Shown here: one piece after another, positions 1 through 64,000 of the stretch | How the letters are laid out: every line of letters starts with the position of its first letter | Numbering within the stretch: the stretch's first letter is position 1 | Assembly: GCA_902613595.1 (NCBI GenBank) | Contig: CACMHY010000001.1 | Coordinates: forward strand, 806,001-870,000 | Source of the DNA: an uncultured Bacteroidota bacterium | GTDB lineage: Bacteria; Bacteroidota; Bacteroidia; Flavobacteriales; Flavobacteriaceae | DNA: 64,000 nt | Reading direction: 5' to 3' | The notes under the pieces: model-generated | What the model was told of the DNA's origin: nothing | The model's database searches: none | The model's input: the letters and a program-made list of their open reading frames with translations, nothing else | Position numbers and translations under genes: made by a program

Positions 1-816
1 TAACAAAGAGCCGTGTCCTCCTTTTCTAAATTCAATATTGCCTTGCTCATTGCGTACTAAAAAATTCTTTCGATCTATAAATGGTGTATCTGTAAGACGG
101 TTCTGGTGGGAGTATTGAACATCAAAAGAAACCTGATGCGTACTATTTAATTTTTTCTTAAAAGAATCTAAAGATTTGTCAAATAGTTCCCTATGATTTT
201 TATCAATTGTTAAATGAAGAGGAATTAAATTTTTCTGATCACTTAGGTTTATCACCTCAATTAATTGGGCTTCAAATGGTGTCCATTCTTGAGCATTTTT
301 ATCAATAAAAAAGGGAATTAAGGCCTTTGGAAAGGTTTCATATTTAGATAAAATCTCATTAATAAATTTTTTTAAAAATAAGTTTGAATACATCATTTCT
401 TCATCAATTTGTCCTGAGAGTGATGAAAAAATAGATTCAAAAAATGGTAGCTTTTTAAATTGTTTTTTGAGCCTTTGAATAACTGAGCCTTCTTCCGATT
501 CAAAATATTTTAATAAGTCGAAATTCGGTTGCTCAATTGCTTCAATATAATTTTGGAGTGATGAAAACATTCGACTTGCTACACCAGAGGCAGGTACAAA
601 TTTAATCCATCTTTTTTTGTCTGAATTAGTGTTAAAATATTTTAAGGCGTTATTTTTTTCTTTAGTATCCATTTCTAATATTCCATCCCCAATTATTGCA
701 GGGCGGATACCAGAAATTTTAATTTTTCCCCCCACCAAATGCTCATATTGCCTTTTTATGAGCTCTAATGATCTGCCATCTGCTTTTATGCTATCAAAAT
801 CTTTTTCAGTAATCAT
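1..816 (-). CDS. DUF4301 family protein, 3' end cut by window edge
   Basis: The reading frame is open from an ATG at 814-816 down to base 1, giving the first 272 residues. I recognise the family from short motifs: RPAIIGDGIL near residue 50 and FVPASGVASRM near residue 80, both typical of DUF4301 proteins, which are common in Bacteroidota and about 500 residues long, so roughly half is present. No biochemical role is established. The family has a nucleotide-sugar-transferase flavour, but that is inference. The start overlaps the stop of the upstream NadR-like gene (ATGA), so it is the last visible gene of the operon that begins at 2850. Confidence 0.75.
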   Translation of the reverse strand, partial: MITEKDFDSIKADGRSLELIKRQYEHLVGGKIKISGIRPAIIGDGILEMDTKEKNNALKYFNTNSDKKRWIKFVPASGVASRMFSSLQNYIEAIEQPNFDLLKYFESEEGSVIQRLKKQFKKLPFFESIFSSLSGQIDEEMMYSNLFLKKFINEILSKYETFPKALIPFFIDKNAQEWTPFEAQLIEVINLSDQKNLIPLHLTIDKNHRELFDKSLDSFKKKLNSTHQVSFDVQYSHQNRLTDTPFIDRKNFLVRNEQGNIEFRKGGHGSLL

Positions 817-1379
817 TTATTCGATCTTAGTTCATTCAAAACTTTTTTTGCCTTGTTTATTCTTTCTTTAACTGTCCCTTTTAATATAGTATAGGGTAAT
901 CTTTTAATTTCTAACAATTTTTTGAAAGACTCAAACATTTCTTCTCTGTTGTTTGGTCTGTCTCTTAAATCATCTCCTTGCCAGGGGATATCAATTGCAG
1001 TTAAAAAATAATAATCATATTGAAAAATCTTAGAATATTTTTCAATTTCAGGTGGACAATACCCGTCAAAATGTGTTTCTGCCCAAATTTTTGTAACTAA
1101 AATGTTAGTATCGCAGAAAACAAATTTATTAGCACTTCTTATTGCCTCATTCTCCAACTTAATCTGACCTCTTACTATTAGAGATAAATCATTTAGGTTG
1201 CAAACCTCTTTTTTTTTATCCCATTTTTCTTGAAGATAATTTCTTGCATATTCTGATACCCAAGAAGTATTGTATATAGCTGCTAGAGTTTTTGCTAAAG
1301 TAGTTTTACCAGAAGACTCAGGGCCATAAAGAACAATTTTTAAACAATCTGTTTTTTTTTGTAGTATATCTTTAACCAT
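813..1379 (-). CDS. NadR-like ATPase (ribosylnicotinamide kinase-type domain)
   Basis: A 188-residue P-loop protein matching only the kinase half of NadR. The Walker A motif GPESSGKTT is at residues 19-27 and EYARNYL follows near 42-48, as in the NadR kinase domain. There is no N-terminal NMN adenylyltransferase or DNA-binding region. Known members phosphorylate nicotinamide riboside to NMN in the cytoplasm. It lies directly after pnuC, and its 5' end overlaps pnuC by 40 bases, which fits a transport-and-trap pair. A thiamine-binding protein gene just upstream leaves open that the substrate is thiamine instead. The ATG at 1379 is the only start that keeps the full P-loop strand. Confidence 0.82.
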   Translation of the reverse strand: MVKDILQKKTDCLKIVLYGPESSGKTTLAKTLAAIYNTSWVSEYARNYLQEKWDKKKEVCNLNDLSLIVRGQIKLENEAIRSANKFVFCDTNILVTKIWAETHFDGYCPPEIEKYSKIFQYDYYFLTAIDIPWQGDDLRDRPNNREEMFESFKKLLEIKRLPYTILKGTVKERINKAKKVLNELRSNK

Positions 1380-1972
1380 TGGATGTATCCAAATATAGCA
1401 ATTAGCGTGAAAACAAAGTATTGAATACTTGTAATTGCTAAGCCTTTATATAAATATAATGGGATAGAAATAAGATCCCCAATTATCCATAAAACCCAAT
1501 GCTCCAATTTTCTATTAGCCATAAACCACATTGCAACAAAAAAGGTTGCCGTCGTAAAGGTATCAATGGGAGCAGTCCATTCAGTCCACTTGCCAAATAA
1601 ATAGTAAATGAGAGAAACAAAAATAATTGAACATGTAAAAAGTAATATTCCTAATTTAATTTCCATTCTGTTAATTTTTAAAATAGGATTTAAAATTTGT
1701 CCATCTTTTTTCTTACTCCAAAAATACCATCCATAAATACTCACAATGAAAAAATAAGCATTAATAAGCATGTCGCCTAAAAGCCCTGCTTTAAATAATA
1801 AATACACAAAAATTGAAGTAGAAAGCATTCCTGTCGGGTATACAAGAACCTTATCTTTTTTGGCAAACCAAACACTAGTTAAACCCAAAGTCACAGCAAA
1901 GATTTCTAGAATGACTTCCAAGATGTCCAAATCTTGATAAGGGCTAATTAAATATTCAAAAATCTGGTTCAT
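1340..1972 (-). CDS. pnuC: PnuC-family vitamin transporter
   Basis: About 210 residues with six to seven hydrophobic segments and PnuC hallmarks: YPTGMLSTSIF, SIYGWYFW and, near the C-terminus, WIIGDLISIPLYLYKG. PnuC proteins are facilitators for nicotinamide riboside (PnuC), riboflavin (PnuX) or thiamine (PnuT) that depend on a downstream kinase to trap substrate. A GTG at 1987 is possible, but the ATG at 1972 is preceded at good distance by GGAG and gives the usual N-terminus, so I chose it. It overlaps the DUF77 gene upstream and the NadR-like gene downstream. Substrate is unresolved between nicotinamide riboside and thiamine. Confidence 0.85.
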   Translation of the reverse strand: MNQIFEYLISPYQDLDILEVILEIFAVTLGLTSVWFAKKDKVLVYPTGMLSTSIFVYLLFKAGLLGDMLINAYFFIVSIYGWYFWSKKKDGQILNPILKINRMEIKLGILLFTCSIIFVSLIYYLFGKWTEWTAPIDTFTTATFFVAMWFMANRKLEHWVLWIIGDLISIPLYLYKGLAITSIQYFVFTLIAIFGYIQWLKIYYKKKQIV

Positions 1973-2216
1973 ATTGGCTCCGATCACCTTTCATCATTTT
2001 AATGTGTAACATTACAGCATCTTCATCCTCAAAAGTTTTACGAATCATAGGTATAATCATATTCATAACCTCATCATATTCACCATAGATCTGAGTGCTT
2101 AATGGAGTCTCATTAATTTTGACTTTAAGCTTTCTAAGTTTTTTAATAAAACTTTTTATAGTAGGAACGTAATTATCTTTTAGTGGAGCTAAAGTTAATT
2201 CAACTGAAATTTTCAT
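1956..2216 (-). CDS. thiamine-binding protein (DUF77/YqgV family)
   Basis: An 86-residue protein with the fold pattern of the DUF77/MTH1187 family: MKISVELTLAPL at the N-terminus, then a basic helix and IYGEYDEV in the middle. Family members are small cytoplasmic tetramers; some bind thiamine (YkoF-like fold), and most have no known enzymatic function. It begins 4 bases after the phosphopantetheinyl transferase stop and overlaps pnuC, so it is cotranscribed. Its presence beside a PnuC transporter is the main argument that the transporter could be of the PnuT (thiamine) kind. Confidence 0.72.
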   Translation of the reverse strand: MKISVELTLAPLKDNYVPTIKSFIKKLRKLKVKINETPLSTQIYGEYDEVMNMIIPMIRKTFEDEDAVMLHIKMMKGDRSQYEPDF

Positions 2217-2220
2217 TGAT

Positions 2221-2850
2221 TTAAAATTTAGAAGTCGCTAAGCTCAGGCAAAACTTTTCGTAATATCTAAAATAAAGATTATAAATAAAAGTTTTTCCTT
2301 TATCATAAACTGAACCAAATCCAATTGAACTAGACTTACTAGATTTTTGAATATGCAACTGGGACTTAAAATTTATACCAGGTGTACTGTAAATTTTGTA
2401 TAACGCTTCTTTAGCTGTCCATATCTTGGTCAAGTATTTTATATCAGTAAAATCTTGAGATGTTTCAGTCTCTTCAATATTTAAAAAACGTGGTCCTATT
2501 TTTTTAATTTTGTCTCGATAAAATTCTAAATCAATTCCTACTTTTTTGTCTGATACAGCTACCGCAGCGAAGTCTCTAGAATGAGTAATTGAGAGGTATC
2601 GCCCATCAATTAGATAGGGTGCGCCATTTTGATCGTATTTATTACTTCCAGGGGGAATTCCGAGTTTTTTTAATAACTGCCTTGTCGCTAAGTACCCTTT
2701 TCTGTGGACAAGACTTTTTAGTTGATTTAATTTTTTTTTTTCAAAATGAGAAATTGTTAATCCTTCCGATAATTCATCTTCCGACTCTTCTATTTCCCAA
2801 ATGGAAAATTGGGTTGAATTTTTAATTGATTCTTTAAGAAATTCAGGCAT
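2221..2850 (-). CDS. 4'-phosphopantetheinyl transferase superfamily protein
   Basis: A 209-residue Sfp-type enzyme that would transfer phosphopantetheine from CoA to a serine of carrier proteins. Visible motifs: SITHS (87-91), GIDLE (105-109, Mg-binding Asp and Glu) and WTAKEALYK (144-152), in the correct order. Length is usual for the family. It is the first gene of a minus-strand operon divergent from ahcY. A possible -7 box (TACCTTTG read on the minus strand, 2894-2901) lies upstream but lacks a -33 box at the right distance. No polyketide or peptide synthase is in the window, so its carrier protein may be the fatty-acid ACP. Confidence 0.88.
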   Translation of the reverse strand: MPEFLKESIKNSTQFSIWEIEESEDELSEGLTISHFEKKKLNQLKSLVHRKGYLATRQLLKKLGIPPGSNKYDQNGAPYLIDGRYLSITHSRDFAAVAVSDKKVGIDLEFYRDKIKKIGPRFLNIEETETSQDFTDIKYLTKIWTAKEALYKIYSTPGINFKSQLHIQKSSKSSSIGFGSVYDKGKTFIYNLYFRYYEKFCLSLATSKF

Positions 2851-2880
2851 TTGAAAAAAGTAAAAAAGATTGTATTTTTA
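2850..2880 (+). promoter_or_regulatory. candidate Bacteroidota promoter of ahcY
   Basis: TTTG at 2850-2853, a 19-base spacer, then TATTTTTA at 2873-2880. The spacing is exact and the -7 box differs from TAnnTTTG only in the last base. Transcription would begin near 2887, leaving a leader of about 20 bases before the ATG at 2906. The -33 box overlaps the start codon of the divergent gene. Confidence 0.42.
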
Positions 2881-2905
2881 ACCTCCCTTTTAACAAAGGT
2901 ACAAT

Positions 2906-4225
2906 ATGAGCACAAAAATATCACAATATGTTCCTTACAAAGTAAAAGACATTTCTCTTGCTGAGTGGGGTAGAAAAGAAATAAAACTAGCTGAAAAGGA
3001 GATGCCTGGTCTAATGGCATTAAGAAAAGAATATGGGTCTAAGAAACCTCTTAAGGGAGCTCGTATAGCTGGCTGTCTACATATGACTATTCAAACTGCT
3101 GTGCTAATTGAAACCCTAGTAGAGCTTGGCGCGGATGTTACATGGAGTTCATGCAACATCTTTTCTACACAAGACCACGCTGCAGCTGCAATCGCAAAAG
3201 CTGGTATACCAGTATACGCTTGGAAAGGAATGACAGAAAAAGAATTTAATTGGTGTATTGAGCAAACAATTCATTTTGGTGAAGATAAAAAGCCTCTAAA
3301 TATGATTCTAGATGATGGTGGTGACTTAACGAATATGGTTTTAGATAATTATCCAGAATTAGTAACCGAGATAAGAGGTCTTTCTGAAGAAACAACAACT
3401 GGCGTTCATCGTTTGTATGAAAGATTTAATAATGGAACATTACCAATTCCTGCAATAAATGTAAATGATTCTGTTACAAAATCTAAATTTGACAATAAAT
3501 ACGGCTGTAAGGAAAGTGCTGTTGACGCAGTGCGTCGTGCAACTGATATTATGCTTGCAGGAAAAAGAGTTATTATATGTGGATATGGTGACGTCGGTAA
3601 AGGAACGGCTGCTTCATTTAGAGGTGCTGGAGCAATTGTCACTGTTACAGAAATAGACCCAATTTGTGCACTTCAAGCTTCAATGGATGGTTATGAGGTT
3701 AAGAAATTATCAACAGTTATAAAAGATATGGATATCATCTGTACTGCAACTGGAAATAAAGATATTGTATGCGATGATCATTTTCTTGCAATGAAAGATA
3801 AAGCTATCGTATGTAATATAGGTCATTTTGATAATGAAATCGATATGAGTTGGTTAAACGAAAATTATGGACATACAAAATCTGAAATCAAACCTCAAGT
3901 TGACTTGTATACTCTAGAAAAAAATAAACAAATAATCGTTTTAGCTGAAGGCAGGTTAGTAAATCTTGGTTGTGCAACTGGACATCCAAGTTTTGTGATG
4001 AGTAACTCTTTTACAAATCAAGTCCTAGCTCAGATTGAATTGTGGAAAAATTCTGATTCATATGAAAATAAGGTCTATATGTTACCTAAAACACTAGATG
4101 AAAAAGTCGCTTTGCTTCATTTAAACCATCTTGGAATAGAATTAGAGGAGCTTTCAAAAGATCAAGCGAGTTATATTGGTGTAAAAACAGAAGGCCCTTT
4201 CAAACCAGAATACTATCGATATTAG
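2906..4225 (+). CDS. ahcY: adenosylhomocysteinase (SAH hydrolase)
   Basis: A 439-residue cytoplasmic, NAD-dependent enzyme that reversibly splits S-adenosylhomocysteine into adenosine and homocysteine in the methyl cycle. The substrate domain holds [13 protein letters not shown] (55-67), [12 protein letters not shown] (84-95) and DDGGDLT; the NAD domain has GYGDVGKG (226-233); and the C-terminus ends in KPEYYRY, the conserved tail that reaches into the partner subunit. Length and motifs are complete. It is monocistronic, closed by a hairpin terminator at 4252-4280. Confidence 0.97.
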
Positions 4226-4251
4226 TAAAACTTATAGTATCTATTTAAATA

Positions 4252-4280
4252 AAAAAGCTCGCCTAAATGACGAGCTTTTT
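4252..4280. terminator. bidirectional rho-independent terminator (ahcY / rpmA)
   Basis: A perfect 10-bp stem, AAAAAGCTCG (4252-4261) with CGAGCTTTTT (4271-4280), and a 9-base loop. There are A and T runs on the two sides, so it can stop ahcY on the plus strand and rplU-rpmA on the minus strand. Confidence 0.88.
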
Positions 4281-4303
4281 ATTTTGTGGATACTAAGTTG
4301 GTT

Positions 4304-4564
4304 TTAATTCTTAAAAGGGGTAACAGAAACAAAAGACTTGTTGTTTTTCTTTTTTGTGAATGTAACAATTCCATCAACCTTTGCATGCAGAGTGTGATCT
4401 TTACCGAGGTAAACATTTTCCCCAGCATTATGAGCTGTACCCCTTTGACGGATTATAATATTTCCAGCACGGGCGGTTTGGCCACCAAAAATTTTCACAC
4501 CTAATCTTTTAGATTCTGATTCTCTGCCGTTTTTAGAACTTCCTACCCCTTTTTTGTGAGCCAT
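4304..4564 (-). CDS. rpmA: 50S ribosomal protein L27
   Basis: An 86-residue ribosomal protein whose N-terminal arm reaches toward the peptidyl-transferase centre. It starts [16 protein letters not shown] and carries [20 protein letters not shown], the diagnostic L27 block. There is no N-terminal pro-sequence of the Firmicutes kind. It follows rplU by 18 bases in the standard rplU-rpmA operon and is followed by the terminator at 4252-4280. Confidence 0.97.
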
Positions 4565-4582
4565 TATAATAAAATTTAATTG

Positions 4583-5134
4583 TTATTTCTTTGATAATGC
4601 AGCAATCAAATCAGATTTTTTCATAGATGACATGCCTCTAATCTCTTTAGATTTTGCTTCTTTTTTTAGCTCTGATAATGTCATACTATTTAGATCCTTT
4701 GTTTTAACTTCACCAGAAGATTTTTTTTCTTTAGTGGATGTTTTCGCCTTGATTTCCTTTTTAGGTAATAATTTTGTTTTAACATCAGGTTTTTCTTGCC
4801 TAGAGGCTTTAGGCTTAGATCCATTTACCAGAATTTTTTCGATTAGCAGTTCAGTTAATGCTTGGCGATGTCCGTTTTTGACACGATACCCTTTACGTCT
4901 TTTTTTCTTGAAAACGATTATTTTGTCATCTTTCAAATGACTTAAGACCTTAGCCTCGACTGAAACTCCAGAAATTGAAGGTTCTCCAATAGAAACTTTC
5001 CCTCCGTCATCGTATAAAAAAACTTTATCAAAAGATACTTTAGATCCCTCTTTTTCAGACAATCGATTAACAAAAAGTTTCTGATTTTGATTAACCTTAA
5101 ATTGTTTACCTGCTATTTCTACAATTGCATACAT
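4583..5134 (-). CDS. rplU: 50S ribosomal protein L21 with C-terminal Rho_N/SAP-like extension
   Basis: Residues 1 to about 103 are a normal L21 (MYAIVEIAGKQFKV at the start; KKKRRKGYRVKNGHRQ near 76-91, the rRNA-binding basic block). A further 80 residues follow: a Lys-rich linker and then a short helical domain with TLSELKKEAKSKEI and KSDLIAALSKK, the pattern of Rho N-terminal or SAP-type nucleic-acid-binding domains. Ordinary L21 stops near 103 residues. The extension probably gives an extra RNA or DNA contact; its role is unknown. It is the first gene of rplU-rpmA, behind a strong promoter. Confidence 0.95.
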   Translation of the reverse strand: MYAIVEIAGKQFKVNQNQKLFVNRLSEKEGSKVSFDKVFLYDDGGKVSIGEPSISGVSVEAKVLSHLKDDKIIVFKKKRRKGYRVKNGHRQALTELLIEKILVNGSKPKASRQEKPDVKTKLLPKKEIKAKTSTKEKKSSGEVKTKDLNSMTLSELKKEAKSKEIRGMSSMKKSDLIAALSKK

Positions 5135-5154
5135 TAACGTACCATTATGGTCGG

Positions 5155-5184
5155 CAAATATAGTGCTTTTTAATAATAAAACAA
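5155..5184 (-). promoter_or_regulatory. Bacteroidota-type promoter of rplU-rpmA
   Basis: On the minus strand, TTG (5182-5184) and TATATTTG (5155-5162) are separated by exactly 19 bases (5163-5181). This matches the TTG-N19-TAnnTTTG consensus of Bacteroidota sigma factors. Transcription would start near 5148, about 14 bases before the rplU ATG. Confidence 0.75.
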
Positions 5185-5195
5185 TTTAGTACCAA

Positions 5196-5573
5196 TTACA
5201 ATTTATTGTCAATAGAATACTTACCAGGTCCAGTAATAATTAAAGAAATAAATAATATTAGGTACAAAAGAGATTTTTCTTTTTTTGAAAATGGATCACC
5301 ATCATGTTTAAATAAAAAAGCAACAAACATTGTTATAATTGGAAAAATACAGAAAAATCGAGTTTTCTATCCAATTATGATAAAAATAGGGACAATAAAT
5401 TCAGTAAAAGTTACAAGTAATAGTGAGATAAGAGGCCCTATTCCAATTGGATCACTAAATGTAAAATCACCATTAATGATTTTTAAAAACTTACTGTATT
5501 CATGGGTAAAAAATAAGCTAGAACAAGTAACCCTCAGAAAAAGTAATCCTTGATTAAGGCGGTTATATTTCAT
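5196..5573 (-). pseudogene. DoxX family membrane protein interrupted by one in-frame TAG
   Basis: From the ATG at 5573 the frame runs 68 codons, ending FIIIG, then meets TAG at 5367-5369. It continues in the same frame for 56 more codons to TAA at 5196-5198. The downstream part is unmistakably the rest of DoxX: PIITMFVAF, HDGDPFSKKE and GPGKYSID. The 125-residue total is the normal DoxX length, with four hydrophobic segments. Only the codon between FIIIG and KTR is wrong, where DoxX proteins often have Tyr, Phe or Lys. This is a single nonsense substitution, a sequencing error, or readthrough. Both halves are otherwise intact, so any decay is very recent. Confidence 0.8.
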
Positions 5574-5594
5574 TCTAGTATTAGTTCATAAAAT

Positions 5595-6587
5595 TTACAA
5601 ATTCAAATAATATGCGACTGTTTTAACAAGTCCTGATTCAAAGGATGTTTCTGGCTTCCATCCAAATTCTTGTTTAACTTTCGTATTATCAATTGCGTAT
5701 CTGTAATCGTGACCAGGGCGGTCTGATACAAAATTAATTAGTTTTTTTGAACAGCCCTCAGGGCGTCCCAACATACTATCTGTAATTTTGATTAATTTCA
5801 AAACTACATCAATATTTCTTTTCTCATTGTCTCCTCCAATGAGATAAGTTTTACCTATTTTACCATTATGTAAGATCAAATCAATTGCTTCCACATGATC
5901 CTCTACATACAACCAATCTCTTGTATTTTTACCATCTCCATATACAGGAAGTGATTTTTTATTAACAATATTTTGGATTATTAGTGGAATGAGCTTTTCA
6001 AAATGTTGAGCAGGACCATAATTGTTCGAACAATTTGATAAAAGTATCGGAAGGTTGTAAGTGTGATAATACGCTCGGACTAAATGATCAGAAGCTGCCT
6101 TTGATGCAGAGTAAGGAGACCTAGGATCATAGGGACTCATTTCAGTAAATTTACCATCTACTCCTAAAGTTCCAAAAACCTCATCTGTAGAAACATGGTA
6201 AAAAAGTTTATCTTCTATATTATTACCCCATTGTAACCTAGTTGCTTCTAATAGATTTAATGTCCCCTGGACATTTGTCAAGACGAAGGGAAATGGATTT
6301 TTAATTGAATTGTCAACATGAGATTCAGCAGCAAGGTGAATAATTATGTCAAAATTATTCGAACTGAACAATTCTTCTAGAAATTTAAAATCTCTTATAT
6401 CTCCTTTTAAAAATTTATAATTTGAAAACGATTCGCAGCTTTTCAAGTTACTTAAATTAGAAGCGTAGGTAAGTAAATCTAAATTTAAAACTTGATAGTT
6501 TGGATAGTTTTTAAGTAGTCTTTTAACTAGAAAAGCTCCGATAAAACCTGCTCCTCCCGTAACTAAAATAGATTTAGATTTTTTCAT
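5595..6587 (-). CDS. rfbB: dTDP-glucose 4,6-dehydratase
   Basis: A 330-residue extended SDR that converts dTDP-D-glucose to dTDP-4-keto-6-deoxyglucose, step 2 of dTDP-L-rhamnose synthesis. The NAD motif TGGAGFIG is at 10-17, STDEVFG in the middle, and the catalytic YSASK (in DPRSPYSASKAASDHL) follows. Order here is rfbA-rfbC-rfbD-rfbB. It starts inside the rfbD stop (ATGA) and is the last gene of the polysaccharide operon; no clear hairpin terminator follows. Confidence 0.95.
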   Translation of the reverse strand: MKKSKSILVTGGAGFIGAFLVKRLLKNYPNYQVLNLDLLTYASNLSNLKSCESFSNYKFLKGDIRDFKFLEELFSSNNFDIIIHLAAESHVDNSIKNPFPFVLTNVQGTLNLLEATRLQWGNNIEDKLFYHVSTDEVFGTLGVDGKFTEMSPYDPRSPYSASKAASDHLVRAYYHTYNLPILLSNCSNNYGPAQHFEKLIPLIIQNIVNKKSLPVYGDGKNTRDWLYVEDHVEAIDLILHNGKIGKTYLIGGDNEKRNIDVVLKLIKITDSMLGRPEGCSKKLINFVSDRPGHDYRYAIDNTKVKQEFGWKPETSFESGLVKTVAYYLNL

Positions 6588-7447
6588 AGTTTATCAATTC
6601 TATTTAAACAATCTTTAAGAGTTAGTTCCCAGTTTTTAATTCTTAATGAAAAATTATTTTCTATCCTTGTTGTATCTAAAACTGCATACTTCGGTCTTTT
6701 TACATCAGAAGGATATTCTGAAGTCAAACATGGTGTTATGTTCATAGAATTATTTTTATATTTTAGGATTTTACTGGCAAATTCAGACCAAGTAGTTACA
6801 CCTAATTGTGCATAATTATAGCTATTATAATTAAAAAAGTATGGTTTAGATATATTTTTAATAACGACTCGGGCTAAATCTATTCCGTAAGTTGGTCTTC
6901 CCCGCTGATCATTTACAACTTTTATCTCTTTTTCAGTTTCACTTAACTTAATAATATTATTTACAAAATTATCTCCAAAAGGACTAAATAACCACGAAAT
7001 TCGAAAAGTTGTATGAGTACATTTAATTTTTTTTAGTAACTCTTCTCCTCTATATTTCGATTTCCCGTATTCATTAACTGGGTTTTTTCTATCTTCTTCT
7101 TTGTATAGTTTTTTCATATGACCATCAAAGACATGATCTGTTGAAAAATGTACTAAAAAAAGTGAATTTTCTTTTGCAAAGGTTCCAATATTTTTGACTG
7201 CATCTGCATTAACACGGTTCGCTTTTTGAATCTGTTTTTCTGCTTTTTCTACATTGGTGTAAGCAGCACAATTTATAATCCCGTCAAAATTGTTATTGGA
7301 ACAAAATTTTTTTAAACTATTTGCAGATGTAATATCAAGTTCATTTTGATTTGCAAAAATAAAATCGTTTGACGAGAATTCTTGTGCTACTAATTGGAAA
7401 CACTGGCCTAACTGTCCATCTGCACCTGTAATTAAAAATTTAGCCAT
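6584..7447 (-). CDS. rfbD: dTDP-4-dehydrorhamnose reductase
   Basis: A 287-residue NAD(P)H-dependent SDR that performs the last reduction to dTDP-L-rhamnose. It begins MAKFLITGADGQLGQ at 7447, the standard RmlD N-terminus. The frame is open a further 64 codons upstream, but that stretch lies entirely inside rfbC and is not RmlD-like, so I rejected it. STDHVFDG and YGKSKYRGE (YxxxK) are present. It overlaps the rfbC stop by 8 bases. Confidence 0.94.
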   Translation of the reverse strand: MAKFLITGADGQLGQCFQLVAQEFSSNDFIFANQNELDITSANSLKKFCSNNNFDGIINCAAYTNVEKAEKQIQKANRVNADAVKNIGTFAKENSLFLVHFSTDHVFDGHMKKLYKEEDRKNPVNEYGKSKYRGEELLKKIKCTHTTFRISWLFSPFGDNFVNNIIKLSETEKEIKVVNDQRGRPTYGIDLARVVIKNISKPYFFNYNSYNYAQLGVTTWSEFASKILKYKNNSMNITPCLTSEYPSDVKRPKYAVLDTTRIENNFSLRIKNWELTLKDCLNRIDKL

Positions 7448-8012
7448 ATAAATCTTCCTTGAAATCAAAAACTTTAACCTCGGATAGTGAAGGATTTGAT
7501 TTGTCTTTTTTGGATTGTATCCAATCATCTTTTGGAATTTTCCAGTCAATTTTGAGGTTAGGATCATTGGGATTAATACCTCTCTCATTTTTTGGATAAT
7601 GATATTGATCAACTTTATAATGAAAAATGGAACTTTCACTAAGAGTTATATATCCATGAGCAAAGCCTCTTGGTATAAAAAGTTGAAGTAGATTTTCAGA
7701 ACTTAATTCTAAGCTAAAATTATGCCCAAAAGTAGGTGACCCTTTTCTAATATCAACAACTACATCAAGTATTTTCCCTTTTAAAACGCTCACTAATTTT
7801 GACTGTGAGTATGGCGAAATTTGATAATGTAAGCCCCTTATCACATTTTTTTTTGAATAAGTTATATTATCTTGACAAAATACAATATCTTTTTTTACGT
7901 ACTCGATAAAGCTTTTGCTCACAAAACTTTCAGAAAAAGATCCTCTCTCGTCATTATATTTTTTGGATTGTAAAACAAGAACATCATTAAAAATTGATTT
8001 AATTAGTCTCAT
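7440..8012 (-). CDS. rfbC: dTDP-4-dehydrorhamnose 3,5-epimerase
   Basis: A 190-residue cupin-fold epimerase of the rhamnose pathway. RGLHYQ carries the catalytic His, followed by VVDIRKGSPTFG and PRGFAHGY, all family hallmarks. The ATG at 8012 overlaps the rfbA stop (ATGA), so I prefer it over an in-frame TTG two codons upstream. The roughly 25-residue tail is slightly longer than in E. coli RmlC. Confidence 0.94.
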   Translation of the reverse strand: MRLIKSIFNDVLVLQSKKYNDERGSFSESFVSKSFIEYVKKDIVFCQDNITYSKKNVIRGLHYQISPYSQSKLVSVLKGKILDVVVDIRKGSPTFGHNFSLELSSENLLQLFIPRGFAHGYITLSESSIFHYKVDQYHYPKNERGINPNDPNLKIDWKIPKDDWIQSKKDKSNPSLSEVKVFDFKEDLYG

Positions 8013-8884
8013 TTGCAATACTTATTTTTTAAATAATTACCATAGGATGTCCCTTCCATTTTTGATGCACTTTGAATTAATTGTTTTTTGTTTATATAAC
8101 CTTTTTGGAAAGCTAATTCCTCTAAACAAGCAACTTTTATTCCTTTTCGTTTTTCTATTGTTTCAATAAATTGTCCAGCATCTATAAGCGATTGAAGGGT
8201 TCCAGTATCTAACCAAATAAATTCTTGATTTAAAGGCTCCACATCTAATTTCTTTCCCTTTAAGAAATACTCATTTATTGATGTTATTTCCAATTCACCT
8301 CGCTTAGATGGGCTTATTTTTTTGGCTATTTCAATAACACTATTTGGATAAAAGTATAGACCTACAACAACCTTATTGCTTTTGGGATCATCAGGTTTTT
8401 CTTCTATTGACAAAGCATTTCCATCATCATCATATTCAATTACTCCGTATCGTTTAGGGTCACTAACAGGATAACTAAAAATTGTCCCTCTCCCCTCAGA
8501 AAGTGTTCTTTTCACAACAATTTCTAATTTTTCAGTAAAATCTAATCCATAAAAAATGTTATCTCCCAAAATCAAGCATACTGGATCTTTACCTATAAAT
8601 TCCTCGCCCAATATAAATGCTTCAGCCAAACCATTTGGGTGGTTCTGAATTTTATATTCAATACTAATTCCAAATTGAGTTCCATTATTTAATAATCTTT
8701 TATAAGAGTTGATATCCTCCTTTGTGCTTATCAATAGTATCTCTTTAATATTTGCCATAAGTAACACAGATAGCGGGTAATATATCATAGGCTTATCGTA
8801 AACTGGTAACAATTGTTTTGATACTCCAAATGTTACAGGATATAATCTTGATCCCATTCCACCTGCCAAAAGTATGGCTTTCAT
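8009..8884 (-). CDS. rfbA: glucose-1-phosphate thymidylyltransferase
   Basis: A 291-residue nucleotidyltransferase that makes dTDP-glucose from dTTP and glucose-1-phosphate, the entry to dTDP-L-rhamnose. The signature LAGGMGSRLYPVT is at 5-17, VLLMANIKEIL and LGDNIFYG follow, and SIEEKP is in the middle. Length and order match RmlA. It opens the rfbACDB block 40 bases after the WbuB-like transferase. Confidence 0.96.
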   Translation of the reverse strand: MKAILLAGGMGSRLYPVTFGVSKQLLPVYDKPMIYYPLSVLLMANIKEILLISTKEDINSYKRLLNNGTQFGISIEYKIQNHPNGLAEAFILGEEFIGKDPVCLILGDNIFYGLDFTEKLEIVVKRTLSEGRGTIFSYPVSDPKRYGVIEYDDDGNALSIEEKPDDPKSNKVVVGLYFYPNSVIEIAKKISPSKRGELEITSINEYFLKGKKLDVEPLNQEFIWLDTGTLQSLIDAGQFIETIEKRKGIKVACLEELAFQKGYINKKQLIQSASKMEGTSYGNYLKNKYCK

Positions 8885-8924
8885 AAATTAGGCTTTTAAG
8901 TAAATATATGGAGAATTTGAAAAT

Positions 8925-10127
8925 TTAGTAATCTCTAAGAATGTCTTCTAATTTTTCAATTAAATAAGATTTTTCAAAATTATTTTGAAAATATCGAATA
9001 GCGTTGCTTGAGAATTTCTTTTTTATCATATCTGAATCGTTGTAAATTTTTAAAATATTTCCTGCTAAAAAGTCTGCATCTTCTGCATCTGAAACATATC
9101 CCGATTTTGATTCTTGAATTATCTTTCTACCAATACCATCTAGAGATCCAATTATAGGCTTACCACATGCTAAATAAGATTGGAGTTTACTAGGTATGGT
9201 ATATGAAAAAATATCAGCCTTTTTAAGAGAGATCATTAACACATCTGCACAAGCAAAATATTCAGGCATTTCTTCAGGAGGATATGATCCTAAAAAAAAG
9301 AATCTATTTGAAAGTGATTTTTCATTTATTAGCTGTTCTACTCTTTCCTTATCTCTTCCTTCACCAATAATAACAACATTAATATTATGTTGTTGTATAA
9401 TTTCAATTGCATTTATAATAGTATCAAAACTTTGAGCAACACCGATATTACCGGCAAATAGCAAATTAAAACCTTGGGGGAATTTTTTTTTATAGTCAGC
9501 TTTTGGAGTTTGCTGTTTATAAAAATATTCAGCATAATAAGGATAATATATTATTTTTCTGAGATCAACATTTTGTTTTTTTAAGTAGGTTTTAAATTCT
9601 GGTGATTGAACTAAAATTTTAGCTGTATTTCTGTAAATAATTTTGGTCATTGAATTTATTATGTTTAAAATAAATTTATTCTCTATACCTCCTGCAACTT
9701 TAACTGACTCTGGCCATAAATCGTGAACCCATAAAAAAGACTTACATTTAAACTTCCAAGCTGCATAAATCCCTAGAAATCCGACAGTTATCGGAGACGG
9801 CGCGTAAACAAAAACTTTATTGTATTCTCCCTTTAAACCAGATATTTTAAAAAGACCAAAAAATAGAAATGAAAAATAATTTAAAAATAATCTTAAGCCT
9901 CCACCTTTTTTTCTTAAAATTAAATTAGCTCTGTGGACTTTTACACCTTGGATTATCTCTGTTTTTGGCATTGCCCATGAATAATTTTCAAAGTATTCCC
10001 CTCTTGGATAATTTGGTTTTCCAGTTAAAACTTCAACTTTGTGACCTCTACTTTTTAAGGTGTAGACTAGATCATTTATTCTGAAGTTTTCAGGGTAAAA
10101 ATATTGGGAAATAATAAGTATTTTCAA
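8925..10127 (-). CDS. glycosyltransferase family 4, WbuB-like
   Basis: A 400-residue GT-B enzyme beginning KILIISQYFYPENFRINDL, the WbuB-type N-terminus, with a GT4 C-domain (LFAGNIGVAQSF near 220; SKLQSYLACGKPIIG near 320). In E. coli O26, WbuB follows fnlABC and adds N-acetyl-L-fucosamine. Here it likewise follows an FnlA/FnlC-type pathway, so it probably transfers that 6-deoxy-L-HexNAc to the lipid-linked acceptor in the cytoplasm (inference). The start is a TTG at 10127; no ATG lies in a better position. It follows the longest gap in the operon (176 bases). Confidence 0.85.
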   Translation of the reverse strand: MKILIISQYFYPENFRINDLVYTLKSRGHKVEVLTGKPNYPRGEYFENYSWAMPKTEIIQGVKVHRANLILRKKGGGLRLFLNYFSFLFFGLFKISGLKGEYNKVFVYAPSPITVGFLGIYAAWKFKCKSFLWVHDLWPESVKVAGGIENKFILNIINSMTKIIYRNTAKILVQSPEFKTYLKKQNVDLRKIIYYPYYAEYFYKQQTPKADYKKKFPQGFNLLFAGNIGVAQSFDTIINAIEIIQQHNINVVIIGEGRDKERVEQLINEKSLSNRFFFLGSYPPEEMPEYFACADVLMISLKKADIFSYTIPSKLQSYLACGKPIIGSLDGIGRKIIQESKSGYVSDAEDADFLAGNILKIYNDSDMIKKKFSSNAIRYFQNNFEKSYLIEKLEDILRDY

Positions 10128-10303
10128 AATTAATTTTAATATGTTCTTTTAAAATTTTATTGTTGTTCCACCCACAAAACACCATGAATTGATATTCAAA
10201 ATTCAAGATTATTAAATAAAGATTTTCTAAAAAGCAAAAAATCTTGATTAATTTCCATATAAATTCATTGGAAAGTGGTAATGAAAACTTTGAAATTTTC
10301 GTA

Positions 10304-11179
10304 TCAAAAATTATAACTGTATAAATTTTTATTGTTTTTTAAATATTCACGAAGTTCATCTAACATAGAATCATAAGAAGATACACTGAAGTTTATTTTT
10401 CTTATTGATTTTAAAGACTTGTCTGAAGTCTTCTGAAATTCTGGAGAAATCTTAATCCCTTTTAAATAAAAATTATTTATTATTTTTTCTAGCAAATTAA
10501 ATTTTGAAATCGGCTTTCCATTGGTTATGTTCCATAAACCAACTACATTTTTCTCGATTGAATAATGTATTGCCTTAGAAAGCTCTAGAGTGGTAATACC
10601 AGACCAAAAGACATTTTTATATCCAAAAATTATTCCTTTTTGGTTAAACAGCCAGTGGAAAAGCCCTTTCCCATTACTTTTAATCTCAGGCCCAATTATT
10701 GATGTTCTTAAACATAAATGATTGATTGAATCAAATTCACCAAGCGATTTTGTTTTACCATAAATATCTGTGGCATTTTTTATTGAATTTTCATTATAAT
10801 TCCCTTTCTCCCCGTTAAAAACACAATCTGTACTGATGTGGATTAGTTTACAATTAATATTATCACAAATTCCCTTCAACCATTGAGGAAAATATGCATT
10901 TAAATAAATGGCACTTTTTATATCATTTTCTGATTCTTCAATTAAAAGCCCAATACAATTAACAATTATATCTGGTCTAATACTCTGCAAGAAATTTTTT
11001 ATTTGATTTTTATCTTTTGCATCAATAATTATTGTGCTGGGAGATAATTTTTTTCTATAACTCAAATCATATAATTCATAATTACTATTTAATTTTAGAT
11101 AATTGTACAAAAGGTGGCCCAACATACCAGTGCTACCAAAAACCACTACTTTTTTAAAATTACTTTTTCCAGACCTCAC
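10304..11179 (-). CDS. RmlD-like sugar reductase (WbvR type) for UDP-6-deoxy-L-HexNAc
   Basis: A 291-residue SDR with VVVFGSTGMLG near the N-terminus, ISTDCVFNG, and DIYGKTKSLGE (YxxxK). It is not the rhamnose RmlD, which is present at 6584. It sits beside a FnlA-like dehydratase and a FnlC-like 2-epimerase, where it would reduce the 4-keto sugar. The S. aureus Cap5F/FnlB reductase of the L-FucNAc route is about 370 residues with a C-terminal cupin; this one lacks the cupin and is closer to Vibrio cholerae WbvR of the L-QuiNAc/L-RhaNAc route. It starts with GTG, overlapping the preceding gene by 20 bases. Confidence 0.8.
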   Translation of the reverse strand: MRSGKSNFKKVVVFGSTGMLGHLLYNYLKLNSNYELYDLSYRKKLSPSTIIIDAKDKNQIKNFLQSIRPDIIVNCIGLLIEESENDIKSAIYLNAYFPQWLKGICDNINCKLIHISTDCVFNGEKGNYNENSIKNATDIYGKTKSLGEFDSINHLCLRTSIIGPEIKSNGKGLFHWLFNQKGIIFGYKNVFWSGITTLELSKAIHYSIEKNVVGLWNITNGKPISKFNLLEKIINNFYLKGIKISPEFQKTSDKSLKSIRKINFSVSSYDSMLDELREYLKNNKNLYSYNF

Positions 11180-12278
11180 TATTAATAATACTAGTATATC
11201 CTTGGATTATTTTAACTACTCTATCAGAAACATTTTTAATGGTATACTCTTTTGGTAATTCATATTTTCTTTTTGAGAATGATTTTACCGAAATTTCAGT
11301 CGCTTGCAAAATGGAATCATTCTTAATACCTCCTAATATTATTACTCCAGTATCTATTGATTCTGGTCTTTCTGTTGATGTTCTTATGCTGACTGCAGGA
11401 AAATTAACCATACTGCTCTCCTCCGAAATTGTTCCACTATCTGAGAGTGTTACAAATGCATTTGATTGTAAGTTAACGTAATCAAAAAATCCGAGGGGCT
11501 TCAAAAATTTAATTGATTTAGTTTTAATTCCTAGATTCTTTATCTTGGATTTTGTTCTGGGGTGTGTTGAAAATAATACCAGTTTTTTGTACTTCTTCGA
11601 TACTTGGTCAAATGATTTTATAATTTGTTCAAAATTATTTTTTAAATCAAGATTTTCTTCGCGGTGTATACTAGCTACAATGTAGTTGCCTTTAATAACA
11701 TTTAATTCATCAAGTATTTTACTATTTATAATTTTCTCAGAAAAGTAGTTTAATACTTCTTTTAATGGTGATCCCAATGTAAAAACAAAATCTTTCCTAA
11801 ATCCTTCTGACAACAAATATCTCCTGCTGTTCTCTGAATATGTAATGTTTATATCTGCTAGATGATCCGCTACCTTTCTGTTAATTTCTTCTGGAACGTT
11901 TAAATCAAAACATCTATTACCGGCTTCCATGTGAAAAATTGGAATTTTAAGCCTTTTCGCAGACAAAATACAAAGAGAGCTGTTTGTGTCTCCCAAAACT
12001 AATAAAGCATCAGGGCGTATCTTTTTGAAAATTTTATATGAGTTTGAAATGATTTTCCCCAGGGTATCACCTAAATCTTCTGACGCTACACCAAAAAAGT
12101 AGTCTGGTTTTCGAATTTCCAATTCTTCAAAAAAAACTTCATTTAATTCATAATCATAATTTTGCCCTGTATGAATTAATGTGTGATTAAAGTAAATATC
12201 ACATTTTCTTATAATTAGGGATAATCTAATTATCTCTGGCCTTGTTCCAACTACTGTTATTAATTTTAATTTTTCCAT
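11160..12278 (-). CDS. UDP-HexNAc 2-epimerase (WecB family; WbvD/FnlC type)
   Basis: A 372-residue non-hydrolysing WecB-like epimerase. TVVGTRPEIIRL is near the N-terminus, then IHTGQNYDYELN, LVLGDTNSSL, HMEAGNRCFD, PEEINR and SDSGTISEE, all typical. WecB itself makes UDP-ManNAc; in clusters with FnlA/WbvB these paralogues invert C2 of a UDP-6-deoxy-L-HexNAc to give L-FucNAc or L-QuiNAc. The location between FnlA-like and RmlD-like genes supports that role. It begins 16 bases after the fnlA-like stop. Confidence 0.86.
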   Translation of the reverse strand: MEKLKLITVVGTRPEIIRLSLIIRKCDIYFNHTLIHTGQNYDYELNEVFFEELEIRKPDYFFGVASEDLGDTLGKIISNSYKIFKKIRPDALLVLGDTNSSLCILSAKRLKIPIFHMEAGNRCFDLNVPEEINRKVADHLADINITYSENSRRYLLSEGFRKDFVFTLGSPLKEVLNYFSEKIINSKILDELNVIKGNYIVASIHREENLDLKNNFEQIIKSFDQVSKKYKKLVLFSTHPRTKSKIKNLGIKTKSIKFLKPLGFFDYVNLQSNAFVTLSDSGTISEESSMVNFPAVSIRTSTERPESIDTGVIILGGIKNDSILQATEISVKSFSKRKYELPKEYTIKNVSDRVVKIIQGYTSIINSEVWKK

Positions 12279-12294
12279 ATAACTTTAATGTAGA

Positions 12295-13278
12295 TTATTG
12301 ATAACCCACTAATTTCAGAAGATTTATTAATTCTGCTTCATTTAATCTTCTTGTATTAAATGAATTATATTCCTCTACCTTTTTATTTTCTTTTCCTTCA
12401 AAAAAATATTTGTTATAATTTAAATCGCGATTATCCGCTGGAACTCTAAAATATTTTTCTAAATCTTCGGCAACTAATCTTTCCTCTTTTGAGAGTAAAG
12501 TTTCATGCATTTTTTCTGCATGACGAATACCTATATTTTTTATCTCAACTGGTGATTTATATATTTTTTTCATAGTTAATGCTAATTCTCCAATTGTTGT
12601 GGATGGTGACTTTTGAACAAAAATATCTCCTGGCTTTCCATTCTTAAATGCGAATAAAACCAGGTTAACCGCATCATCAAGTGTCATCATAAATCTGGTC
12701 ATATTAGGGTCAGTAACTGTGATATCTTTCTTTAATTTAATTTGATCATAAAAAAGTGGAATTACAGATCCTCTGGAAGACATTACATTACCGTAACGTG
12801 TGCCACAAATTATTGTTGAATCAGAAGTCCTAGATTTAGCGACTAAAACTTTTTCCATCATTGCCTTGGAAGTTCCCATAGCATTAATTGGATAAACTGC
12901 CTTATCTGTACTTAAACATATTACCTTTTTTACATTATTTTCTATTGCAACTGACAAAACATTGTCGGTGCCTAAAACATTTGTCTTTACAGATTCTAAA
13001 GGAAAAAATTCACATGAAGGCACTTGCTTTAGTGCTGCTGCGTGAAAAACATAATCAACCCCTTTTATAGCTGATGCTATACTCTCTCTATCTCTGACAT
13101 CCCCAATAAAAAATTTAATTTTTGGATTATTATAAATAATCCGCATGTCATGTTGTTTTTTTTCATCTCTAGATAATATCCTTACTTCAGATATATTTGA
13201 ATCAAGAAATTTTTTTAGTACGGCATTACCAAAAGAACCCGTACCTCCTGTAATAAGTAAAATGCAATTTTTAAACAT
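12295..13278 (-). CDS. UDP-GlcNAc 4,6-dehydratase/5-epimerase (FnlA/WbvB/CapE type)
   Basis: A 327-residue polysaccharide-biosynthesis SDR. The NADP motif ITGGTGSFG is at 9-17, and STDKAVYPINAMGTSK holds the catalytic region in which Met replaces the usual Tyr of YxxxK, as reported for CapE-type enzymes that dehydrate and epimerise UDP-GlcNAc. The product would be the 4-keto-L-sugar used by the next two genes. It starts with ATG at 13278, overlapping the GT4 stop upstream by 8 bases. Confidence 0.9.
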   Translation of the reverse strand: MFKNCILLITGGTGSFGNAVLKKFLDSNISEVRILSRDEKKQHDMRIIYNNPKIKFFIGDVRDRESIASAIKGVDYVFHAAALKQVPSCEFFPLESVKTNVLGTDNVLSVAIENNVKKVICLSTDKAVYPINAMGTSKAMMEKVLVAKSRTSDSTIICGTRYGNVMSSRGSVIPLFYDQIKLKKDITVTDPNMTRFMMTLDDAVNLVLFAFKNGKPGDIFVQKSPSTTIGELALTMKKIYKSPVEIKNIGIRHAEKMHETLLSKEERLVAEDLEKYFRVPADNRDLNYNKYFFEGKENKKVEEYNSFNTRRLNEAELINLLKLVGYQ

Positions 13279-14386
13279 ATTTTTTTCTATGCTTTATGAA
13301 ATTAAAGGTTTCAATTGTAGTTTTCTCCCAATCATAACTATTTGAAAGTACATAATTTTTCTTAGATATTTTTTCCCTTAATTTTTTTGAATTATATAAT
13401 AACTCTATTTTATCTCTTAAGTCCCTGAAATTATTCATTTTAAAATAAAATCCATTTGTACCTAGAACTTCTACATTTGAACCATAATTAGATGATACCA
13501 CAGGAAGACCTTTAGAAATCATTTCCAATAAAATATTTGGCAAGTTTTCACATTTAGATGCAAATATGCCTATATCAGCGTAATCATACAAATCATTAAG
13601 TTCAGTTTGATTTAAACTGTGAATCAACCGTATTTGAACGTTATCTTTTTTAAAACTTTTAATACGGTTTAATAGGTTTTTATTGGCTGTTTTTAAATCA
13701 CCTACTAATATCAACTCCACAAATTTATTTTTCTTGAGGCTATAAATTGATTTTAATAATAGTTTATGATTTTTATATCCAAAGAAACTCGATGGGTATA
13801 TTATCCTTATTGGAGATGCTTTTGAGAAAAGACTTCTATGAAACTCTTTTTTTCTAAATAAAGCTTTTTCAATTCCATGACGAATAACTATTGATTTATG
13901 CTTGAATTTTTTATTCCTTGATAAAGCAAAATTACTTATGAAGATAATGCCATCTGCATATCTGAAATTTATTTCAATAATTAATCTTGCAACTAACATT
14001 TTTATAAATAAATAAAAATCAAAATCTCTAAAAATAGATTTTAACTCAAATGGAAGCATGCTTCGAGACATCGTTATTAGTGGTTTAAATCTACTTAAAT
14101 CAATTCCTCCTGGGTTATATAAAACATCACATTTGTTTTTTTTTAAATAATATTTAAAAAAAAATAATACCCAAATTGATCTAAAAATGGTATTAGAATT
14201 CAAAAACCAATTTGTATGTTTTTTTACGAAGGATAGGTCTTTTATTTGATTTAAAACATCATTACTACCCCATAAAAAAATAGTGTCATTTTCATTTATA
14301 TTATTTTCTAAATTTTCAAAAAAATTAAGAAGATGGTTTAGTCCTCCACCACTAGAAATATTGGTTGCATTTACTGCAATTTTCAA
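13271..14386 (-). CDS. glycosyltransferase family 4
   Basis: A 371-residue GT-B transferase. The N-domain begins KIAVNATNISSGGGLNHL (sugar-acceptor loop), and the C-domain has the GT4 pattern IIYPSSFFGYKNHKLLL near 195, ADIGIFASKCENLPNILLEMISKG near 290 and PVVSSNYGSNVEVLG (E-x7-E region). It is cytoplasmic or membrane-associated and builds the lipid-linked repeat unit; the donor sugar cannot be told. The start is TTG at 14386, sharing TTGA with the upstream stop. Confidence 0.85.
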   Translation of the reverse strand: MKIAVNATNISSGGGLNHLLNFFENLENNINENDTIFLWGSNDVLNQIKDLSFVKKHTNWFLNSNTIFRSIWVLFFFKYYLKKNKCDVLYNPGGIDLSRFKPLITMSRSMLPFELKSIFRDFDFYLFIKMLVARLIIEINFRYADGIIFISNFALSRNKKFKHKSIVIRHGIEKALFRKKEFHRSLFSKASPIRIIYPSSFFGYKNHKLLLKSIYSLKKNKFVELILVGDLKTANKNLLNRIKSFKKDNVQIRLIHSLNQTELNDLYDYADIGIFASKCENLPNILLEMISKGLPVVSSNYGSNVEVLGTNGFYFKMNNFRDLRDKIELLYNSKKLREKISKKNYVLSNSYDWEKTTIETFNFIKHRKKYV

Positions 14387-15207
14387 AATTTATTGTTTTT
14401 GAATAAAAGTATTTTTCTAATTCCTCCGGCATCTGCTAACGAAAAATCATATTTTAATATTAATTTAGAAACAGCTGCTATTGTATTTTCATTTTTTTCT
14501 CCCCGTTCTGGTCCACAATCAACAGAAATGAAATGTATTTTTTCCAAGTTTTTTAACCCTCCATTTAGGATTTCAGGTTCTGCTCCTTCAGCTTCTAATT
14601 TTAAAAGCTTACATTCTTGAATTTTGTAATCATTAAATATCTTGTCTAAAGTAATCGTTTTGATTTTTTTTGATTTCAAATTATTATTTGGGAATATTGA
14701 ACTGTCAGCAGTTTCATTGTTAGAATAAAAATTCACTTCCCCTATAAAATGGTGCAAAGCATAGTTGAGGGGTTTGAATTTTGAATAAAATGAATTTAAT
14801 TTCAGTGTTTCAAACTCAATTCTCTCTGGCTCTACAGATATTACGTTTTTAATATTGTGTTTATGATTAAGGTAGAACCCTAATTCCCCAATATTAGCAC
14901 CACAATCAATGACAAAATCGTTTTGATCAAATTTAATTTGTCCTAATAAATATTCATTAAATAAAAATTCTAATCTAAAATTTAAACCATTTGAATACAT
15001 ATAAAATCTTGATTTTCTTGAGAGATAGAAAGGGTTGTGAAAATCATTTATTTTTTTATTATTTGCTGTTAATTTTGCTTGGAATAGTTTTAACACTTTA
15101 AGGAAATTTAAATAACAATCAAAAATTATTCCCTTATTAATTTTATTGTAAAAAAATATTAAACTCTTTTGGACTAAAAGTATTTTAACTTTTCTAATAT
15201 TAGTCAT
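14383..15207 (-). CDS. FkbM family SAM-dependent methyltransferase
   Basis: A 274-residue enzyme with a SAM-binding motif FVIDCGANIGELGFYL near 95-110, VISVEPERIEF (motif II) and LKLEAEGAEPEILNG, the conserved FkbM block. Such enzymes O-methylate sugars in surface glycans or secondary metabolites. It overlaps both neighbours by a few bases. Its likely role is methylating a sugar of the repeat unit; the position is unknown. Confidence 0.86.
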   Translation of the reverse strand: MTNIRKVKILLVQKSLIFFYNKINKGIIFDCYLNFLKVLKLFQAKLTANNKKINDFHNPFYLSRKSRFYMYSNGLNFRLEFLFNEYLLGQIKFDQNDFVIDCGANIGELGFYLNHKHNIKNVISVEPERIEFETLKLNSFYSKFKPLNYALHHFIGEVNFYSNNETADSSIFPNNNLKSKKIKTITLDKIFNDYKIQECKLLKLEAEGAEPEILNGGLKNLEKIHFISVDCGPERGEKNENTIAAVSKLILKYDFSLADAGGIRKILLFKNNKF

Positions 15208-16507
15208 TTATAACTTTTTCATAAATAAACTTACAGGCTTCCTCTAAACTAGAGGCCTCTCCTTTTTCTATCCAACATAGCAAACTTTTACTGTATTCTG
15301 AATGAATATCAGTTTTTTGATTTAAATATTTTTCTAGTGTATATTCTAAATTATCTTTAGATTTTACTTTTAAGATATTTTTATTGTCTAACAAATATTT
15401 TTTGATATGGTGATTTTCATAAAATATTTTTGAATCTTTGAGCAAACTATCTCTTCTTACATCTAATTGTAAAACGGGAATATTTGCAAATACACAATCC
15501 AATCCGAAAGTTGTAAAACAATTAATTACAAAAGAAACTTTATCTAAAAACTTAAACCTACTAAAATTATATTCCTTGGAAAGGAAATAGTTTGCTGGGT
15601 TTTCATCAATACTTTCTATTGATGAAATTTCAATATTCTTGAATTCTTTTAATAAGTAATTAAACTCATCTGGCCTTCCGTTTGGCCTTAGTTTAATAAG
15701 TAACTTCCAGCCTGACTTTTGACATGCAATTGCAATTTTTTTTACAATAATATGTTCAACTTTTGCGATTTTACTTCTTTTGAATTTATCAGAATATGCA
15801 ACTGCATAGCAACAGATTTTTGAGTTAATTTTTTCTTTTCTTCTAATCTTTTCAGAAAACCTTAATTTAAAGGGATAAACTCCGTAGGCTTCATAATCAC
15901 AATTATATTTCTCCCAATCTTTCGCTAAATCTTTATTCCAAAGAAATGCCATTCTAGAGACATACCCTGAAGGTTGTTTTACTACATGATCCCAACTTTC
16001 CATTATTGAATAGACTTTATAACTCTTAGATAACAATAAATGAGGATGAGGATTAAGAGACCCAACTATGATTTTGTGACAACTAAAAATATCATTAGTA
16101 AAAATTAAGCTCATTATTTTATGAACTTTCTTGTTTACGTTTTTTGATTTCGGAGAGATAAATGACAACAGGTAAACTATTCTGAAAAAAAAATTATAAA
16201 TCAAATTAAAATTTGGAGTTTTGAAATTTCTAAGTTGAAGAATTTTATAATTATTTGAGTAATTGTAAGGTGTAAGTAGAATTAACAAAAGTGAATGAAC
16301 TATTTTTCTTATTTTATATTTTGATACTAATCTTTCATAGGAGTAAATTTTTAAATTATATATTTTTTTAAGATCACTAACTAAGTAAAATGCATTTTCA
16401 GGCAAAAAAATTGAAATTTTTTGATTTTTTTTTAAAAAATATTTAATAATTGGCTCAAAAGTATAATAATAGATTTTGAATGGAATTATAAAATTAATCC
16501 TGTCCAT
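15200..16507 (-). CDS. probable GT-B type surface-carbohydrate transferase, family unrecognised
   Basis: A 435-residue protein that I cannot place in a named family. It has two halves: an N-terminal Rossmann-like part (FIIPFKIYYYTFEP; SIFLPENAFYLVSDL) and a C-terminal part with KLLIKLRPNGRPDEF near 270 and FVINCFTTFGLDCVFANIPVLQ near 335. The latter is typical of GT-B enzymes related to CDP-glycerol and polysialic-type transferases (a basic strand followed by a Ser/Thr-rich donor loop). No signal peptide or clear membrane span. Context makes it a transferase of this locus. It starts with ATG and overlaps both neighbours. Confidence 0.6.
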   Translation of the reverse strand: MDRINFIIPFKIYYYTFEPIIKYFLKKNQKISIFLPENAFYLVSDLKKIYNLKIYSYERLVSKYKIRKIVHSLLLILLTPYNYSNNYKILQLRNFKTPNFNLIYNFFFRIVYLLSFISPKSKNVNKKVHKIMSLIFTNDIFSCHKIIVGSLNPHPHLLLSKSYKVYSIMESWDHVVKQPSGYVSRMAFLWNKDLAKDWEKYNCDYEAYGVYPFKLRFSEKIRRKEKINSKICCYAVAYSDKFKRSKIAKVEHIIVKKIAIACQKSGWKLLIKLRPNGRPDEFNYLLKEFKNIEISSIESIDENPANYFLSKEYNFSRFKFLDKVSFVINCFTTFGLDCVFANIPVLQLDVRRDSLLKDSKIFYENHHIKKYLLDNKNILKVKSKDNLEYTLEKYLNQKTDIHSEYSKSLLCWIEKGEASSLEEACKFIYEKVIND

Positions 16508-17546
16508 AATTATAATATTTTAAATACCAATCTATAAAGAAATTTACCCCTTCTTTTATTTTAGTTTTGGGGCTAAATTTAATTTTAGATATCAATTCAT
16601 CAACATTAGCGAAAGTAGCGGGTACGTCTCCAGGCTGTAGAGGCATGTAATTAATTTTAGCCTTTTTGCCCAATCTTTTTTCTATAATCTCTATAAAATC
16701 ATCTAATTGAACAGGGTCATTGCTTGCTATATTAAATATTTCATTAGGACAGCTAAATTTATTTATGTTTATATCATTTTTGTTTACTAATCTTGGAGCA
16801 TCAGACTCAATGAGCTTTGCTATTGATATAACAATGTCTTTAACATATGTAAAATCTCTAGTCATTTTACCATTGTTGTAAACGTCGATTTTTTTACCTG
16901 AAAGAATTGAATTTGTAAACTTAAAAAGTGCCATGTCAGGCCGGCCCCAAGGGCCATAAACTGTAAAAAATCTTAATCCTGTCGTTCTTATATTAAACAA
17001 ATGGCTGTATGTATGAGCCATTAATTCATTTGATCTTTTAGTAGCAGCATAAAGACTTATTGGGTGACTTACTGGTTGGCTCTCTGAAAATGGAAATAGG
17101 TTGTTTAACCCATAAACAGATGAACTACTTGCATATAACAAGTGCTTAATTTTAAAAGTTTTGCAAAGTTCAAGTATATTTAAAAATCCTGTTATATTAG
17201 AGTCTAAGTAAGTCTGAGGAAAATCGATGCTATATCTTACTCCTGCTTGAGCTGCTAAATTTATAACATAATCAAACTTATGATTCTCAAATAGAATACT
17301 CAAAGATTTTTTGTCAATTAAATCAATCTTTTCAAAATATAAGTTATCGTATTTTTTACTTTTTATTGATTCACTTGAAGCTTCATCGATATTTAAACCA
17401 ACATTTTTTAATCTGTCTCTTTTAAGACCAATATCATAATATGCATTTAGGTTGTCAATTCCAACAATTAAATAATTATCTAGAAGCTCTTTTGTCAAGT
17501 GATATCCTATAAAACCAGCTGAACCTGTAATTAATACTTTCTTCAC
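16494..17546 (-). CDS. UDP-glucuronate 4-epimerase-like NAD-dependent epimerase
   Basis: A 350-residue extended SDR: ITGSAGFIGYHL near 6-17, NLNAYYDIGLKRDRL, SSSSVYG, YAATKRSNELMAH (YxxxK) and RFFTVYGPWGRPDMALF, the last being the signature of UDP-GlcA 4-epimerases (LspL/Cap1J). It would make UDP-GalA from the UDP-GlcA supplied by Ugd (31259), although it lies next to the TviB-like dehydrogenase and could act on that product instead. GTG start at 17546, sharing GTGA with the upstream stop. Confidence 0.86.
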   Translation of the reverse strand: MKKVLITGSAGFIGYHLTKELLDNYLIVGIDNLNAYYDIGLKRDRLKNVGLNIDEASSESIKSKKYDNLYFEKIDLIDKKSLSILFENHKFDYVINLAAQAGVRYSIDFPQTYLDSNITGFLNILELCKTFKIKHLLYASSSSVYGLNNLFPFSESQPVSHPISLYAATKRSNELMAHTYSHLFNIRTTGLRFFTVYGPWGRPDMALFKFTNSILSGKKIDVYNNGKMTRDFTYVKDIVISIAKLIESDAPRLVNKNDININKFSCPNEIFNIASNDPVQLDDFIEIIEKRLGKKAKINYMPLQPGDVPATFANVDELISKIKFSPKTKIKEGVNFFIDWYLKYYNYGQD

Positions 17547-18811
17547 AATCTAAATGATACAAGTTCTTTAGAAAGATGCGATTTAAGGTCAAAAATAAAT
17601 GAGTTTGAATTTATTTTTTTTATAAAATTGGTGTCATACTGCTTGTGAGGAACACAAAGAATTATTAAATCAAATTTTTCTTTTTCCAAGTCAACATCAT
17701 CAATTAATTGAATATTATAAGTTTTTTTAACCTCTTCCTTACTTGCTATACTATCATGTACAAATGAGTTTATTGAATAGCTTTTTAATTGATCATAAAC
17801 TTTTATTACTCCAGTATTTCTTATATCTGGACAATTTTCTTTAAAGGTAAACCCAAGAAGTAATGTTTTGAGTTCTAATATATTAAATCCTTTACTTAAT
17901 AATTTTTTCACAAGAACATCTATAACTTTATACCCATAACTGTCATTAATTTCTCTACCTGCCAATATGATTTTAGGGTCAACACCAACTTCGGAGGCTT
18001 TATATGAGAGATAATACGGATCAACTCCAATACAATGTCCTCCAACCAGACCAGGTGAAAAATTCAAAAAATTCCATTTTGTCGCTGCTGCCTCAAGAAC
18101 CTCTGAAGTATCTACTCCAATTTTATTAAATACCAGTGATATTTCGTTCATGAATGCTATGTTGATATCCCTTTGACTGTTTTCAATAATTTTAGCTGAT
18201 TCTGCTACTTTAATGCTTGATGCTCGATGTGTACCTGCTTTTACTATTGAACCATACAATTTATCAACAAACTTAGCAGTTTTATCATTGGATCCTGATG
18301 TTATTTTAATAATGTTTTCTAGGCAATTCACTTTGTCACCTGGATTAATTCTCTCTGGTGAATATCCACAAAAGAAGTCAACATTATAAGTTAAATTGGA
18401 TTCGTTTTCAAGAATTGGAACACAAATCTCTTCAGTTGTTCCAGGATAGACGGTAGATTCATAAATAATTATATCATTTTTTTTTAGATTCTTAGCTACT
18501 AGTTTTGTTGCAGAAATAATACTTTTTAAATCTGGATTTTTATCATCTGTAATCGGGGTTGGAACAGTAACTATGTAGATATTACAATCAATTAAATCTA
18601 ATTTATTATTGGTAACGTATAAATTCGTATTCAATGACTTTTTTAGCTGATCCGAATTTGTTTCCATGGTCGAGTCAACACCTTTATTTAATTGATTGAT
18701 TCTATGAAAATCAATATCAAACCCAACAACCTTATTTTTTTTTGAAAAAGCTAAAGCTAAGGGAAGTCCCACATATCCTAAACCAATTATTCCAATTTTG
18801 TTAAATTCCAT
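17543..18811 (-). CDS. nucleotide-sugar 6-dehydrogenase (TviB/WbpO type)
   Basis: A 422-residue UDP-glucose/UDP-HexNAc dehydrogenase. NAD motif IGLGYVGLPLALAF near 9-22, ESTVYPGTTEE, and the catalytic Cys in GGHCIGVDPYYL. The shape (IGVDPYYL, VGVDPKIILAGREIND) is that of TviB/WbpO/WbpA enzymes that oxidise UDP-GlcNAc or UDP-GalNAc to the uronic acid, and not that of the second, Ugd-type dehydrogenase at 31259. It would thus feed an amino-uronic acid to the glycan. ATG start overlapping neuA by 11 bases. Confidence 0.88.
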   Translation of the reverse strand: MEFNKIGIIGLGYVGLPLALAFSKKNKVVGFDIDFHRINQLNKGVDSTMETNSDQLKKSLNTNLYVTNNKLDLIDCNIYIVTVPTPITDDKNPDLKSIISATKLVAKNLKKNDIIIYESTVYPGTTEEICVPILENESNLTYNVDFFCGYSPERINPGDKVNCLENIIKITSGSNDKTAKFVDKLYGSIVKAGTHRASSIKVAESAKIIENSQRDINIAFMNEISLVFNKIGVDTSEVLEAAATKWNFLNFSPGLVGGHCIGVDPYYLSYKASEVGVDPKIILAGREINDSYGYKVIDVLVKKLLSKGFNILELKTLLLGFTFKENCPDIRNTGVIKVYDQLKSYSINSFVHDSIASKEEVKKTYNIQLIDDVDLEKEKFDLIILCVPHKQYDTNFIKKINSNSFIFDLKSHLSKELVSFRL

Positions 18812-19484
18812 TTTTATTTTTTAAAAGTAAACTTGCAAGTTTTAAATCAGACTCTTCGTCTATATCTATACTCTCAATTTTTGACATTTGATAGCCTAAA
18901 ATTTTTCCTCCAAAAATATAGTCTTTAATATTAACCCTTTTAGTTATATAGATTGCAGCGCCATTTCTAGCATAATATTCTTCCTTTTGGTGTCTGTTGT
19001 ATATTTTTGAGTTGTCTATTTCAACTAAATAGCCATTTTTATTTTTCATTAAAGATTTAGGAACAAAATTATGAGGGATATTTACAACACTAACTAAACT
19101 ATTAGCTTCAGGATTTTTTAAAATTAATTCCATTGCTTCATTAATATGAATTTCTGTTCTTAAGGGGGATGTTGGCTGCAGATATACAATGTATCGATGA
19201 TTAATTTTTTTTGTTTCCAAAACATGATTAACTACATCAATCGCTTTAGATTCATCTTTTGATATCTCATCTGGCCGTTTTATATAATCATAACCCTTTT
19301 TTAAACAATAATTAATCAATTTTTGAGAATCAGTTGAGATTACAAAATCATCAATCTTAGATGCTATTACTGAATTTATTGTATGCTGAATTAATGGAAC
19401 TCCATTTAAATCAATCATATTTTTATTTTTTATTCCTTTGCTTCCAGCTCTTGCTGGAATTATTGCAAAAAAATCACCTCTCAT
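18801..19484 (-). CDS. neuA: CMP-nonulosonate cytidylyltransferase (NeuA/LegF family), copy 1
   Basis: A 227-residue CTP transferase that activates a nonulosonic (sialic-type) acid. FAIIPARAGSKGIKNKN near 6-22 is the CTP-binding signature; LQPTSPLR and SIDIDEESDLKLA are conserved. There is no C-terminal phosphatase or esterase domain. It directly follows neuC and neuB (neuB-neuC-neuA transcription order), together a complete UDP-GlcNAc to CMP-nonulosonate set. Whether the acid is Neu5Ac or a legionaminic type is not fixed by sequence reading alone. Confidence 0.88.
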   Translation of the reverse strand: MRGDFFAIIPARAGSKGIKNKNMIDLNGVPLIQHTINSVIASKIDDFVISTDSQKLINYCLKKGYDYIKRPDEISKDESKAIDVVNHVLETKKINHRYIVYLQPTSPLRTEIHINEAMELILKNPEANSLVSVVNIPHNFVPKSLMKNKNGYLVEIDNSKIYNRHQKEEYYARNGAAIYITKRVNIKDYIFGGKILGYQMSKIESIDIDEESDLKLASLLLKNKNGI

Positions 19485-20644
19485 TAATAATTTATTATTT
19501 TTTGTATCTGTGGTAATTTTATATCAGATAGTAATTTCGAAATTTTTTCTCCAGCATTTCCATTTCCATAAAGTACTTTTGAATCATATTTATTTATTTG
19601 AATTTGATCTTCAATTGCCTTTAAAATATTATCTTTTTTATATTCAACATCTATCACATTATCACCTCTATGTCTAAGGTTTTGACGGCTCCCAATATTT
19701 ACAACAGGTGTCCCTATAAATTCACCTTCTCTTATACCAGAACTACTATTACCAATTAAACAGGAGGTCGTATTCATCAAATGAATATAGTGTGCAATTG
19801 GTAAGTTTTTATAAATGCTTAACCAATAACAGTTGTTTTTTTCCCTAAATGATCTTATTGCTTTAGAAATTTCGTCGCTCCCAGCGTCAATATTAGGCCA
19901 TAACATTATCGTGGGTAATTTTAGAATATTCAAGGCCTCCAAGGTTTCATTAATGTGGATGCGATTTTTTCCGAATTCAGTAGTAACAGGGTGTTGAGAC
20001 ACTAGCAAGAATTTTTCCTTAAAATTTATTTGAGTTCCAACACCTTTGTTTTTATTAAAGTTTTTTTCTAAGAATTCCACCGAATTTTTTCTGAGCTCTT
20101 CTTTTACGAGATCAATTCTAGGGCATCCAAAATTAAAAACAAACTTTGGGTCTTCTCCTAATTTTATAATTCTGTTTTTAGCATCTTCATTTGATGGAAA
20201 ATGAATGTGTGCAAACTTCGTAATTGCGTGTCTGATGCTTTCATCGATAGTTCCTGTTACTTCACCTCCCATTGTGTGAACTAAAATTCTATTTGTGTAA
20301 ACTGTTGCAATTGCAATAGACATCATCTCAAATCTATCTCCCACAACTATAACAATTTCTGGATCAAGATTATCTATGATCATAGTCATTTCAATTATAC
20401 CAAGTCCTGTAGATTTTGACATGGTTATAGGGTTTTCACCTTCAATATTATTATAAAATTTTGAATCAATTTTAAACCCATCTTTTTTTATTAAATCCTC
20501 AACCTTTCCAAATCGATCCAAAACTGCAGAAGATCCCAAGACAACCTGTAATTCTATTTTTGAATTATTTTTCAAGTGATGCATCACAGACTTTATGCTA
20601 CTATAATTTGCACGACTACCAACAAAAACACATATTTTTCTCAT
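19484..20644 (-). CDS. neuC: UDP-GlcNAc 2-epimerase, hydrolysing (NeuC/LegG family)
   Basis: A 386-residue GT-B-fold enzyme: KICVFVGSRANYSSIKS at the start, VVVGDRFEMMSIAIA, HTMGGEVTGTIDESIRHAITK and SCLIGNSSSGIREG near 310. Hydrolysing enzymes release free ManNAc (or its 2,4-diacetamido analogue) for NeuB. It is different from the WecB-type enzyme at 11160. It begins within one base of the neuB stop and ends at the neuA start. No LegB/LegC/LegH genes lie beside it, favouring UDP-GlcNAc and so a Neu5Ac-type product (inference). Confidence 0.88.
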   Translation of the reverse strand: MRKICVFVGSRANYSSIKSVMHHLKNNSKIELQVVLGSSAVLDRFGKVEDLIKKDGFKIDSKFYNNIEGENPITMSKSTGLGIIEMTMIIDNLDPEIVIVVGDRFEMMSIAIATVYTNRILVHTMGGEVTGTIDESIRHAITKFAHIHFPSNEDAKNRIIKLGEDPKFVFNFGCPRIDLVKEELRKNSVEFLEKNFNKNKGVGTQINFKEKFLLVSQHPVTTEFGKNRIHINETLEALNILKLPTIMLWPNIDAGSDEISKAIRSFREKNNCYWLSIYKNLPIAHYIHLMNTTSCLIGNSSSGIREGEFIGTPVVNIGSRQNLRHRGDNVIDVEYKKDNILKAIEDQIQINKYDSKVLYGNGNAGEKISKLLSDIKLPQIQKIINY

Positions 20645-21634
20645 TTATTTTAATTCTTCCTTTTTAATTAATTGGTCCTTTTTAACCTCGGACAAAAGAA
20701 TTTTACCAATAATTTCCTTGTAGTATTTAGGGGGTAAACCGTTACCTGGTTTTTTAAATGATAAATCACTAAACTCTATCATTTTGCCCTTTTCTAGATC
20801 TTTTGACGCTACAATTGATTTTTGAAATGTAATTCTCATGTTTTTAATATTATCGTCAAAATTATTTTTTTTTATTTCTGAGGATAAAGCCTTTTCTAAT
20901 TTTCGAATTTCATCAACCATGAATTTAAATTCTTTTGGCTCAAATGAATTTTTTGCATCACTACCATACATTTCTTTTGAAAGTGTAAAATGTTTTTCAA
21001 TGATTTTTGCTCCAAAAGTAATAGCGGCAATAGGGATAGCTATAGAATCTGTGTGGTCTGAAAAGCCTATGGGAATATTGTATCTATTTTTATAGAAATC
21101 AATCATATTTAGTCCTGACTTTTCTGGAGGACAAGGATATTCGGATGTACACTGAAGTAAGCTTATTTTATTTTTTTTAAAAATTGATACTGCCAAATCT
21201 ACTTCGTCTAAATTACTCATCCCAGATGAAATAATAACCTCTTTATGTGTTTTAGCTATTTTTTCTAAAAGAGGAATATTTGTAATTTCTCCAGAAGGTA
21301 TTTTGTATTTTTTTAATCCTATCGATTCCAGTAAATCAACAGCTTCAAGTGAAAAAGGAGATGAGATAAAGTCCTTATTTAGTTTTATCTCAACATAATC
21401 TTTTAAGCTTTCCCATTCGTTTTTTGAAAAGGCCGTTCTATTAAAGTACTGCTCTCTAGTTTCATCAGAGAAATATGGGGGATTAGGAGCTCTTTTCGTG
21501 CTTTCTGCAGAAAAAATATGCGTTTGAAATTTAATTGCATTAGCCCCCATTTTAGATGCAGACTCGGCAAATTTTTTCGCTAAGCCCAAGGAACCCTCAT
21601 GAGTATTACCTATTTCAGCTATAATGTATGTCAT
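20645..21634 (-). CDS. neuB: N-acetylneuraminate/nonulosonate synthase, copy 1
   Basis: A 329-residue NeuB-family aldolase-type enzyme that condenses PEP with ManNAc or a related sugar. TYIIAEIGNTHEG near 2-14, KFQTH, KIPSGEITNIPLLE, LQCTSEYPCP, GFSDHT and IEKHFTL are present, with a C-terminal SAF (antifreeze-like) domain from about 265. The usual GPDH motif after KHFTL is replaced by YGSDAKNSFEP, so it forms a different subgroup from copy 2 at 28675. Immediately upstream of neuC. Confidence 0.88.
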   Translation of the reverse strand: MTYIIAEIGNTHEGSLGLAKKFAESASKMGANAIKFQTHIFSAESTKRAPNPPYFSDETREQYFNRTAFSKNEWESLKDYVEIKLNKDFISSPFSLEAVDLLESIGLKKYKIPSGEITNIPLLEKIAKTHKEVIISSGMSNLDEVDLAVSIFKKNKISLLQCTSEYPCPPEKSGLNMIDFYKNRYNIPIGFSDHTDSIAIPIAAITFGAKIIEKHFTLSKEMYGSDAKNSFEPKEFKFMVDEIRKLEKALSSEIKKNNFDDNIKNMRITFQKSIVASKDLEKGKMIEFSDLSFKKPGNGLPPKYYKEIIGKILLSEVKKDQLIKKEELK

Positions 21635-21635
21635 T

Positions 21636-23063
21636 TTATATTTTTTTAATTTTATGGATTAAACTCTGGTTATAGAATATGAAAATTAAAAATGAAATAA
21701 TCGCAAAAAGTGTGAACTTGAATAAAAAACCTGAAAAAAATGTATCTCCTAAATATTCTACATGTGGAATATAACTGAGACAAATAATTAAAATTGAAAA
21801 TATTAATAACTGTAAATTAATTTTTATATCCATATACTTATCAAGATAAAATTCTACAATTAAATATGATATTAATTGAGATAAGCCTACTACATATGGT
21901 ATTGAATTTATCTTAAAATATTTAATAAGAAAATAATTTAATACCACACTTATCGTAAAACATATGAGAGAAATTATAAAAATAAAATTTGTTTTTTTTA
22001 GAAAATAAAGCCCTAGAGCTTTTACATTGTATAGAACTCTAAAAAAGAATGAACAGTTTAGAATCAAAAAAAATAGATGTGCGCCGACGTACTTTTCGTC
22101 AAGAAATATTTCAAAAATTTCTTTTGAAAATACATTTGCACTAAAAACAATTAGCGTTACAGAAATAATCTGAAAGTAACCAAAACTTTCTGCAGAAATT
22201 AATGCGTCAGGTATACTATTTTTTGCCTTTTCATAAAAAAATGGTTGATAAGAAAGGGAGATCTGATTTGCAACAAATTTAATTAAAGATGAGAATTTGT
22301 AAGCAATGAAATATAGCCCTAACAATTCTAAAGACAAATATCTCTCAAAAAAATATCTATCCGTATAAATAGATAAGGAAGCTAAAAAAGCATATGGTAT
22401 AAGGGGTATTGAATATTTTACTGAATCTGAAAATATTTTATTATCAAATTTTACTGGGGTAAAATAGTCTTTAAATTTAATTATTTGAATTCCTATAGTA
22501 ATAATTGAGCTTAGAACCATTATTGAAAAAAGTACATTTATTCCATAGCCCATAGATAAAAAATATATTTTCAAAATGGCACTGAAAATACTAACCGAAA
22601 AATTTAATTTAAATAAAAACCTGCTATTTTTTGTTATCCTAATGAGATATTCAAAAAAAGCAGTAAAACAGAACAAATAAGCTAGAAATAATCCCAATCT
22701 TACTTCATATAAATTATTAAATAATTTACTTTTTATCAGAAACACAAAATATTCAGTGAAATAAAGAAAAAACCCTAGTAACAGAGAAGCAATTATAAAT
22801 AAGGTAAGGAGCGACTGTGAAATTAAATTTTCTATTTTTTGATATTTATAATCAAAAAACAAAACATTTATAGGTTGATGCAATTGTAAAGAAATTATAG
22901 TACTAAAAACCAATTGTAATCCAATAATTAAAGAGTAAAGGGCAACTTCAATAGGACTTAAATATTTTGTCATAAAAGGAATGACAATTAGCCCAGTTAT
23001 TATTCCAATGATTTTTGATACTGTAAACCAGGCTGTTTCTTTTGCAAGTTTTTTAAATATCAA
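21636..23063 (-). CDS. wzx: oligosaccharide flippase (Wzx-like, MATE/MOP superfamily)
   Basis: A 475-residue integral membrane protein with about 12-14 hydrophobic segments. It begins FKKLAKETAWFTVSKIIG and has GLIVIPFMTKYLSP near 25-40, the standard Wzx N-terminus. It would flip undecaprenyl-PP-linked repeat units across the inner membrane. The start is TTG, sharing TTGA with the upstream stop; no nearby ATG keeps the first helix. It is the only flippase in the locus. Confidence 0.88.
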   Translation of the reverse strand: MIFKKLAKETAWFTVSKIIGIITGLIVIPFMTKYLSPIEVALYSLIIGLQLVFSTIISLQLHQPINVLFFDYKYQKIENLISQSLLTLFIIASLLLGFFLYFTEYFVFLIKSKLFNNLYEVRLGLFLAYLFCFTAFFEYLIRITKNSRFLFKLNFSVSIFSAILKIYFLSMGYGINVLFSIMVLSSIITIGIQIIKFKDYFTPVKFDNKIFSDSVKYSIPLIPYAFLASLSIYTDRYFFERYLSLELLGLYFIAYKFSSLIKFVANQISLSYQPFFYEKAKNSIPDALISAESFGYFQIISVTLIVFSANVFSKEIFEIFLDEKYVGAHLFFLILNCSFFFRVLYNVKALGLYFLKKTNFIFIISLICFTISVVLNYFLIKYFKINSIPYVVGLSQLISYLIVEFYLDKYMDIKINLQLLIFSILIICLSYIPHVEYLGDTFFSGFLFKFTLFAIISFLIFIFYNQSLIHKIKKI

Positions 23064-24328
23064 GATAGTATAGTTTGCAGCATTTGATTCATCTTACTTT
23101 CACTACTTTGTGAAAACAAATATTTTCTTTTTAAAGTTTCCCAATCTTTCGAATAATCAATTACTTCATTATTTTTTAATTCAGTACTCAGTAATTCCAT
23201 AGAATCAACATACGTTATAGATTCAAGATTACTAAACATACTCATATCTAAATCAAAAAAGTTTAGAATAATTGTCTTGACTCCTAATAGAGTTGACCAA
23301 ATTGCTACTGATGAATTAACACAAACAAATAATTTTGCATGAATTAATTCTTCATGTATTGGTTTTTTTGTAATAAGGCATTTGAATTTTTTTTCTAAAA
23401 ATTTGTAATTTTTATAATTTGATTTTGGATGCAAGCTAATTATTACCTTCTGATTACCACACAAAGTCTTTAAAAGTTGGTTGATGAATTTAATATGAGT
23501 TTCCCAGTTTAGAATTTTATGTTCATATAAATGAGGTAAGCTCAGCAAAATATTTTTTTTCTTTTTTTCAAGATTTTCTGAAAAATAGTCAAACTCATTT
23601 CTACCAACATATCTAATTTTTTCATGTCGCAAGATATTTTTTGAAACTTGATTGAGTGTGTGATTTGAATCTAAACATAAAATTGTTGTTGTTGGGTGGT
23701 TTCCTATAGAGAATGGGTTTTCTGTAATGCAATTAAATAGCTTAAGTGTAAAGTATTGTGATAAGGAATAAAAGCCATAAGTGCTTTTATCTTTTTGAAA
23801 TTTATATTTTGAGTTGATCAATTTCTTTCCAATGATATTTAATTTGAAAGCCACTGGGTTTTTAACTCTAACTAATTGACCTGAGTTTATAATTGACAAA
23901 TAAGGTAATACTATTTTGATCCTGAATTTTTTAGCTAGAATTAAAATTATAGTCTCAAAACTTGGCCCTGATCTGTCACTATTCAATAAAATTAACTTTG
24001 GGACTTGATCCAAAATCAGTTTTTGAATTTTTAACTTATTATTTATTAAAAAAAAGGAATAAAAAATTATTCCGATTGGACTATTATGAAAAATTATTTT
24101 TGCTAAAATTTTTAAAAATGATGTTTTTGAGTTATTGGGATCTTGGTTTGACTCTTTAAAAAAGTTTGTTTTTTTTGCTCCATTAAAATCCAAAAGTTCA
24201 ACTTTTTTAAAACAGGTGATTAAAAAAAATATTTCATTTTCTTTATCTAGACTTTGAGCTAATTTTAACTGTGAATTAAAGTTTGCTTTTTTATCTACTA
24301 AAATCCATATAATGGATTTACCACTCAT
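23060..24328 (-). CDS. probable capsule-type GT-B glycosyltransferase, family unrecognised
   Basis: A 422-residue protein without a family I can name. The N-terminal part (SIIWILVDKKANFNSQ) looks Rossmann-like; the C-terminal half has KVIISLHPKSNYKNYKFL near 295, then HEELIHAKLFVCVNSSVAIWSTLLGVK. This basic HPK strand and Ser-rich loop resemble polysialyltransferase/KpsS-like capsule transferases that use CMP- or UDP-sugars. As it lies between a NeuA gene and wzx, a nonulosonate transferase is a reasonable guess, no more. ATG start. Confidence 0.55.
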   Translation of the reverse strand: MSGKSIIWILVDKKANFNSQLKLAQSLDKENEIFFLITCFKKVELLDFNGAKKTNFFKESNQDPNNSKTSFLKILAKIIFHNSPIGIIFYSFFLINNKLKIQKLILDQVPKLILLNSDRSGPSFETIILILAKKFRIKIVLPYLSIINSGQLVRVKNPVAFKLNIIGKKLINSKYKFQKDKSTYGFYSLSQYFTLKLFNCITENPFSIGNHPTTTILCLDSNHTLNQVSKNILRHEKIRYVGRNEFDYFSENLEKKKKNILLSLPHLYEHKILNWETHIKFINQLLKTLCGNQKVIISLHPKSNYKNYKFLEKKFKCLITKKPIHEELIHAKLFVCVNSSVAIWSTLLGVKTIILNFFDLDMSMFSNLESITYVDSMELLSTELKNNEVIDYSKDWETLKRKYLFSQSSESKMNQMLQTILS

Positions 24329-25032
24329 TTTAAGTCGATTTTTTTGGAGACTATCTCAGCAATTTCCCAATCTAATTCATCATCAATATCTATTGAATAG
24401 TTCTGTTCCATTTCAAATTGCTTTATTTTACTAAAACTATTTATATAGCCTGATTTGAGAGATGCAATATTGAATAGAAAAATTGACCCATTAAGTTCAT
24501 AAACATTTGGACAGTCCTGTCTTCGATAATAATCTCCTTTTTTTGATCTTTCTAAAAATCCATTATTATTTTCCTCATATAAAGTGAAATATGGATTAGA
24601 TTTTGATTTAACAACTGAAATTATAGCATCCAAATCTTCGCTATATTCATTAAATATTTTTTTAAGGTCGGAGTCTTTTCTGAAGGGAGAAGTAGGTTGG
24701 AGCATAATTAGTTTTTTGTAATACATATTTCTCTCCTCTAATTCATGTATTGTATGTAATAGTGTATCATAAATTGGAGACTCATCAGTTGATAAATTTT
24801 CAAGTCTTTTGTTGGGAATATTTAAATTATATTGTTTTGATATGTCTAAAACTTTATCACAATTAGTTGAAATAAAAATATCTTCTTTTCTGAAGTTTCT
24901 TATAGCAAAGTCTATAGTATAAGATATTAAAGGCTTTCCATTTAACTTTTTAACATTTTTGCCTTTGATACCTTTTGAACCTGATCTCGCAGGTATAAAA
25001 ATGAGAGTATCATCTTTGTTGTTTAAGTTCAT
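24325..25032 (-). CDS. CMP-nonulosonate cytidylyltransferase (NeuA/PtmB family), copy 2
   Basis: A 235-residue CTP transferase: IFIPARSGSKGIKGKN near 11-26, STNCDKV, LQPTSPFRK and SIDIDDELDWEIAE, all diagnostic. It is distinct in sequence from copy 1 at 18801. It follows gmd (overlapping by 23 bases) and belongs to the sub-block gmd, aminotransferase, TIM-barrel, formyltransferase, neuB2. This implies a second nonulosonic acid or at least a second activation step. The ATG at 25032 is preferred over a TTG two codons upstream. Confidence 0.87.
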   Translation of the reverse strand: MNLNNKDDTLIFIPARSGSKGIKGKNVKKLNGKPLISYTIDFAIRNFRKEDIFISTNCDKVLDISKQYNLNIPNKRLENLSTDESPIYDTLLHTIHELEERNMYYKKLIMLQPTSPFRKDSDLKKIFNEYSEDLDAIISVVKSKSNPYFTLYEENNNGFLERSKKGDYYRRQDCPNVYELNGSIFLFNIASLKSGYINSFSKIKQFEMEQNYSIDIDDELDWEIAEIVSKKIDLK

Positions 25033-26041
25033 CTTCAATCATTAATTCAACCAATTCTTTAAATTTTACTTTTGGAGTCCAGTTCAGCTTTTTTTTAGCT
25101 TTAGATGGGTTTCCAACCAATAAATCAACTTCAGTTGGCCTAAAATAGTATTGATCTATTTCAACTAGAATTTTGTTACTATTTTTCTCGATACCAACTT
25201 CATTAATACTAGATCCCCTCCAGATAATTTCAATATCTAAGAGTTTGAATGCATATTCAATTAATTCTCTGACCGAATGGTGTTCTCCAGTGGCAATAAT
25301 AAAATCTTCTGGTGTTTTAGTCTGGAGCATCCTCCACATGGCATCCACATATTCAGGGGCATATCCCCAATCTCTTCTTGAATCTAAATTTCCAACCCTA
25401 AGAGTTCTATTCTTACCATTTTTGATTTTAACTACAGTTTCGATAACTTTTTTTGTAACGAAACTATTTCCTCTTCGAGGGCTCTCATGATTAAATAAAA
25501 TTCCATTTGCTGCAAAAATATTGTATGCCTCCCTGTAATTTATAGTAAGCCAATAAGCATAAAGTTTAGCCGCGGCATAGGGGCTCCTTGGATAAAAAGG
25601 TGTTTCTTCTGTTTGGGGTACTTCTTTAACTTTTCCATATAATTCACTTGTGGAAGCTTGATAGAACTTTGTCGTTGATTCAAATTTATTTTGCCTTATT
25701 GATTCCAAAATATTCAACGTACCTATAGCGTCTGTTTGTGCAGTGTAACCAGGAATATCGAACGAAACTCTCACATGACTTTGAGCCGCTAAATTATATA
25801 TTTCATCAGGTTTGACTTCAGAGATAATTCTGTTTATACTGAGCGAGTCAGTTACATCACCATATAAAGGTTTAAACAGTTCATTTTTTGTGTCCCCTTT
25901 ATATAAATGATCTACCCTGGATTTAAATTCTAAACTAGATCTTCTCAAAACTCCATAAACTTCATACCCTTTTTCTAATAAGTATTCTGACAAGTAACTC
26001 CCGTCTTGTCCTGCAACACCAGTAATCAACGCTTTTTTCAT
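25010..26041 (-). CDS. gmd: GDP-mannose 4,6-dehydratase
   Basis: A 343-residue extended SDR: ALITGVAGQDGSYLSEYLLEKGYEVYG near the start, NLAAQSHV, STSELYG, YAAAKLYAYW (YxxxK) and LFNHESPRRG, which together identify Gmd. It converts GDP-D-mannose to GDP-4-keto-6-deoxy-mannose. The partner here is not a fucose synthase but a DegT-type aminotransferase just upstream, pointing to GDP-perosamine. ATG at 26041 with GGGAATTAAG ahead is preferred over a TTG four codons upstream. Confidence 0.92.
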   Translation of the reverse strand: MKKALITGVAGQDGSYLSEYLLEKGYEVYGVLRRSSLEFKSRVDHLYKGDTKNELFKPLYGDVTDSLSINRIISEVKPDEIYNLAAQSHVRVSFDIPGYTAQTDAIGTLNILESIRQNKFESTTKFYQASTSELYGKVKEVPQTEETPFYPRSPYAAAKLYAYWLTINYREAYNIFAANGILFNHESPRRGNSFVTKKVIETVVKIKNGKNRTLRVGNLDSRRDWGYAPEYVDAMWRMLQTKTPEDFIIATGEHHSVRELIEYAFKLLDIEIIWRGSSINEVGIEKNSNKILVEIDQYYFRPTEVDLLVGNPSKAKKKLNWTPKVKFKELVELMIEDELKQQR

Positions 26042-26042
26042 C

Positions 26043-27122
26043 TTAATTCCCAATTATTAATGAACAGATTTTTTCAATCTCACTTTCTCTTAGTGATGGA
26101 AAAGATGGCAATAATAATCCTTTCCTATAAATACTTTTTGCCACTACACATTTTGAGTTTTCATAAAAAGGTAAAAGGTCAATAGGTGTAAAAAAAGGTC
26201 TGGTTTCAATATTATTTTTATTTAAAATATTCTCTGTCTCACGCTTTTGCTCAACCTTATCGAATATTACAGGTACCATCCAATATGAAGGTGTGCTCCC
26301 TTTTAGTTTATTAAGAAATTTAACCTTATTGGATAGTAATTTTTCATATTTATGGTAAACTATTGATTTACGCTCTAAAATTTCTTTTATGTTATCTATT
26401 TGAGCACAGCCTATTGCAGCTTGTATGTTTGTCATTCTGTAGTTATATCCTAATATATCATGGAAATATGTTTGAGATAAAGAATTACCTTGATTTTTGA
26501 GCTGTTTGATTTTTTCAAAATGTTTTTTTTGCTTACATATTACCATACCACCTTCCCCTGTTGTAATTGTTTTATTCCCAAAGAATGAAAATGTTGAAAT
26601 ATCAGAATATGATCCTGACATATCCTTTCCCAATGATGCTCCAAATGATTCTGCAGCGTCTTCAATAAGGTATAAATTATGTTTTTTACATATATTTTTG
26701 ATTTTAACCAGATCTACCATGTAACCATAAACATTTGTGACCAATATTGCTTTTGTTTTTTTGGTAACTAATTTTTCGATCAAACTAGAGTCAATATTTA
26801 AATCTGATTCTCGTATTTCACAAAAAACAGGTGTAGCGCCGGTGATTAATATTGAATTAGTTGACGCAACATAAGTGAAATTTGTTGTTATAACTTCATC
26901 GCCTTTTTTGATACCAATAGCAAGTAAAGCAAGGTGTAGAGCTGTTGTCCCGTTTGATGTTGAAGAACAGTATTTGGCTCCTATAAAATCACTAACTTTT
27001 TGTTCAAATTTTGATATGAATCTTCCCTTAGATGAAATCCAACTACTCTCAATACACTCTTGAACGTATTGTTTTTCCTTTTCGCCAATCCAAGGTTTAC
27101 AAATAGGAATTCTAGAATCCAC
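26043..27122 (-). CDS. DegT/DnrJ/EryC1 aminotransferase, perosamine-synthase-like
   Basis: A 359-residue PLP enzyme: ESSWISSKGRFISKFE near 28-43, GTTALHLALLAIG, EDAAESFGA, and the PLP Lys in FFGNKTITTGEGGM. The WISSKG start and GNKTITTGEGG block are typical of GDP-perosamine synthase (Per/RfbE), which aminates GDP-4-keto-6-deoxymannose, the Gmd product. Gmd is the next gene. An alternative is a LegC-type enzyme for nonulosonates. GTG start overlapping the TIM-barrel gene. Confidence 0.86.
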   Translation of the reverse strand: MDSRIPICKPWIGEKEKQYVQECIESSWISSKGRFISKFEQKVSDFIGAKYCSSTSNGTTALHLALLAIGIKKGDEVITTNFTYVASTNSILITGATPVFCEIRESDLNIDSSLIEKLVTKKTKAILVTNVYGYMVDLVKIKNICKKHNLYLIEDAAESFGASLGKDMSGSYSDISTFSFFGNKTITTGEGGMVICKQKKHFEKIKQLKNQGNSLSQTYFHDILGYNYRMTNIQAAIGCAQIDNIKEILERKSIVYHKYEKLLSNKVKFLNKLKGSTPSYWMVPVIFDKVEQKRETENILNKNNIETRPFFTPIDLLPFYENSKCVVAKSIYRKGLLLPSFPSLRESEIEKICSLIIGN

Positions 27123-27966
27123 TTGACAAAATATTTTTTTGATTAATAATTAATTCTGGTTTCAGGTTTTTAACTTCTATAACATGATTCATTGGCTTTA
27201 GGAATTTAAGAAATGGGGAAAACCAATAGTATTTATCTATTGGCAAATTTAAATCTTCAAAACCATCATTATCGCTGTGATGAACGGAACCTATGTAAGG
27301 AAACAATCTATTTGTTTCTTTAAGTAAGTCTATACCTAGAGTCTTACATGAAACCTTTAAATGACCTGTATCAAGTAGTAGTTGAAATCTTCTAGAATTG
27401 ATTTCCTTTGAAATGTAAACAATATCTTGGCTATCCGTGCAAAGAAATATATTTTGATTGTTATTGGCTGAATAATTTTGGCTAGATAATACGTTATTTT
27501 CTATCAAAAAGGGCACATCATATTCATTCGAATATTTTAATAACTCGCTTAGAGTTTCGATAAATATCTCTAAGTGTTGTTTTTTGTCAAATTTTCCATC
27601 ACTTAAGATTTTTTTACCAAGTGAACTAACTTTAGGGTCGATACAAAATCCTGCATGCACAGCATAAAAATTTAATCCTAGTTCAGCTGTTCGTCTTATA
27701 TTTTCTTTGCAATGACTGATAGATCTTCTTAAAATGTTAGAATCCTTACTCGCTAAATTTATAACAAAAGGTTCCTTTGGTGCTGGGAAATAGTTATGTA
27801 TAAGTTTTTTACCGTTAAACTCATTTAAGAATTTTAAATTATCTCGATTATACGATATGCTGGAACTAAATTCCAAGTTGAAGTTATTTTGTTCACAAAT
27901 TTTTATCACTTCAATTAATTTTCTGTCATTGAATGCGATTGAACTAATAAAAATTTCATTTTTCAT
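27112..27966 (-). CDS. sugar phosphate isomerase/epimerase-like TIM-barrel protein
   Basis: A 284-residue protein of the xylose-isomerase-like/AP endonuclease 2 superfamily. Metal-site signatures can be seen: AVHAGFC near 100, LLIENNV near 155, LLLDTGHL near 195 and SVHHSDNDG near 225 (His, Glu, Asp/His, His ligands). Such proteins isomerise or epimerise sugars, or act on other polyols. It has no standard place in perosamine, Neu5Ac or legionaminate pathways, so its step is unknown. It overlaps both neighbours, so it is firmly part of the operon. Confidence 0.75.
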   Translation of the reverse strand: MKNEIFISSIAFNDRKLIEVIKICEQNNFNLEFSSSISYNRDNLKFLNEFNGKKLIHNYFPAPKEPFVINLASKDSNILRRSISHCKENIRRTAELGLNFYAVHAGFCIDPKVSSLGKKILSDGKFDKKQHLEIFIETLSELLKYSNEYDVPFLIENNVLSSQNYSANNNQNIFLCTDSQDIVYISKEINSRRFQLLLDTGHLKVSCKTLGIDLLKETNRLFPYIGSVHHSDNDGFEDLNLPIDKYYWFSPFLKFLKPMNHVIEVKNLKPELIINQKNILSSGF

Positions 27967-28678
27967 TTTTTAACCTTAGGTAATCATTTAGATTTTCTAT
28001 TGGATAACCATTAAAGGTTGACAAAGGGTATGGCGGATGAATCATAGCTCTTATGAATCTTTCAACCTTTTTAATGTCCCAATCACTTGAAATTTTACCT
28101 CCATATGGAACTCCCCTTTTGTAATATTTTCCACCATCATTCTGTTTAAGGCCTTTTCTGCCTTGAATCACAAACATTAAAACATTTAAAAAATCACTTT
28201 TTGATTCTAGCATTACTTTGTTATATAAACTTTCTTGGGTGTCATAAGAGTTAATCAATATTCTCTTTTGTAAAATAATAGAACCTTTATCCAATTGAGG
28301 GCTTATATAATGGTATGTATAGCCTGTATGTTCTTCGCCATTTACCAATGCCCACGTTATACTTGAGCAGCCTCTATAATTTGGTAGTAAGGAAGGATGT
28401 AAGTTAAAAATTTTCCCATGACAAAAATCAATAATTTCTTTTGAAATAATATATCTGTAATAAATACTACAAATCACATCGGGTTTAAAAGGTAAGTTAT
28501 CTATTGATATTTTTTCGTGTGAATATTCAATGTTTAGTTTTTCACAAAATGAAGTTAAATCAGGAATATGATATGGTGCTTTGTGTGTATATACAAATAT
28601 TTGGAATCCCTTTTCTTGAAGGATGTTAAGGACTTCACACCCAATCAAATTATATCCGCAAAGGATTACTTTTTTCAT
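27956..28678 (-). CDS. formyltransferase-family protein, probable sugar N-formyltransferase
   Basis: A 240-residue protein with the catalytic formyl-transferase block NLHPSLLPNYRG near 92-103 (Asn and His) and the Asp in SPQLDKGSIIL near 128. It has no C-terminal tRNA-binding domain, so it is not Met-tRNA formyltransferase. Sugar N-formyltransferases of this size act on 4-amino-4,6-dideoxy sugars using formyl-THF; Brucella WbkC makes N-formylperosamine. With gmd and a perosamine-synthase-like gene within 3 kb, GDP-N-formylperosamine is the simplest reading; formylation of a nonulosonate precursor is the alternative. Confidence 0.82.
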   Translation of the reverse strand: MKKVILCGYNLIGCEVLNILQEKGFQIFVYTHKAPYHIPDLTSFCEKLNIEYSHEKISIDNLPFKPDVICSIYYRYIISKEIIDFCHGKIFNLHPSLLPNYRGCSSITWALVNGEEHTGYTYHYISPQLDKGSIILQKRILINSYDTQESLYNKVMLESKSDFLNVLMFVIQGRKGLKQNDGGKYYKRGVPYGGKISSDWDIKKVERFIRAMIHPPYPLSTFNGYPIENLNDYLRLKNEK

Positions 28679-29685
28679 ATGTGATGGAAAGAAACCAATT
28701 CATCTACTTGAACACTTTTAGTAAGTTTTTGACCAAGGAAATGGACTTGTTCGTTCGGTGACAATCCATTAAAGGGTCTTTTGTATTCAAAATGGGATTC
28801 ATTTAAAATTTCTCCTGTATTTAATGACTTAGAATAAACCAAACTTCTTTTCATTCCAGTTATATTAAGTTTTTCTGCCTCTGTTGGTTTTTTTATAGGA
28901 TTCCCTAAAGACTTTTCTGTTTCTCTGATACCTTTTACAAGTTCAGTAAAACCAGATGGATCTAAAGAACAACTATGATCAGGGCCTTTCATGTTCTTGT
29001 CTAAAGTGAAATGTTTTTCAATAACCTTAGCTCCTTTAGCGACTGCCGCATAACAGGCATAATTATTTTTGACGTGATCAGAATACCCAATTTCAATACC
29101 ATCTAATTTTTTAAATGATTCCAATACATTAATGTTAGCATCTTCAACCTTGGAAGGGTAATTTGTGGTACACTGGAGAATTGTCAGGCCAATTGAGGAA
29201 TCCATTTCTTTTATTTTTTCAACAGCTTTTACAACATCCGAGTAGTATGACATACCAGTAGATAAATAAATTGGCTTTTTTTTGCTTGCTACATATTCTA
29301 TAAAAGGTATTTCAGTAAGCTGACCAGATGCTATTTTAAATGAATCAACATCTAAATCTATTAAAAAATCTACATCCTCTTTGTTGTACGGTGTTGACAT
29401 AAAATCTATTTTGATTTCTTTACAAAAATCTATTAATTCAATGTAGTCGCTTTTTTCAAGTTGCAAGGAGGATAACATTTCAAACTGACTTTCCTTAGGA
29501 TCAGTAACCTTTAATTGATATACCGCCTTAGGGGCCTCTTGAGTAACTAAATTTGAAGCTTTAAATGTTTGAAACTTCACACAATCAACATTGGATTTTT
29601 TTGCTTCTTTAATTAGCTGTAAAGCAATATCTAAGTCTCCGTTATGATTTACTCCCGCTTCTGCAATAATATAAACTGGTTTCAT
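28675..29685 (-). CDS. nonulosonate synthase (NeuB/LegI family), copy 2
   Basis: A 336-residue NeuB-type PEP-condensing enzyme: YIIAEAGVNHNGD near 5-17, KFQTFKASNLV, FKIASGQLTEIPF, LQCTTNYPS, GYSDHV, KHFTLDKNMKGPDHSCSLDP, then a C-terminal SAF domain. It has the classical GPDH motif, unlike copy 1 at 20645. It lies in the gmd/aminotransferase/formyltransferase block with NeuA copy 2, not with the neuC gene, so its six-carbon substrate is uncertain. ATG start, overlapping the methyltransferase stop by 4 bases. Confidence 0.88.
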   Translation of the reverse strand: MKPVYIIAEAGVNHNGDLDIALQLIKEAKKSNVDCVKFQTFKASNLVTQEAPKAVYQLKVTDPKESQFEMLSSLQLEKSDYIELIDFCKEIKIDFMSTPYNKEDVDFLIDLDVDSFKIASGQLTEIPFIEYVASKKKPIYLSTGMSYYSDVVKAVEKIKEMDSSIGLTILQCTTNYPSKVEDANINVLESFKKLDGIEIGYSDHVKNNYACYAAVAKGAKVIEKHFTLDKNMKGPDHSCSLDPSGFTELVKGIRETEKSLGNPIKKPTEAEKLNITGMKRSLVYSKSLNTGEILNESHFEYKRPFNGLSPNEQVHFLGQKLTKSVQVDELVSFHHI

Positions 29686-30509
29686 TTTTTTGCAATTAAT
29701 CTTAGTGTGATCCCATTTTCATTTAATGAAAAGTTACTTTGGGGTAATTTTTTAAAACTGTGAACTTGATTTTTATAGTCATAAAATGATCCCCAGTTTT
29801 GTCCAAATGTATTTATGTCGATTATTTTCAAGCCACAATTATTTAGCATTATTTTTAGTGATTTATCAGTAAAAAAATTTACATGGGGGGTGTCAATAAA
29901 GTTTAGTTTAAAGTATTCTTTATTACAATTCGGCACCTCAATATAAATTGTTCCATTAACACTTAAATTTTTTTTTAGACTATCAATAAATTTTTCTGGT
30001 TGACATATATGCTCTAAAACATGGCTCAAATGAATGTGATCATAAATTTGATCATCAACATCAATCTTAATTATATTATTTTTCTTGTAGAATTCATCGA
30101 ACGCTGATGATGGTTCATAAACATATAATTCAACTTTTTTATGCTTTGATCTGTACAATCTTGAAAAGCTTGAATAGCCGCCTCCAATCTCAAGTATATT
30201 TCTTATAGATTTAGAATGTTTAGAAATGAAATCGAATTGATATTGTGCTTTATAATCATTTTGGTTAGAGGGCAAAATGTCATTTTTTTTTCTTTTCCTT
30301 AGATCCCAATATTTTTTTTTATAATAATTGTCTAAAATTTCTTGACTAATTTTTACATACCCAAAGCTACACACTTTACATAAGTAGATTTTTCTTCTAG
30401 AAAAAATACTATTAAAAAAAAGATATTTTATAAATCCTTTTAATGTAAATATATGCAAATTATATCTTCTGTAGTAAAACAGATTACTACCACAACATTG
30501 ACATATCAT
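29682..30509 (-). CDS. class I SAM-dependent methyltransferase with N-terminal zinc-ribbon cysteines
   Basis: A 275-residue protein. The N-terminus has CQCCGSN at 3-9 and CKVC near 44-47, a likely structural zinc site. The methyltransferase core follows: ILEIGGGYSSFSRLY near 105-119 (SAM motif I), IHLSHVLEHI near 158 and GTIYIEVPN near 183 (Methyltransf_23 type). Such proteins often sit in O-antigen clusters and methylate sugars. It is coupled with neuB2 by an ATGA-like overlap. Target unknown. Confidence 0.8.
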   Translation of the reverse strand: MICQCCGSNLFYYRRYNLHIFTLKGFIKYLFFNSIFSRRKIYLCKVCSFGYVKISQEILDNYYKKKYWDLRKRKKNDILPSNQNDYKAQYQFDFISKHSKSIRNILEIGGGYSSFSRLYRSKHKKVELYVYEPSSAFDEFYKKNNIIKIDVDDQIYDHIHLSHVLEHICQPEKFIDSLKKNLSVNGTIYIEVPNCNKEYFKLNFIDTPHVNFFTDKSLKIMLNNCGLKIIDINTFGQNWGSFYDYKNQVHSFKKLPQSNFSLNENGITLRLIAKK

Positions 30510-30521
30510 AGCTGCCGCCTT

Positions 30522-31262
30522 TTAGATTAACCATTTTTCTTTTACATTTTTTAAAAATTTATTCTCATTTGAATAGAGTGTGAGTGCATATCTAGATCCA
30601 AAATTGATTGGCTTACCTCGGTGAACTCCAGAAGAATCAAAAACGATTAGATCTCCTGCTTTTGCTTTTGCTTCAAATAATTGAAATTTTTTCAAATAAG
30701 GTTCTATGTCATTAATTCGATTTGAATTATTTACAAATTTATTTTCTTTAATGTCAATATTTAATTTCTTGTTGAGTTTGTGAGATTTTAATAAATATTG
30801 AAATGGTCCATTATCTTGATTCACGTCATTTAAATAAATCATGAATTTTAGTTGTCTAGCTATGTTATCTTTATGCCATCCTTGACCACTGCCTAAATTA
30901 TTTTTCTTGAAAATGACCTTATTAGCCATTACATAGCTTTCCCTTGACTTACCAATGTAACTTGTGTAAATATTGCTGATTATTTGGTTTTGAAAAATTT
31001 TTGAAAAGGACTCATCAAATTTATCAATCCCATTTAATCTGTGATCACTCTCTTTTCCATCCTTCCAACATTTAGGGTGATTAAGTAATTCCTCAATTTT
31101 TTTGATGTACATCTCAGGTGTCTTCAAAAAATCTTTAACAATCGCTATGCCATTTTTTTCAATCTCATTGATTATTTCATGAATATCCAATGAAAGATTC
31201 TCATTTTTAAGTTTTAAAATTAGTTTTAAATCGTGTTTAATCGTACTCAAAATTCTTTTCAT
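30522..31262 (-). CDS. phytanoyl-CoA dioxygenase (PhyH) family protein
   Basis: A 246-residue Fe(II)/2-oxoglutarate-dependent oxygenase. The HxD pair lies in GWHKDNIARQ near 130 and the distal His in GDLIVFDSSGVHRGKP near 210, with the following Arg binding 2-oxoglutarate. Family members hydroxylate small molecules. Within a polysaccharide operon it may hydroxylate a sugar or its acyl group; this is inference. It starts inside the ugd stop (ATGA). Confidence 0.83.
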   Translation of the reverse strand: MKRILSTIKHDLKLILKLKNENLSLDIHEIINEIEKNGIAIVKDFLKTPEMYIKKIEELLNHPKCWKDGKESDHRLNGIDKFDESFSKIFQNQIISNIYTSYIGKSRESYVMANKVIFKKNNLGSGQGWHKDNIARQLKFMIYLNDVNQDNGPFQYLLKSHKLNKKLNIDIKENKFVNNSNRINDIEPYLKKFQLFEAKAKAGDLIVFDSSGVHRGKPINFGSRYALTLYSNENKFLKNVKEKWLI

Positions 31263-32608
31263 AATCTGAATATATTTTTGTTGTCCTGGTTAATTATGTT
31301 TCTCCCATCAAAAATAATATGATTGTGATAATCATAGTTTTTAAATTCACCCCAATCCGTCATTACTGCGATCGCATCTACTTGTGTAATTGCATTTTTT
31401 ATTGAATCAGAGTAATGAATTTTAAGATTGGTTTTTATGTTTGGAATTTTGATTTTCCAATAATTAAAAATGTCATCATGAACTGAATTATCTGACACAC
31501 AAGGATCAAATATATTTATACTAGCACCAGCATTATATAACTTTTCAGCTACGTAAATTGCAGCTGATTCCCTAGAATCATTTGTATTTGCCTTAAATGC
31601 CCAACCTAAAATCGCAATTTTTTTATCCTTTAAATCTCCTCCAAAGTGATTAATGATTTTTTCTGCAAATCGATTTTTTTGGAAATCATTTATTTTAATT
31701 ACTTGATGCCAATATTCTGCTACTTCCTCCAGCCCATAATATTTGGATAAATAAACCAAGTTTAATATATCTTTTTGAAAACAACTCCCACCAAATCCTA
31801 CAGACACTTTTAAAAACTCTGGTCCAATTCTATGATCCATACCTATCGCTTTTGACAGCTCATCTATATCAGCACCTGTTTTGTCACATAACACTGAAAG
31901 GCTGTTAATTGATGAAATACGTTGTGCTAACATAGCGTTAGAAGCTAGCTTAGCAAGCTCTGAAGACCATACATTAGTTGTAAGAATTTTATCTTTTGGA
32001 ATCCAATTAGCATAAATATTTACCAAAGTTGTAACTGCTTTTTGACCTGACTCAGTTTCATCACCGCCTATCAAAACCCGATCTGATTTAAAAAGGTCCT
32101 TTATTGCAGTTCCTTCTGCTAAAAACTCTGGATTAGATATGATTTCAAACTTAATCCCAGATGAATTCTCATCTAAAATTTCTTTAATCTTTTCAGCAGT
32201 TCTAACTGGAAGTGTTGATTTTTCAATTACAATTTTATCTGATTTGGAATATTTGGCAATTTCACGAGCACAAGCTACAACATACCGCAGGTCGGCTGCC
32301 ATACCCGCGCCTTCCCCTTCAGTTTTGGTAGGTGTATTAACCGCCATAAAAATCATTTCTGACTTTTCTATTGATCCTTTTATATCCTCAGAAAAAAATA
32401 GATTTCTGCCCCGAGCTTCTTTTACAACTTCAGAAAGGCCAGGCTCATAAACAGGGAGCTTATCTAAAGGTCCATTCCAGGCCTTTATCTTTTCTGGATT
32501 CGTATCAACCACTGTTACATTTATATGTGAACATTTAAGTGCAATTACAGACATAGTTGGGCCTCCTACATATCCAGCACCAATACAACAAATATTTTTT
32601 ACCTCCAT
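31259..32608 (-). CDS. ugd: UDP-glucose 6-dehydrogenase (eukaryote-like class)
   Basis: A 449-residue UDP-glucose dehydrogenase that makes UDP-glucuronate. NAD motif CIGAGYVGGPTM near 8-19, NTPTKTEGEG, EKSTLPVRTAEK, NPEFLAEGTA and the catalytic Cys in GFGGSCFQKDI. The GGPTM variant and length near 450 put it with the animal/plant-like UGDH class rather than the roughly 390-residue bacterial Ugd. It supplies UDP-GlcA to the 4-epimerase at 16494. It sits among the first genes of the operon, after a small nucleotidyltransferase. Confidence 0.93.
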   Translation of the reverse strand: MEVKNICCIGAGYVGGPTMSVIALKCSHINVTVVDTNPEKIKAWNGPLDKLPVYEPGLSEVVKEARGRNLFFSEDIKGSIEKSEMIFMAVNTPTKTEGEGAGMAADLRYVVACAREIAKYSKSDKIVIEKSTLPVRTAEKIKEILDENSSGIKFEIISNPEFLAEGTAIKDLFKSDRVLIGGDETESGQKAVTTLVNIYANWIPKDKILTTNVWSSELAKLASNAMLAQRISSINSLSVLCDKTGADIDELSKAIGMDHRIGPEFLKVSVGFGGSCFQKDILNLVYLSKYYGLEEVAEYWHQVIKINDFQKNRFAEKIINHFGGDLKDKKIAILGWAFKANTNDSRESAAIYVAEKLYNAGASINIFDPCVSDNSVHDDIFNYWKIKIPNIKTNLKIHYSDSIKNAITQVDAIAVMTDWGEFKNYDYHNHIIFDGRNIINQDNKNIFRL

Positions 32609-32609
32609 T

Positions 32610-33032
32610 TTATCCTTTAAGTAGCCATGATGATGATTGAATTTTATCCCCTAATCCTTCAATTAATTTGATGCCAAGTTTTTTACAAACCGAACCCTCA
32701 GTAATTGACTGATTATTCTGATCACCACCATTAGCAAAATAAAGATTATAATTTATTCCAAATTCATCTGCTAGATAACCGAGTGTCGCACATTGTGTTT
32801 TATCTTTATCAATTGAAATTAGAATTTTGTCGACATACTTTATTGCCCGCACAATAACAAGCCTTTCATTTTCATCCATAAATTCTTTACTCCCCTTTAA
32901 CTCACGTTGCAGATCACTATTTATAATAACCCAAAGCTCATCACCCACAGCTTTCGCCTTTTCAAAAAGCTCCAAATGTCCTTTATGAAGAGGATTAAAA
33001 TAACCCGAAACTATAATTGCTTTAGGCTTCAT
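32610..33032 (-). CDS. cytidylyltransferase-like nucleotidyltransferase
   Basis: A 140-residue alpha/beta phosphodiesterase-fold nucleotidyltransferase: VSGYFNPLHKGHLELFEKAK near 8-27 carries the HxGH motif, and IQSSSWLLK near the C-terminus fits the ISSTxxR-like region loosely. Relatives include glycerol-3-phosphate cytidylyltransferase (TagD) and the HldE nucleotidyltransferase domain. The substrate is unknown. It is one base after the cupin gene and one before ugd. Confidence 0.8.
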   Translation of the reverse strand: MKPKAIIVSGYFNPLHKGHLELFEKAKAVGDELWVIINSDLQRELKGSKEFMDENERLVIVRAIKYVDKILISIDKDKTQCATLGYLADEFGINYNLYFANGGDQNNQSITEGSVCKKLGIKLIEGLGDKIQSSSWLLKG

Positions 33033-33383
33033 TTAAACTCTGTTATAATCGTCTTCAATTCGTACAATATCGTCTTCTCCAAAGTAAGTGCCGGTTTGAA
33101 CCTCAATAAAAACTACTTTTTCTGATCCTTTATTTTCAATACGGTGTTTTACCCCTTGTGGTATTAGGATGGTCTGCCCTTTATTATATACTTTGTCCTG
33201 CCCATCCAAAGTAATTACACCAATACCTTCTACAATGGTCCAAGCTTCAGAACGTTTGTGATGATACTGATAAGAGAGTCTACCCCCTGGATCTACCTCA
33301 ATACGTTTAAGCTTATAAGTCGGCTCATCATGCAGAACAAAAAATCTTCCCCAAGGACGCTCTTCAAAGTCTATCGAAATCAT
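33033..33383 (-). CDS. stand-alone cupin related to ManC C-terminal phosphomannose isomerase domain
   Basis: A 116-residue cupin: RPWGRFFVL near 8-16, LSYQYHHKRSEAWTIVEG near 36-53 and IPQGVKHRIEN near 73-83 (metal ligands His, His, Glu, His), ending GTYFGEDDIVR. This is the type II phosphomannose isomerase domain usually fused to GDP-mannose pyrophosphorylase; here it stands alone. It could supply mannose-6-phosphate for the GDP-mannose that Gmd consumes. No pyrophosphorylase is in the window. It overlaps the regulator upstream (ATGA). Confidence 0.82.
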   Translation of the reverse strand: MISIDFEERPWGRFFVLHDEPTYKLKRIEVDPGGRLSYQYHHKRSEAWTIVEGIGVITLDGQDKVYNKGQTILIPQGVKHRIENKGSEKVVFIEVQTGTYFGEDDIVRIEDDYNRV

Positions 33384-33898
33384 TTCTCTTTAGAATTAAA
33401 TAGTACTATATTATCCCTATCAGATAAAAATTTGGAGGCTAAATAGAAACTCACTTTCCTGCCAATTAATTCTTCAATCTTGTCCTCTAGTTGAGCTATG
33501 TACTCCATATTAAGGCCTTGACCAATCAAAAATACTTCAATAAGACCAGAATCATTGCCTTTAGCATAATCTCCTACAAGTACGATTTGATCTACATCTC
33601 CCATTCGTTCAAGTACACTTTCAACGACATCCTCTAGACCAAGATGCTTAAATACTACTTTTTGCATTACTTTAAATAGGGGGTGGTTAATGTTGGCCTT
33701 GTACTCTACTTTATTATCTACTTTTAATTTTTCTAAATACCCTGCACCTTGGAGGTGGTTCAGTTCTTTACGAATAGCATTGGTAGATTCTCCCATTTCA
33801 GTGGCTAGTCCATTTAAATAACCACGATTGGCCTGGGATATAAAAAATTTTATCAGTAAACGAAGACGTGTTTTTGAAGTGATCAGCTCACCTAGCAT
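33380..33898 (-). CDS. winged-helix regulator with degenerate nucleotidyltransferase-like domain
   Basis: A 172-residue protein. Residues 1-70 form an ArsR-like winged helix (LGELITSKTRLRLLIKFF; ESTNAIRKELNHLQGAGYL as recognition helix and wing). Residues from about 100 (QIVLVGDYAKGNDSG, then IEVFLIG) resemble a MNT-type nucleotidyltransferase core, but the catalytic GS and DxD residues are altered, so it is likely non-enzymatic. It is the second gene after upxY, a position where Bacteroidota polysaccharide loci often carry a regulator. It may modulate operon expression (inference). Confidence 0.72.
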   Translation of the reverse strand: MLGELITSKTRLRLLIKFFISQANRGYLNGLATEMGESTNAIRKELNHLQGAGYLEKLKVDNKVEYKANINHPLFKVMQKVVFKHLGLEDVVESVLERMGDVDQIVLVGDYAKGNDSGLIEVFLIGQGLNMEYIAQLEDKIEELIGRKVSFYLASKFLSDRDNIVLFNSKEK

Positions 33899-33920
33899 AA
33901 TTAAAATATTTATTTTTTCT

Positions 33921-33934
33921 TACGGCTCCGCCGC
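33921..33934 (-). promoter_or_regulatory. GC-rich ops-like palindrome between upxY and the next gene
   Basis: Read on the minus strand the site is GCGGCGGAGCCGTA, in a gap that is otherwise AT-rich. CGGC/GCCG can form a 4-bp hairpin with a GGA-side loop. The core GGCGGAGCCGTA agrees with 8 of 12 positions of the E. coli RfaH ops element (GGCGGTAGCGTG). UpxY is an RfaH relative, so it may mark a pause/recruitment site. Similarity is short and could be chance. Confidence 0.25.
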
Positions 33935-33990
33935 ATCTGTTCCAATCGGACAAAAATTATATTTATCTATAAGATTTAAAAGTTAAATAT

Positions 33991-34464
33991 TTAAGCTGCC
34001 TGCTTTTTTAGGGTAATACACATCCCTAGAGAAACTAACTGTAATTTAACTTTTGTATTATCTGTTTGAACTACTTCACCCGACACTCCTGAAAAAGGAC
34101 CCTCCTTGATTGTATGGGACTCTCCCACACTTAAATTAGCTACATTAATGTAATTATATACACCATTTAAGTGATGCTTCATCAAATCAATCTCAGAGGC
34201 ATGAACAACAGCTGGTTTACCCAGGTAAAATAGATAACGCACTATACCAGAGCAAGAGAAAACTATACCTCGCTCTTTTTCTTCCAACTGAACCATTACA
34301 TAGGAAGAAAGTAGGGGTTTAGTTATTTTTTTCTTTCTATCAGAATACTGTTTTAAAATAGTAATGGTTGGGCAGTAGTTTTTGATATGCATCATAGAAA
34401 GCTGCTTAGCTACTTTTAGCTCCTGCTGAGGGCGAGTATAAATAACAAACCATTTTTTTCCCAC
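33991..34464 (-). CDS. UpxY family transcription antiterminator (NusG/RfaH paralogue)
   Basis: A 157-residue NusG-like protein: KKWFVIYTRPQQELKVAKQL near 3-22 and YCPTITILKQYSDRKKKITKPLL form the NGN domain, and IKEGPFSGVSGEVVQ near 118-132 is the KOW motif. UpxY proteins head capsule operons of Bacteroidota and let RNA polymerase read through long polysaccharide operons. Its position as first gene of about 30 minus-strand genes fits. Start codon is GTG at 34464, with a leader hairpin just upstream and a promoter at 34562-34592. Confidence 0.92.
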   Translation of the reverse strand: MGKKWFVIYTRPQQELKVAKQLSMMHIKNYCPTITILKQYSDRKKKITKPLLSSYVMVQLEEKERGIVFSCSGIVRYLFYLGKPAVVHASEIDLMKHHLNGVYNYINVANLSVGESHTIKEGPFSGVSGEVVQTDNTKVKLQLVSLGMCITLKKQAA

Positions 34465-34471
34465 GAATTTT

Positions 34472-34525
34472 TTAATTAAACCCCTTAAAAAATTGTTTTT
34501 TAACTAATTAATTAAGGGGAATTAA
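34472..34525 (-). promoter_or_regulatory. leader hairpin upstream of upxY
   Basis: Arms 34472-34488 and 34512-34525 are complementary: an 8-bp core CCCCTTAA/TTAAGGGG extended by TTAATT/AATTAA with a small internal bulge; loop about 23 bases. It lies in the untranslated leader, ending 7 bases before the GTG start, so it could affect translation start or act in UpxY recruitment to its own leader. It lacks a following T-run, so it is not a simple terminator. Confidence 0.5.
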
Positions 34526-34561
34526 ATTTTTTTCAAATGAATTTTAATCATTTATTAGTAA

Positions 34562-34592
34562 CAAAAGTACTTGATAATAAATAAAAATCAAA
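34562..34592 (-). promoter_or_regulatory. Bacteroidota-type promoter of the upxY polysaccharide operon
   Basis: On the minus strand TTTG (34589-34592) and TACTTTTG (34562-34569) are separated by exactly 19 bases (34570-34588), a full match to TTTG-N19-TAnnTTTG. Transcription would start near 34555, giving a leader of about 90 bases before upxY that contains the hairpin at 34472-34525. Confidence 0.75.
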
Positions 34593-34717
34593 AATATTTA
34601 TCAAGTTTTTTTAGTATTTAGTTTAAATAAAAAAATAAAATCAAGATTGACCAAAGTAACTACTTAATAATTAATTACTTAAATAAGTTTTAAACAGTTG
34701 TACAAATAAATCTTTTG

Positions 34718-37036
34718 TTAACTACAATACCGTTGCAGTAAGCCCTGAGCTTGACTAAATCCACTATCTCTAGAAGTTTCCAATAACGGACATGCACCAA
34801 TTGGATCGCTCATTTTAATAAATATTAGAGCCTTAATATATTCACATTTTCCATTCAAAGGATTCATTTCATTTATGACCCAATTTATTTGTTCAAGAGC
34901 CTTTTGTAGATTACCTAGTAAATAATTTGACGTGGCTGCATTTTCGTAATGAGAATAATCTAAAGGATTATTTTTAATGGCTTCCTCAAACTTTAGTGAG
35001 GCATTTAGGTGATCTCCTTTATCAAAATATTCTAATCCCTCTCTTGAATTAATAATAGATCGGTTAAAAGCCTCTTTTCCGATTGAGATTTGAATATACA
35101 GGTTTCTAATATCGTTATCATTTGGAAAAATTTCTATAGCTTTTTTAGCTCTGTCAATTAATTTTTCGTCTTTTTCTTTTCTAAATTCGCTTGCGATAAT
35201 CAGATAATTTTTCCAATTAATTTTTTTGTTTTTCTGAGTAAGTAAATTAAAGGCTTGATCTAATCCCTTTTCATCTTTTGTCAAATTAATTAAATTAAGG
35301 TATCTAGAAGAGTGTAAATCATTGTTGGGTAAACCAAAAAAAGCCTTTTTTGCATAAACTTTCGCGCTATCTATTTTCCCTTGTTCTTCAAAAATTTGAC
35401 TTTTCAAGATTTCGCTATAATATAAATAAGGATTAGCATTTGTCCCGCTTTCTATAAGACTAAGTGCTTTGTTGTATTTTTTAGCATTAAAATAATATCT
35501 AGCTTTTACAGAATTTATTGGAATTGTTGTTACTGTAATATTGGGTATTTCAGGAACAATGTTATCAACCCTATTGAGTGAAAGATTGTACTTATTGGTA
35601 TTAAAGTCTTGAAGAAGAAACATTTGTCCTTTTAATGATTTATATACTTGATTTGTAATATACAAACTGGGCAAAACAACTAGGGTTCCAATTATAATGA
35701 ATATCTTAACTATTCTCGTTTTTTTATTTACACTTTGAGAATGTTTTCTATTTCCCTCATGATATCCCATAATTAGTGACATTATAGCCGACCAAACTAC
35801 AAGTACTTGAGGACGAGCGATCGGAAAATTTAAATTGGCATCTACAAAATAAACCCCAAGAGCGATAAGCAATTGAAAAGTAAAAATCTTTTCATCTTTT
35901 GATAAAATAGAATAACGAATAAGTCTAAAAGCATAATAAATTGCGACAAGAAAAATTGATAAGTATAATAAAAACCCAATTATCCCAAGCTCAGCTCCTA
36001 ATTGAATAAAATCACTGTGCGCATGATACGGAACAACATAGCCTTTAATATCATCAGCATCATATTCAATCGATTTTAATTTCCAGTTTCCAAGACCTAC
36101 ACCTATGATAGGGTTTGATTTCATATGAGTCAATACATCGTCGTAATATCGAAGTCTTTGATTTACTGACCCGTCATTAGTACTAAATGAAATTGTTGCT
36201 GCTCTAGATAGAGCGTCTGCCCCCTTTGACGACAAATAAATTTGATTCAATAACAATGCAGAAATAAATGGGATTAAAAAATAACTAGTTCTAATTAAAT
36301 AAGTTAATTTCTTTTCTTTAAGATATAATATTGTGTTTAATCCAAAATACCCAACCAAAATTACTCCAAGACCTACAAAAGAGGCTCTAGATTGTATCAT
36401 TGATAAAGACAACAAAACAAAAAAAGTTAAAATAATTAGTATAGCTATATAGGCTCTTTTTTTTATCTGATAAAATAAAAAGAGTATAAATGGTATCTTA
36501 ATAGCTAATGAAAATGCCGTAATATTCCTATTTGCAGTGACACCTTTCAATGAACCTGAAGAAATGAATCCGGTTAAGTCTATCATCTCTTTGGCCTCTA
36601 TAATTACTGCATATACCTCTAAGGTTAGTATAATTATAATAGTCCAACAAATAAATTTAATTTTTTCTTTGATAGTAAATAAAAAAATTCCCATCAATAG
36701 ATACATTAATAAAACATTGGCCTGCCTAGTTATATTTACAATAACTTCAGTCGGGTTAATAGCATAAAAGTAAGATAAGCTAGCCCAAATTATAAATCCA
36801 ATATAGATTAAAGACATATGTGCTCTCAATATTGAAGTTATTGAGTATTCATAAAATTTTCGATTGTAAGCTATAAAAACAAGGCACACTCCATTTAGAA
36901 TTGTCATGAAAACCCACTGGGGTGCAATTTTGTCAACCGCACTCAAATTCGGGATAAAACCAATGGATAAGTACAAGATAATTAGAAACCCTGCGATAAT
37001 TGAATTCAATGCATTTTTGTTAAAATTTTTATTCAT
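34718..37036 (-). CDS. O-antigen ligase/polymerase-like membrane protein with TPR tail, paralogue B
   Basis: About 772 residues. The first 430 hold about 11-12 membrane segments with the Wzy_C/O-antigen-ligase core: GVTANRNITAFSLAIK, GVGLGNWKL and VPYHAHSDFIQLGAELGIIGF. The last 300 residues are periplasmic TPR-like helices. Such proteins polymerise repeat units, ligate O-antigen to lipid A-core, or act as oligosaccharyltransferases. It is a close paralogue of the gene immediately upstream. The ATG at 37036 gives an 8-base overlap with that gene; a start at 37084 would add 16 non-matching residues, so I rejected it. Confidence 0.85.
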   Translation of the reverse strand: MNKNFNKNALNSIIAGFLIILYLSIGFIPNLSAVDKIAPQWVFMTILNGVCLVFIAYNRKFYEYSITSILRAHMSLIYIGFIIWASLSYFYAINPTEVIVNITRQANVLLMYLLMGIFLFTIKEKIKFICWTIIIILTLEVYAVIIEAKEMIDLTGFISSGSLKGVTANRNITAFSLAIKIPFILFLFYQIKKRAYIAILIILTFFVLLSLSMIQSRASFVGLGVILVGYFGLNTILYLKEKKLTYLIRTSYFLIPFISALLLNQIYLSSKGADALSRAATISFSTNDGSVNQRLRYYDDVLTHMKSNPIIGVGLGNWKLKSIEYDADDIKGYVVPYHAHSDFIQLGAELGIIGFLLYLSIFLVAIYYAFRLIRYSILSKDEKIFTFQLLIALGVYFVDANLNFPIARPQVLVVWSAIMSLIMGYHEGNRKHSQSVNKKTRIVKIFIIIGTLVVLPSLYITNQVYKSLKGQMFLLQDFNTNKYNLSLNRVDNIVPEIPNITVTTIPINSVKARYYFNAKKYNKALSLIESGTNANPYLYYSEILKSQIFEEQGKIDSAKVYAKKAFFGLPNNDLHSSRYLNLINLTKDEKGLDQAFNLLTQKNKKINWKNYLIIASEFRKEKDEKLIDRAKKAIEIFPNDNDIRNLYIQISIGKEAFNRSIINSREGLEYFDKGDHLNASLKFEEAIKNNPLDYSHYENAATSNYLLGNLQKALEQINWVINEMNPLNGKCEYIKALIFIKMSDPIGACPLLETSRDSGFSQAQGLLQRYCS

Positions 37037-39365
37037 AAACCATATCCTTGCAGAATTGTTTTTGGATTGAAAATGCTTCCTCATAGTTTAAATCAACTGC
37101 ATAATAAATAAATTCACAACCTCCTCTAAGGTCTCCCGTTGCTATTTTAGAAATCCCATGAATATATTCTGATTTGCCAGTACCAGGATTTAATCCATAA
37201 ATCACTTTTGAAGAATAAAGCATTGAATTACCATATTCTTTTATCTGATAAAAACATGTAGCAGCATTCTCATAATATGAAAACTCAAATGGATCCTCCT
37301 TAGTTGCAAGTAGATATAATTCAGAGGATTTTTTATAATTTTTTTGACTAAAGTACTCAAGAGCTTCTCTAGCTAACTCAACACCTCTTTTAATTTTAGA
37401 CGGGTGAGTGTGTGCTAACTTCCTTAAAAGTAAAAAGTTGTAATTTTTAGGAAATATTTCAACTGCTCTATTAGTTAATTTCATTAGCTTTTCGTTTCCT
37501 GAGCCTGCTATGTCAATATAAGCTGTAATAATATTTTGCCAATTTAAAGAAGATTGAGAGTCAATCAACTCATCTGCTGCACTCTCAATAGATACCAAGT
37601 CTTTTTTCTGCATGGCCAATTTCACAAAGTTAGCTGAATGTAAAGTATTGTTAGGTAATCCAAAAAAAGCATTTTTTGCGTAGTAATATGCACTATCAAT
37701 ATTTCCTTTTTTTTCAAAAACTTTACTTTTTAAATATTCAGTTAAAAATAAGTATGGATTCGTGTTCTTTGTGCTTTCTAAATTTTGAAGAGCTTTGTCA
37801 TATTGCTTGTTGTTAACATAATATCTTGCTTTAAGTGATTTCATTGGAATTGTTGTGACTGTAACATTTGGAATTCTCATATCCATAGCTTCTAATTCAT
37901 CTAATTTTGCACTATACCTGTTAGTGTTAAAATCGTTCAATAAGATCATTTGATTTTTTAAAGATTCGTAAACCTTTACAGAAATAAAAATTGATGGAAT
38001 GCAAAAAGCTAACATTATAAGATAAATCAATTTATTTTTTTTATCATTATAATTTAATTTGTTTATTTTATTAATATGAGTAAAGTAATGGCAAATTACA
38101 CTCATCGAAAGTGCCCATATTACATTTGTTTGGGGTCTAGCTATTGGGAAATTTAAGTTTGCATCAATAAAGTAAACACCCAAGCCTACAAAAATCAAAT
38201 ATATAAATAGCTTATCATCGTTTTCGAAATCTTTATTGGTCAGGAGCTTTAGAGAATAAAATATTGCAATAAGAAAAACGCCTGCATATAATAAAAATCC
38301 TAAAATTCCTAATTCAGCTCCTATTTGAATGAAGTCACTATGCGCATGATAAGGTACTGTGTATCCTTTCATATTTTTCTTGTCATAGTCAATTGATTTA
38401 AATTTCCAATTCCCAAAGCCTACACCAAAAAGAGGATTCGATTTCAAATGGGTAAGAACATGGTTGTAATATCTTAATCTTTGATTAACTGATCCGTCAT
38501 TTGTTGATAATGAAATTGTAGATGCCCTTGATATGGCATTAGCCCCCTTTGAGGCAAAAAATGTTTGATTAATTATAATTGAAGATATAAGAGGTAAAAC
38601 TATAAACAGTAGTGTTTTTAATTTATTACCAATAGTTTTTTCGTTTTTTAAAAAAATAAAAGGTACGAGAGAAAACATTAATACAATTAATACTACTGCT
38701 ATATATGAAGCCCTAGATTGTATCATTGATAAAGCGGTAATTGCAAGTGTAATTACAATAAGTCCCGAGATTTTAATTATGTTGGTATTTGATTTAATCA
38801 CCAGACCAAAGACAAATGGAATTTTGAGTGCAATTGAAAAAGCTGCTATATTCCTATTTGCTGTCACTCCTTTAAGATTCCCAGAGCTTATGGCTCCAGA
38901 ATTATTGAGCATTTCAAATGCTTGATAAAAAACAAAATATAATTCTACCGCTAAAATTAAAGAAAGAATTATGCTAAAAAATTTTAATTTATTTTTTATG
39001 GTTGACAAAAAAATTGTCATGTTACAAAACATTAGAAAAACATTAAACTGTCTCATAAAGTTTACTATTACTTCAGTTGGATTTATTGCATAAAAAAAAG
39101 ATAACCCTGCCCAAAGAATAAATAAAGCATACAAAATTGTTATCCAAGATTTGAAGTAGGCTGAAATTCTTTCATCATAAACATTTTGATTCTTTATAAT
39201 AAAAATTACACTAAGGAAATTTAAACATGCCATAAAAAGCCACTGAGGAGCAACTTTATCAACAGCTTGGAAATTTTGGATAAATCCTATGCACAAGTAA
39301 AGTATCAAGAATACTGACTCATAAATTGGAAAATTTTTTAAACCGAATTGTTTTTTATCACTCAT
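37029..39365 (-). CDS. O-antigen ligase/polymerase-like membrane protein with TPR tail, paralogue A
   Basis: A 778-residue protein colinear with paralogue B along its whole length: LKGVTANRNIAAFSIALK, STNDGSVNQRLRYY, YTVPYHAHSDFIQIGAEL, NLNFPIARPQ, and in the tail VTTIPMKSLKARYY and AFFGLPNNTLHSA. N-terminal half: multiple membrane spans with the Wzy_C domain; C-terminal half: TPR-like repeats. It is the first gene of a two-gene unit divergent from the WecA-like gene. With no other polymerase in the locus, one paralogue may be Wzy and the other the ligase (inference). Confidence 0.85.
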   Translation of the reverse strand: MSDKKQFGLKNFPIYESVFLILYLCIGFIQNFQAVDKVAPQWLFMACLNFLSVIFIIKNQNVYDERISAYFKSWITILYALFILWAGLSFFYAINPTEVIVNFMRQFNVFLMFCNMTIFLSTIKNKLKFFSIILSLILAVELYFVFYQAFEMLNNSGAISSGNLKGVTANRNIAAFSIALKIPFVFGLVIKSNTNIIKISGLIVITLAITALSMIQSRASYIAVVLIVLMFSLVPFIFLKNEKTIGNKLKTLLFIVLPLISSIIINQTFFASKGANAISRASTISLSTNDGSVNQRLRYYNHVLTHLKSNPLFGVGFGNWKFKSIDYDKKNMKGYTVPYHAHSDFIQIGAELGILGFLLYAGVFLIAIFYSLKLLTNKDFENDDKLFIYLIFVGLGVYFIDANLNFPIARPQTNVIWALSMSVICHYFTHINKINKLNYNDKKNKLIYLIMLAFCIPSIFISVKVYESLKNQMILLNDFNTNRYSAKLDELEAMDMRIPNVTVTTIPMKSLKARYYVNNKQYDKALQNLESTKNTNPYLFLTEYLKSKVFEKKGNIDSAYYYAKNAFFGLPNNTLHSANFVKLAMQKKDLVSIESAADELIDSQSSLNWQNIITAYIDIAGSGNEKLMKLTNRAVEIFPKNYNFLLLRKLAHTHPSKIKRGVELAREALEYFSQKNYKKSSELYLLATKEDPFEFSYYENAATCFYQIKEYGNSMLYSSKVIYGLNPGTGKSEYIHGISKIATGDLRGGCEFIYYAVDLNYEEAFSIQKQFCKDMVYE

Positions 39366-39442
39366 TTTATTTGTTGGTTTATAACAAAGAAAGAAATTTT
39401 GTATTCAATAATTGCTTTTTTAAATTCATTTATATTTGATAT

Positions 39443-40372
39443 ATGGAATTCTATGTTATTTTTTTAGCATTTGTTTTATCTATATTATTTCACATAATTG
39501 TCCAAAACTTTTTTCTCAAAAAAAAATACTTCGACGATTTTAATCATAGAACCTCTCATAAAACTGTGGCAACAAGAAGTGGTGGTATCAGTATTTTTAG
39601 TTCTTTATTTTTATTATCTATTTTATATTACTTTTTAAAAATAGAGCTTTTTGATTATTCGCTTTTTATTCCCTTGGGAATTCTTTTCACAATTGGAGTT
39701 TATGACGACTTGTACCAAGCTGATTTTAAAATTAAATTTTTAATGCAATTAATCGTTGCAAAAATTTTAATCGACCAAGGATTTACTATTTCATCTTTGT
39801 ATGGTTTCCTTGGCATATATGAAATACCATGGATATTTTCTCAATTAATAACTGCTATCACTTTCGTAATCATAGTTAATGCATATAACTTTATAGATGG
39901 TATTGATGGTCTAGCAATAAGTGAAACAGTAAAAAACCTATGTTTTTTTCAATACATTTTATTGCCAAATGATCCTTTTTATAACCTAAGTTTGATATTG
40001 ATTTTTATTTGTATCCCATTCTATTTCTTCAATTTTAAAAAAAGACGGAAGGTTTTTTTAGGTGATGCAGGTTCTCTTTTTTTAGGCGGTGTAAATCTTA
40101 TTTTTCTTTTTCATATTTTAAACCCAAATGTTGTACTTAGTAATATAAATCATGTTAACAAAATTTTACTCCCTCTTGGAGTTGTATCATATCCACTTGT
40201 GGATTTAATTAGAGTTGTAATAATAAGATTAAAAAAAAGAAAGTCACTATTTACAGCTGATCAGAATCATATACACCATTGGTTAATTTCAAAAAACTTT
40301 TCTCATTTAAATGCGACTTGTTTGATAGTTGGTATAAGCTTTACTTTACTCTTAATTATTTCATTTATATAA
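39443..40372 (+). CDS. undecaprenyl-phosphate HexNAc-1-phosphate transferase (WecA/MraY family)
   Basis: A 309-residue polytopic membrane enzyme with about 9-10 spans that loads a HexNAc-1-phosphate onto undecaprenyl phosphate, starting glycan assembly. Catalytic blocks: GVYDDLYQADFKIKF near 83-97 (Asp pair), NAYNFIDGIDGLA near 148-160, FLGDAGSLFLGG near 208-219 and ADQNHIHHWL near 272-281. It is on the opposite strand from the ligase pair but adjacent to the locus. The -7-like box TATATTTG at 39431-39438 is so close to the ATG that the transcript would be nearly leaderless, but no -33 box is at the right distance. Confidence 0.9.
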   Translation: MEFYVIFLAFVLSILFHIIVQNFFLKKKYFDDFNHRTSHKTVATRSGGISIFSSLFLLSILYYFLKIELFDYSLFIPLGILFTIGVYDDLYQADFKIKFLMQLIVAKILIDQGFTISSLYGFLGIYEIPWIFSQLITAITFVIIVNAYNFIDGIDGLAISETVKNLCFFQYILLPNDPFYNLSLILIFICIPFYFFNFKKRRKVFLGDAGSLFLGGVNLIFLFHILNPNVVLSNINHVNKILLPLGVVSYPLVDLIRVVIIRLKKRKSLFTADQNHIHHWLISKNFSHLNATCLIVGISFTLLLIISFI

Positions 40373-40373
40373 A

Positions 40374-40400
40374 AAAACCCTCTCAAATTGAGAGGGTTTT
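40374..40400. terminator. bidirectional rho-independent terminator
   Basis: A perfect 11-bp stem, AAAACCCTCTC (40374-40384) with GAGAGGGTTTT (40390-40400), and a 5-base AAATT loop. It lies 2 bases after the WecA-like stop on the plus strand and 44 bases beyond the stop of the large lipoprotein gene on the minus strand, so it serves both. Confidence 0.9.
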
Positions 40401-40444
40401 ATTTAAGTACTATTTGTACTTACTTAAAAACTCGTTGAATTAAA

Positions 40445-42604
40445 TTACTCTGTAGTAACTAAATCTAATTCGTTTTTAGTACTAACACCATAAGTAGAAG
40501 CAGCGTCACCAGCTCCAGCGGCGTCTGTAGCATCATCAGCAGTATTATCTGACTTATCAAGCCCTTTTTGAGCAGCGGTGTTTGAAACCAAGGCTGCCTG
40601 AAGAGTTGCCGTAGCAGTAGATGTTGCATCAATTGTTACAACGTCTATGTTCATACTGTAAGTAATAGATTGAACACCTGACGTAGCTGAAACACTAGTT
40701 GATGAAACCCTATCGCTTTGTGCTGCATAAGCTTCAATAAATGTTTTAAATGTAGCTAAGTCATCTGATAAGATTGCTGCCTGTGAATAAGGCTTTGTCT
40801 CTGCACCTTCAACAGCCTGAGTATAACCACCTGTTAACTTGTTCCCGTTTAGAGTAACAGAAATTGCTGCAATAGGTTCTGCTAAAACTGTAGAAGAAGG
40901 AGCAACAATAGAAGCTAATGCAGCATTGTTAACAACATTCACAGTCTTAACTTTAGTAAGAGAACTCATATCTAAGGATTTAAGTTCAGCAACACCACTT
41001 ACAGTAACTGTGGCAGCAGTGTCACCAGAAATAAATGTGTGTCCAAAGTCAATTGTAGTCATAGTAGCAGAATTAGAAACTGTAAAGTCAGTAATCTCTC
41101 CAGCTGTAGCAAGAGTCTTTAATGCGGGAGCAGTATCTATGGTAAGTGTATTTAATACACCATCTACAGTTAGGGTCCCTAATACAGTAGACGAAGCATT
41201 AACAGTAACTGCTATAGCACTACTTGCACTTCCGCCACCAGTGATGTTTGCTGTTTTAAGTCCAGGTAAAAGACCAAGATCTAAACTTGTAGCTTGCGCA
41301 ATAGTAGTTAATTTTTCCATCGTTGCAGATGCTGTTAAATTAACGGTGCTTGAAACACTCTTAAGAGTAATAGCTGCAGTACCAGAAGTTGTAATTGAAG
41401 CATTATCTATTAGCTTAGGCGCTAAAAATATAGCTGCATTAGAGGCGCTAATTGCCCCACCTTGAGTTGCAAGTTCTGGAAAGTCAACTGAGCTAGGCCC
41501 ATTAACAGTTAATGTACCAGATACAGTAGTTATTGCACCCATCGCGATAGTTTTTGCAGGATTAACTAAACTACCACCAGTAGCGACAGTTTTAAGTGCA
41601 CCAAAGTGTCCTTCAGAACCATCACCGCTGTTTGTCAACGTTACAACAGCAGAAATAGAAGGTACAGAGTTAGCGAATACTTTCGCAACACCAGAAACGG
41701 TAATAGAAAGATTGGCCGCAATATCTGAATCATACCCCCAAGTAAATGAAGTTGCTTTTGTAGCTGTAACTACACCTGTTAATGCAATGTCACCTAAAGA
41801 TATTGTCAATGCATTTGGATAATTTTGAGTATTTAATGTACCAGACAAATTACCTATGTTAAGTGAAGTAATACTAACGGATTTTGATAGTGTAAGTGAG
41901 TTTACAGAAACTAATTGAGATAAATCAAGGTCACCGTAGTGTCCTAAAGAAAGATCTCCACTAACAGTAGCAAGTCCGCTTATATCAACTCCATTGGTGA
42001 TATTAGCTGCTCCGTCAATAAAGCCAAGTGTTGAAGCGTCTATTGTAGCTGAAGAAGTAATAGTCACTTGACCTATTACAGTTCTAACTTTTGCAACAAC
42101 AGCATTAACTCTAGCTGCTAAAGCAGCAGTACTTAATGAACCGTTATTAACTTCAAAAGTACCATTAATGATGACCGTAGGGTCATCAGCTTCAGTTCCG
42201 ATTAATGACTCAACATAATCTAATTCAGCTTCATTTGTAATCTTAAGATTTTGATTAATTACAGCATTTGCTTGTAACAGCTCACCAAGAGCTTCTAAAA
42301 TCTCGTCAACCTCTTCATTAAGGTTGTCAACCTCTTCGCCAACGGACGCAAGACCATCGATTTGAGTTTTAATAGCATCAACTTGACTAGTTACACTAGC
42401 TAAATCAGCTGCAGAAAGCTGTCCTGCTAAACCTGATACTTGAGTAGCCAACGCAGATAAATCGCTCTGAACTTGTGTAATTGCGCTAGCTTGAGCAGCT
42501 AAAGCATTAATTTGTTGTTCAAGGCTGTCAAATTGATCATCGTAATTTTGACATCCCACTACAAGTAGTGCTCCTGCCAAAATTGATAATAAACCTTTTT
42601 TCAT
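40445..42604 (-). CDS. large Ala/Ser/Thr/Val-rich surface lipoprotein with coiled coil and beta-repeat domain
   Basis: 719 residues; I recognise no named family. Signal peptide with lipobox LVVGC (Cys18), followed by QNYDD, acidic residues of the kind seen in Bacteroidota lipoprotein surface-export signals. Residues about 20-115 are heptad-rich (LEQQINALAAQ; VDNLNEEVDEILEALGEL), predicting a coiled coil. Residues about 130-600 are degenerate repeats of about 20-25 residues with alternating beta strands (TVSGVAELKSLDMSSL; TLTVNGPSSVDFPEL), suggesting a beta-solenoid. Cysteine is absent after residue 18 and basic residues are rare. Its GC content is clearly higher than its neighbours. It may be an abundant cell-surface or S-layer-like protein. 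It has a strong terminator at 40374-40400. Confidence 0.8.
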   Translation of the reverse strand: MKKGLLSILAGALLVVGCQNYDDQFDSLEQQINALAAQASAITQVQSDLSALATQVSGLAGQLSAADLASVTSQVDAIKTQIDGLASVGEEVDNLNEEVDEILEALGELLQANAVINQNLKITNEAELDYVESLIGTEADDPTVIINGTFEVNNGSLSTAALAARVNAVVAKVRTVIGQVTITSSATIDASTLGFIDGAANITNGVDISGLATVSGDLSLGHYGDLDLSQLVSVNSLTLSKSVSITSLNIGNLSGTLNTQNYPNALTISLGDIALTGVVTATKATSFTWGYDSDIAANLSITVSGVAKVFANSVPSISAVVTLTNSGDGSEGHFGALKTVATGGSLVNPAKTIAMGAITTVSGTLTVNGPSSVDFPELATQGGAISASNAAIFLAPKLIDNASITTSGTAAITLKSVSSTVNLTASATMEKLTTIAQATSLDLGLLPGLKTANITGGGSASSAIAVTVNASSTVLGTLTVDGVLNTLTIDTAPALKTLATAGEITDFTVSNSATMTTIDFGHTFISGDTAATVTVSGVAELKSLDMSSLTKVKTVNVVNNAALASIVAPSSTVLAEPIAAISVTLNGNKLTGGYTQAVEGAETKPYSQAAILSDDLATFKTFIEAYAAQSDRVSSTSVSATSGVQSITYSMNIDVVTIDATSTATATLQAALVSNTAAQKGLDKSDNTADDATDAAGAGDAASTYGVSTKNELDLVTTE

Positions 42605-42818
42605 TTGTAAAAAATTTAATTTAATTAATAATTATTAATGTGCAACATGCACGTTCAGCAAATACTAAGCAAACTCCGTGCCAAAACCCAACTTATGTTA
42701 AAAAATTAATTTTTAAGGGATCATAAAGGGCTTAATTAATTGAATTTCAATGCGTTATTTTTTTAACAGCTTTTCTCAATTTACTCTACAAATTGTTTTT
42801 TCAGATTTCAAAAATATT

Positions 42819-44075
42819 TTACTCTAATTTTTCCTGAATCTTATTTACAATTTCGGCTATCCCATCGCGGATTTCATCTGCTGACGAATTAAAATGATTT
42901 ACCATTACGGAAAACATAATTACTTTACCTTTACTGTTTTCAAAAAATCCAGAGAGATTGCAATTGTTTTTCAGAGTACCTGTTTTTGCATAGATATTCT
43001 TTAGACTAGGATAATCTAAAAGGGTCCCCGATTCACCACTTTTAGGAAATAATTTTTTAATCTCTGGCCATTCAATTTCCTTTGTTATAAGCCTTAATAC
43101 CTGGACAATAGTCCTAGGTGTAAACATATTATATCTGGATACTCCTGAGCCATCATACCAAATGAGATCATCTTTAAAAACATCTCCCCATTTATTTTTT
43201 AAGATCTCTATTGCTTTAGCAGTACTAAATCTCCCAGATAACCTGTTTGAAACCATTAAAAGCAGGCTTTCTGCTATACCATTATCACTATCATGCAGTA
43301 AAGCTTTATACAATTTATTATCATTGTTTGTATACAGCACTGACCATCCCAAAGAATCATTTTTATCATTGTAAATAATATTGTTATTCGTCACTCTCGA
43401 AAGTAAGTTTACAAAAAGAGAATCACTGGTTATAAAAGGTCTATATATAGTATCTGTCACTTCCCAATTATCTGGATTACAATAAAATTTATTTTCAATT
43501 TTATTTCTTTGAATTTTATTTACAGAAGAATCTAATTCAAGAAAAAAATCTGGGGCAAGTTTCTTTCCCTTTACAGCCTTAACGGTATTACCATATATTG
43601 GAAAAACACTTTTTTCGGCAGCATAATAAAAGCTATAATCGTCCCATGCCCATCCTGGGCCGTAAGGGATGACTTTATTCTTTGGTTTTGAGTACTTCCA
43701 TATCTTTTTTTGAGACAAAAAATTTAATAAAATTGAATCAGAATAAAAGGGATGTAATAAAAGAGGGTAACCAGTTGACCGAAAACTAATTATACTATCA
43801 TTTTCGATTTTATATTCCAGAGCTGGTAAAGAATCAAAAGTTTGAATAGCACCAACAAAAGTAAAAAGCTTTGTATTTGATGCAGGTGTCATATATTTAG
43901 ATCCATTATAATCAGTGTAAATTTCATTTATTCCCTCAACTCTTATTGCAACATGGCATTTATCAAAAACAGATATTTTATCAATCCACTTTTTTAATTT
44001 CTTTTCATTTATTGTTTGACTGGAAGCATACGAGAATAATAGAAAAACAAGAATATATATTATGGTTTTTACCAT
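42819..44075 (-). CDS. dacB: D-alanyl-D-alanine carboxypeptidase/endopeptidase (PBP4, DacB family)
   Basis: About 418 residues with an N-terminal signal peptide (IIYILVFLLFSYASSQ) and the S13-family triad: SNTK (in TPASNTKLFTF near 64), a Ser-Gly block in WYDGSGVSRYN near 315, and KTG in YAKTGTLKN near 365. It trims or cleaves peptidoglycan cross-links in the periplasm. The ATG at 44075 is preferred over a TTG three codons upstream. It follows the TonB receptor by a few bases, probably as a two-gene unit. Confidence 0.9.
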   Translation of the reverse strand: MVKTIIYILVFLLFSYASSQTINEKKLKKWIDKISVFDKCHVAIRVEGINEIYTDYNGSKYMTPASNTKLFTFVGAIQTFDSLPALEYKIENDSIISFRSTGYPLLLHPFYSDSILLNFLSQKKIWKYSKPKNKVIPYGPGWAWDDYSFYYAAEKSVFPIYGNTVKAVKGKKLAPDFFLELDSSVNKIQRNKIENKFYCNPDNWEVTDTIYRPFITSDSLFVNLLSRVTNNNIIYNDKNDSLGWSVLYTNNDNKLYKALLHDSDNGIAESLLLMVSNRLSGRFSTAKAIEILKNKWGDVFKDDLIWYDGSGVSRYNMFTPRTIVQVLRLITKEIEWPEIKKLFPKSGESGTLLDYPSLKNIYAKTGTLKNNCNLSGFFENSKGKVIMFSVMVNHFNSSADEIRDGIAEIVNKIQEKLE

Positions 44076-44086
44076 TTCAAGCAATA

Positions 44087-46102
44087 TTAAATTTCAATTT
44101 GAAATCCTAGGTAAGCATTCCTTGAAGGAGCGGGTTCATAATATCTTTTCCCAAATGCATTTAGCCTAATATTATCAAAATATCTTTCATTAAAAATGTT
44201 ATTAATGCCTCCTGAGAAAGTAAGATCTATATCGTTAAAATTAAATGATTTACCAACTTGAAGCCTTACATTTTGAAAGGATTCAACTTTTACTGTATTT
44301 GAATTATTAGCATACAGGTCTCCGATATGCTCACCCGTAATTAAAAAATTTAAACTGTTATTTGTTTTGTAACCTAACTGTAAAAATATTTGGCTATTTG
44401 GTATTCCAGGAAGAGCATTATCCAAATTGTTATTGCTGCCCTTAAAAAGATATTTAGCTTGAGTAATACTTGTTCTTGCCTCCCACTTCTTATATTTATA
44501 TTGTGCAGCTAGTTCCAAGCCATATCTTTGTGTAGCTCCAGTATTTCTATAAAATGAACGCCCCGGGAACTCCTCTAATTCATAAGGTAAAATCTCATTA
44601 GAACTTTCTATTAAAAATAAGTTTGTCTCTAATTTAAATTTTTGCCACTGTCCTTTCCATCCTAATTCATAGGATATTGCTTCTGAAGGACTCAATTCAA
44701 AATTAAATCCTTCTGCACCAGAGGGATTCGCTGATAGCTCAGACAAGGTTGGAGTTTCAAAGCTGGTGGAGAAATTTACATAAATATGCTGAAAGGGAGT
44801 AAGCTCATAACTCACTCCTAAACTTGGATTAATTACCTGATATATTTGATCCTGTGAAAAACTATCTGTGCCTAAACGCATGTCATCATAACGCAAGCTG
44901 AGGCGAAAAAATAGTGCCTCCAATTTTAGCTCATCCAAAATGGAGAAACTAAAATTTTGAAATTTTTCTTCTTGAGAGAAACTATTAGATCCTTGAGAGC
45001 CCAAAATATTTAGATATCTATCTCTTTGATCTGACTGATTTAGTAATTCAGCTGCAAGTTGCAAATTATTCTTTCCAATTTTATAATTCAAACGGCTCCC
45101 TAATCCAAAGTAATTTCTTGTCAGATCAATTATTCCTCCATTTTCAAATGGTAGTTTGCCATAAAAATCTCTAAAAGAATAAAATCCATATGAGCTTAGA
45201 ATTATCTTATCAGTCCAACTTTTATCCCAATTCAGCCCAATCTTAAAATGATTAACGCTCTCATAAGTATCATAATCTAAATTACGTTGTCTAGCCTGAG
45301 ACCTATCTTCTTCTGAATCCTCTAGAGTTATTCCCCCTGCATCCTCTGCTCTTGGGCTATCAGTAAAATTCATTTGAAACTGAATTTTTGATGAAGGATT
45401 TAATTTATGTTTTATTTTCAGATTTAAAAGATTTTGTTCTAAACCACTATTATTTCTAAATCCATCTGTAAGTAAACGGTTAGCATGAATCAATGCAGTT
45501 GTTTTATCATTTTTAACAGACCCTGTTAATTGATAAGATTGTAATCCAAAGGCACCTAGACGGGTTCGGAGTTGAAAATTTTTCCCTTCAATGTAATCTA
45601 TTGTGTTTAGATAAATGACTCCACCTGAGGCATTTCCATACAAACTTGCAGATGGACCCCTAAGGACTTCCAGGTTTTTGAGAAGTCCCAGCGGTATATT
45701 ATCTATTTGGCCCTGTCCATCTGGTGTTGTTTCTGGAATTCCATCAACAATGATCTTAACTCCTCTTATTCCAAAAGCTGATCTTGCACCAAAACCTCTT
45801 AAAGAAACTCTTAAATCTTGTGCATAATTATTTGCATTTTGAGTAAAAAGCCCTGGTACTGCCCTTAAATAGTCTTGTAGGGTAATTTGCTGAAATATGT
45901 TTTGATATTGCTCAACTTCTTGAAAACTTACTGCAAAAGGCAATTTATTTAAAGCAGTAAAAGTTTTAGGAGAATTTAGCACTACTTCTTTGAGTGTAAC
46001 TGTAACAGTATTTGAATTATTTTGTGCTTCAGAAAAAAAAGAGTTTAGAAAAAAAGAAACTATAATGATGGTTTTAGAAATTCTGTTCTCTATTATGGTC
46101 AT
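44087..46102 (-). CDS. TonB-dependent outer-membrane receptor
   Basis: 671 residues: signal peptide 1-27, a short linker with VTLKEVVLNSP (TonB-box-like region), a plug domain with RAVPGLFTQNANNYAQDLRV, LRGFGARSAFGIRG and VLRGPSASLYGNASGG, and a 22-strand-type barrel ending in an aromatic C-terminus (AYLGFQIEI). It lacks the N-terminal carboxypeptidase-like domain and SusD partner of glycan SusC proteins, so it resembles the FecA/PupB siderophore or metal receptors. The substrate is unknown. It lies directly upstream of the PBP4 gene. Confidence 0.92.
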   Translation of the reverse strand: MTIIENRISKTIIIVSFFLNSFFSEAQNNSNTVTVTLKEVVLNSPKTFTALNKLPFAVSFQEVEQYQNIFQQITLQDYLRAVPGLFTQNANNYAQDLRVSLRGFGARSAFGIRGVKIIVDGIPETTPDGQGQIDNIPLGLLKNLEVLRGPSASLYGNASGGVIYLNTIDYIEGKNFQLRTRLGAFGLQSYQLTGSVKNDKTTALIHANRLLTDGFRNNSGLEQNLLNLKIKHKLNPSSKIQFQMNFTDSPRAEDAGGITLEDSEEDRSQARQRNLDYDTYESVNHFKIGLNWDKSWTDKIILSSYGFYSFRDFYGKLPFENGGIIDLTRNYFGLGSRLNYKIGKNNLQLAAELLNQSDQRDRYLNILGSQGSNSFSQEEKFQNFSFSILDELKLEALFFRLSLRYDDMRLGTDSFSQDQIYQVINPSLGVSYELTPFQHIYVNFSTSFETPTLSELSANPSGAEGFNFELSPSEAISYELGWKGQWQKFKLETNLFLIESSNEILPYELEEFPGRSFYRNTGATQRYGLELAAQYKYKKWEARTSITQAKYLFKGSNNNLDNALPGIPNSQIFLQLGYKTNNSLNFLITGEHIGDLYANNSNTVKVESFQNVRLQVGKSFNFNDIDLTFSGGINNIFNERYFDNIRLNAFGKRYYEPAPSRNAYLGFQIEI

Positions 46103-46143
46103 AGTGTATGCTATTATTTAAATTTGTACGAAGATAATCAATT

Positions 46144-46386
46144 ATGTATCTGTCCGAAACAGAAGAAATCATTGCTTTTATAGTCTGCATAGCTATTGTT
46201 ATAGGTTTCGCAGTAAGTACTTATCTTGAAATTAAAAATACTATCTCTGAAGAAAAAAATAAACAAAAAGAAAAGAGAGAAAATGAGGCAAAAATTAAAA
46301 CTCTAATTAAATATTTCGATGCCAAAAAAAACCTGATAGACAGAATTACTGAAACTAAAAAATCTCTAGAAAACAGAAATAAATAA
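46144..46386 (+). CDS. small single-span membrane protein, unknown
   Basis: 80 residues: a hydrophobic segment at about 8-28 (IIAFIVCIAIVIGFAVSTY), then a highly charged, helix-forming tail with heptads (EEKNKQKEKRENEAKIKTL). I do not recognise the family. A frame on the opposite strand over the same bases is weaker. It begins 42 bases from the divergent TonB receptor start, and pirin follows 38 bases later on the same strand. TAAATTTG at 46119-46126 could be a -7 box, but no -33 box matches. Confidence 0.6.
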   Translation: MYLSETEEIIAFIVCIAIVIGFAVSTYLEIKNTISEEKNKQKEKRENEAKIKTLIKYFDAKKNLIDRITETKKSLENRNK

Positions 46387-46423
46387 TGTGATAAAAAATA
46401 ATTCATTAAACCAATTTTAAAGA

Positions 46424-47131
46424 ATGAAAAAAATATTCCACAGTTCAAACTCCAGAGGAGAAGCTGACCACGGTTGGTTAAAAGCCAAACATTCCTTTAG
46501 TTTTGCCAATTATTTCAATCCTGAAAGAATACAGTTTGGAGCTCTACGTGTATTGAACGATGATATAATTGCACCTGGAAGAGGTTTTGGTACTCATCCA
46601 CACGACAATATGGAGATTATCACTATACCGTTAGATGGGAGTTTAGAACACAAAGACAGCATGGAAAATGTAGGTGTGATTGAAAAAGATGAAATACAAG
46701 TCATGAGTGCTGGAACAGGTGTCTCTCACAGTGAATACAATAAAAGTAAAGAAAAACCAGTAAGTCTTCTTCAAATCTGGATATTCCCAAAAGAACAAAA
46801 TGTGACCCCACGTTATGATCAAAAAAACCTTAAGGAGCTTCAAAAAATGAATAGTCTGTATCCCATAGTTACTCCGAATAAAAGTGGTACTGGAATGTGG
46901 ATTCATCAAGATGCCTGGTTGCACATGGGTAATTTTAACAAACCAGCCTCCTTTGAATATAAAATAAATAAAAAAGGTAATGGGGTTTATACTTTTGTTA
47001 TTGAAGGTCGTGCAAAAATTTCTGAAAACATCCTTGGTAAGAGAGATGCCCTTGGAATTTGGGATACAGAAGATTTTAATATTTATGTAGATAAAAGCAC
47101 AAAACTTTTATTAATCGAAGTTCCTCATTAA
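46424..47131 (+). CDS. pirin family protein (YhhW-type bicupin)
   Basis: A 235-residue pirin: SRGEADHGWLKAKHSFSFANYF near 9-30, GFGTHPHDNMEIITIPLDG near 54-72 (metal-binding His, His, Glu), and MSAGTGVSHSEYN near 93-105 (the fourth ligand His). A second cupin-like domain fills the C-terminal half. E. coli YhhW has quercetin dioxygenase activity in vitro; the cellular role is unclear. It is probably transcribed with the small genes on either side. Confidence 0.93.
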   Translation: MKKIFHSSNSRGEADHGWLKAKHSFSFANYFNPERIQFGALRVLNDDIIAPGRGFGTHPHDNMEIITIPLDGSLEHKDSMENVGVIEKDEIQVMSAGTGVSHSEYNKSKEKPVSLLQIWIFPKEQNVTPRYDQKNLKELQKMNSLYPIVTPNKSGTGMWIHQDAWLHMGNFNKPASFEYKINKKGNGVYTFVIEGRAKISENILGKRDALGIWDTEDFNIYVDKSTKLLLIEVPH

Positions 47132-47140
47132 GTATTTGAA

Positions 47141-47281
47141 ATGTCTAAACAATCAGCAAAGGAACTTCTTGTGTACATTGAAAAAAAAATTCAAAATGGT
47201 GATTATAAAGACAGTGTTCATAAGATAACGCTCATGACTACCAGAAATGTAATCCGAAAAATCCTAGAGGAAGAATTTTAA
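47141..47281 (+). CDS. 46-residue small protein, unknown
   Basis: ATG at 47141 to TAA at 47281, beginning 9 bases after the pirin stop. The sequence starts MSKQSAKELLVYIEKKI and ends NVIRKILEEEF: hydrophilic, lysine/glutamate-rich and predicted helical throughout. No family recognised. Position, spacing and codon use like its neighbours support a real gene, but short frames of this size also arise by chance. Confidence 0.45.
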   Translation: MSKQSAKELLVYIEKKIQNGDYKDSVHKITLMTTRNVIRKILEEEF

Positions 47282-47373
47282 TTTCAATTAGATTATTGAA
47301 AAGCTTGAAAGTACTTAAGGTTATAATTCTCATGAAAATGATTCCTTAACTTTATCAAATAGATAAATAAATT

Positions 47374-48693
47374 ATGGAGTTAATTCCAGTTAGCGGCTTT
47401 TCTCTTATTTCCCTTTTAAGAGGATTTTTGGGTATTTCTGTTTTGATTTTAATTGCTTTTCTTTTGAGCAATAATCGAAAAGCTATTTCATGGAAGACAG
47501 TTGGTGTAGGATTATTTATACAATTTATTGTTGCTTTTGGGGTGCTCAAAATAAAATTAATAAAAAATATTTTTGAGGCTGCAGGTAACTTTTTTATAAA
47601 AGTTTTAGAATATACTGGTGAAGGAACTAAAATGCTTTTAGGTGAATTTGGTGATGTTGATGAATATGGCTTTATTTTCATTTTTCAGGCTCTACCTGTT
47701 ATCATTTTCTTTTCAGCCTTAAGTTCAATACTTTATTACTTTGGAATTATTCAGAAAGTGGTTGGATTTCTGGCAAGACTTCTTACAAAAGTTTTTAAAA
47801 TTTCTGGAGCTGAAAGCCTATCAGTTGCTGGGAACATATTTCTAGGTCAGACCGAAGCGCCTCTTCTTATTAAAGCTTATTTAGAGAAAATGAATCGTTC
47901 TGAAATTTTCTTAGTAATGGTTGGTGGAATGGCCACGGTAGCTGGAAGTGTACTTGGAGCTTACATTGGTTTTCTAGGCGGGAATGATCCAATCAAAAAG
48001 TTAGAATTTGCGAAGAGTCTTCTTGCCGCATCCGTTATGGCAGCACCAGGTGCCATTGTGATTGCTAAAATGATGTATCCTCAAAATGAAGAGATCTCAA
48101 ATAATGTTATAGTTTCAAAAAATAAGATCGGCTCTAATTTACTTTCAGCTATCTCAATTGGAACAAGTGAAGGGATAAAAATGGCGGTAAATGTAGCGGC
48201 AATGTTATTAGTCTTTATCGCATTAATAGCAATGTTAAGTAGTATACTTGGAGGCGTTGGTGATATTACTGGAATTAATTCATGGATTGAATCAAATACT
48301 TTTTACAAAAGCCTTTCTATTGAATTTATTTTAGGGTATTTATTTGCTCCATTAATGTGGATCATCGGTGTTGCAAAAGATGATATTGCGCTTATGGGAC
48401 AATTATTAGGTGTTAAATTAGTTGCGAGTGAATTTGTTGGTTACACTCAACTTGTGGGTTTAAAAAATGCTTTGAATCCAATCCATTTCAACTATGAAAA
48501 ATCAGTAATAATGGCAACCTACATGCTTTGTGGATTTGCAAATTTTGCATCAATTGGTATCCAAATTGGAGGAATAGGAATTATCGCTCCTAAAATCAAA
48601 AAACTTTTAACAGAATTAGGTCTAAAAGCAATGATAGCTGGTTCCTTAGTTTCACTTATGTCAGCAACTATCGCGGGTATTATTTTAGGATAA
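47374..48693 (+). CDS. nupC: NupC-family concentrative nucleoside transporter (CNT)
   Basis: A 439-residue polytopic inner-membrane symporter for nucleosides driven by Na+ or H+. CNT motifs: FGDVDEYGFIFIFQALPVIIFFSAL near 89-113, NIFLGQTEAPLLIKAYL near 157-173 (substrate site), GGMATVAGSVLGAY near 185-198, and in the C-terminal half GTSEGIKMAVNVAAMLLVF and CGFANFASIGIQIGG. Length and motifs are complete. It is convergent with the SSS gene, only 5 bases between stops. Confidence 0.94.
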   Translation: MELIPVSGFSLISLLRGFLGISVLILIAFLLSNNRKAISWKTVGVGLFIQFIVAFGVLKIKLIKNIFEAAGNFFIKVLEYTGEGTKMLLGEFGDVDEYGFIFIFQALPVIIFFSALSSILYYFGIIQKVVGFLARLLTKVFKISGAESLSVAGNIFLGQTEAPLLIKAYLEKMNRSEIFLVMVGGMATVAGSVLGAYIGFLGGNDPIKKLEFAKSLLAASVMAAPGAIVIAKMMYPQNEEISNNVIVSKNKIGSNLLSAISIGTSEGIKMAVNVAAMLLVFIALIAMLSSILGGVGDITGINSWIESNTFYKSLSIEFILGYLFAPLMWIIGVAKDDIALMGQLLGVKLVASEFVGYTQLVGLKNALNPIHFNYEKSVIMATYMLCGFANFASIGIQIGGIGIIAPKIKKLLTELGLKAMIAGSLVSLMSATIAGIILG

Positions 48694-48698
48694 ACTTA

Positions 48699-50507
48699 TT
48701 ATAAAACATTTACTTTTATTTTCCCCCAGATTTTAATCAACAGATAGCCTGATACTATCGCCAATGCAAGAAGCGGAAATGCTAATCTGAGATTTCCATA
48801 AATGAAGTATCCAGTGCAAAACATAATGCTATAGATCATTGAACAACCAAGTAACATTGCTACAATTCCGGCAGGAACGCTCCACGTTTTATTATCATCT
48901 AAAAGTTCTACTCCATCTTTTTGAGCTTTGTCAATAATTTTTGCCCAACCTGGTCCTCCAGGTTGTGTTTTTTTATAAAATGCTCTTAACACAGACTCAT
49001 CTTCTGAAGGAGTTATAAATGTAATGAGCAACCATAAAATTGTTGTCACTGCAACTACAAAAGGAAATTCTGCCCAACCCGGCATGATCCCCTCAAGACC
49101 AAAAAGAGTTGATTTAATTGACGGAATTGTTAGTGTTAAAGAAATTAATCCTGAAGCAACCATCGCAGTAATTTCACTCCATGCGTTTATTCTCCACCAA
49201 AACCACCTTAATATAAAGATAAGACCCGTTCCAGCTCCAAATACTAATAATAGATTAAATAATTGCATTGCATTTTGAAGAAGCAATGCTAATAGAGTAC
49301 TTAAGACCATTAGTAAGACCGTTGAAATTCTTCCAACAGCAACTAACTGCTTTTGAGAAGCACTAGGATTAATTTGTGTTTGATAAAAGTCATAAACAAT
49401 ATATGAAGATCCCCAATTGAGTTGAGTAGAAATAGTACTCATGTAAGCTGAAATCAATGAAGCTAAAACAAGACCTAAAAGCCCTGTCGGCAGTTTGGTC
49501 AGCATTGCAGGATAAGCAAGATCATTACCCAATTTATCTTCGGTTATGTTTGGAAAAGCTTGTTGAATACTATCAAGATCAGGAAAAACAACAAGCGACG
49601 CAAGTGCAACCAAAATCCATGGCCATGGTCTCAAAGCATAGTGCATAATATTAAAAAAGAAAGTTGCGCCAATAGCATGGTTTTCATTTTTTGCTGCAAA
49701 CATTCTCTGCGCAATATACCCCCCTCCTCCTGGTTCTGCGCCAGGATACCATGAACTCCACCATTGCACTGCAAGCGGGATTATAAGTAAAGCTATGAGT
49801 GCATTTGTATCAGAAAAATCTGGAAGAATAGAAATTTTATCTGATACATTTTCATTTGACAAAAGAGCCTCAATTCCACCTACCTCAGGCAAGTTTACTA
49901 AATAAAATGCTGCCCCAATTGCTCCTCCCATTGCAACAAAAAATAGAATAACATCAGTGTAGACAACCCCCTTAAAGCCTCCAATTGCACTAAAAGTAAC
50001 CGTAACTAAGCCAGCAGTAATAACAGTTTGCCAAGGTTCTAGTCCTAGCATTATACCTCCGATTTTAATAGCTGCCAAAGTAACCGCTGACATTGTTATA
50101 ACGTTGAAAACTATACCCAAATAAATGGCTCTAAATTTTCTTAAAAATCTTGCGGGTTTACCACCGTACCTCAATTCATAAAATTCTAAATCAGTGCTAA
50201 CATTTGATCTGCGCCAAAGTTTCGCATAAACGAAAACCGTTAAAAGTCCTGTTATCAAAAAAGCCCACCAAACCCAATTACCAGATACACCGTTGGATCT
50301 TACGATATCAGTCACCAAATTTGGCGTATCAGTTGAAAATGTGGTTGCAACCATTGATAAGCCCAAGAGCCACCATGGCATACTTCTTCCTGATAAAAAA
50401 TATTCATTTGCACTTTTACCTGAGGACTTTGAAACATAAATGCCTATTCCAAGAGAGATAGCAAAAAATAAAAAAATGATTAGCCAGTCTAGATTAGTAA
50501 TCTGCAT
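48699..50507 (-). CDS. sodium:solute symporter family (SSS) transporter
   Basis: A 602-residue Na+ symporter with about 14 hydrophobic segments. NEYFLSGRSMPWWLLGLSM near 35-53 is the SSS N-terminal signature, followed by TFSTDTPNLVTDIVR, and AYMSTISTQLNWGSSYIVYDFYQ near 355, which holds the conserved Na2-site Ser/Thr residues. The longer-than-average length and C-terminal tail resemble SLC5-like transporters common in Bacteroidota, but the substrate (sugar, amino acid or organic acid) cannot be read. Confidence 0.9.
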   Translation of the reverse strand: MQITNLDWLIIFLFFAISLGIGIYVSKSSGKSANEYFLSGRSMPWWLLGLSMVATTFSTDTPNLVTDIVRSNGVSGNWVWWAFLITGLLTVFVYAKLWRRSNVSTDLEFYELRYGGKPARFLRKFRAIYLGIVFNVITMSAVTLAAIKIGGIMLGLEPWQTVITAGLVTVTFSAIGGFKGVVYTDVILFFVAMGGAIGAAFYLVNLPEVGGIEALLSNENVSDKISILPDFSDTNALIALLIIPLAVQWWSSWYPGAEPGGGGYIAQRMFAAKNENHAIGATFFFNIMHYALRPWPWILVALASLVVFPDLDSIQQAFPNITEDKLGNDLAYPAMLTKLPTGLLGLVLASLISAYMSTISTQLNWGSSYIVYDFYQTQINPSASQKQLVAVGRISTVLLMVLSTLLALLLQNAMQLFNLLLVFGAGTGLIFILRWFWWRINAWSEITAMVASGLISLTLTIPSIKSTLFGLEGIMPGWAEFPFVVAVTTILWLLITFITPSEDESVLRAFYKKTQPGGPGWAKIIDKAQKDGVELLDDNKTWSVPAGIVAMLLGCSMIYSIMFCTGYFIYGNLRLAFPLLALAIVSGYLLIKIWGKIKVNVL

Positions 50508-50577
50508 AATTTAAATCATTTGGTCTTTCTAAAGGTAAAAAAAAACCCAATCCCAAATTAATTTATTCAAAAAACAC

Positions 50578-50608
50578 TTGAGATTCAATTTATTAACTAC
50601 TAGGTTTG
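50578..50608 (+). promoter_or_regulatory. candidate Bacteroidota promoter for the secreted protein at 50629
   Basis: TTG at 50578-50580 and TAGGTTTG at 50601-50608 with a 20-base spacer, one longer than the ideal. The -7 box is a full match to TAnnTTTG. Transcription would start near 50615, about 14 bases before the GTG start codon. Confidence 0.45.
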
Positions 50609-50628
50609 TATTATAAAATTTAATTGCT

Positions 50629-51291
50629 GTGATAAAAAAGGTATTTTCTTTTTTTTTCTTTTTTTGTTTATTCTGCATGTATGGTCAAAAGCCAACTGAA
50701 CTGGTCAGTCCCCCAAAGCTTATTGTGCCAAAGTCTGAAGGTGAGAGACCAAAATTATTGAAACCGAAAGAAAATAAATCCTTATTATCTGAGGATTACT
50801 TTAAACCTGATATAGACTTGCCTAACTTGAACAATGAAAGGGAAAGTCGAAACATGATGTTTGGTGAAAATGAAAAATTTTTGGATCCTGGAAAACGATA
50901 TGAAAACAAGCTGAATCGTAAGTCTGAAAAAGACAAAAATCCAAATCAATTTCAAACAGATCAATATCTAGGAGACTTTCGTAATAATGGAAAGTTTGTA
51001 CAGATAGCCTTGAGGGATCATGAATCTCCAGATGGTGATTTAATACGCATAATGTTAAATGATAAAGAAGTTGTTTCGAGAGTCTTGCTTCAGGAGCGAT
51101 TCAAAAGTATTGCAATAGACCTTGTTATGGGTTTCAACAAAATAGATTTTGTTGCATTAAACCAGGGCGCGTCAGGTCCAAACACTGCAGAGGTCATGGT
51201 GTTTGATGATAATGGAAAATTAGTAGGTTCTAATCGATGGAATCTTGCTACTGGAGTAAAAGCTACTTATATAGTTGTTAAGGAAAAATAA
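50629..51291 (+). CDS. secreted protein of unknown function
   Basis: 220 residues, starting with GTG. N-terminal signal peptide (KKVFSFFFFFCLFCMYGQ), then a charged, Pro/Lys/Asn-rich region to about residue 115 that looks unstructured. A C-terminal domain of about 100 residues, beginning YLGDFRNNGKFVQIALRDHESPDGD, has alternating beta strands (VVSRVLLQERF; NKIDFVALNQGASGP; AEVMVFDDNGKLV), so perhaps a jelly-roll or Ig-like fold. I know of no function. It is probably periplasmic or outer-membrane associated. It stands alone between two minus-strand genes. Confidence 0.75.
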   Translation: MIKKVFSFFFFFCLFCMYGQKPTELVSPPKLIVPKSEGERPKLLKPKENKSLLSEDYFKPDIDLPNLNNERESRNMMFGENEKFLDPGKRYENKLNRKSEKDKNPNQFQTDQYLGDFRNNGKFVQIALRDHESPDGDLIRIMLNDKEVVSRVLLQERFKSIAIDLVMGFNKIDFVALNQGASGPNTAEVMVFDDNGKLVGSNRWNLATGVKATYIVVKEK

Positions 51292-51294
51292 TAA

Positions 51295-52407
51295 TTATCC
51301 TTCATATACTTCTAACATACTTTTTGTAAAAAGATCCACTTCTTCAAGAGTTCCCGTACTAATTCTACACCAATCATAAAAGGGAGGAAAAGGTCTTCCA
51401 ATTCGTATCCCTTTTTCTAACATTATTTTTCCCAACTTTCTTATATCTTTTTTCGAGTGAAAAAAAACAAAATTGGTGTGTGAGGTAACATAGTCTAGTT
51501 TTAGATGATCTAAAATCGCATAAATTCTATTTTTTGCCTCTTTATTTTTGGACAATGAGAACTGATAAAATCCTTCATCCTTTAGAGCTTCTTTTGCTGC
51601 TTCGATAGCAAGTACATTACTCATAGCAACAACATTATTACGAATTTTATTTGCAATTTCAGGTTTGGCAACTAAATATCCTATTCTTAAACCTGCCATA
51701 CCATAAACTTTTGAAAATGTTTTTGAAACGATTACGTTGTCACCTTTTTTAACAGCATTAATCATACTTGGATAATTAGGCTTTTCTATATAATCATAGT
51801 ATGCTTCATCTGAAAAAACTATAGTTTTTTTACTTGCGGTATCGCAAAAATCAACAAGTTTCTTTGCAGGAACTATTGTTCCAGTAGGGTTATTAGGATT
51901 ACAAAGAAATATAAGTTTTGTTTTAGAAGAGATCCTTTTTTCTATTTCATTTAAATCATATCCTTTGTCGGCACCAACAGGAACCCAATTTATTGTTGCG
52001 CCCCACTGTTTGGCATAATCCATCATTGCAAGAAAAGTGGGTTGCCCAGATATAATTTCACCACCATTAGATGCAAACGTAAGACCCGTAATTCTTAATC
52101 CCTCGGTGGATCCACCAGTAATTATAATTGACTCTTCAGAGACACCGTGTTTTTTAGCTAAAATCGAAGCTAAGTCGTCGGAATAGGCATACGGATATCT
52201 ACATCCGTGATTAAATGAATTTTTTATCCGTTGTTGTACGTTTTTTGAGGGTCCATAAGGGTTTTCATTTGAACTTAAGCGAATTGGAGATTCTAGTGCT
52301 CTAGGATTATATTGTATTTTCTCTTGAGCACTTAAAATACTAGGTGGTGTCAAAAGTATACCTCCTATTCCCATTGAAGCTCTAAGCCAATCTCTTCTTG
52401 TTTGCAT
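51295..52407 (-). CDS. exported class I/II aminotransferase (HisC-like) with Tat-type signal
   Basis: About 370 residues. The ATG at 52407 gives QTRRDWLRASMGIGGILL, a twin-arginine-type signal; a TTG/ATG start further upstream would bury it. The PLP domain has SSNENPYGPS near 46-55 (HisC-like), NPNNPTG, SDEAYYDYI and the PLP Lys in SKTFSKVYGMAGLRIGY. Histidinol-phosphate aminotransferase paralogues with Tat signals occur in Bacteroidota, but the periplasmic substrate is unknown. It lies beside an amino-acid symporter and an exported M20 hydrolase, hinting at a role in scavenging amino compounds. Confidence 0.85.
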   Translation of the reverse strand: MQTRRDWLRASMGIGGILLTPPSILSAQEKIQYNPRALESPIRLSSNENPYGPSKNVQQRIKNSFNHGCRYPYAYSDDLASILAKKHGVSEESIIITGGSTEGLRITGLTFASNGGEIISGQPTFLAMMDYAKQWGATINWVPVGADKGYDLNEIEKRISSKTKLIFLCNPNNPTGTIVPAKKLVDFCDTASKKTIVFSDEAYYDYIEKPNYPSMINAVKKGDNVIVSKTFSKVYGMAGLRIGYLVAKPEIANKIRNNVVAMSNVLAIEAAKEALKDEGFYQFSLSKNKEAKNRIYAILDHLKLDYVTSHTNFVFFHSKKDIRKLGKIMLEKGIRIGRPFPPFYDWCRISTGTLEEVDLFTKSMLEVYEG

Positions 52408-52538
52408 TTCTAATGTTTTATAATAAAGTTTCTCCTTTTTTTTTATAAAACAAAATTTTATCATAAAAAATATTTGATTGGTATATATGATTTGGTTTAC
52501 GTTACTTATAAAATGAAAATTAATCCCTAATTTTCGCT

Positions 52539-53888
52539 ATGGGTGAATTTATTACTTTATTAGATTCCTATCTACAATTTTTCATAAAACAGCTAGAGTG
52601 GGTGATGCTTTTCACAATAATTGGAGGTGGCTTTTACCTTTTTTTTCTAAGCAAAGGGTATCCATTATTAAAAATTAAATCTGCCTTTAAACTTCTTTTC
52701 ACAGTTGAACAAAACAAAGGAATTTCAAGATTTCAAGCACTTTCAGCTGTTCTAGCTGCAACTGTGGGTCTTGGGAATATTTCTGGAGTTGCTATTGCTA
52801 TACATATGGGTGGCCCCGGTGTATTAGTTTGGATGTGGATAACAGCCATAATAGGAATGATAATTAAATTTTATTCATCATCACTAGCAGTGATACTCAG
52901 AGAAAAACAAAAAAATGGGGATCCATTAGGCGGTCCTATGTATTATATGAGTTTGGGTATCAAAAGATGGGGTAAGCCTCTTGCTATTTGGTTTTCATTA
53001 GCTGGGCTTTTTGGTGTTCTTCCTGCTTTTACTGCTAATCAATTATCACAAACTTTTATGGATGTTTTAAAACCAAACAATTATGTGATTATTGGAGACC
53101 TGCAGTGGAAATTTATAATTGGTATTCTGCTTTCCATAGTAAGTGGTTTTGTAATATTCGGAGGTTTAAAGTCAATTGTAAAAGTTACTTCAAATTTAGT
53201 TCCTGTAATGGTAGCTTTATATTTTTTCATGGGGCTCTTCATGATTTTCTCAAATTTTGAAGAGGTAATTCCGACATTTAGACTAATTATTTTTGAAGCA
53301 TTTAATTTAAAAACAGCCGTTACAGGGGGCTTTTGGGGTCTTGTTATACTTGGTGTCCGTAGAGCTGTTTTTTCTAATGAAAGTGGAGTAGGAAATGCAC
53401 CCATGTATCATGGACAATCTCAAAGTAAAAATGGGACCGATGAAGGTTTAGTAGCAATGCTTGGTCCACTTCTCGATACAATACTGGTGTGTACAATTAC
53501 TGGTCTGGTTGTAATTATTAGTGGAGCTTACAAAGTTGAAAATCTAAACGGTATTGTCCTAACTCTAGAAGCATTTAGGCGTTTGTTTTTTGGTCTGGGT
53601 GATATTTTACTACTTCTTATGGTTTTTGTATTTGGAATATCAACTTTGTTTACTTATTCCTATTATGGAGTGAAATGTTTTGGCTATTTAACAAAACTCA
53701 GCTGGGGCAAATACTACAATTATTTTTATGTAATAAGTATCGTTTTTTCTGCATTAGCGACAGTAGATATTGTAGTTGGAATTATTGATCTTTCTTTTGC
53801 CCTTATGTGTATCCCAAATATGGTTGCAATAATATATCTATCTTCTTATGTAAACAAAGAAATGCAGAAAAGAAAATGGGTAAAATAA
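52539..53888 (+). CDS. sodium:alanine (AGCS) symporter
   Basis: A 449-residue amino acid carrier. Motifs: GFYLFFLSKGYPLLKIKSAFKLLF near 31-54, LAATVGLGNISGVAIAIHMGGPG near 68-90 (the AGCS signature), GGPMYYM near 129, and RAVFSNESGVGNAPMYHG near 277-294. It imports Ala, Gly or D-Ala with Na+; AGCS members accept both L- and D-alanine. It diverges from the exported aminotransferase and converges with the M20 gene, so the three may serve one nutrient route (inference). Confidence 0.93.
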   Translation: MGEFITLLDSYLQFFIKQLEWVMLFTIIGGGFYLFFLSKGYPLLKIKSAFKLLFTVEQNKGISRFQALSAVLAATVGLGNISGVAIAIHMGGPGVLVWMWITAIIGMIIKFYSSSLAVILREKQKNGDPLGGPMYYMSLGIKRWGKPLAIWFSLAGLFGVLPAFTANQLSQTFMDVLKPNNYVIIGDLQWKFIIGILLSIVSGFVIFGGLKSIVKVTSNLVPVMVALYFFMGLFMIFSNFEEVIPTFRLIIFEAFNLKTAVTGGFWGLVILGVRRAVFSNESGVGNAPMYHGQSQSKNGTDEGLVAMLGPLLDTILVCTITGLVVIISGAYKVENLNGIVLTLEAFRRLFFGLGDILLLLMVFVFGISTLFTYSYYGVKCFGYLTKLSWGKYYNYFYVISIVFSALATVDIVVGIIDLSFALMCIPNMVAIIYLSSYVNKEMQKRKWVK

Positions 53889-53904
53889 TTTTAATTTGAC
53901 TTCT

Positions 53905-55365
53905 TTATTCTAAAGTTGGAGGTCCAGGATCAATGCGGGGTACATATTTCTTTGGGCTTTTATTTTTCCTATAATCTTCTTTTACAGCTTCAATAAGTTT
54001 TGGCTCCTTAAATAAATCCGCCATAGTCATGGACAGTGCTTTGGCTGCATAAATCATCCCTTTATGGCCAATAGACATGCCTGTGCACGCAACAACAGCC
54101 CAAGAGTGCCAAGGCCCGTCTTTAGCTGCAACTGTTGCTGACATGCGTATCACTGGAACAACTTGGCTTACATCACCAACATCTGTTGATCCTCCTGTAG
54201 CTGGAAGGGTTGGCATAAGTGGCTTATATTTTCCATCAAGACCAATTTGTGGCTTTCCTGTTTCTTTTAAAATTGTATTAGCATAAGAAACTTCTTCTTC
54301 AGTATATGAGATGTCACCTAAAGTCTCTATATTATTTTGCATTATCGCAGCCCCTGTCCTGTTGACTAGAATTTCATAGATCCCTGAAATCAATTTTGTT
54401 TCATAAGTAGTCCCGGTCATCATAGCTGCTGCTTTTGCAATATCTAAGGCTCTGTCGTAGAGAACGTTTACATGCTCTACGCTATTGCCACGTAATCGGG
54501 TCCATATTTTAGCATAATCCGGGACTACATTTACCACATCCCCTGCTGCTTCAAATTGATAATGAATTCTAGAGGTAGGTAAAATATGTTCACGATAATA
54601 ATTTAATCCCGTTGTGTATAGCTCCATCGCATCAACTGAACTTCTCCCATTCCAAGGATCCGATGAAGCATGTGAAGAACTACCATTAAATGATACTCTA
54701 AAATCAACCAAAGCCTTACTTGGTTGTGTTCCTGATTCGGTTGTGTCACCAGGATGCCAATCCATACAAACATCTAGTTTATCAAAGACCCCTTCTCTAA
54801 CCATCCAAACCTTTGCGAAAATTGTTTCTTCTGCAGGAGTCCCGTAAAATATTACTGTTCCTTTAAGATTCCCTTTTTCTATTTGTTCTTTGATTGCCAC
54901 AGCTGCACCTAAACTAGCTGTTCCATAAAGATTGTGGCCACATCCATGTCCAGCACCGCCTTTAACTCTTGCTTCTTTTGTTGGTTGCCGCTTTTGAGAT
55001 ATCCCTGCGTTTGCGTCAAACTCCCCTAAAATTCCAATAACAGGTTTTCCCGAACCATAAGAGGCCATAAAAGCTGTAGATATATCAGCAACATTTTCAG
55101 TAACCTCAAAACCATTTGCTCGCGCATAATCTATCAGAAGTTTTGATGATTTGAATTCTTCTAAAGAGGTCTCTGCAGCTTCCCAAATGCCATCACTAAT
55201 TGTGATCAAATTATTCTTCTGATCTTCAATAGAACTAATTATTTGATCTTTAATTGGTTTTAAATTTTTCTTTCTAAGAGAGATGATTTTTGATATTTCT
55301 TGGTTTTGGCCAATTGCAAAAAAGGAAACGAAAAATATCAAAAAGGAACTAACAAAATTTTTCAT
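53905..55365 (-). CDS. exported M20-family amidohydrolase (AbgB-like)
   Basis: 486 residues with a cleaved signal peptide (FLIFFVSFFAIGQ). Metal-binding motifs of the M20D/amidohydrolase family: GGAGHGCGHNLYGTASLG near 134-151, GTPAEETIFAK near 175 and SGTQPSKALVDF; MPTLPATGGSTDVGDVS near 375 carries the C-terminal Asp. It is closest in layout to AbgB-type aminoacyl-amide hydrolases, with a dimerisation insert. Here it is periplasmic and would release amino acids from N-acyl or p-aminobenzoyl-type amides; the substrate is unknown. Confidence 0.88.
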   Translation of the reverse strand: MKNFVSSFLIFFVSFFAIGQNQEISKIISLRKKNLKPIKDQIISSIEDQKNNLITISDGIWEAAETSLEEFKSSKLLIDYARANGFEVTENVADISTAFMASYGSGKPVIGILGEFDANAGISQKRQPTKEARVKGGAGHGCGHNLYGTASLGAAVAIKEQIEKGNLKGTVIFYGTPAEETIFAKVWMVREGVFDKLDVCMDWHPGDTTESGTQPSKALVDFRVSFNGSSSHASSDPWNGRSSVDAMELYTTGLNYYREHILPTSRIHYQFEAAGDVVNVVPDYAKIWTRLRGNSVEHVNVLYDRALDIAKAAAMMTGTTYETKLISGIYEILVNRTGAAIMQNNIETLGDISYTEEEVSYANTILKETGKPQIGLDGKYKPLMPTLPATGGSTDVGDVSQVVPVIRMSATVAAKDGPWHSWAVVACTGMSIGHKGMIYAAKALSMTMADLFKEPKLIEAVKEDYRKNKSPKKYVPRIDPGPPTLE

Positions 55366-55447
55366 GATAATTTTTTAAATAATTTATTTTAAAGTGAATT
55401 TATAACAAAGATTGGAATATCAATTGTAAAGTTATTTATTTTTGAGC

Positions 55448-55684
55448 ATGCTACGCCATTACTTTATTGGGATTGTGATTTTGTTAGGTGCCATTTTAGC
55501 TAACTTATTGGCTTCCAAAATACAATGCAAAAGCTGGTATGATTTACTACAGGGTTTATATCAAAACAAGTCGTATTGGAATCAAATAACATTTAAAGAC
55601 GCTTTTTGGCTAATATTTTTTTATCCTTTAATACTTGGCGTCATTGCGTATGCTGGAAATTATATTTATCAAAAATTATTTTAA
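55448..55684 (+). CDS. small two-span membrane protein, unknown
   Basis: 78 residues from the ATG at 55448 (a TTG two codons upstream is less likely). Two hydrophobic segments: FIGIVILLGAILANLLA near 6-22 and AFWLIFFYPLILGVIAYAG near 52-70, with SWYDLLQGLYQNKSYW between. I believe similar short proteins occur in other Flavobacteriia, but no function is known. The stop is followed 2 bases later by the OsmC start, so they are cotranscribed. Confidence 0.7.
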   Translation: MLRHYFIGIVILLGAILANLLASKIQCKSWYDLLQGLYQNKSYWNQITFKDAFWLIFFYPLILGVIAYAGNYIYQKLF

Positions 55685-55686
55685 TT

Positions 55687-56091
55687 ATGACAAGCATTGT
55701 AACATATGAAGGTGAACTGAGAACTAAAAGCATTCATCTAGCCTCTGAAGACTCATTTATAACGGACGCCCCAATTGATAATAATGGAAAAGGAGAAGCC
55801 TTTTCACCAACAGATACAGTCGCTAGTGCTCTAGCCTCATGTATTTTAACGATAATGGGGATTAAGGCAAAAAATCTAAATCTAAATCTTAGAGGTACTA
55901 AAGCACAGGTTAAAAAAATTATGGCCTCAGAACCTAGAAGAATTGAAGAAATTAAAATTGAAATTAACGTTAATAAGTTCTTTGACAGCAAAACTCAAAG
56001 ACTTTTAGAGCGTGCTGCACTGAACTGCCCTGTAGCTAAATCACTTCATCCAGATCTAAAGCAAAATATTACTTTTAATTGGCCGGCGTAA
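55687..56091 (+). CDS. OsmC family protein (peroxiredoxin-like)
   Basis: 134 residues from ATG 55687; the longer frame upstream is inside the previous gene. OsmC/YhfA family hallmark: two cysteines, one in ASALASCILTIMG near 50-62 and one in ALNCPVAKSLHPD near 112-124, which form the thiol-peroxidase pair reducing organic hydroperoxides. The DTVASALASC region follows AFSPTD as usual. The 3' end overlaps the convergent ABA4-like gene by 17 bases. Confidence 0.92.
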   Translation: MTSIVTYEGELRTKSIHLASEDSFITDAPIDNNGKGEAFSPTDTVASALASCILTIMGIKAKNLNLNLRGTKAQVKKIMASEPRRIEEIKIEINVNKFFDSKTQRLLERAALNCPVAKSLHPDLKQNITFNWPA

Positions 56092-56506
56092 AATATTTTA
56101 CGCCAAAATAGATAATACTATAAAACAAAATTCCTACTGGTCCTAACATGAAAGTAGCAAGAAGAGGTAGAATAACTAGATAGTGTTTAATTTTATGTTT
56201 CTTGCTATGTCTTATAATCCAGGAACCAACCCAAAAATCAAAAGCTAGATAATGGAGCCACCCTGCTGCTGCTGACTCAGGTGAAGCGTTTCTAAATAAA
56301 GTAACTATCCCCTCCAAAGAGGAAAAATCAGCGTCTGAAATACCTCCTGAAATAAAAATGAAATAAGTATAAAAAAAGCTAATTACAAGTGGGACCCAAG
56401 GGTATGTAATAAGATGATTAGATATTTTACTATTTGGAAAAATAATAATTGATCCCCAAACTAACAGAATACAAGTGTTACAGAAGTTAAAAAGTAGAAC
56501 TGTCAT
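56075..56506 (-). CDS. ABA4-like family protein (DUF4281)
   Basis: 143 residues from the ATG at 56506; a TTG at 56533 would add nine residues unlike the family. Four hydrophobic segments. The conserved block ASPESAAAGWLHYLAFDFWVGSWIIR near 72-97 identifies the ABA4-like/DUF4281 family. Plant ABA4 acts in neoxanthin formation; the bacterial role is unknown, possibly carotenoid-related. It overlaps osmC tail-to-tail by 17 bases. Confidence 0.87.
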   Translation of the reverse strand: MTVLLFNFCNTCILLVWGSIIIFPNSKISNHLITYPWVPLVISFFYTYFIFISGGISDADFSSLEGIVTLFRNASPESAAAGWLHYLAFDFWVGSWIIRHSKKHKIKHYLVILPLLATFMLGPVGILFYSIIYFGVKYFTPAN

Positions 56507-56564
56507 AAATTTAAAATTAATAGCATTTACCAAAATAGTATTTTTAAATTAGTCTGAGATTATT

Positions 56565-57014
56565 ATGCTTTTATTCAAAAACATTAAAGGGGATAAGTTA
56601 GATCCCGTACAGCACACCATTGAAGTTCTTAAAAATTATCCTTATGCAGAGATTCATATAGGTACAGATTCACAAAATATTAACAAACAGACTCATTACA
56701 CAACCGTTATAGCATATCGTTTAGGAACAAGAGGTGTACACTACATTTTTAATAAATCCAATAGAAAATTAATCACTGATATGTGGACTCGCCTTTGGAA
56801 AGAAGCAGAGTTGAGTATTGATGTCGCCGAGTGGCTAACTCAAAAAATTACCCTTAAAGTAGAGATTGATATGGACTACAATAGTGATGAAAGTTTCAAA
56901 TCTCATAAGTTAATTTCAGCAGCCCAAGGTTGGGCAAATTCTCTAGGCTATAAAGTAAATATTAAGCCCAACAATCAAATAGCAACTCGTGCTGCAGACT
57001 ACCATTGCAAATAA
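56565..57014 (+). CDS. ribonuclease H-like YkuK family protein (DUF458)
   Basis: 149 residues with an RNase H-like fold signature: AEIHIGTDSQ near 29-38 (first acidic strand), THYTTVIAYRLG, LKVEIDMDYN near 98-107 and KPNNQIATRAADYHCK at the end, typical of DUF458. The acidic residues Asp35, Glu101, Asp103 and Asp140-like positions fit a metal site, but activity is unproven. It is divergent from the ABA4-like gene and convergent with the CAP gene. Confidence 0.85.
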   Translation: MLLFKNIKGDKLDPVQHTIEVLKNYPYAEIHIGTDSQNINKQTHYTTVIAYRLGTRGVHYIFNKSNRKLITDMWTRLWKEAELSIDVAEWLTQKITLKVEIDMDYNSDESFKSHKLISAAQGWANSLGYKVNIKPNNQIATRAADYHCK

Positions 57015-57015
57015 A

Positions 57016-57576
57016 TTAAGGTACACGAAAAACTTGAGTAAAATAGGCTATACTATCATTTGTAAAAGCAACTCCAACTCCTAACTGATCAAATTCTCCA
57101 ATCATATTTGCATAGTGGCCAGGAGAATTTCTCCACCCTTCAACTACGCACTCTGAAATTGATTCCGCAGACCTAGTATTACCACAATTTAAAACATTTT
57201 CATGCCAAGGAACTTGTGCAATATTTTCAGCTATTCTTCTCCACTCAAAATTTAAATCATCAGCACGTTGAGAGGGCGATTTCCCTTGATGATCAACATG
57301 ATCATAAAAATTGTGTACTACCATGTTGTCGCTATGAAGCTGCGCTAATTGGTCCATATCATCATTTTGAGTCAATTCAGAAAGTCCTCGGCTAGTTCGA
57401 ATGGTATTAGTTTTTTCAAAAATCTTTTGGGTAATTATTTGCTGAAGGCTTGAATCAATTTCTGAATTAAGGTCTACATTATCAGCTGCAGTTGAAATAG
57501 AATCGTTTTCACAACCAATATGTAAACTTAGTAATAGAAAAAAAGATATTTGCTGAATTATTCTTAGACAAAGCAT
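57016..57576 (-). CDS. CAP (SCP/PR-1) domain-containing exported protein
   Basis: 186 residues. N-terminal hydrophobic segment ending LLSLHIGC, a possible though imperfect lipobox. The CAP domain shows HSDNMVVHNFYDH near 91-103, RRIAENIAQVPW near 123-134 and GWRNSPGHYANMIGEFDQLGVGVA near 155-178, with the conserved His, Glu and His residues. CAP proteins are extracytoplasmic; functions are diverse and unproven in Bacteroidota. It diverges from the dehydrogenase at 57643. Confidence 0.88.
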   Translation of the reverse strand: MLCLRIIQQISFFLLLSLHIGCENDSISTAADNVDLNSEIDSSLQQIITQKIFEKTNTIRTSRGLSELTQNDDMDQLAQLHSDNMVVHNFYDHVDHQGKSPSQRADDLNFEWRRIAENIAQVPWHENVLNCGNTRSAESISECVVEGWRNSPGHYANMIGEFDQLGVGVAFTNDSIAYFTQVFRVP

Positions 57577-57642
57577 TTGTATTTGTTTTGCCTAAAAATA
57601 CAAATTCTAACTATCTTTAAATGGCTACTTAAATCTCAATTT

Positions 57643-58563
57643 ATGCATTTTGCTATCATTGCGCCTCCTACACCTACGAAAAATTGGAAAGAGAATTTTC
57701 AAAAAATTGCTCCTCACATAAATCTTGAAATAGGATTAGAACCAAACCATCCTGAGCAGGTAGTTTGCGCGATGGTATGGAATCAACCTAAAGGAGCTTT
57801 AAAACTTTTTAAAAATTTAAAACTGATTTTTGCAATGGGGGCTGGTGTAGACCACATTTTAAAAGATGAAACTATTCCAAAGCATATTCCTATATGCAGA
57901 GTTATCGATTATCAAATGGCTTTTTCGATGAGTAATTATATTTTGATGGCGGTTTTAAATTACCACCGTTCATTTTACGAATTCCAAGATGCACAATCCA
58001 AAAAGCGTTGGTCTCAATTTGAGTTCATTGAGCGCCCTGTAAGAGTTGGTGTTTTAGGAATTGGGCATTTAGGTATGGATGCAGCAAAAAAAATTCATCA
58101 CATGGGCTTCCCTGTTTTTGGATATTCAAATAGTCAAAAAAAAGCTGATTTTAAAACCTACTATGGAGATCAATTTGATCAATTTTTAGAACAAATTAAT
58201 GTTCTTGTATGCACTGTCCCGTACACACCCAAGACGCATGGGCTTTTGAACTATAAACTTTTTAAAAAATTTAAATCTCCTACTTATCTCATTAATGTTT
58301 CAAGAGGAAATGTTCAGGTCGAAAAAGATATAATTAAAGCTATAGACGAAGGCCTATTGACAGGTGCATTCCTTGATGTTTTTGAACAAGAGCCTCTGCC
58401 TAAATCAAGTCCCCTTTGGAGTCACAAAAAAGTAAAAATCACACCCCACGTAGCAAGCTTAACCTATCCCGAAGAAAGCGTTAAACAAGTCTTAAATTGT
58501 TATGACCGCCTCACAAAAGGACAACCACTTCTAAAACAGGTTAGTCGAGAAAAAATGTATTAA
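57643..58563 (+). CDS. D-2-hydroxyacid dehydrogenase, glyoxylate/hydroxypyruvate reductase A-like
   Basis: 306 residues from ATG 57643 (MHFAIIAPPTPTKNW); the frame extends upstream but the added residues are not family-like. NAD motif VGVLGIGHLGMDAAKK near 137-152, VCTVPYTPKTHGLLN, LINVSRGNVQVEKD near 215 with the catalytic Arg, DVFEQEPLP, and the catalytic His in ITPHVASLTYPE. It would reduce glyoxylate or hydroxypyruvate. The final bases overlap the convergent DgcN-like gene. Confidence 0.88.
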   Translation: MHFAIIAPPTPTKNWKENFQKIAPHINLEIGLEPNHPEQVVCAMVWNQPKGALKLFKNLKLIFAMGAGVDHILKDETIPKHIPICRVIDYQMAFSMSNYILMAVLNYHRSFYEFQDAQSKKRWSQFEFIERPVRVGVLGIGHLGMDAAKKIHHMGFPVFGYSNSQKKADFKTYYGDQFDQFLEQINVLVCTVPYTPKTHGLLNYKLFKKFKSPTYLINVSRGNVQVEKDIIKAIDEGLLTGAFLDVFEQEPLPKSSPLWSHKKVKITPHVASLTYPEESVKQVLNCYDRLTKGQPLLKQVSREKMY

Positions 58564-59597
58564 TCTTTTAAAAGGACTTTTAAAATTTCATTAACGCCAA
58601 ATCTAACTGGATCAGTAACAGGAATACCTGTTTTTTTCGATAAATTCTTTATGTAAGATTCTCCTTCCCCTTGACTAAGCATGGATGTATTTGCACAAAT
58701 GCCAATAACTTTCGCATTAGGATAAACTCCAAAGACCGAGGCAAGAGATTCATTTAAAGCTATGAACTTTTTTAAATCTGGAATTTTAATATTTTCTGGA
58801 CTGCGCAATACTTTTTTATCCGCTCTTAAACAAAGAACTAAATGAGTAGGGCAACTACCTCGCATAAGAGGTAATGTCGCAGAACTTCCAGGATGTAATA
58901 TAGACCCTTGACCTTCAATAATTATTACGTCTTTCTCTGCCTGTTCAACAACTACTTTTTCAACAGCACCACATGCATGATCAATCTTGAAGGCATCAAG
59001 AGGTATTCCATTACCTGTCAAAGTAATTCCAATTTGCCCTGTAGCAACAAAACCTACATTTATATCCCTCTTTTTTAGGTCTTCATAAAATTCAAGGGCC
59101 GAAGTCATTTTCCCTACTGCCATATCGGTTCCTATAAAAAGAACTCTTTTATTAGAAAGTGAAGCAGCTTTTCCTGTTGCTATTGCAGGAGTAAATTGAG
59201 GTAACCTCACATCCCATATCCATTGATCTTTACTTTTGATTTTTTTTTGCCATTTAGGACTTAACAAATCATGAAGGCCATTGACTATACTTAACCCAGC
59301 TTCAAGTGCCTTTTCAATAATAGGGTTCCAAGACTTTGGAATTCTTCCTCCAGATGGTGCTATGCCAAGAATTAAAACCTCTGCCCCATGGTCGATAACA
59401 TCTTGAAGATTTCCGTAAATTTTAATATCCCTAGAAATATTAATAAACTCTTTCATAGCTCTACCTTCAAAGGCTTTGTCAACAACACCAACTATTGGAT
59501 TTTTTAAATAACGAACAACACCCATACCCATTTTCCCATAGTCACTATCGATGTGACCTTCCATGTAGACGGCAACTTTTGAATTGGAATCAAGCAT
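58560..59597 (-). CDS. DUF1611 protein, DgcN (D-glutamate N-acetyltransferase) family
   Basis: 345 residues. An N-terminal Rossmann-like domain (GVVRYLKNPIVGVVD near 24-38; VLILGIAPSGGRIP near 74-87) and a C-terminal P-loop-like domain (LFIGTDMAVGKMTSALEFY near 155-173; IIIEGQGSILHPG near 227-239). DUF1611 includes DgcN, reported to acetylate D-glutamate, with DgcA then racemising N-acetyl-D-glutamate. The DgcA-like gene is immediately upstream and overlaps by 8 bases, matching that gene pair. Older annotations call such proteins NAD-dependent epimerases. Confidence 0.8.
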   Translation of the reverse strand: MLDSNSKVAVYMEGHIDSDYGKMGMGVVRYLKNPIVGVVDKAFEGRAMKEFINISRDIKIYGNLQDVIDHGAEVLILGIAPSGGRIPKSWNPIIEKALEAGLSIVNGLHDLLSPKWQKKIKSKDQWIWDVRLPQFTPAIATGKAASLSNKRVLFIGTDMAVGKMTSALEFYEDLKKRDINVGFVATGQIGITLTGNGIPLDAFKIDHACGAVEKVVVEQAEKDVIIIEGQGSILHPGSSATLPLMRGSCPTHLVLCLRADKKVLRSPENIKIPDLKKFIALNESLASVFGVYPNAKVIGICANTSMLSQGEGESYIKNLSKKTGIPVTDPVRFGVNEILKVLLKD

Positions 59598-60639
59598 AAA
59601 ACTCTTTTTTCAATTCACCCCCATGTCCAGGAATGTCTGGAGGCAAAGTAACCCCATCAACCAGTGGAGCTCCAGTGGAAGGGTCAGGTGCCAAATTATA
59701 ATGAGAATCAAGATCGATATGGTCAATACCTCCACTTAGTGCAGCTGCAGCTGCAATTGATACTGAAGATTCACTCATACAACCAATCATTGTTTTTAAT
59801 TTATATTTTCTTGCAGTTTTAATAATTTTAAGTGCCTCTGTTATGCCCCCACACTTCATTAATTTCATATTTACCCCATCAACACAGTGAGCAAAACTAG
59901 AAATGTTTTCTGAAAAACGACAGGTCTCATCAAGATAAATAGGAACAGGTCTATTTTCATAAAGTTCCTCTAAATTAAATTCTTCTCCTTCTTTAAGGGG
60001 TTGCTCTACATAATCCACTCCTCTGTCGGCTAGCCACTGCATCATATGTTTAGCATCAGCAATATTCCAACCTCCATTCGCGTCTACACGAATCTTTACA
60101 TTGTAATTTTTTGTGCTTTTAACTACCTGCTCAAACATTGATTTATCAGCTTGAATTCCATCAACAGATCCCAATTTAATTTTTAAAGACTTCACTGTTG
60201 TACCCTCAAGTAGAATTGGAATTCTTTTTTTAACTACCTCAGGGGGATTAATTCCAATGGTAACAGATGTAGGTGTTTTGGGTCTTGGAAAACCTAAAAG
60301 TTTATATAATGGTAAACCTTCTTTTTTAGCTTGCCAATCCCAAAGTGCAGTGTCTAAACCAACGTAGGCGCATGGAGGTATTTTCAACTCTCTTGAACGA
60401 TCATAAAGCTCTTGAATAGAGAAATTATTAATACCTGTTGAAATAAACTTTTCAAGTGCCTGTTTCACTTTCATTACACTTTCAGCTCCTTCTGACTTCC
60501 CAGGTGCAGCTTCTCCCCACCCTGTAATACCCTCTTTATCATATTTTACAAAAAGGTTTTCTGAATCCGAACGAACCCCCCTGCTTATTGCTAAAGGAAA
60601 TCTTTTTTTTAATCGTACTTTATAAAAAGTAATATTCAT
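59590..60639 (-). CDS. enolase-superfamily epimerase (dipeptide epimerase / DgcA-like)
   Basis: 349 residues of the MLE/dipeptide-epimerase subgroup. Catalytic features: LKIKLGS near 165 (KxK base), RVDANGGW near 192, YVEQPLKEGE, YLDETCRF near 245 (Asp, Glu, Asp/Glu metal ligands) and NMKLMKCGGITEA near 270 (second Lys base). It could epimerise L-Ala-D/L-Glu from peptidoglycan turnover, as YcjG does, or N-acetyl-D-glutamate, as DgcA does. Coupling with the DUF1611 gene favours the second. Confidence 0.85.
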   Translation of the reverse strand: MNITFYKVRLKKRFPLAISRGVRSDSENLFVKYDKEGITGWGEAAPGKSEGAESVMKVKQALEKFISTGINNFSIQELYDRSRELKIPPCAYVGLDTALWDWQAKKEGLPLYKLLGFPRPKTPTSVTIGINPPEVVKKRIPILLEGTTVKSLKIKLGSVDGIQADKSMFEQVVKSTKNYNVKIRVDANGGWNIADAKHMMQWLADRGVDYVEQPLKEGEEFNLEELYENRPVPIYLDETCRFSENISSFAHCVDGVNMKLMKCGGITEALKIIKTARKYKLKTMIGCMSESSVSIAAAAALSGGIDHIDLDSHYNLAPDPSTGAPLVDGVTLPPDIPGHGGELKKEFYA

Positions 60640-60674
60640 AAGTTAACAAGGGTATTCAACCAGCTTAAAATTAT

Positions 60675-62273
60675 TTATTCAGTTTTTATTTCTTGGAGTT
60701 TGAATTTTTTCAAACTTGACCCTGAGCCTAAACAGTTTAAAGATAATGTTTCATAAGGCGAATTAGAAAAGAAAATCTCGGTCATTACTGAAATCCCATC
60801 ATCATAAAATAATTCTATTGAGGACTTATCTAAAATAAATTCCATTTTTAGGTTTCCATCTTTTTTTATGCGCGGAGCAATTGAAGGTTTTAGCGCAAAG
60901 TTTTTAGAGAAATTAATATTGCCAGTCCTACTTCTGTCAACAAAAAATAATTTTTCTTTATGGTCATAGCCAAAACTTAAAGAATCTCCATTCCTATTAG
61001 AAAGAAGGAAGTTATACTTCGTTTCATTCATATTTTGAATCTCAAGTTCAACCTTTGCAGATGAAAAATCTATCTCATTTTCAGAAATTAGAATATTATT
61101 TTTGTTTAAATCAATTTTCTCTTTTTTGATAGTTTGGGTTGTATATTTTTCAAAAGAGTTAATGTTTTTTGATCGCAAACGATAGAGCCCTTTTTTTGAT
61201 TTGAATAATTCGAGCTCTCGTGGAAGCGTCATTGCACTTCTCCAAGTTGTTGTAGGAACGATCCCTGCATATTGCCAGTTAGACATCCAGCCTTGAAATA
61301 GTACCCCTTTTTTTTTGCTTTTCCAATTAGAATATGTAACTCCAGCATAATTATCTTTCCCGAAATCAGTCCAAAAATTATGATTGATTTTCATTTGTTT
61401 TTCAAAATAGGGATCAACAAAAAAGTTTGTTCCGTCAAAGTCACCAATAAAATATTGTGTTGCACTCCCCCCATTTGGTCCACCAGGATTAATGCTGACT
61501 AAGTGAACCCACTTCGTCTCCTTTGAACCTTCAACTGGAAGCTCAAAAAAATCTGGACACTCCCAAACTCCTTTATGGTTTCCAATCCCTTTTCCAAAAG
61601 ATGATAAATAGCTCCAATTTTTTAAATCTTTAGATTCATAAAATTGTGTTTGTTGTCCAGCTGCCAGAGTAAGTACCCATTTATTTTGTCTTTCATACCA
61701 AAAGACTTTAGGATCGCGAAAATCGACCATTCCTGGGTTTTTAATCACGGGATTTTGATTGTATTTAGTCCAGGTCTGCCCTTCATCTAAAGAATATGCA
61801 ATACTTTGATTTTGAAATTTTTTTGATCCATTTTTTTCTTCTCCCGAATTATGATTTGTATAAATAGCAACTATTGGTGGGTTTTGTTTTGTGCCAAAAC
61901 CAGAAGTATTTTTAAGATCTACAACGGCACTTCCTGAAAAAATTGTTCCAAGATCATCTGGAAAGAGTGCTATAGGCTGCTGTTCCCATGAAACTAAATC
62001 CTCACTTATAGCATGACCCCAATGCATGGGTCCCCAGACATTTGCATTTGGGTTATGCTGGAAGTAAAGGTGATATTTCCCTTTGTAATAAAACATTCCA
62101 TTAGGGTCATTCATCCAGTTTTCCCTTGGTGAAAAGTGTATTTGAGGGCGATATTTTATTTCATCTTGGTTTTTTTGGTTCATGGAAATTTTATCTGATG
62201 ATTTTTTAAAATTATTGCAAGCTGAAAAAATAAAAAAAGTTAAAACTAGTATTAGGTTTTGTCTATGGATCAT
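60675..62273 (-). CDS. glycoside hydrolase family 32 (fructan/sucrose hydrolase) lipoprotein
   Basis: 532 residues. Lipoprotein signal ending FFIFSAC (Cys19). GH32 core: NWMNDPNGMFYYKGKYH near 52-68 (nucleophile Asp), FSGSAVVD, FRDPKVFWY near 185 (transition-state Asp) and WECPDFFEL near 238 (acid/base Glu). A C-terminal beta-sandwich is present. Substrate could be levan, inulin or sucrose. It starts 4 bases after the sugar porter stop, forming a two-gene unit; no SusC/SusD or fructokinase lies in the window. Confidence 0.93.
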   Translation of the reverse strand: MIHRQNLILVLTFFIFSACNNFKKSSDKISMNQKNQDEIKYRPQIHFSPRENWMNDPNGMFYYKGKYHLYFQHNPNANVWGPMHWGHAISEDLVSWEQQPIALFPDDLGTIFSGSAVVDLKNTSGFGTKQNPPIVAIYTNHNSGEEKNGSKKFQNQSIAYSLDEGQTWTKYNQNPVIKNPGMVDFRDPKVFWYERQNKWVLTLAAGQQTQFYESKDLKNWSYLSSFGKGIGNHKGVWECPDFFELPVEGSKETKWVHLVSINPGGPNGGSATQYFIGDFDGTNFFVDPYFEKQMKINHNFWTDFGKDNYAGVTYSNWKSKKKGVLFQGWMSNWQYAGIVPTTTWRSAMTLPRELELFKSKKGLYRLRSKNINSFEKYTTQTIKKEKIDLNKNNILISENEIDFSSAKVELEIQNMNETKYNFLLSNRNGDSLSFGYDHKEKLFFVDRSRTGNINFSKNFALKPSIAPRIKKDGNLKMEFILDKSSIELFYDDGISVMTEIFFSNSPYETLSLNCLGSGSSLKKFKLQEIKTE

Positions 62274-62277
62274 TTTT

Positions 62278-63591
62278 TCAGGATACTAGCTTCTTACTTA
62301 GTTCTTCCAAAGAAATTCCCTTGGTTTCAGGCATCATAAAATGGACGAACATGAGCTGTAATACCATAAATCCAGCAAAAATGGAAAATACAACACCAGG
62401 TCCAATGCTGGCAAATAAAAGAGGTACCAAAGAAGGAATAATAGCAGCTAACACCCAGTGCACACTTACCCCAAATGATTGTCCAGAGTTACGCAGGTGA
62501 TTTGGAAAAATTTCTGAAATATATACCCAAATGATCGCACCCTGTCCAATAGCATGTGATGCAATAAAAACAAATAGAAAAATAGGAATTAAGATCCCTT
62601 CCCATCTAAAAAAAAATGCACAAGCCACTAGGGAAAGAGAAATTATATAACCAAAAGAGCCATAATACATTAATTTTCTTCTACCTAGCTTATCTATAAG
62701 AGAGACTCCAATTAAAGTAAATATTAAGTTTGTAAGCCCGATACCTATACTGCTTAGTAGTGATGTACTTTCGCCCAGTCCTCCTTCTTCAAAAATACGA
62801 GGGGCATAATACAAAAAAGCATTAATTCCCGAAAGCTGATTAAAAAAAGCAACCAAAAAAGCCAGCTTTAGGGGTAAGCTGTATTTTTTATCAAAGATAG
62901 ATTCAGAGGTGTTTTTAGCATCAGTATTTTCATTTATCTCATTAACCAAATTATCGAAAGAGCCATTAGGATCAATTTGTTGAAATATTAATTTAGCCTC
63001 ATCTAAATGGCCTTTGGTAATTAACCACCTTGGGCTTTTTGGAATTACAAAACATAAAAACGTATACAGAAAAGCTGGAAATGCCTCAACTCCCATCATC
63101 CATCTCCAAGCATTTTCCCCTATATCACTTAAAAGATAATTGGAAATAAATGCAAGTAAAATACCTAAAACCAAGCTAGATTGGTAAAGTCCTACCAGTC
63201 GCCCTCGGCTATTAGCAGGCGCAATTTCAGAAATGTACGCTGGAACTGCAATCCCTGATGCTCCAACTCCTAATCCTCCGATGAATCGAAAAACAGCAAA
63301 GCTAATCGGATCATTTGCAAGAGCAGATCCAACTGCTGAGACTGTGTAGAGTACTCCAACCCAAATTAATGTTTTTTTCCGTCCTAATTTTTGTGAGGGA
63401 TATCCTCCAAAAAGAGCACCTACAACAGTACCCCAAAGGGCCATTGCCATGACTACACTCCCATGAAAGGCATCTGAAGATTGCCATAAATTTTGAAGTT
63501 TTTTGTCTGCACCTGAAATGACCACAGTGTCAAAACCAAATAGTAGTCCAGCTAGTGCGGCCACAAGTGACCAAAAGAAAATTTGTCTCAT
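62278..63591 (-). CDS. sugar porter family MFS transporter
   Basis: 437 residues with 12 hydrophobic segments and full sugar-porter signatures: LFGFDTVVISGA near 17-28, GRKKTL near 71, SEIAPANSRGRLVGLYQ near 124-140, PKSPRWLITKG near 185, QLSGINAFLYYAPRIF near 257, DKLGRRKLM near 305 and PETKG near 424. It is related to XylE/GLUT-type H+ symporters. The GH32 gene follows directly, so fructose or a fructo-oligosaccharide is the likely cargo (inference). Confidence 0.94.
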   Translation of the reverse strand: MRQIFFWSLVAALAGLLFGFDTVVISGADKKLQNLWQSSDAFHGSVVMAMALWGTVVGALFGGYPSQKLGRKKTLIWVGVLYTVSAVGSALANDPISFAVFRFIGGLGVGASGIAVPAYISEIAPANSRGRLVGLYQSSLVLGILLAFISNYLLSDIGENAWRWMMGVEAFPAFLYTFLCFVIPKSPRWLITKGHLDEAKLIFQQIDPNGSFDNLVNEINENTDAKNTSESIFDKKYSLPLKLAFLVAFFNQLSGINAFLYYAPRIFEEGGLGESTSLLSSIGIGLTNLIFTLIGVSLIDKLGRRKLMYYGSFGYIISLSLVACAFFFRWEGILIPIFLFVFIASHAIGQGAIIWVYISEIFPNHLRNSGQSFGVSVHWVLAAIIPSLVPLLFASIGPGVVFSIFAGFMVLQLMFVHFMMPETKGISLEELSKKLVS

Positions 63592-63764
63592 CCTTTACCT
63601 TATCCTTGTTATAAATTCAATTGTTTTGTGTGTTCAAGATAGTTATTTAAATAAAAAAGGAAAGCTTATGAAGTAATCAAAATTTATTCCTTCTTACTTT
63701 AACTACACCTTTTTATTGAATTGCCTTTGAAAGTTTTATCTTTAAATTAAATCATTATAGTACT

Positions 63765-64000
63765 ATGCGTTTTTTAATTAGACATTCTCCATTATTTTTT
63801 GTTCTTATTATTCTATTCTCTTGTCAGCCAACTCCTTTAAAACCTAAAATTGCTATAGCAGGTTTGGCCATTGAGTCCAGCACTTTTTCTCCTGCAAAAA
63901 CTGAAGCTTCAGCATTTTTAGCAAGGCAAGGAAAAAAAGTTTTTGATTATTATCCCTTTTTGAGTGAGGAAAGTCCACAAAGAAAAGCTGCGGATTGGGC
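63765..64000 (+). CDS. M81 family metallopeptidase (MlrC-like) lipoprotein, 3' end cut by window edge
   Basis: An ATG at 63765 opens a frame that runs off the window; 78 residues are visible. Signal with lipobox ILFSC (Cys20), then KIAIAGLAIESSTFSP near 28-43, the conserved N-terminus of M81/DUF1485 proteins named after MlrC of microcystin degradation. Most M81 proteins lack a lipoprotein signal, so a membrane-anchored periplasmic form is slightly unusual. It diverges from the sugar porter gene across 173 bases in which I see no convincing consensus promoter. Confidence 0.78.
   Translation, partial: MRFLIRHSPLFFVLIILFSCQPTPLKPKIAIAGLAIESSTFSPAKTEASAFLARQGKKVFDYYPFLSEESPQRKAADW

Follow-up and report, generated by a model that had tools for sequence, protein, structure and literature searches.

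A locus in an uncultured member of the Flavobacteriaceae (Bacteroidota) raises the question of what a cell makes with six overlapping genes that place a nonulosonic acid synthase beside enzymes of GDP-linked sugar synthesis and a TIM-barrel protein (hereafter, TIM). The locus lies within a 64,000-nucleotide stretch (the window) of a genome that is 85% complete. The initial annotation had weighed two models, either two separate sugars or a single pathway in which a formylated 4-amino-6-deoxy hexose is isomerised and then condensed with phosphoenolpyruvate (PEP). We lean toward one six-step pathway leading from GDP-mannose to a CMP-nonulosonic acid, in which TIM would act as a releasing phosphohydrolase related to endonuclease IV.

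Gene content and predicted reactions

All six ORFs of the initial annotation are present on the minus strand, in the order NeuB2, formyltransferase, TIM, aminotransferase, Gmd and NeuA2, with consecutive ORFs overlapping end to start. The block and its neighbors are as follows:

28675..29685, minus strand: NeuB2, nonulosonate synthase with a NeuB domain (PF03102, 285.7 bits, cut-off 22.1)
27956..28678, minus strand: sugar N-formyltransferase, putative GDP-perosamine N-formyltransferase (PF00551, Formyl_trans_N)
27112..27966, minus strand: TIM-barrel protein of the endonuclease IV / xylose isomerase superfamily (PF01261, AP_endonuc_2, 60.1 bits, cut-off 31.1)
26043..27122, minus strand: PLP aminotransferase, putative GDP-4-keto-6-deoxymannose 4-aminotransferase of the GDP-perosamine synthase type (PF01041, DegT)
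25010..26053, minus strand: Gmd, GDP-mannose 4,6-dehydratase (TIGR01472 gmd, 526.5 bits, cut-off 415)
24325..25038, minus strand: NeuA2, CMP-nonulosonate cytidylyltransferase (PF02348, CTP_transf_3, 66.1 bits)
23060..24328, minus strand: ORF, candidate CMP-nonulosonate glycosyltransferase (no Pfam match)
21636..23063, minus strand: putative Wzx-type flippase (PF01943)
18801..21634, minus strand: separate NeuA1-NeuC1-NeuB1 system (18801-19484, 19484-20644 and 20645-21634; NeuC1 by TIGR03568, 381.3 bits, cut-off 235.9)

The ORF overlaps are real, but the translational coupling read from them does not delimit the block, because the genes on either side, 29682-30509 and 23060-24328, overlap it in the same fashion as the block genes overlap each other. 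The listed start codons are TTG or GTG in three of the six block ORFs, and, judged by eye, the ATG at 26041 looks a likelier start for Gmd than the listed one. The 23060-24328 ORF, for which the Pfam search found no family, has a homolog at the same relative position in locus L051 (phmmer, 2.8e-39). Its predicted fold was set aside (mean pLDDT 47.3, model built on two sequences).

The identities first given to NeuB, the formyltransferase, the perosamine-synthase-like aminotransferase, Gmd and NeuA agree with Pfam and TIGRFAM matches and with solved relatives. Synthesis of GDP-N-formylperosamine in Brucella uses Gmd, Per and WbkC. The block's Gmd is a true Gmd by TIGR01472 and the sole match in its genome at E 1e-80. 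The best solved relatives of the aminotransferase are perosamine synthetases (3bn1, 3dr7 and 3dr4, 272-269 bits), and that of the formyltransferase is a GDP-4-amino-4,6-dideoxymannose formyltransferase (5vys, 9.1e-37); the latter protein also has N92, H94 and D130, which we take to be its catalytic residues. By sequence, the two thus represent the Per-type aminotransferase and the sugar N-formyltransferase of GDP-N-formylperosamine synthesis. The best solved relative of NeuA2 is a CMP-N-acetylneuraminate synthetase (6ifd).

It appears very unlikely that the locus instead encodes a GlcNAc-derived variant of legionaminic acid, with the aminotransferase serving as LegC and Gmd devoted to another sugar. 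The aminotransferase does score 339.3 bits on the LegC model, and NeuB2 is LegI-like at several positions; however, the former score is under the cut-off of 420, the block contains neither LegB nor LegG, and its Gmd reaches only 121.3 bits on the LegB model (cut-off 475). Likewise, LegB exceeded its cut-off in 4 of the 50 genomes with TIM relatives that were searched, versus 46 of 50 for Gmd. One of the related loci (L044) does have LegB adjoining TIM, and no Gmd was found in its genome, so the link between the TIM family and GDP-mannose is not universal.

In the single pathway that we favor, Gmd would turn GDP-mannose into GDP-4-keto-6-deoxymannose, the aminotransferase would yield GDP-perosamine, and the formyltransferase would yield GDP-N-formylperosamine. 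TIM, as a metal-dependent phosphohydrolase, would then free 4-formamido-4,6-dideoxy-D-mannose and GDP, NeuB2 would condense the sugar with PEP to give 7-formamido-3,7,9-trideoxy-D-glycero-D-galacto-non-2-ulosonic acid, and NeuA2 would activate this acid with CMP for use in a surface glycan. The predicted product is therefore CMP-7-formamido-3,7,9-trideoxy-D-glycero-D-galacto-nonulosonate, a 5-hydroxy analog of legionaminic acid. Reactions, product and glycan alike are predictions, above all the TIM step.

Recurrence of the gene set and two NeuB systems

Relatives of TIM were drawn only from genomes matching two peptide patterns; 80 of 119 were kept, and genome-wide family searches covered 50 of these 80. 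Locus L009 was left out as it shares a contig with L025, as were L036 and L090, in which the ORF caller found no TIM ORF. A search for the block in other genomes, as the initial annotation had proposed, gave 17 loci out of 81 (window included) in which all six functions share a strand and lie no more than six genes from TIM. Within the same distance, NeuB was found in 70, a PerA-like aminotransferase in 68 and NeuA in 59 of the 81 loci, while an N-acyltransferase lies within three genes of TIM in 61. A unit of NeuB, acyltransferase, TIM and aminotransferase recurs across phyla, joined by NeuA and at times by Gmd. Since the same gene set recurs in other phyla, the block is not a chance assembly. 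A phage origin was rejected: no TIM relatives turned up in the phages and viral contigs searched, and a NeuB2 search of phages gave three weak records.

The acyl slot of the unit is filled by a formyltransferase in the window, L014 and L056, by a PurN-like formyltransferase in L063, and by GNAT or NeuD-type enzymes elsewhere. This swapping within one slot ties the acyl step to a shared pathway. Gmd exceeded its cut-off in 46/50 TIM genomes, compared with 87/148 genomes of the phylum, and was not found in the other 4 of the 50. Where the sole aminotransferase of a locus is without a CBS domain, Gmd is at most six genes from TIM in 11 of 12 cases; where aminotransferases are CBS-fused, this holds for just 9 of 56 loci.

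The NeuBs placed in a tree were limited to 300-400 aa for TIM loci and to 250 aa or more for control loci. NeuB2 fell in a TIM-linked clade with those of L014 and L013 (support 100/100), outside the PseG-linked clade, whereas NeuB1 fell in a NeuC-linked clade (100/99). TIM-linked NeuBs do not form one clade: of 71 TIM-labeled rows, 10 fall elsewhere than in the three main clades, including L063, L042 and L062, the last of which sits among NeuC-linked rows. NeuB2 scored 393.8 bits on the NeuB_NnaB model, below the cut-off of 399.65, and 253.1 bits on the PseI model (cut-off 340.25), so it is not assigned as a PseI-type synthase. A comparison of residues between TIM-linked and LegI-type NeuBs was also attempted, but only three differing positions passed thresholds, and the specificity of TIM-linked NeuBs therefore cannot be called from it.

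NeuC1 (19484-20644) forms its own set with NeuB1 and is the only NeuC that a search of the genome found at E 1e-60. The NeuB1/NeuC1/NeuA1 system is separate from the six-gene block, although, by sequence alone, sharing between the two is possible.

These results bear on the two-sugar model, in which GDP-N-formylperosamine, made by Gmd, the aminotransferase and the formyltransferase, is transferred directly, and an unrelated nonulosonate is the product of NeuB2, NeuA2 and TIM. The former three enzymes would suffice for GDP-N-formylperosamine, but the model leaves NeuB2 without a substrate route inside the block and does not account for NeuB, acyltransferase, TIM and aminotransferase being kept together across phyla; in 55 of the 81 loci, the gene immediately 3' to TIM is the aminotransferase. 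We consider it quite improbable, and because the unit recurs across phyla and NeuB2 and NeuB1 fall in different clades, the one-pathway model is favored. The prospect that TIM would be missing from related loci was likewise contradicted, as it recurs with the rest of the unit.

The releasing step and the TIM-barrel protein

No PseG or NeuC lies within the block, and a PseG search (TIGR03590) gave no match at E≤1 in the genome, which is 85% complete. No LegG/NeuC to serve NeuB2 was found in the block, and the single NeuC detected genome-wide is the one adjoining NeuB1. PseG exceeded its cut-off in 8 of 50 TIM genomes. For comparison, 20 control loci were picked from higher NeuB2 matches, leaving aside the window's own genome, G231 (known to carry TIM) and genomes that the NeuC search had already yielded. 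PseG or NeuC is present in 15 of these 20 non-TIM loci and TIM in none; four show none of the releasing enzymes in the vicinity and one more has a fragment only (8 of the 11 control PseG identifications, made with family models, score just under the family cut-off).

The initial annotation had taken TIM for an isomerase, and this part of its single-pathway model is the one that the results do not support. A sugar derived from GDP-mannose is already in the manno configuration required by NeuB, so no isomerisation step is needed. Release from GDP is otherwise the step without an enzyme, which is why we read TIM as the releasing enzyme. TIM would stand in for PseG as a GDP-sugar hydrolase and is probably not an isomerase.

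The TIM alignment comprised the window sequence and 63 others, from 67 TIM ORFs of 272-305 aa (L008, L033, L055 and L059 were excluded, together with fused ORFs and those outside this length range). H57, H104, E156, D199, H202, H229, D238 and E264 are invariant in all 64 sequences, and N240 is conserved in 62. From H104 to E264, the invariant residues align with H109, E145, D179, H182, H216, D229 and E261 of Escherichia coli endonuclease IV (Nfo), and N240 aligns with H231, the ninth-ligand position; the aligned Nfo residues belong to the nine metal ligands of endonuclease IV. H57 aligned to Nfo T62 rather than H69, with which it was paired by eye only. UlaE, an epimerase, is without partners for H104, H202 and D238, so that TIM matches the endonuclease IV ligands better than UlaE does. 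The hhalign probabilities were 90% for Nfo, 70% for UlaE, 3% for Hyi and 0.3% for YcjR, the last two being so low that these comparisons count for little. On the endonuclease IV model TIGR00587, TIM scored 22.8 bits, below the cut-off of 129.65.

The fold search dissents. With the TIM model (pLDDT 96.5) as query, Foldseek placed MJ1311 first (titled D-tagatose 3-epimerase-like) and UlaE third (1.8e-13, TM 0.68), these and other epimerases ranking above endonuclease IV, which appears from rank 27 (1.7e-10, TM 0.62). Single-sequence family matches among the 64 TIM members were also mixed (nfo 30, IolO epimerase 28, psicose epimerase 22, ApyH iron oxidase 19 and CbiR 10, the last at E 0.01). Iron-dependent oxidative members of the superfamily also have multi-metal sites. 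Hence, TIM could act on the sugar as an isomerase, epimerase or metal-dependent oxidative enzyme within the same pathway, with an unlinked enzyme releasing the sugar from GDP. We regard this as rather unlikely, given the lack of any linked releasing enzyme in the block, the ligands unmatched in UlaE and the manno configuration. Fusions argue in the same direction: TIM::GNAT acetyltransferase fusions occur in five loci and mirror the PseG::PseH fusions of L053, L096, L144, L146 and L154, which suggests a PseG-like place for TIM. Nonetheless, because the fold search puts epimerases first, the reading of TIM as a hydrolase is not settled.

Relation to known pathways and significance

The pseudaminic acid pathway runs through PseB, C, H, G, I and F, and the block's Gmd, aminotransferase, formyltransferase, TIM, NeuB2 and NeuA2 would match these in step type (dehydratase, aminotransferase, N-acyltransferase, releasing hydrolase, NeuB-type synthase and cytidylyltransferase), acyltransferase-hydrolase fusions being found in both. 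The two differ in that the former starts from UDP-GlcNAc with PseB and releases with PseG, whereas the block would use GDP-mannose, Gmd and an AP_endonuc_2 TIM barrel, and in that pseudaminic acid has NAc at C5 where the predicted product has OH. The block resembles GDP-N-formylperosamine systems in the closest solved relatives of its aminotransferase and formyltransferase and in its Gmd, but those systems transfer the sugar from GDP, while here it would be released and extended to C9. Legionaminic acid shares with the predicted product the D-glycero-D-galacto backbone and a 7-acylamido group, but has two nitrogens rather than one. NeuB2 resembles LegI at several positions, yet the block has no LegB or LegG to set beside the legionaminic acid routes, namely the GDP route of Campylobacter (cited in PMC6137143) and the Bacillus sps route (PMC7439481).

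Formamido groups occur in 5-N-formyl-legionaminic acid of Halorubrum (PMC6137143) and 7-formamido pseudaminic acid of Pseudoalteromonas distincta (cited in PMC3210612 and PMC7281560), both of which are, unlike the predicted product, 5,7-diamino sugars; the available portions of these three papers state no GDP-mannose route for either. The 274 Da sfm sugar of Shewanella was rejected as the block's product since it has two nitrogens (PMC3765264). A precedent for a phosphodiesterase in the TIM superfamily is CbiR (PMC7733943). This cobamide phosphodiesterase belongs to the AP endonuclease 2 superfamily (PF01261), has conserved His/Asp/Glu metal residues and hydrolyzes a small-molecule phosphodiester, but its substrate differs from that predicted for TIM. 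On one TIM member, the CbiR model scored 24.9, far under its cut-off of 105. Among the matches listed in open-access PMC, there was no paper on the six-gene set and no biochemistry for it.

It is plausible, though we propose it with caution, that the block represents a widespread class of nonulosonate pathway that starts from GDP-mannose, requires no C2 amino group and relies for release on a new type of enzyme, a GDP-sugar hydrolase related to endonuclease IV. Bacterial surface nonulosonic acids are commonly predicted from genomes via NeuC, PseG or LegB; as the block has none of these, its product could be miscalled as Neu5Ac or legionaminic acid, or missed. Named Flavobacterium, Alteromonas and Lysinibacillus strains carry relatives of the block, which makes the pathway testable. 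If the TIM step is right, it would be a new reaction for the AP endonuclease superfamily, would add another type of releasing enzyme to PseG and NeuC/LegG, and would point to a class of C9 sugars with a C5 hydroxyl and a C7 formamide or acetamide, for which we know of no gene set. By the pathway class proposed above, 7-N-formyl or 7-N-acetyl 5-hydroxy legionaminic acids would be made in Bacteroidota, Alteromonadaceae, Lysinibacillus and others, and some SAR11 and Prochlorococcus cells may possibly be makers of 5-hydroxy legionaminic acids as well.

Gene content and recurrence of the six-gene block

The synthase NeuB2, the cytidylyltransferase NeuA2 and the enzymes encoded between them matched NeuB (PF03102), Formyl_trans_N (PF00551), AP_endonuc_2 (PF01261, the TIM-barrel protein), DegT (PF01041) and CTP_transf_3 (PF02348), with the dehydratase scoring above the family cut-off for gmd (TIGR01472).

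Features of the window
29685 to 24325, minus strand: NeuB2, formyltransferase, TIM-barrel protein, aminotransferase, Gmd and NeuA2, in this order, as overlapping ORFs
23060-24328: ORF of 422 aa without a Pfam match, between NeuA2 and a flippase
33991-34464: NusG-domain protein, immediately upstream of the cluster
34718-37084 and 37029-39365: adjacent membrane/TPR-like ORFs, similar by eye

The initial annotation had read the six genes as one coupled block. All six ORFs do overlap, but both flanking genes (a methyltransferase and the ORF without a Pfam match) overlap the block ends in the same way, so that overlap alone cannot delimit the block; recurrence does. The nearest solved relatives of the aminotransferase are perosamine synthetases (3bn1, 3dr7 and 3dr4; 272-269 bits), and it scores under the cut-off of the LegC model (339 bits; cut-off 420). 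For the formyltransferase, the nearest solved relative is 5vys, a GDP-4-amino-4,6-dideoxymannose formyltransferase that we take to be Brucella WbkC. The dehydratase is close to GDP-mannose dehydratases and is the sole Gmd detected at E 1e-80 in the window's own genome (1.9 Mb, completeness 85%). From the nearest relatives of these three enzymes, GDP-N-formylperosamine is predicted. Elsewhere in the window, the NusG-domain protein presumably resembles UpxY-type regulators of capsule operons, and the two membrane/TPR-like ORFs may represent a tandem duplication of a gene of the O-antigen ligase or polymerase type.

The TIM-barrel gene was found in 7 of 395 genomes of the phylum, own genome included; two of the other six are strong matches, and both have the block with an acetyltransferase replacing the formyltransferase. 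Among 100 relatives (37 congeneric besides the own genome), many of them incomplete, it was detected in the own genome only, and the cassette therefore looks acquired. A four-sequence alignment was used to scan genome_contigs and retrieved 119 relatives, from which 80 loci were kept; the 81-locus set comprises the kept loci plus L008, L010 and the window, minus L009, L036 and L090. Within six genes of the TIM-barrel gene, on either strand, were NeuB (70/81), a PerA-like aminotransferase (68/81), NeuA (59/81) and Gmd (20/81), and an N-acyltransferase lay within three genes in 61/81, some loci being cut off early by a contig end. The initial annotation had proposed searching other genomes for the block, with absence of the TIM-barrel gene from related loci counting against a formamido nonulosonate pathway; instead, all six functions stand together on one strand in 17 of the 81 loci (window counted), from Bacteroidota, Balneolota, Chlorobiota, Deferribacterota, Campylobacterota, Alteromonadaceae and Lysinibacillus. 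Of these 81 loci, only L014 shares the window's exact gene order and same-type formyltransferase. The acyl slot is otherwise filled by a PurN-like formyltransferase (L063), a window-type formyltransferase (L056, whose short contig lacks Gmd) or a GNAT or NeuD/PglD-type acetyltransferase. Because enzyme types swap in this slot, the formyltransferase seems to supply the acyl step in a pathway common to these loci rather than to belong to a separate sugar. This, with the joint recurrence of NeuB, acyltransferase, TIM-barrel protein and aminotransferase, argues against the two separate sugars considered initially.

NeuB-TIM loci were also observed in SAR11 (Pelagibacteraceae) and Prochlorococcus (L039, L041, L045, L050, L066, L072, L073, L081 and L086-L088). 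An N-acetyl sugar amidotransferase accompanies HisH/HisF-type genes in L045 (by eye) and in the Azospirillum plasmid locus L008 (annotated). Cultured strains also carry the cassette: Flavobacterium taihuense (L018) and Alteromonas sp. (L076) would be expected to make an acetylated product, and Lysinibacillus capsici (L063) a formylated one.

Gmd scored above cut-off in 46/50 genomes with TIM relatives, versus 87/148 genomes of the window's phylum and 6/14 named controls, an imperfect background because the 50 were drawn from many phyla; LegB did so in 4/50. Gmd lay within six genes in 11 of 12 loci whose sole aminotransferase lacks a CBS domain (exception, L045) and in 9 of 56 with a CBS-fused aminotransferase. 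Of the 68 loci that have a PerA-like aminotransferase nearby, 56 (L049 and L051 among them) showed the CBS-type N-terminal part by BLAST to seeds, mostly in proteins of about 465-500 aa, and Pfam confirmed the domain in L049 and L008. A clear exception to Gmd pairing is the planctomycete locus L044 (549-9232), whose genome has no Gmd. It encodes LegB, NeuB, TIM, two NeuD-type acetyltransferases, an aminotransferase and NeuA; LegB adjoins the TIM-barrel gene, which would here be used alongside a GlcNAc-type dehydratase.

Two NeuB lineages in the window

In a tree of 99 NeuB sequences, 61 of the 71 TIM-labelled rows fell in three supported clades of 27, 22 and 13 rows, the last including one LegB-locus row that is identical in distance to the L044 gene. 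The label requires 7 changes on this tree, versus 24.6 with shuffled labels. In the comparison of NeuB types suggested initially, NeuB2 groups with L014 and L013 (support 100/100) in a TIM-linked clade and shares several positions with LegI-type NeuBs that differ from Neu-type ones. TIM-linked NeuBs are not a single clade. Ten rows lie elsewhere; some are second NeuBs of TIM loci (e.g., L053, L077, L079 and L087), and others are TIM-side (L042 and L063 as their own pair; L062 among NeuC-linked rows). The LegI-type positions fit a 4-acylamido-6-deoxy-manno substrate. NeuB1, of the separate system at 18801-21634, groups with NeuC-linked NeuBs (100/99), so that the window carries two nonulosonate systems. 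With the cassette recurring across phyla and NeuB2 in a TIM-linked clade, the single formamido nonulosonate pathway proposed initially gains support, and the six genes very probably constitute one nonulosonate pathway.

Locus L051 (Deferribacterales; 1959-20510) is collinear with window positions 16494-29685, sharing the order NeuB2, acyltransferase, TIM, aminotransferase, NeuA2, no-Pfam ORF, flippase, NeuB1, NeuC1 and NeuA1, with some extra genes interspersed and Gmd ahead of NeuB2 (identity 28% for the no-Pfam ORF, 58% for NeuB1, 65% for NeuC1). The two systems and this ORF seem to travel together. The window ORF contains ISLHPK and NSS stretches resembling HP and SS motifs, which we take to be those of bacterial sialyltransferases; its fold prediction is of low confidence (pLDDT 47.3).

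The releasing step and the TIM-barrel protein

NeuB-type enzymes of this kind use free sugars, so a GDP sugar has to be released first; known routes do this via PseG or a NeuC-type enzyme. PseG had no match even at E 1 in the own genome (85% complete), where one NeuC was found, adjoining NeuB1. Among the 50 TIM genomes, PseG was above cut-off in 8 and matched more weakly in a further 22, in many cases over only part of the model. Across 83 scanned TIM loci, six also carry one of these two enzymes, either PseG (L052, L053, L076) or NeuC (L037, L051, L087), and each of the six has a second NeuB. Twenty non-TIM NeuB loci from the phylum served as controls: PseG was found in 10, NeuC in four and both enzymes in L151, whereas L136 showed a NeuC fragment and L143, L145, L147 and L152 showed neither enzyme; the TIM-barrel gene was found in none. 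All 11 control-locus PseG calls matched most of the family model (E 4e-37 or better), three above the cut-off of 153.55 bits and eight at 128-150 bits, and 4/4 NeuC calls tested were above theirs, the L151 NeuC lying outside this set.

The TIM-barrel protein is the sole regular cassette member without another role. It forms a single ORF with a GNAT acetyltransferase in L010, L024, L028, L029 and L034, and in L053, L096, L144, L146 and L154 a PseH-like GNAT and PseG are likewise joined in one protein. As both kinds of fusion would pair acyl transfer with release, this analogy suggests that the TIM-barrel protein occupies PseG's place.

Eight residues (H57, H104, E156, D199, H202, H229, D238 and E264) are invariant in 64/64 TIM sequences, and position 240 is Asn in 62 and His in 2. 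Profile alignment with E. coli endonuclease IV (Nfo; probability 90%) pairs H104-H109, E156-E145, D199-D179, H202-H182, H229-H216, D238-D229, E264-E261 and N240-H231, the Nfo residues being, we assume, metal ligands. H57 is aligned to T62 instead of H69, and the stretches HNYFPAPKEPFVINLAS and HDSYLINLG suggest, on our reading, displacement by an insertion. The protein might instead be an epimerase or an iron-dependent oxidative enzyme: in a confident AlphaFold model (pLDDT 96.5, pTM 0.93), Foldseek ranked MJ1311 first and UlaE third, followed by further epimerases, and the first endonuclease IV match came at rank 27, so the fold leans toward epimerases without settling function. Sequence profiles ranked MJ1311, then endonuclease IV, then tagatose epimerase; single members matched epimerase and nfo models nearly equally (28/64 and 30/64), and 19/64 matched ApyH, an iron-dependent oxidative enzyme. 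The UlaE alignment (probability 70%), however, leaves H104, H202 and D238 without partners; YcjR and Hyi also miss several residues, at probabilities of 0.3% and 3% that carry little weight. Since the Nfo-ligand pairing is kept and partly missing in UlaE, the alignment favours a multi-metal phosphohydrolase, for which CbiR (PMC7733943) is a precedent outside DNA repair.

Proposed pathway and product

If every enzyme acts like its nearest relative, Gmd would convert GDP-mannose to GDP-4-keto-6-deoxymannose, the aminotransferase would yield GDP-perosamine and the formyltransferase GDP-N-formylperosamine; the TIM-barrel protein would then release free 4-formamido-4,6-dideoxymannose, which NeuB2 would convert to a nonulosonate and NeuA2 to its CMP form. 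Mannose already carries the C2 configuration required by NeuB, so epimerisation is not called for, and the isomerisation before PEP condensation in the initial proposal is not supported. Given one nonulosonate pathway, a start from GDP-mannose in the window is highly probable; given both, the TIM-barrel protein is likely the releasing hydrolase. All three jointly stand at somewhat better than an even chance.

Among the open-access PMC papers listed by our searches, none described this gene set, which is not proof of absence. By analogy, we infer the product to be 7-formamido-3,7,9-trideoxy-D-glycero-D-galacto-non-2-ulosonic acid (C10H17NO8), for which we calculate a monoisotopic mass of 279.095 and, as the DMB derivative, an [M+H]+ of 396.14. 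Formamido nonulosonates are known as 5,7-diamino sugars (PMC6137143, PMC3210612); the product predicted here would be the C5-hydroxy analogue of formylated legionaminic acid.
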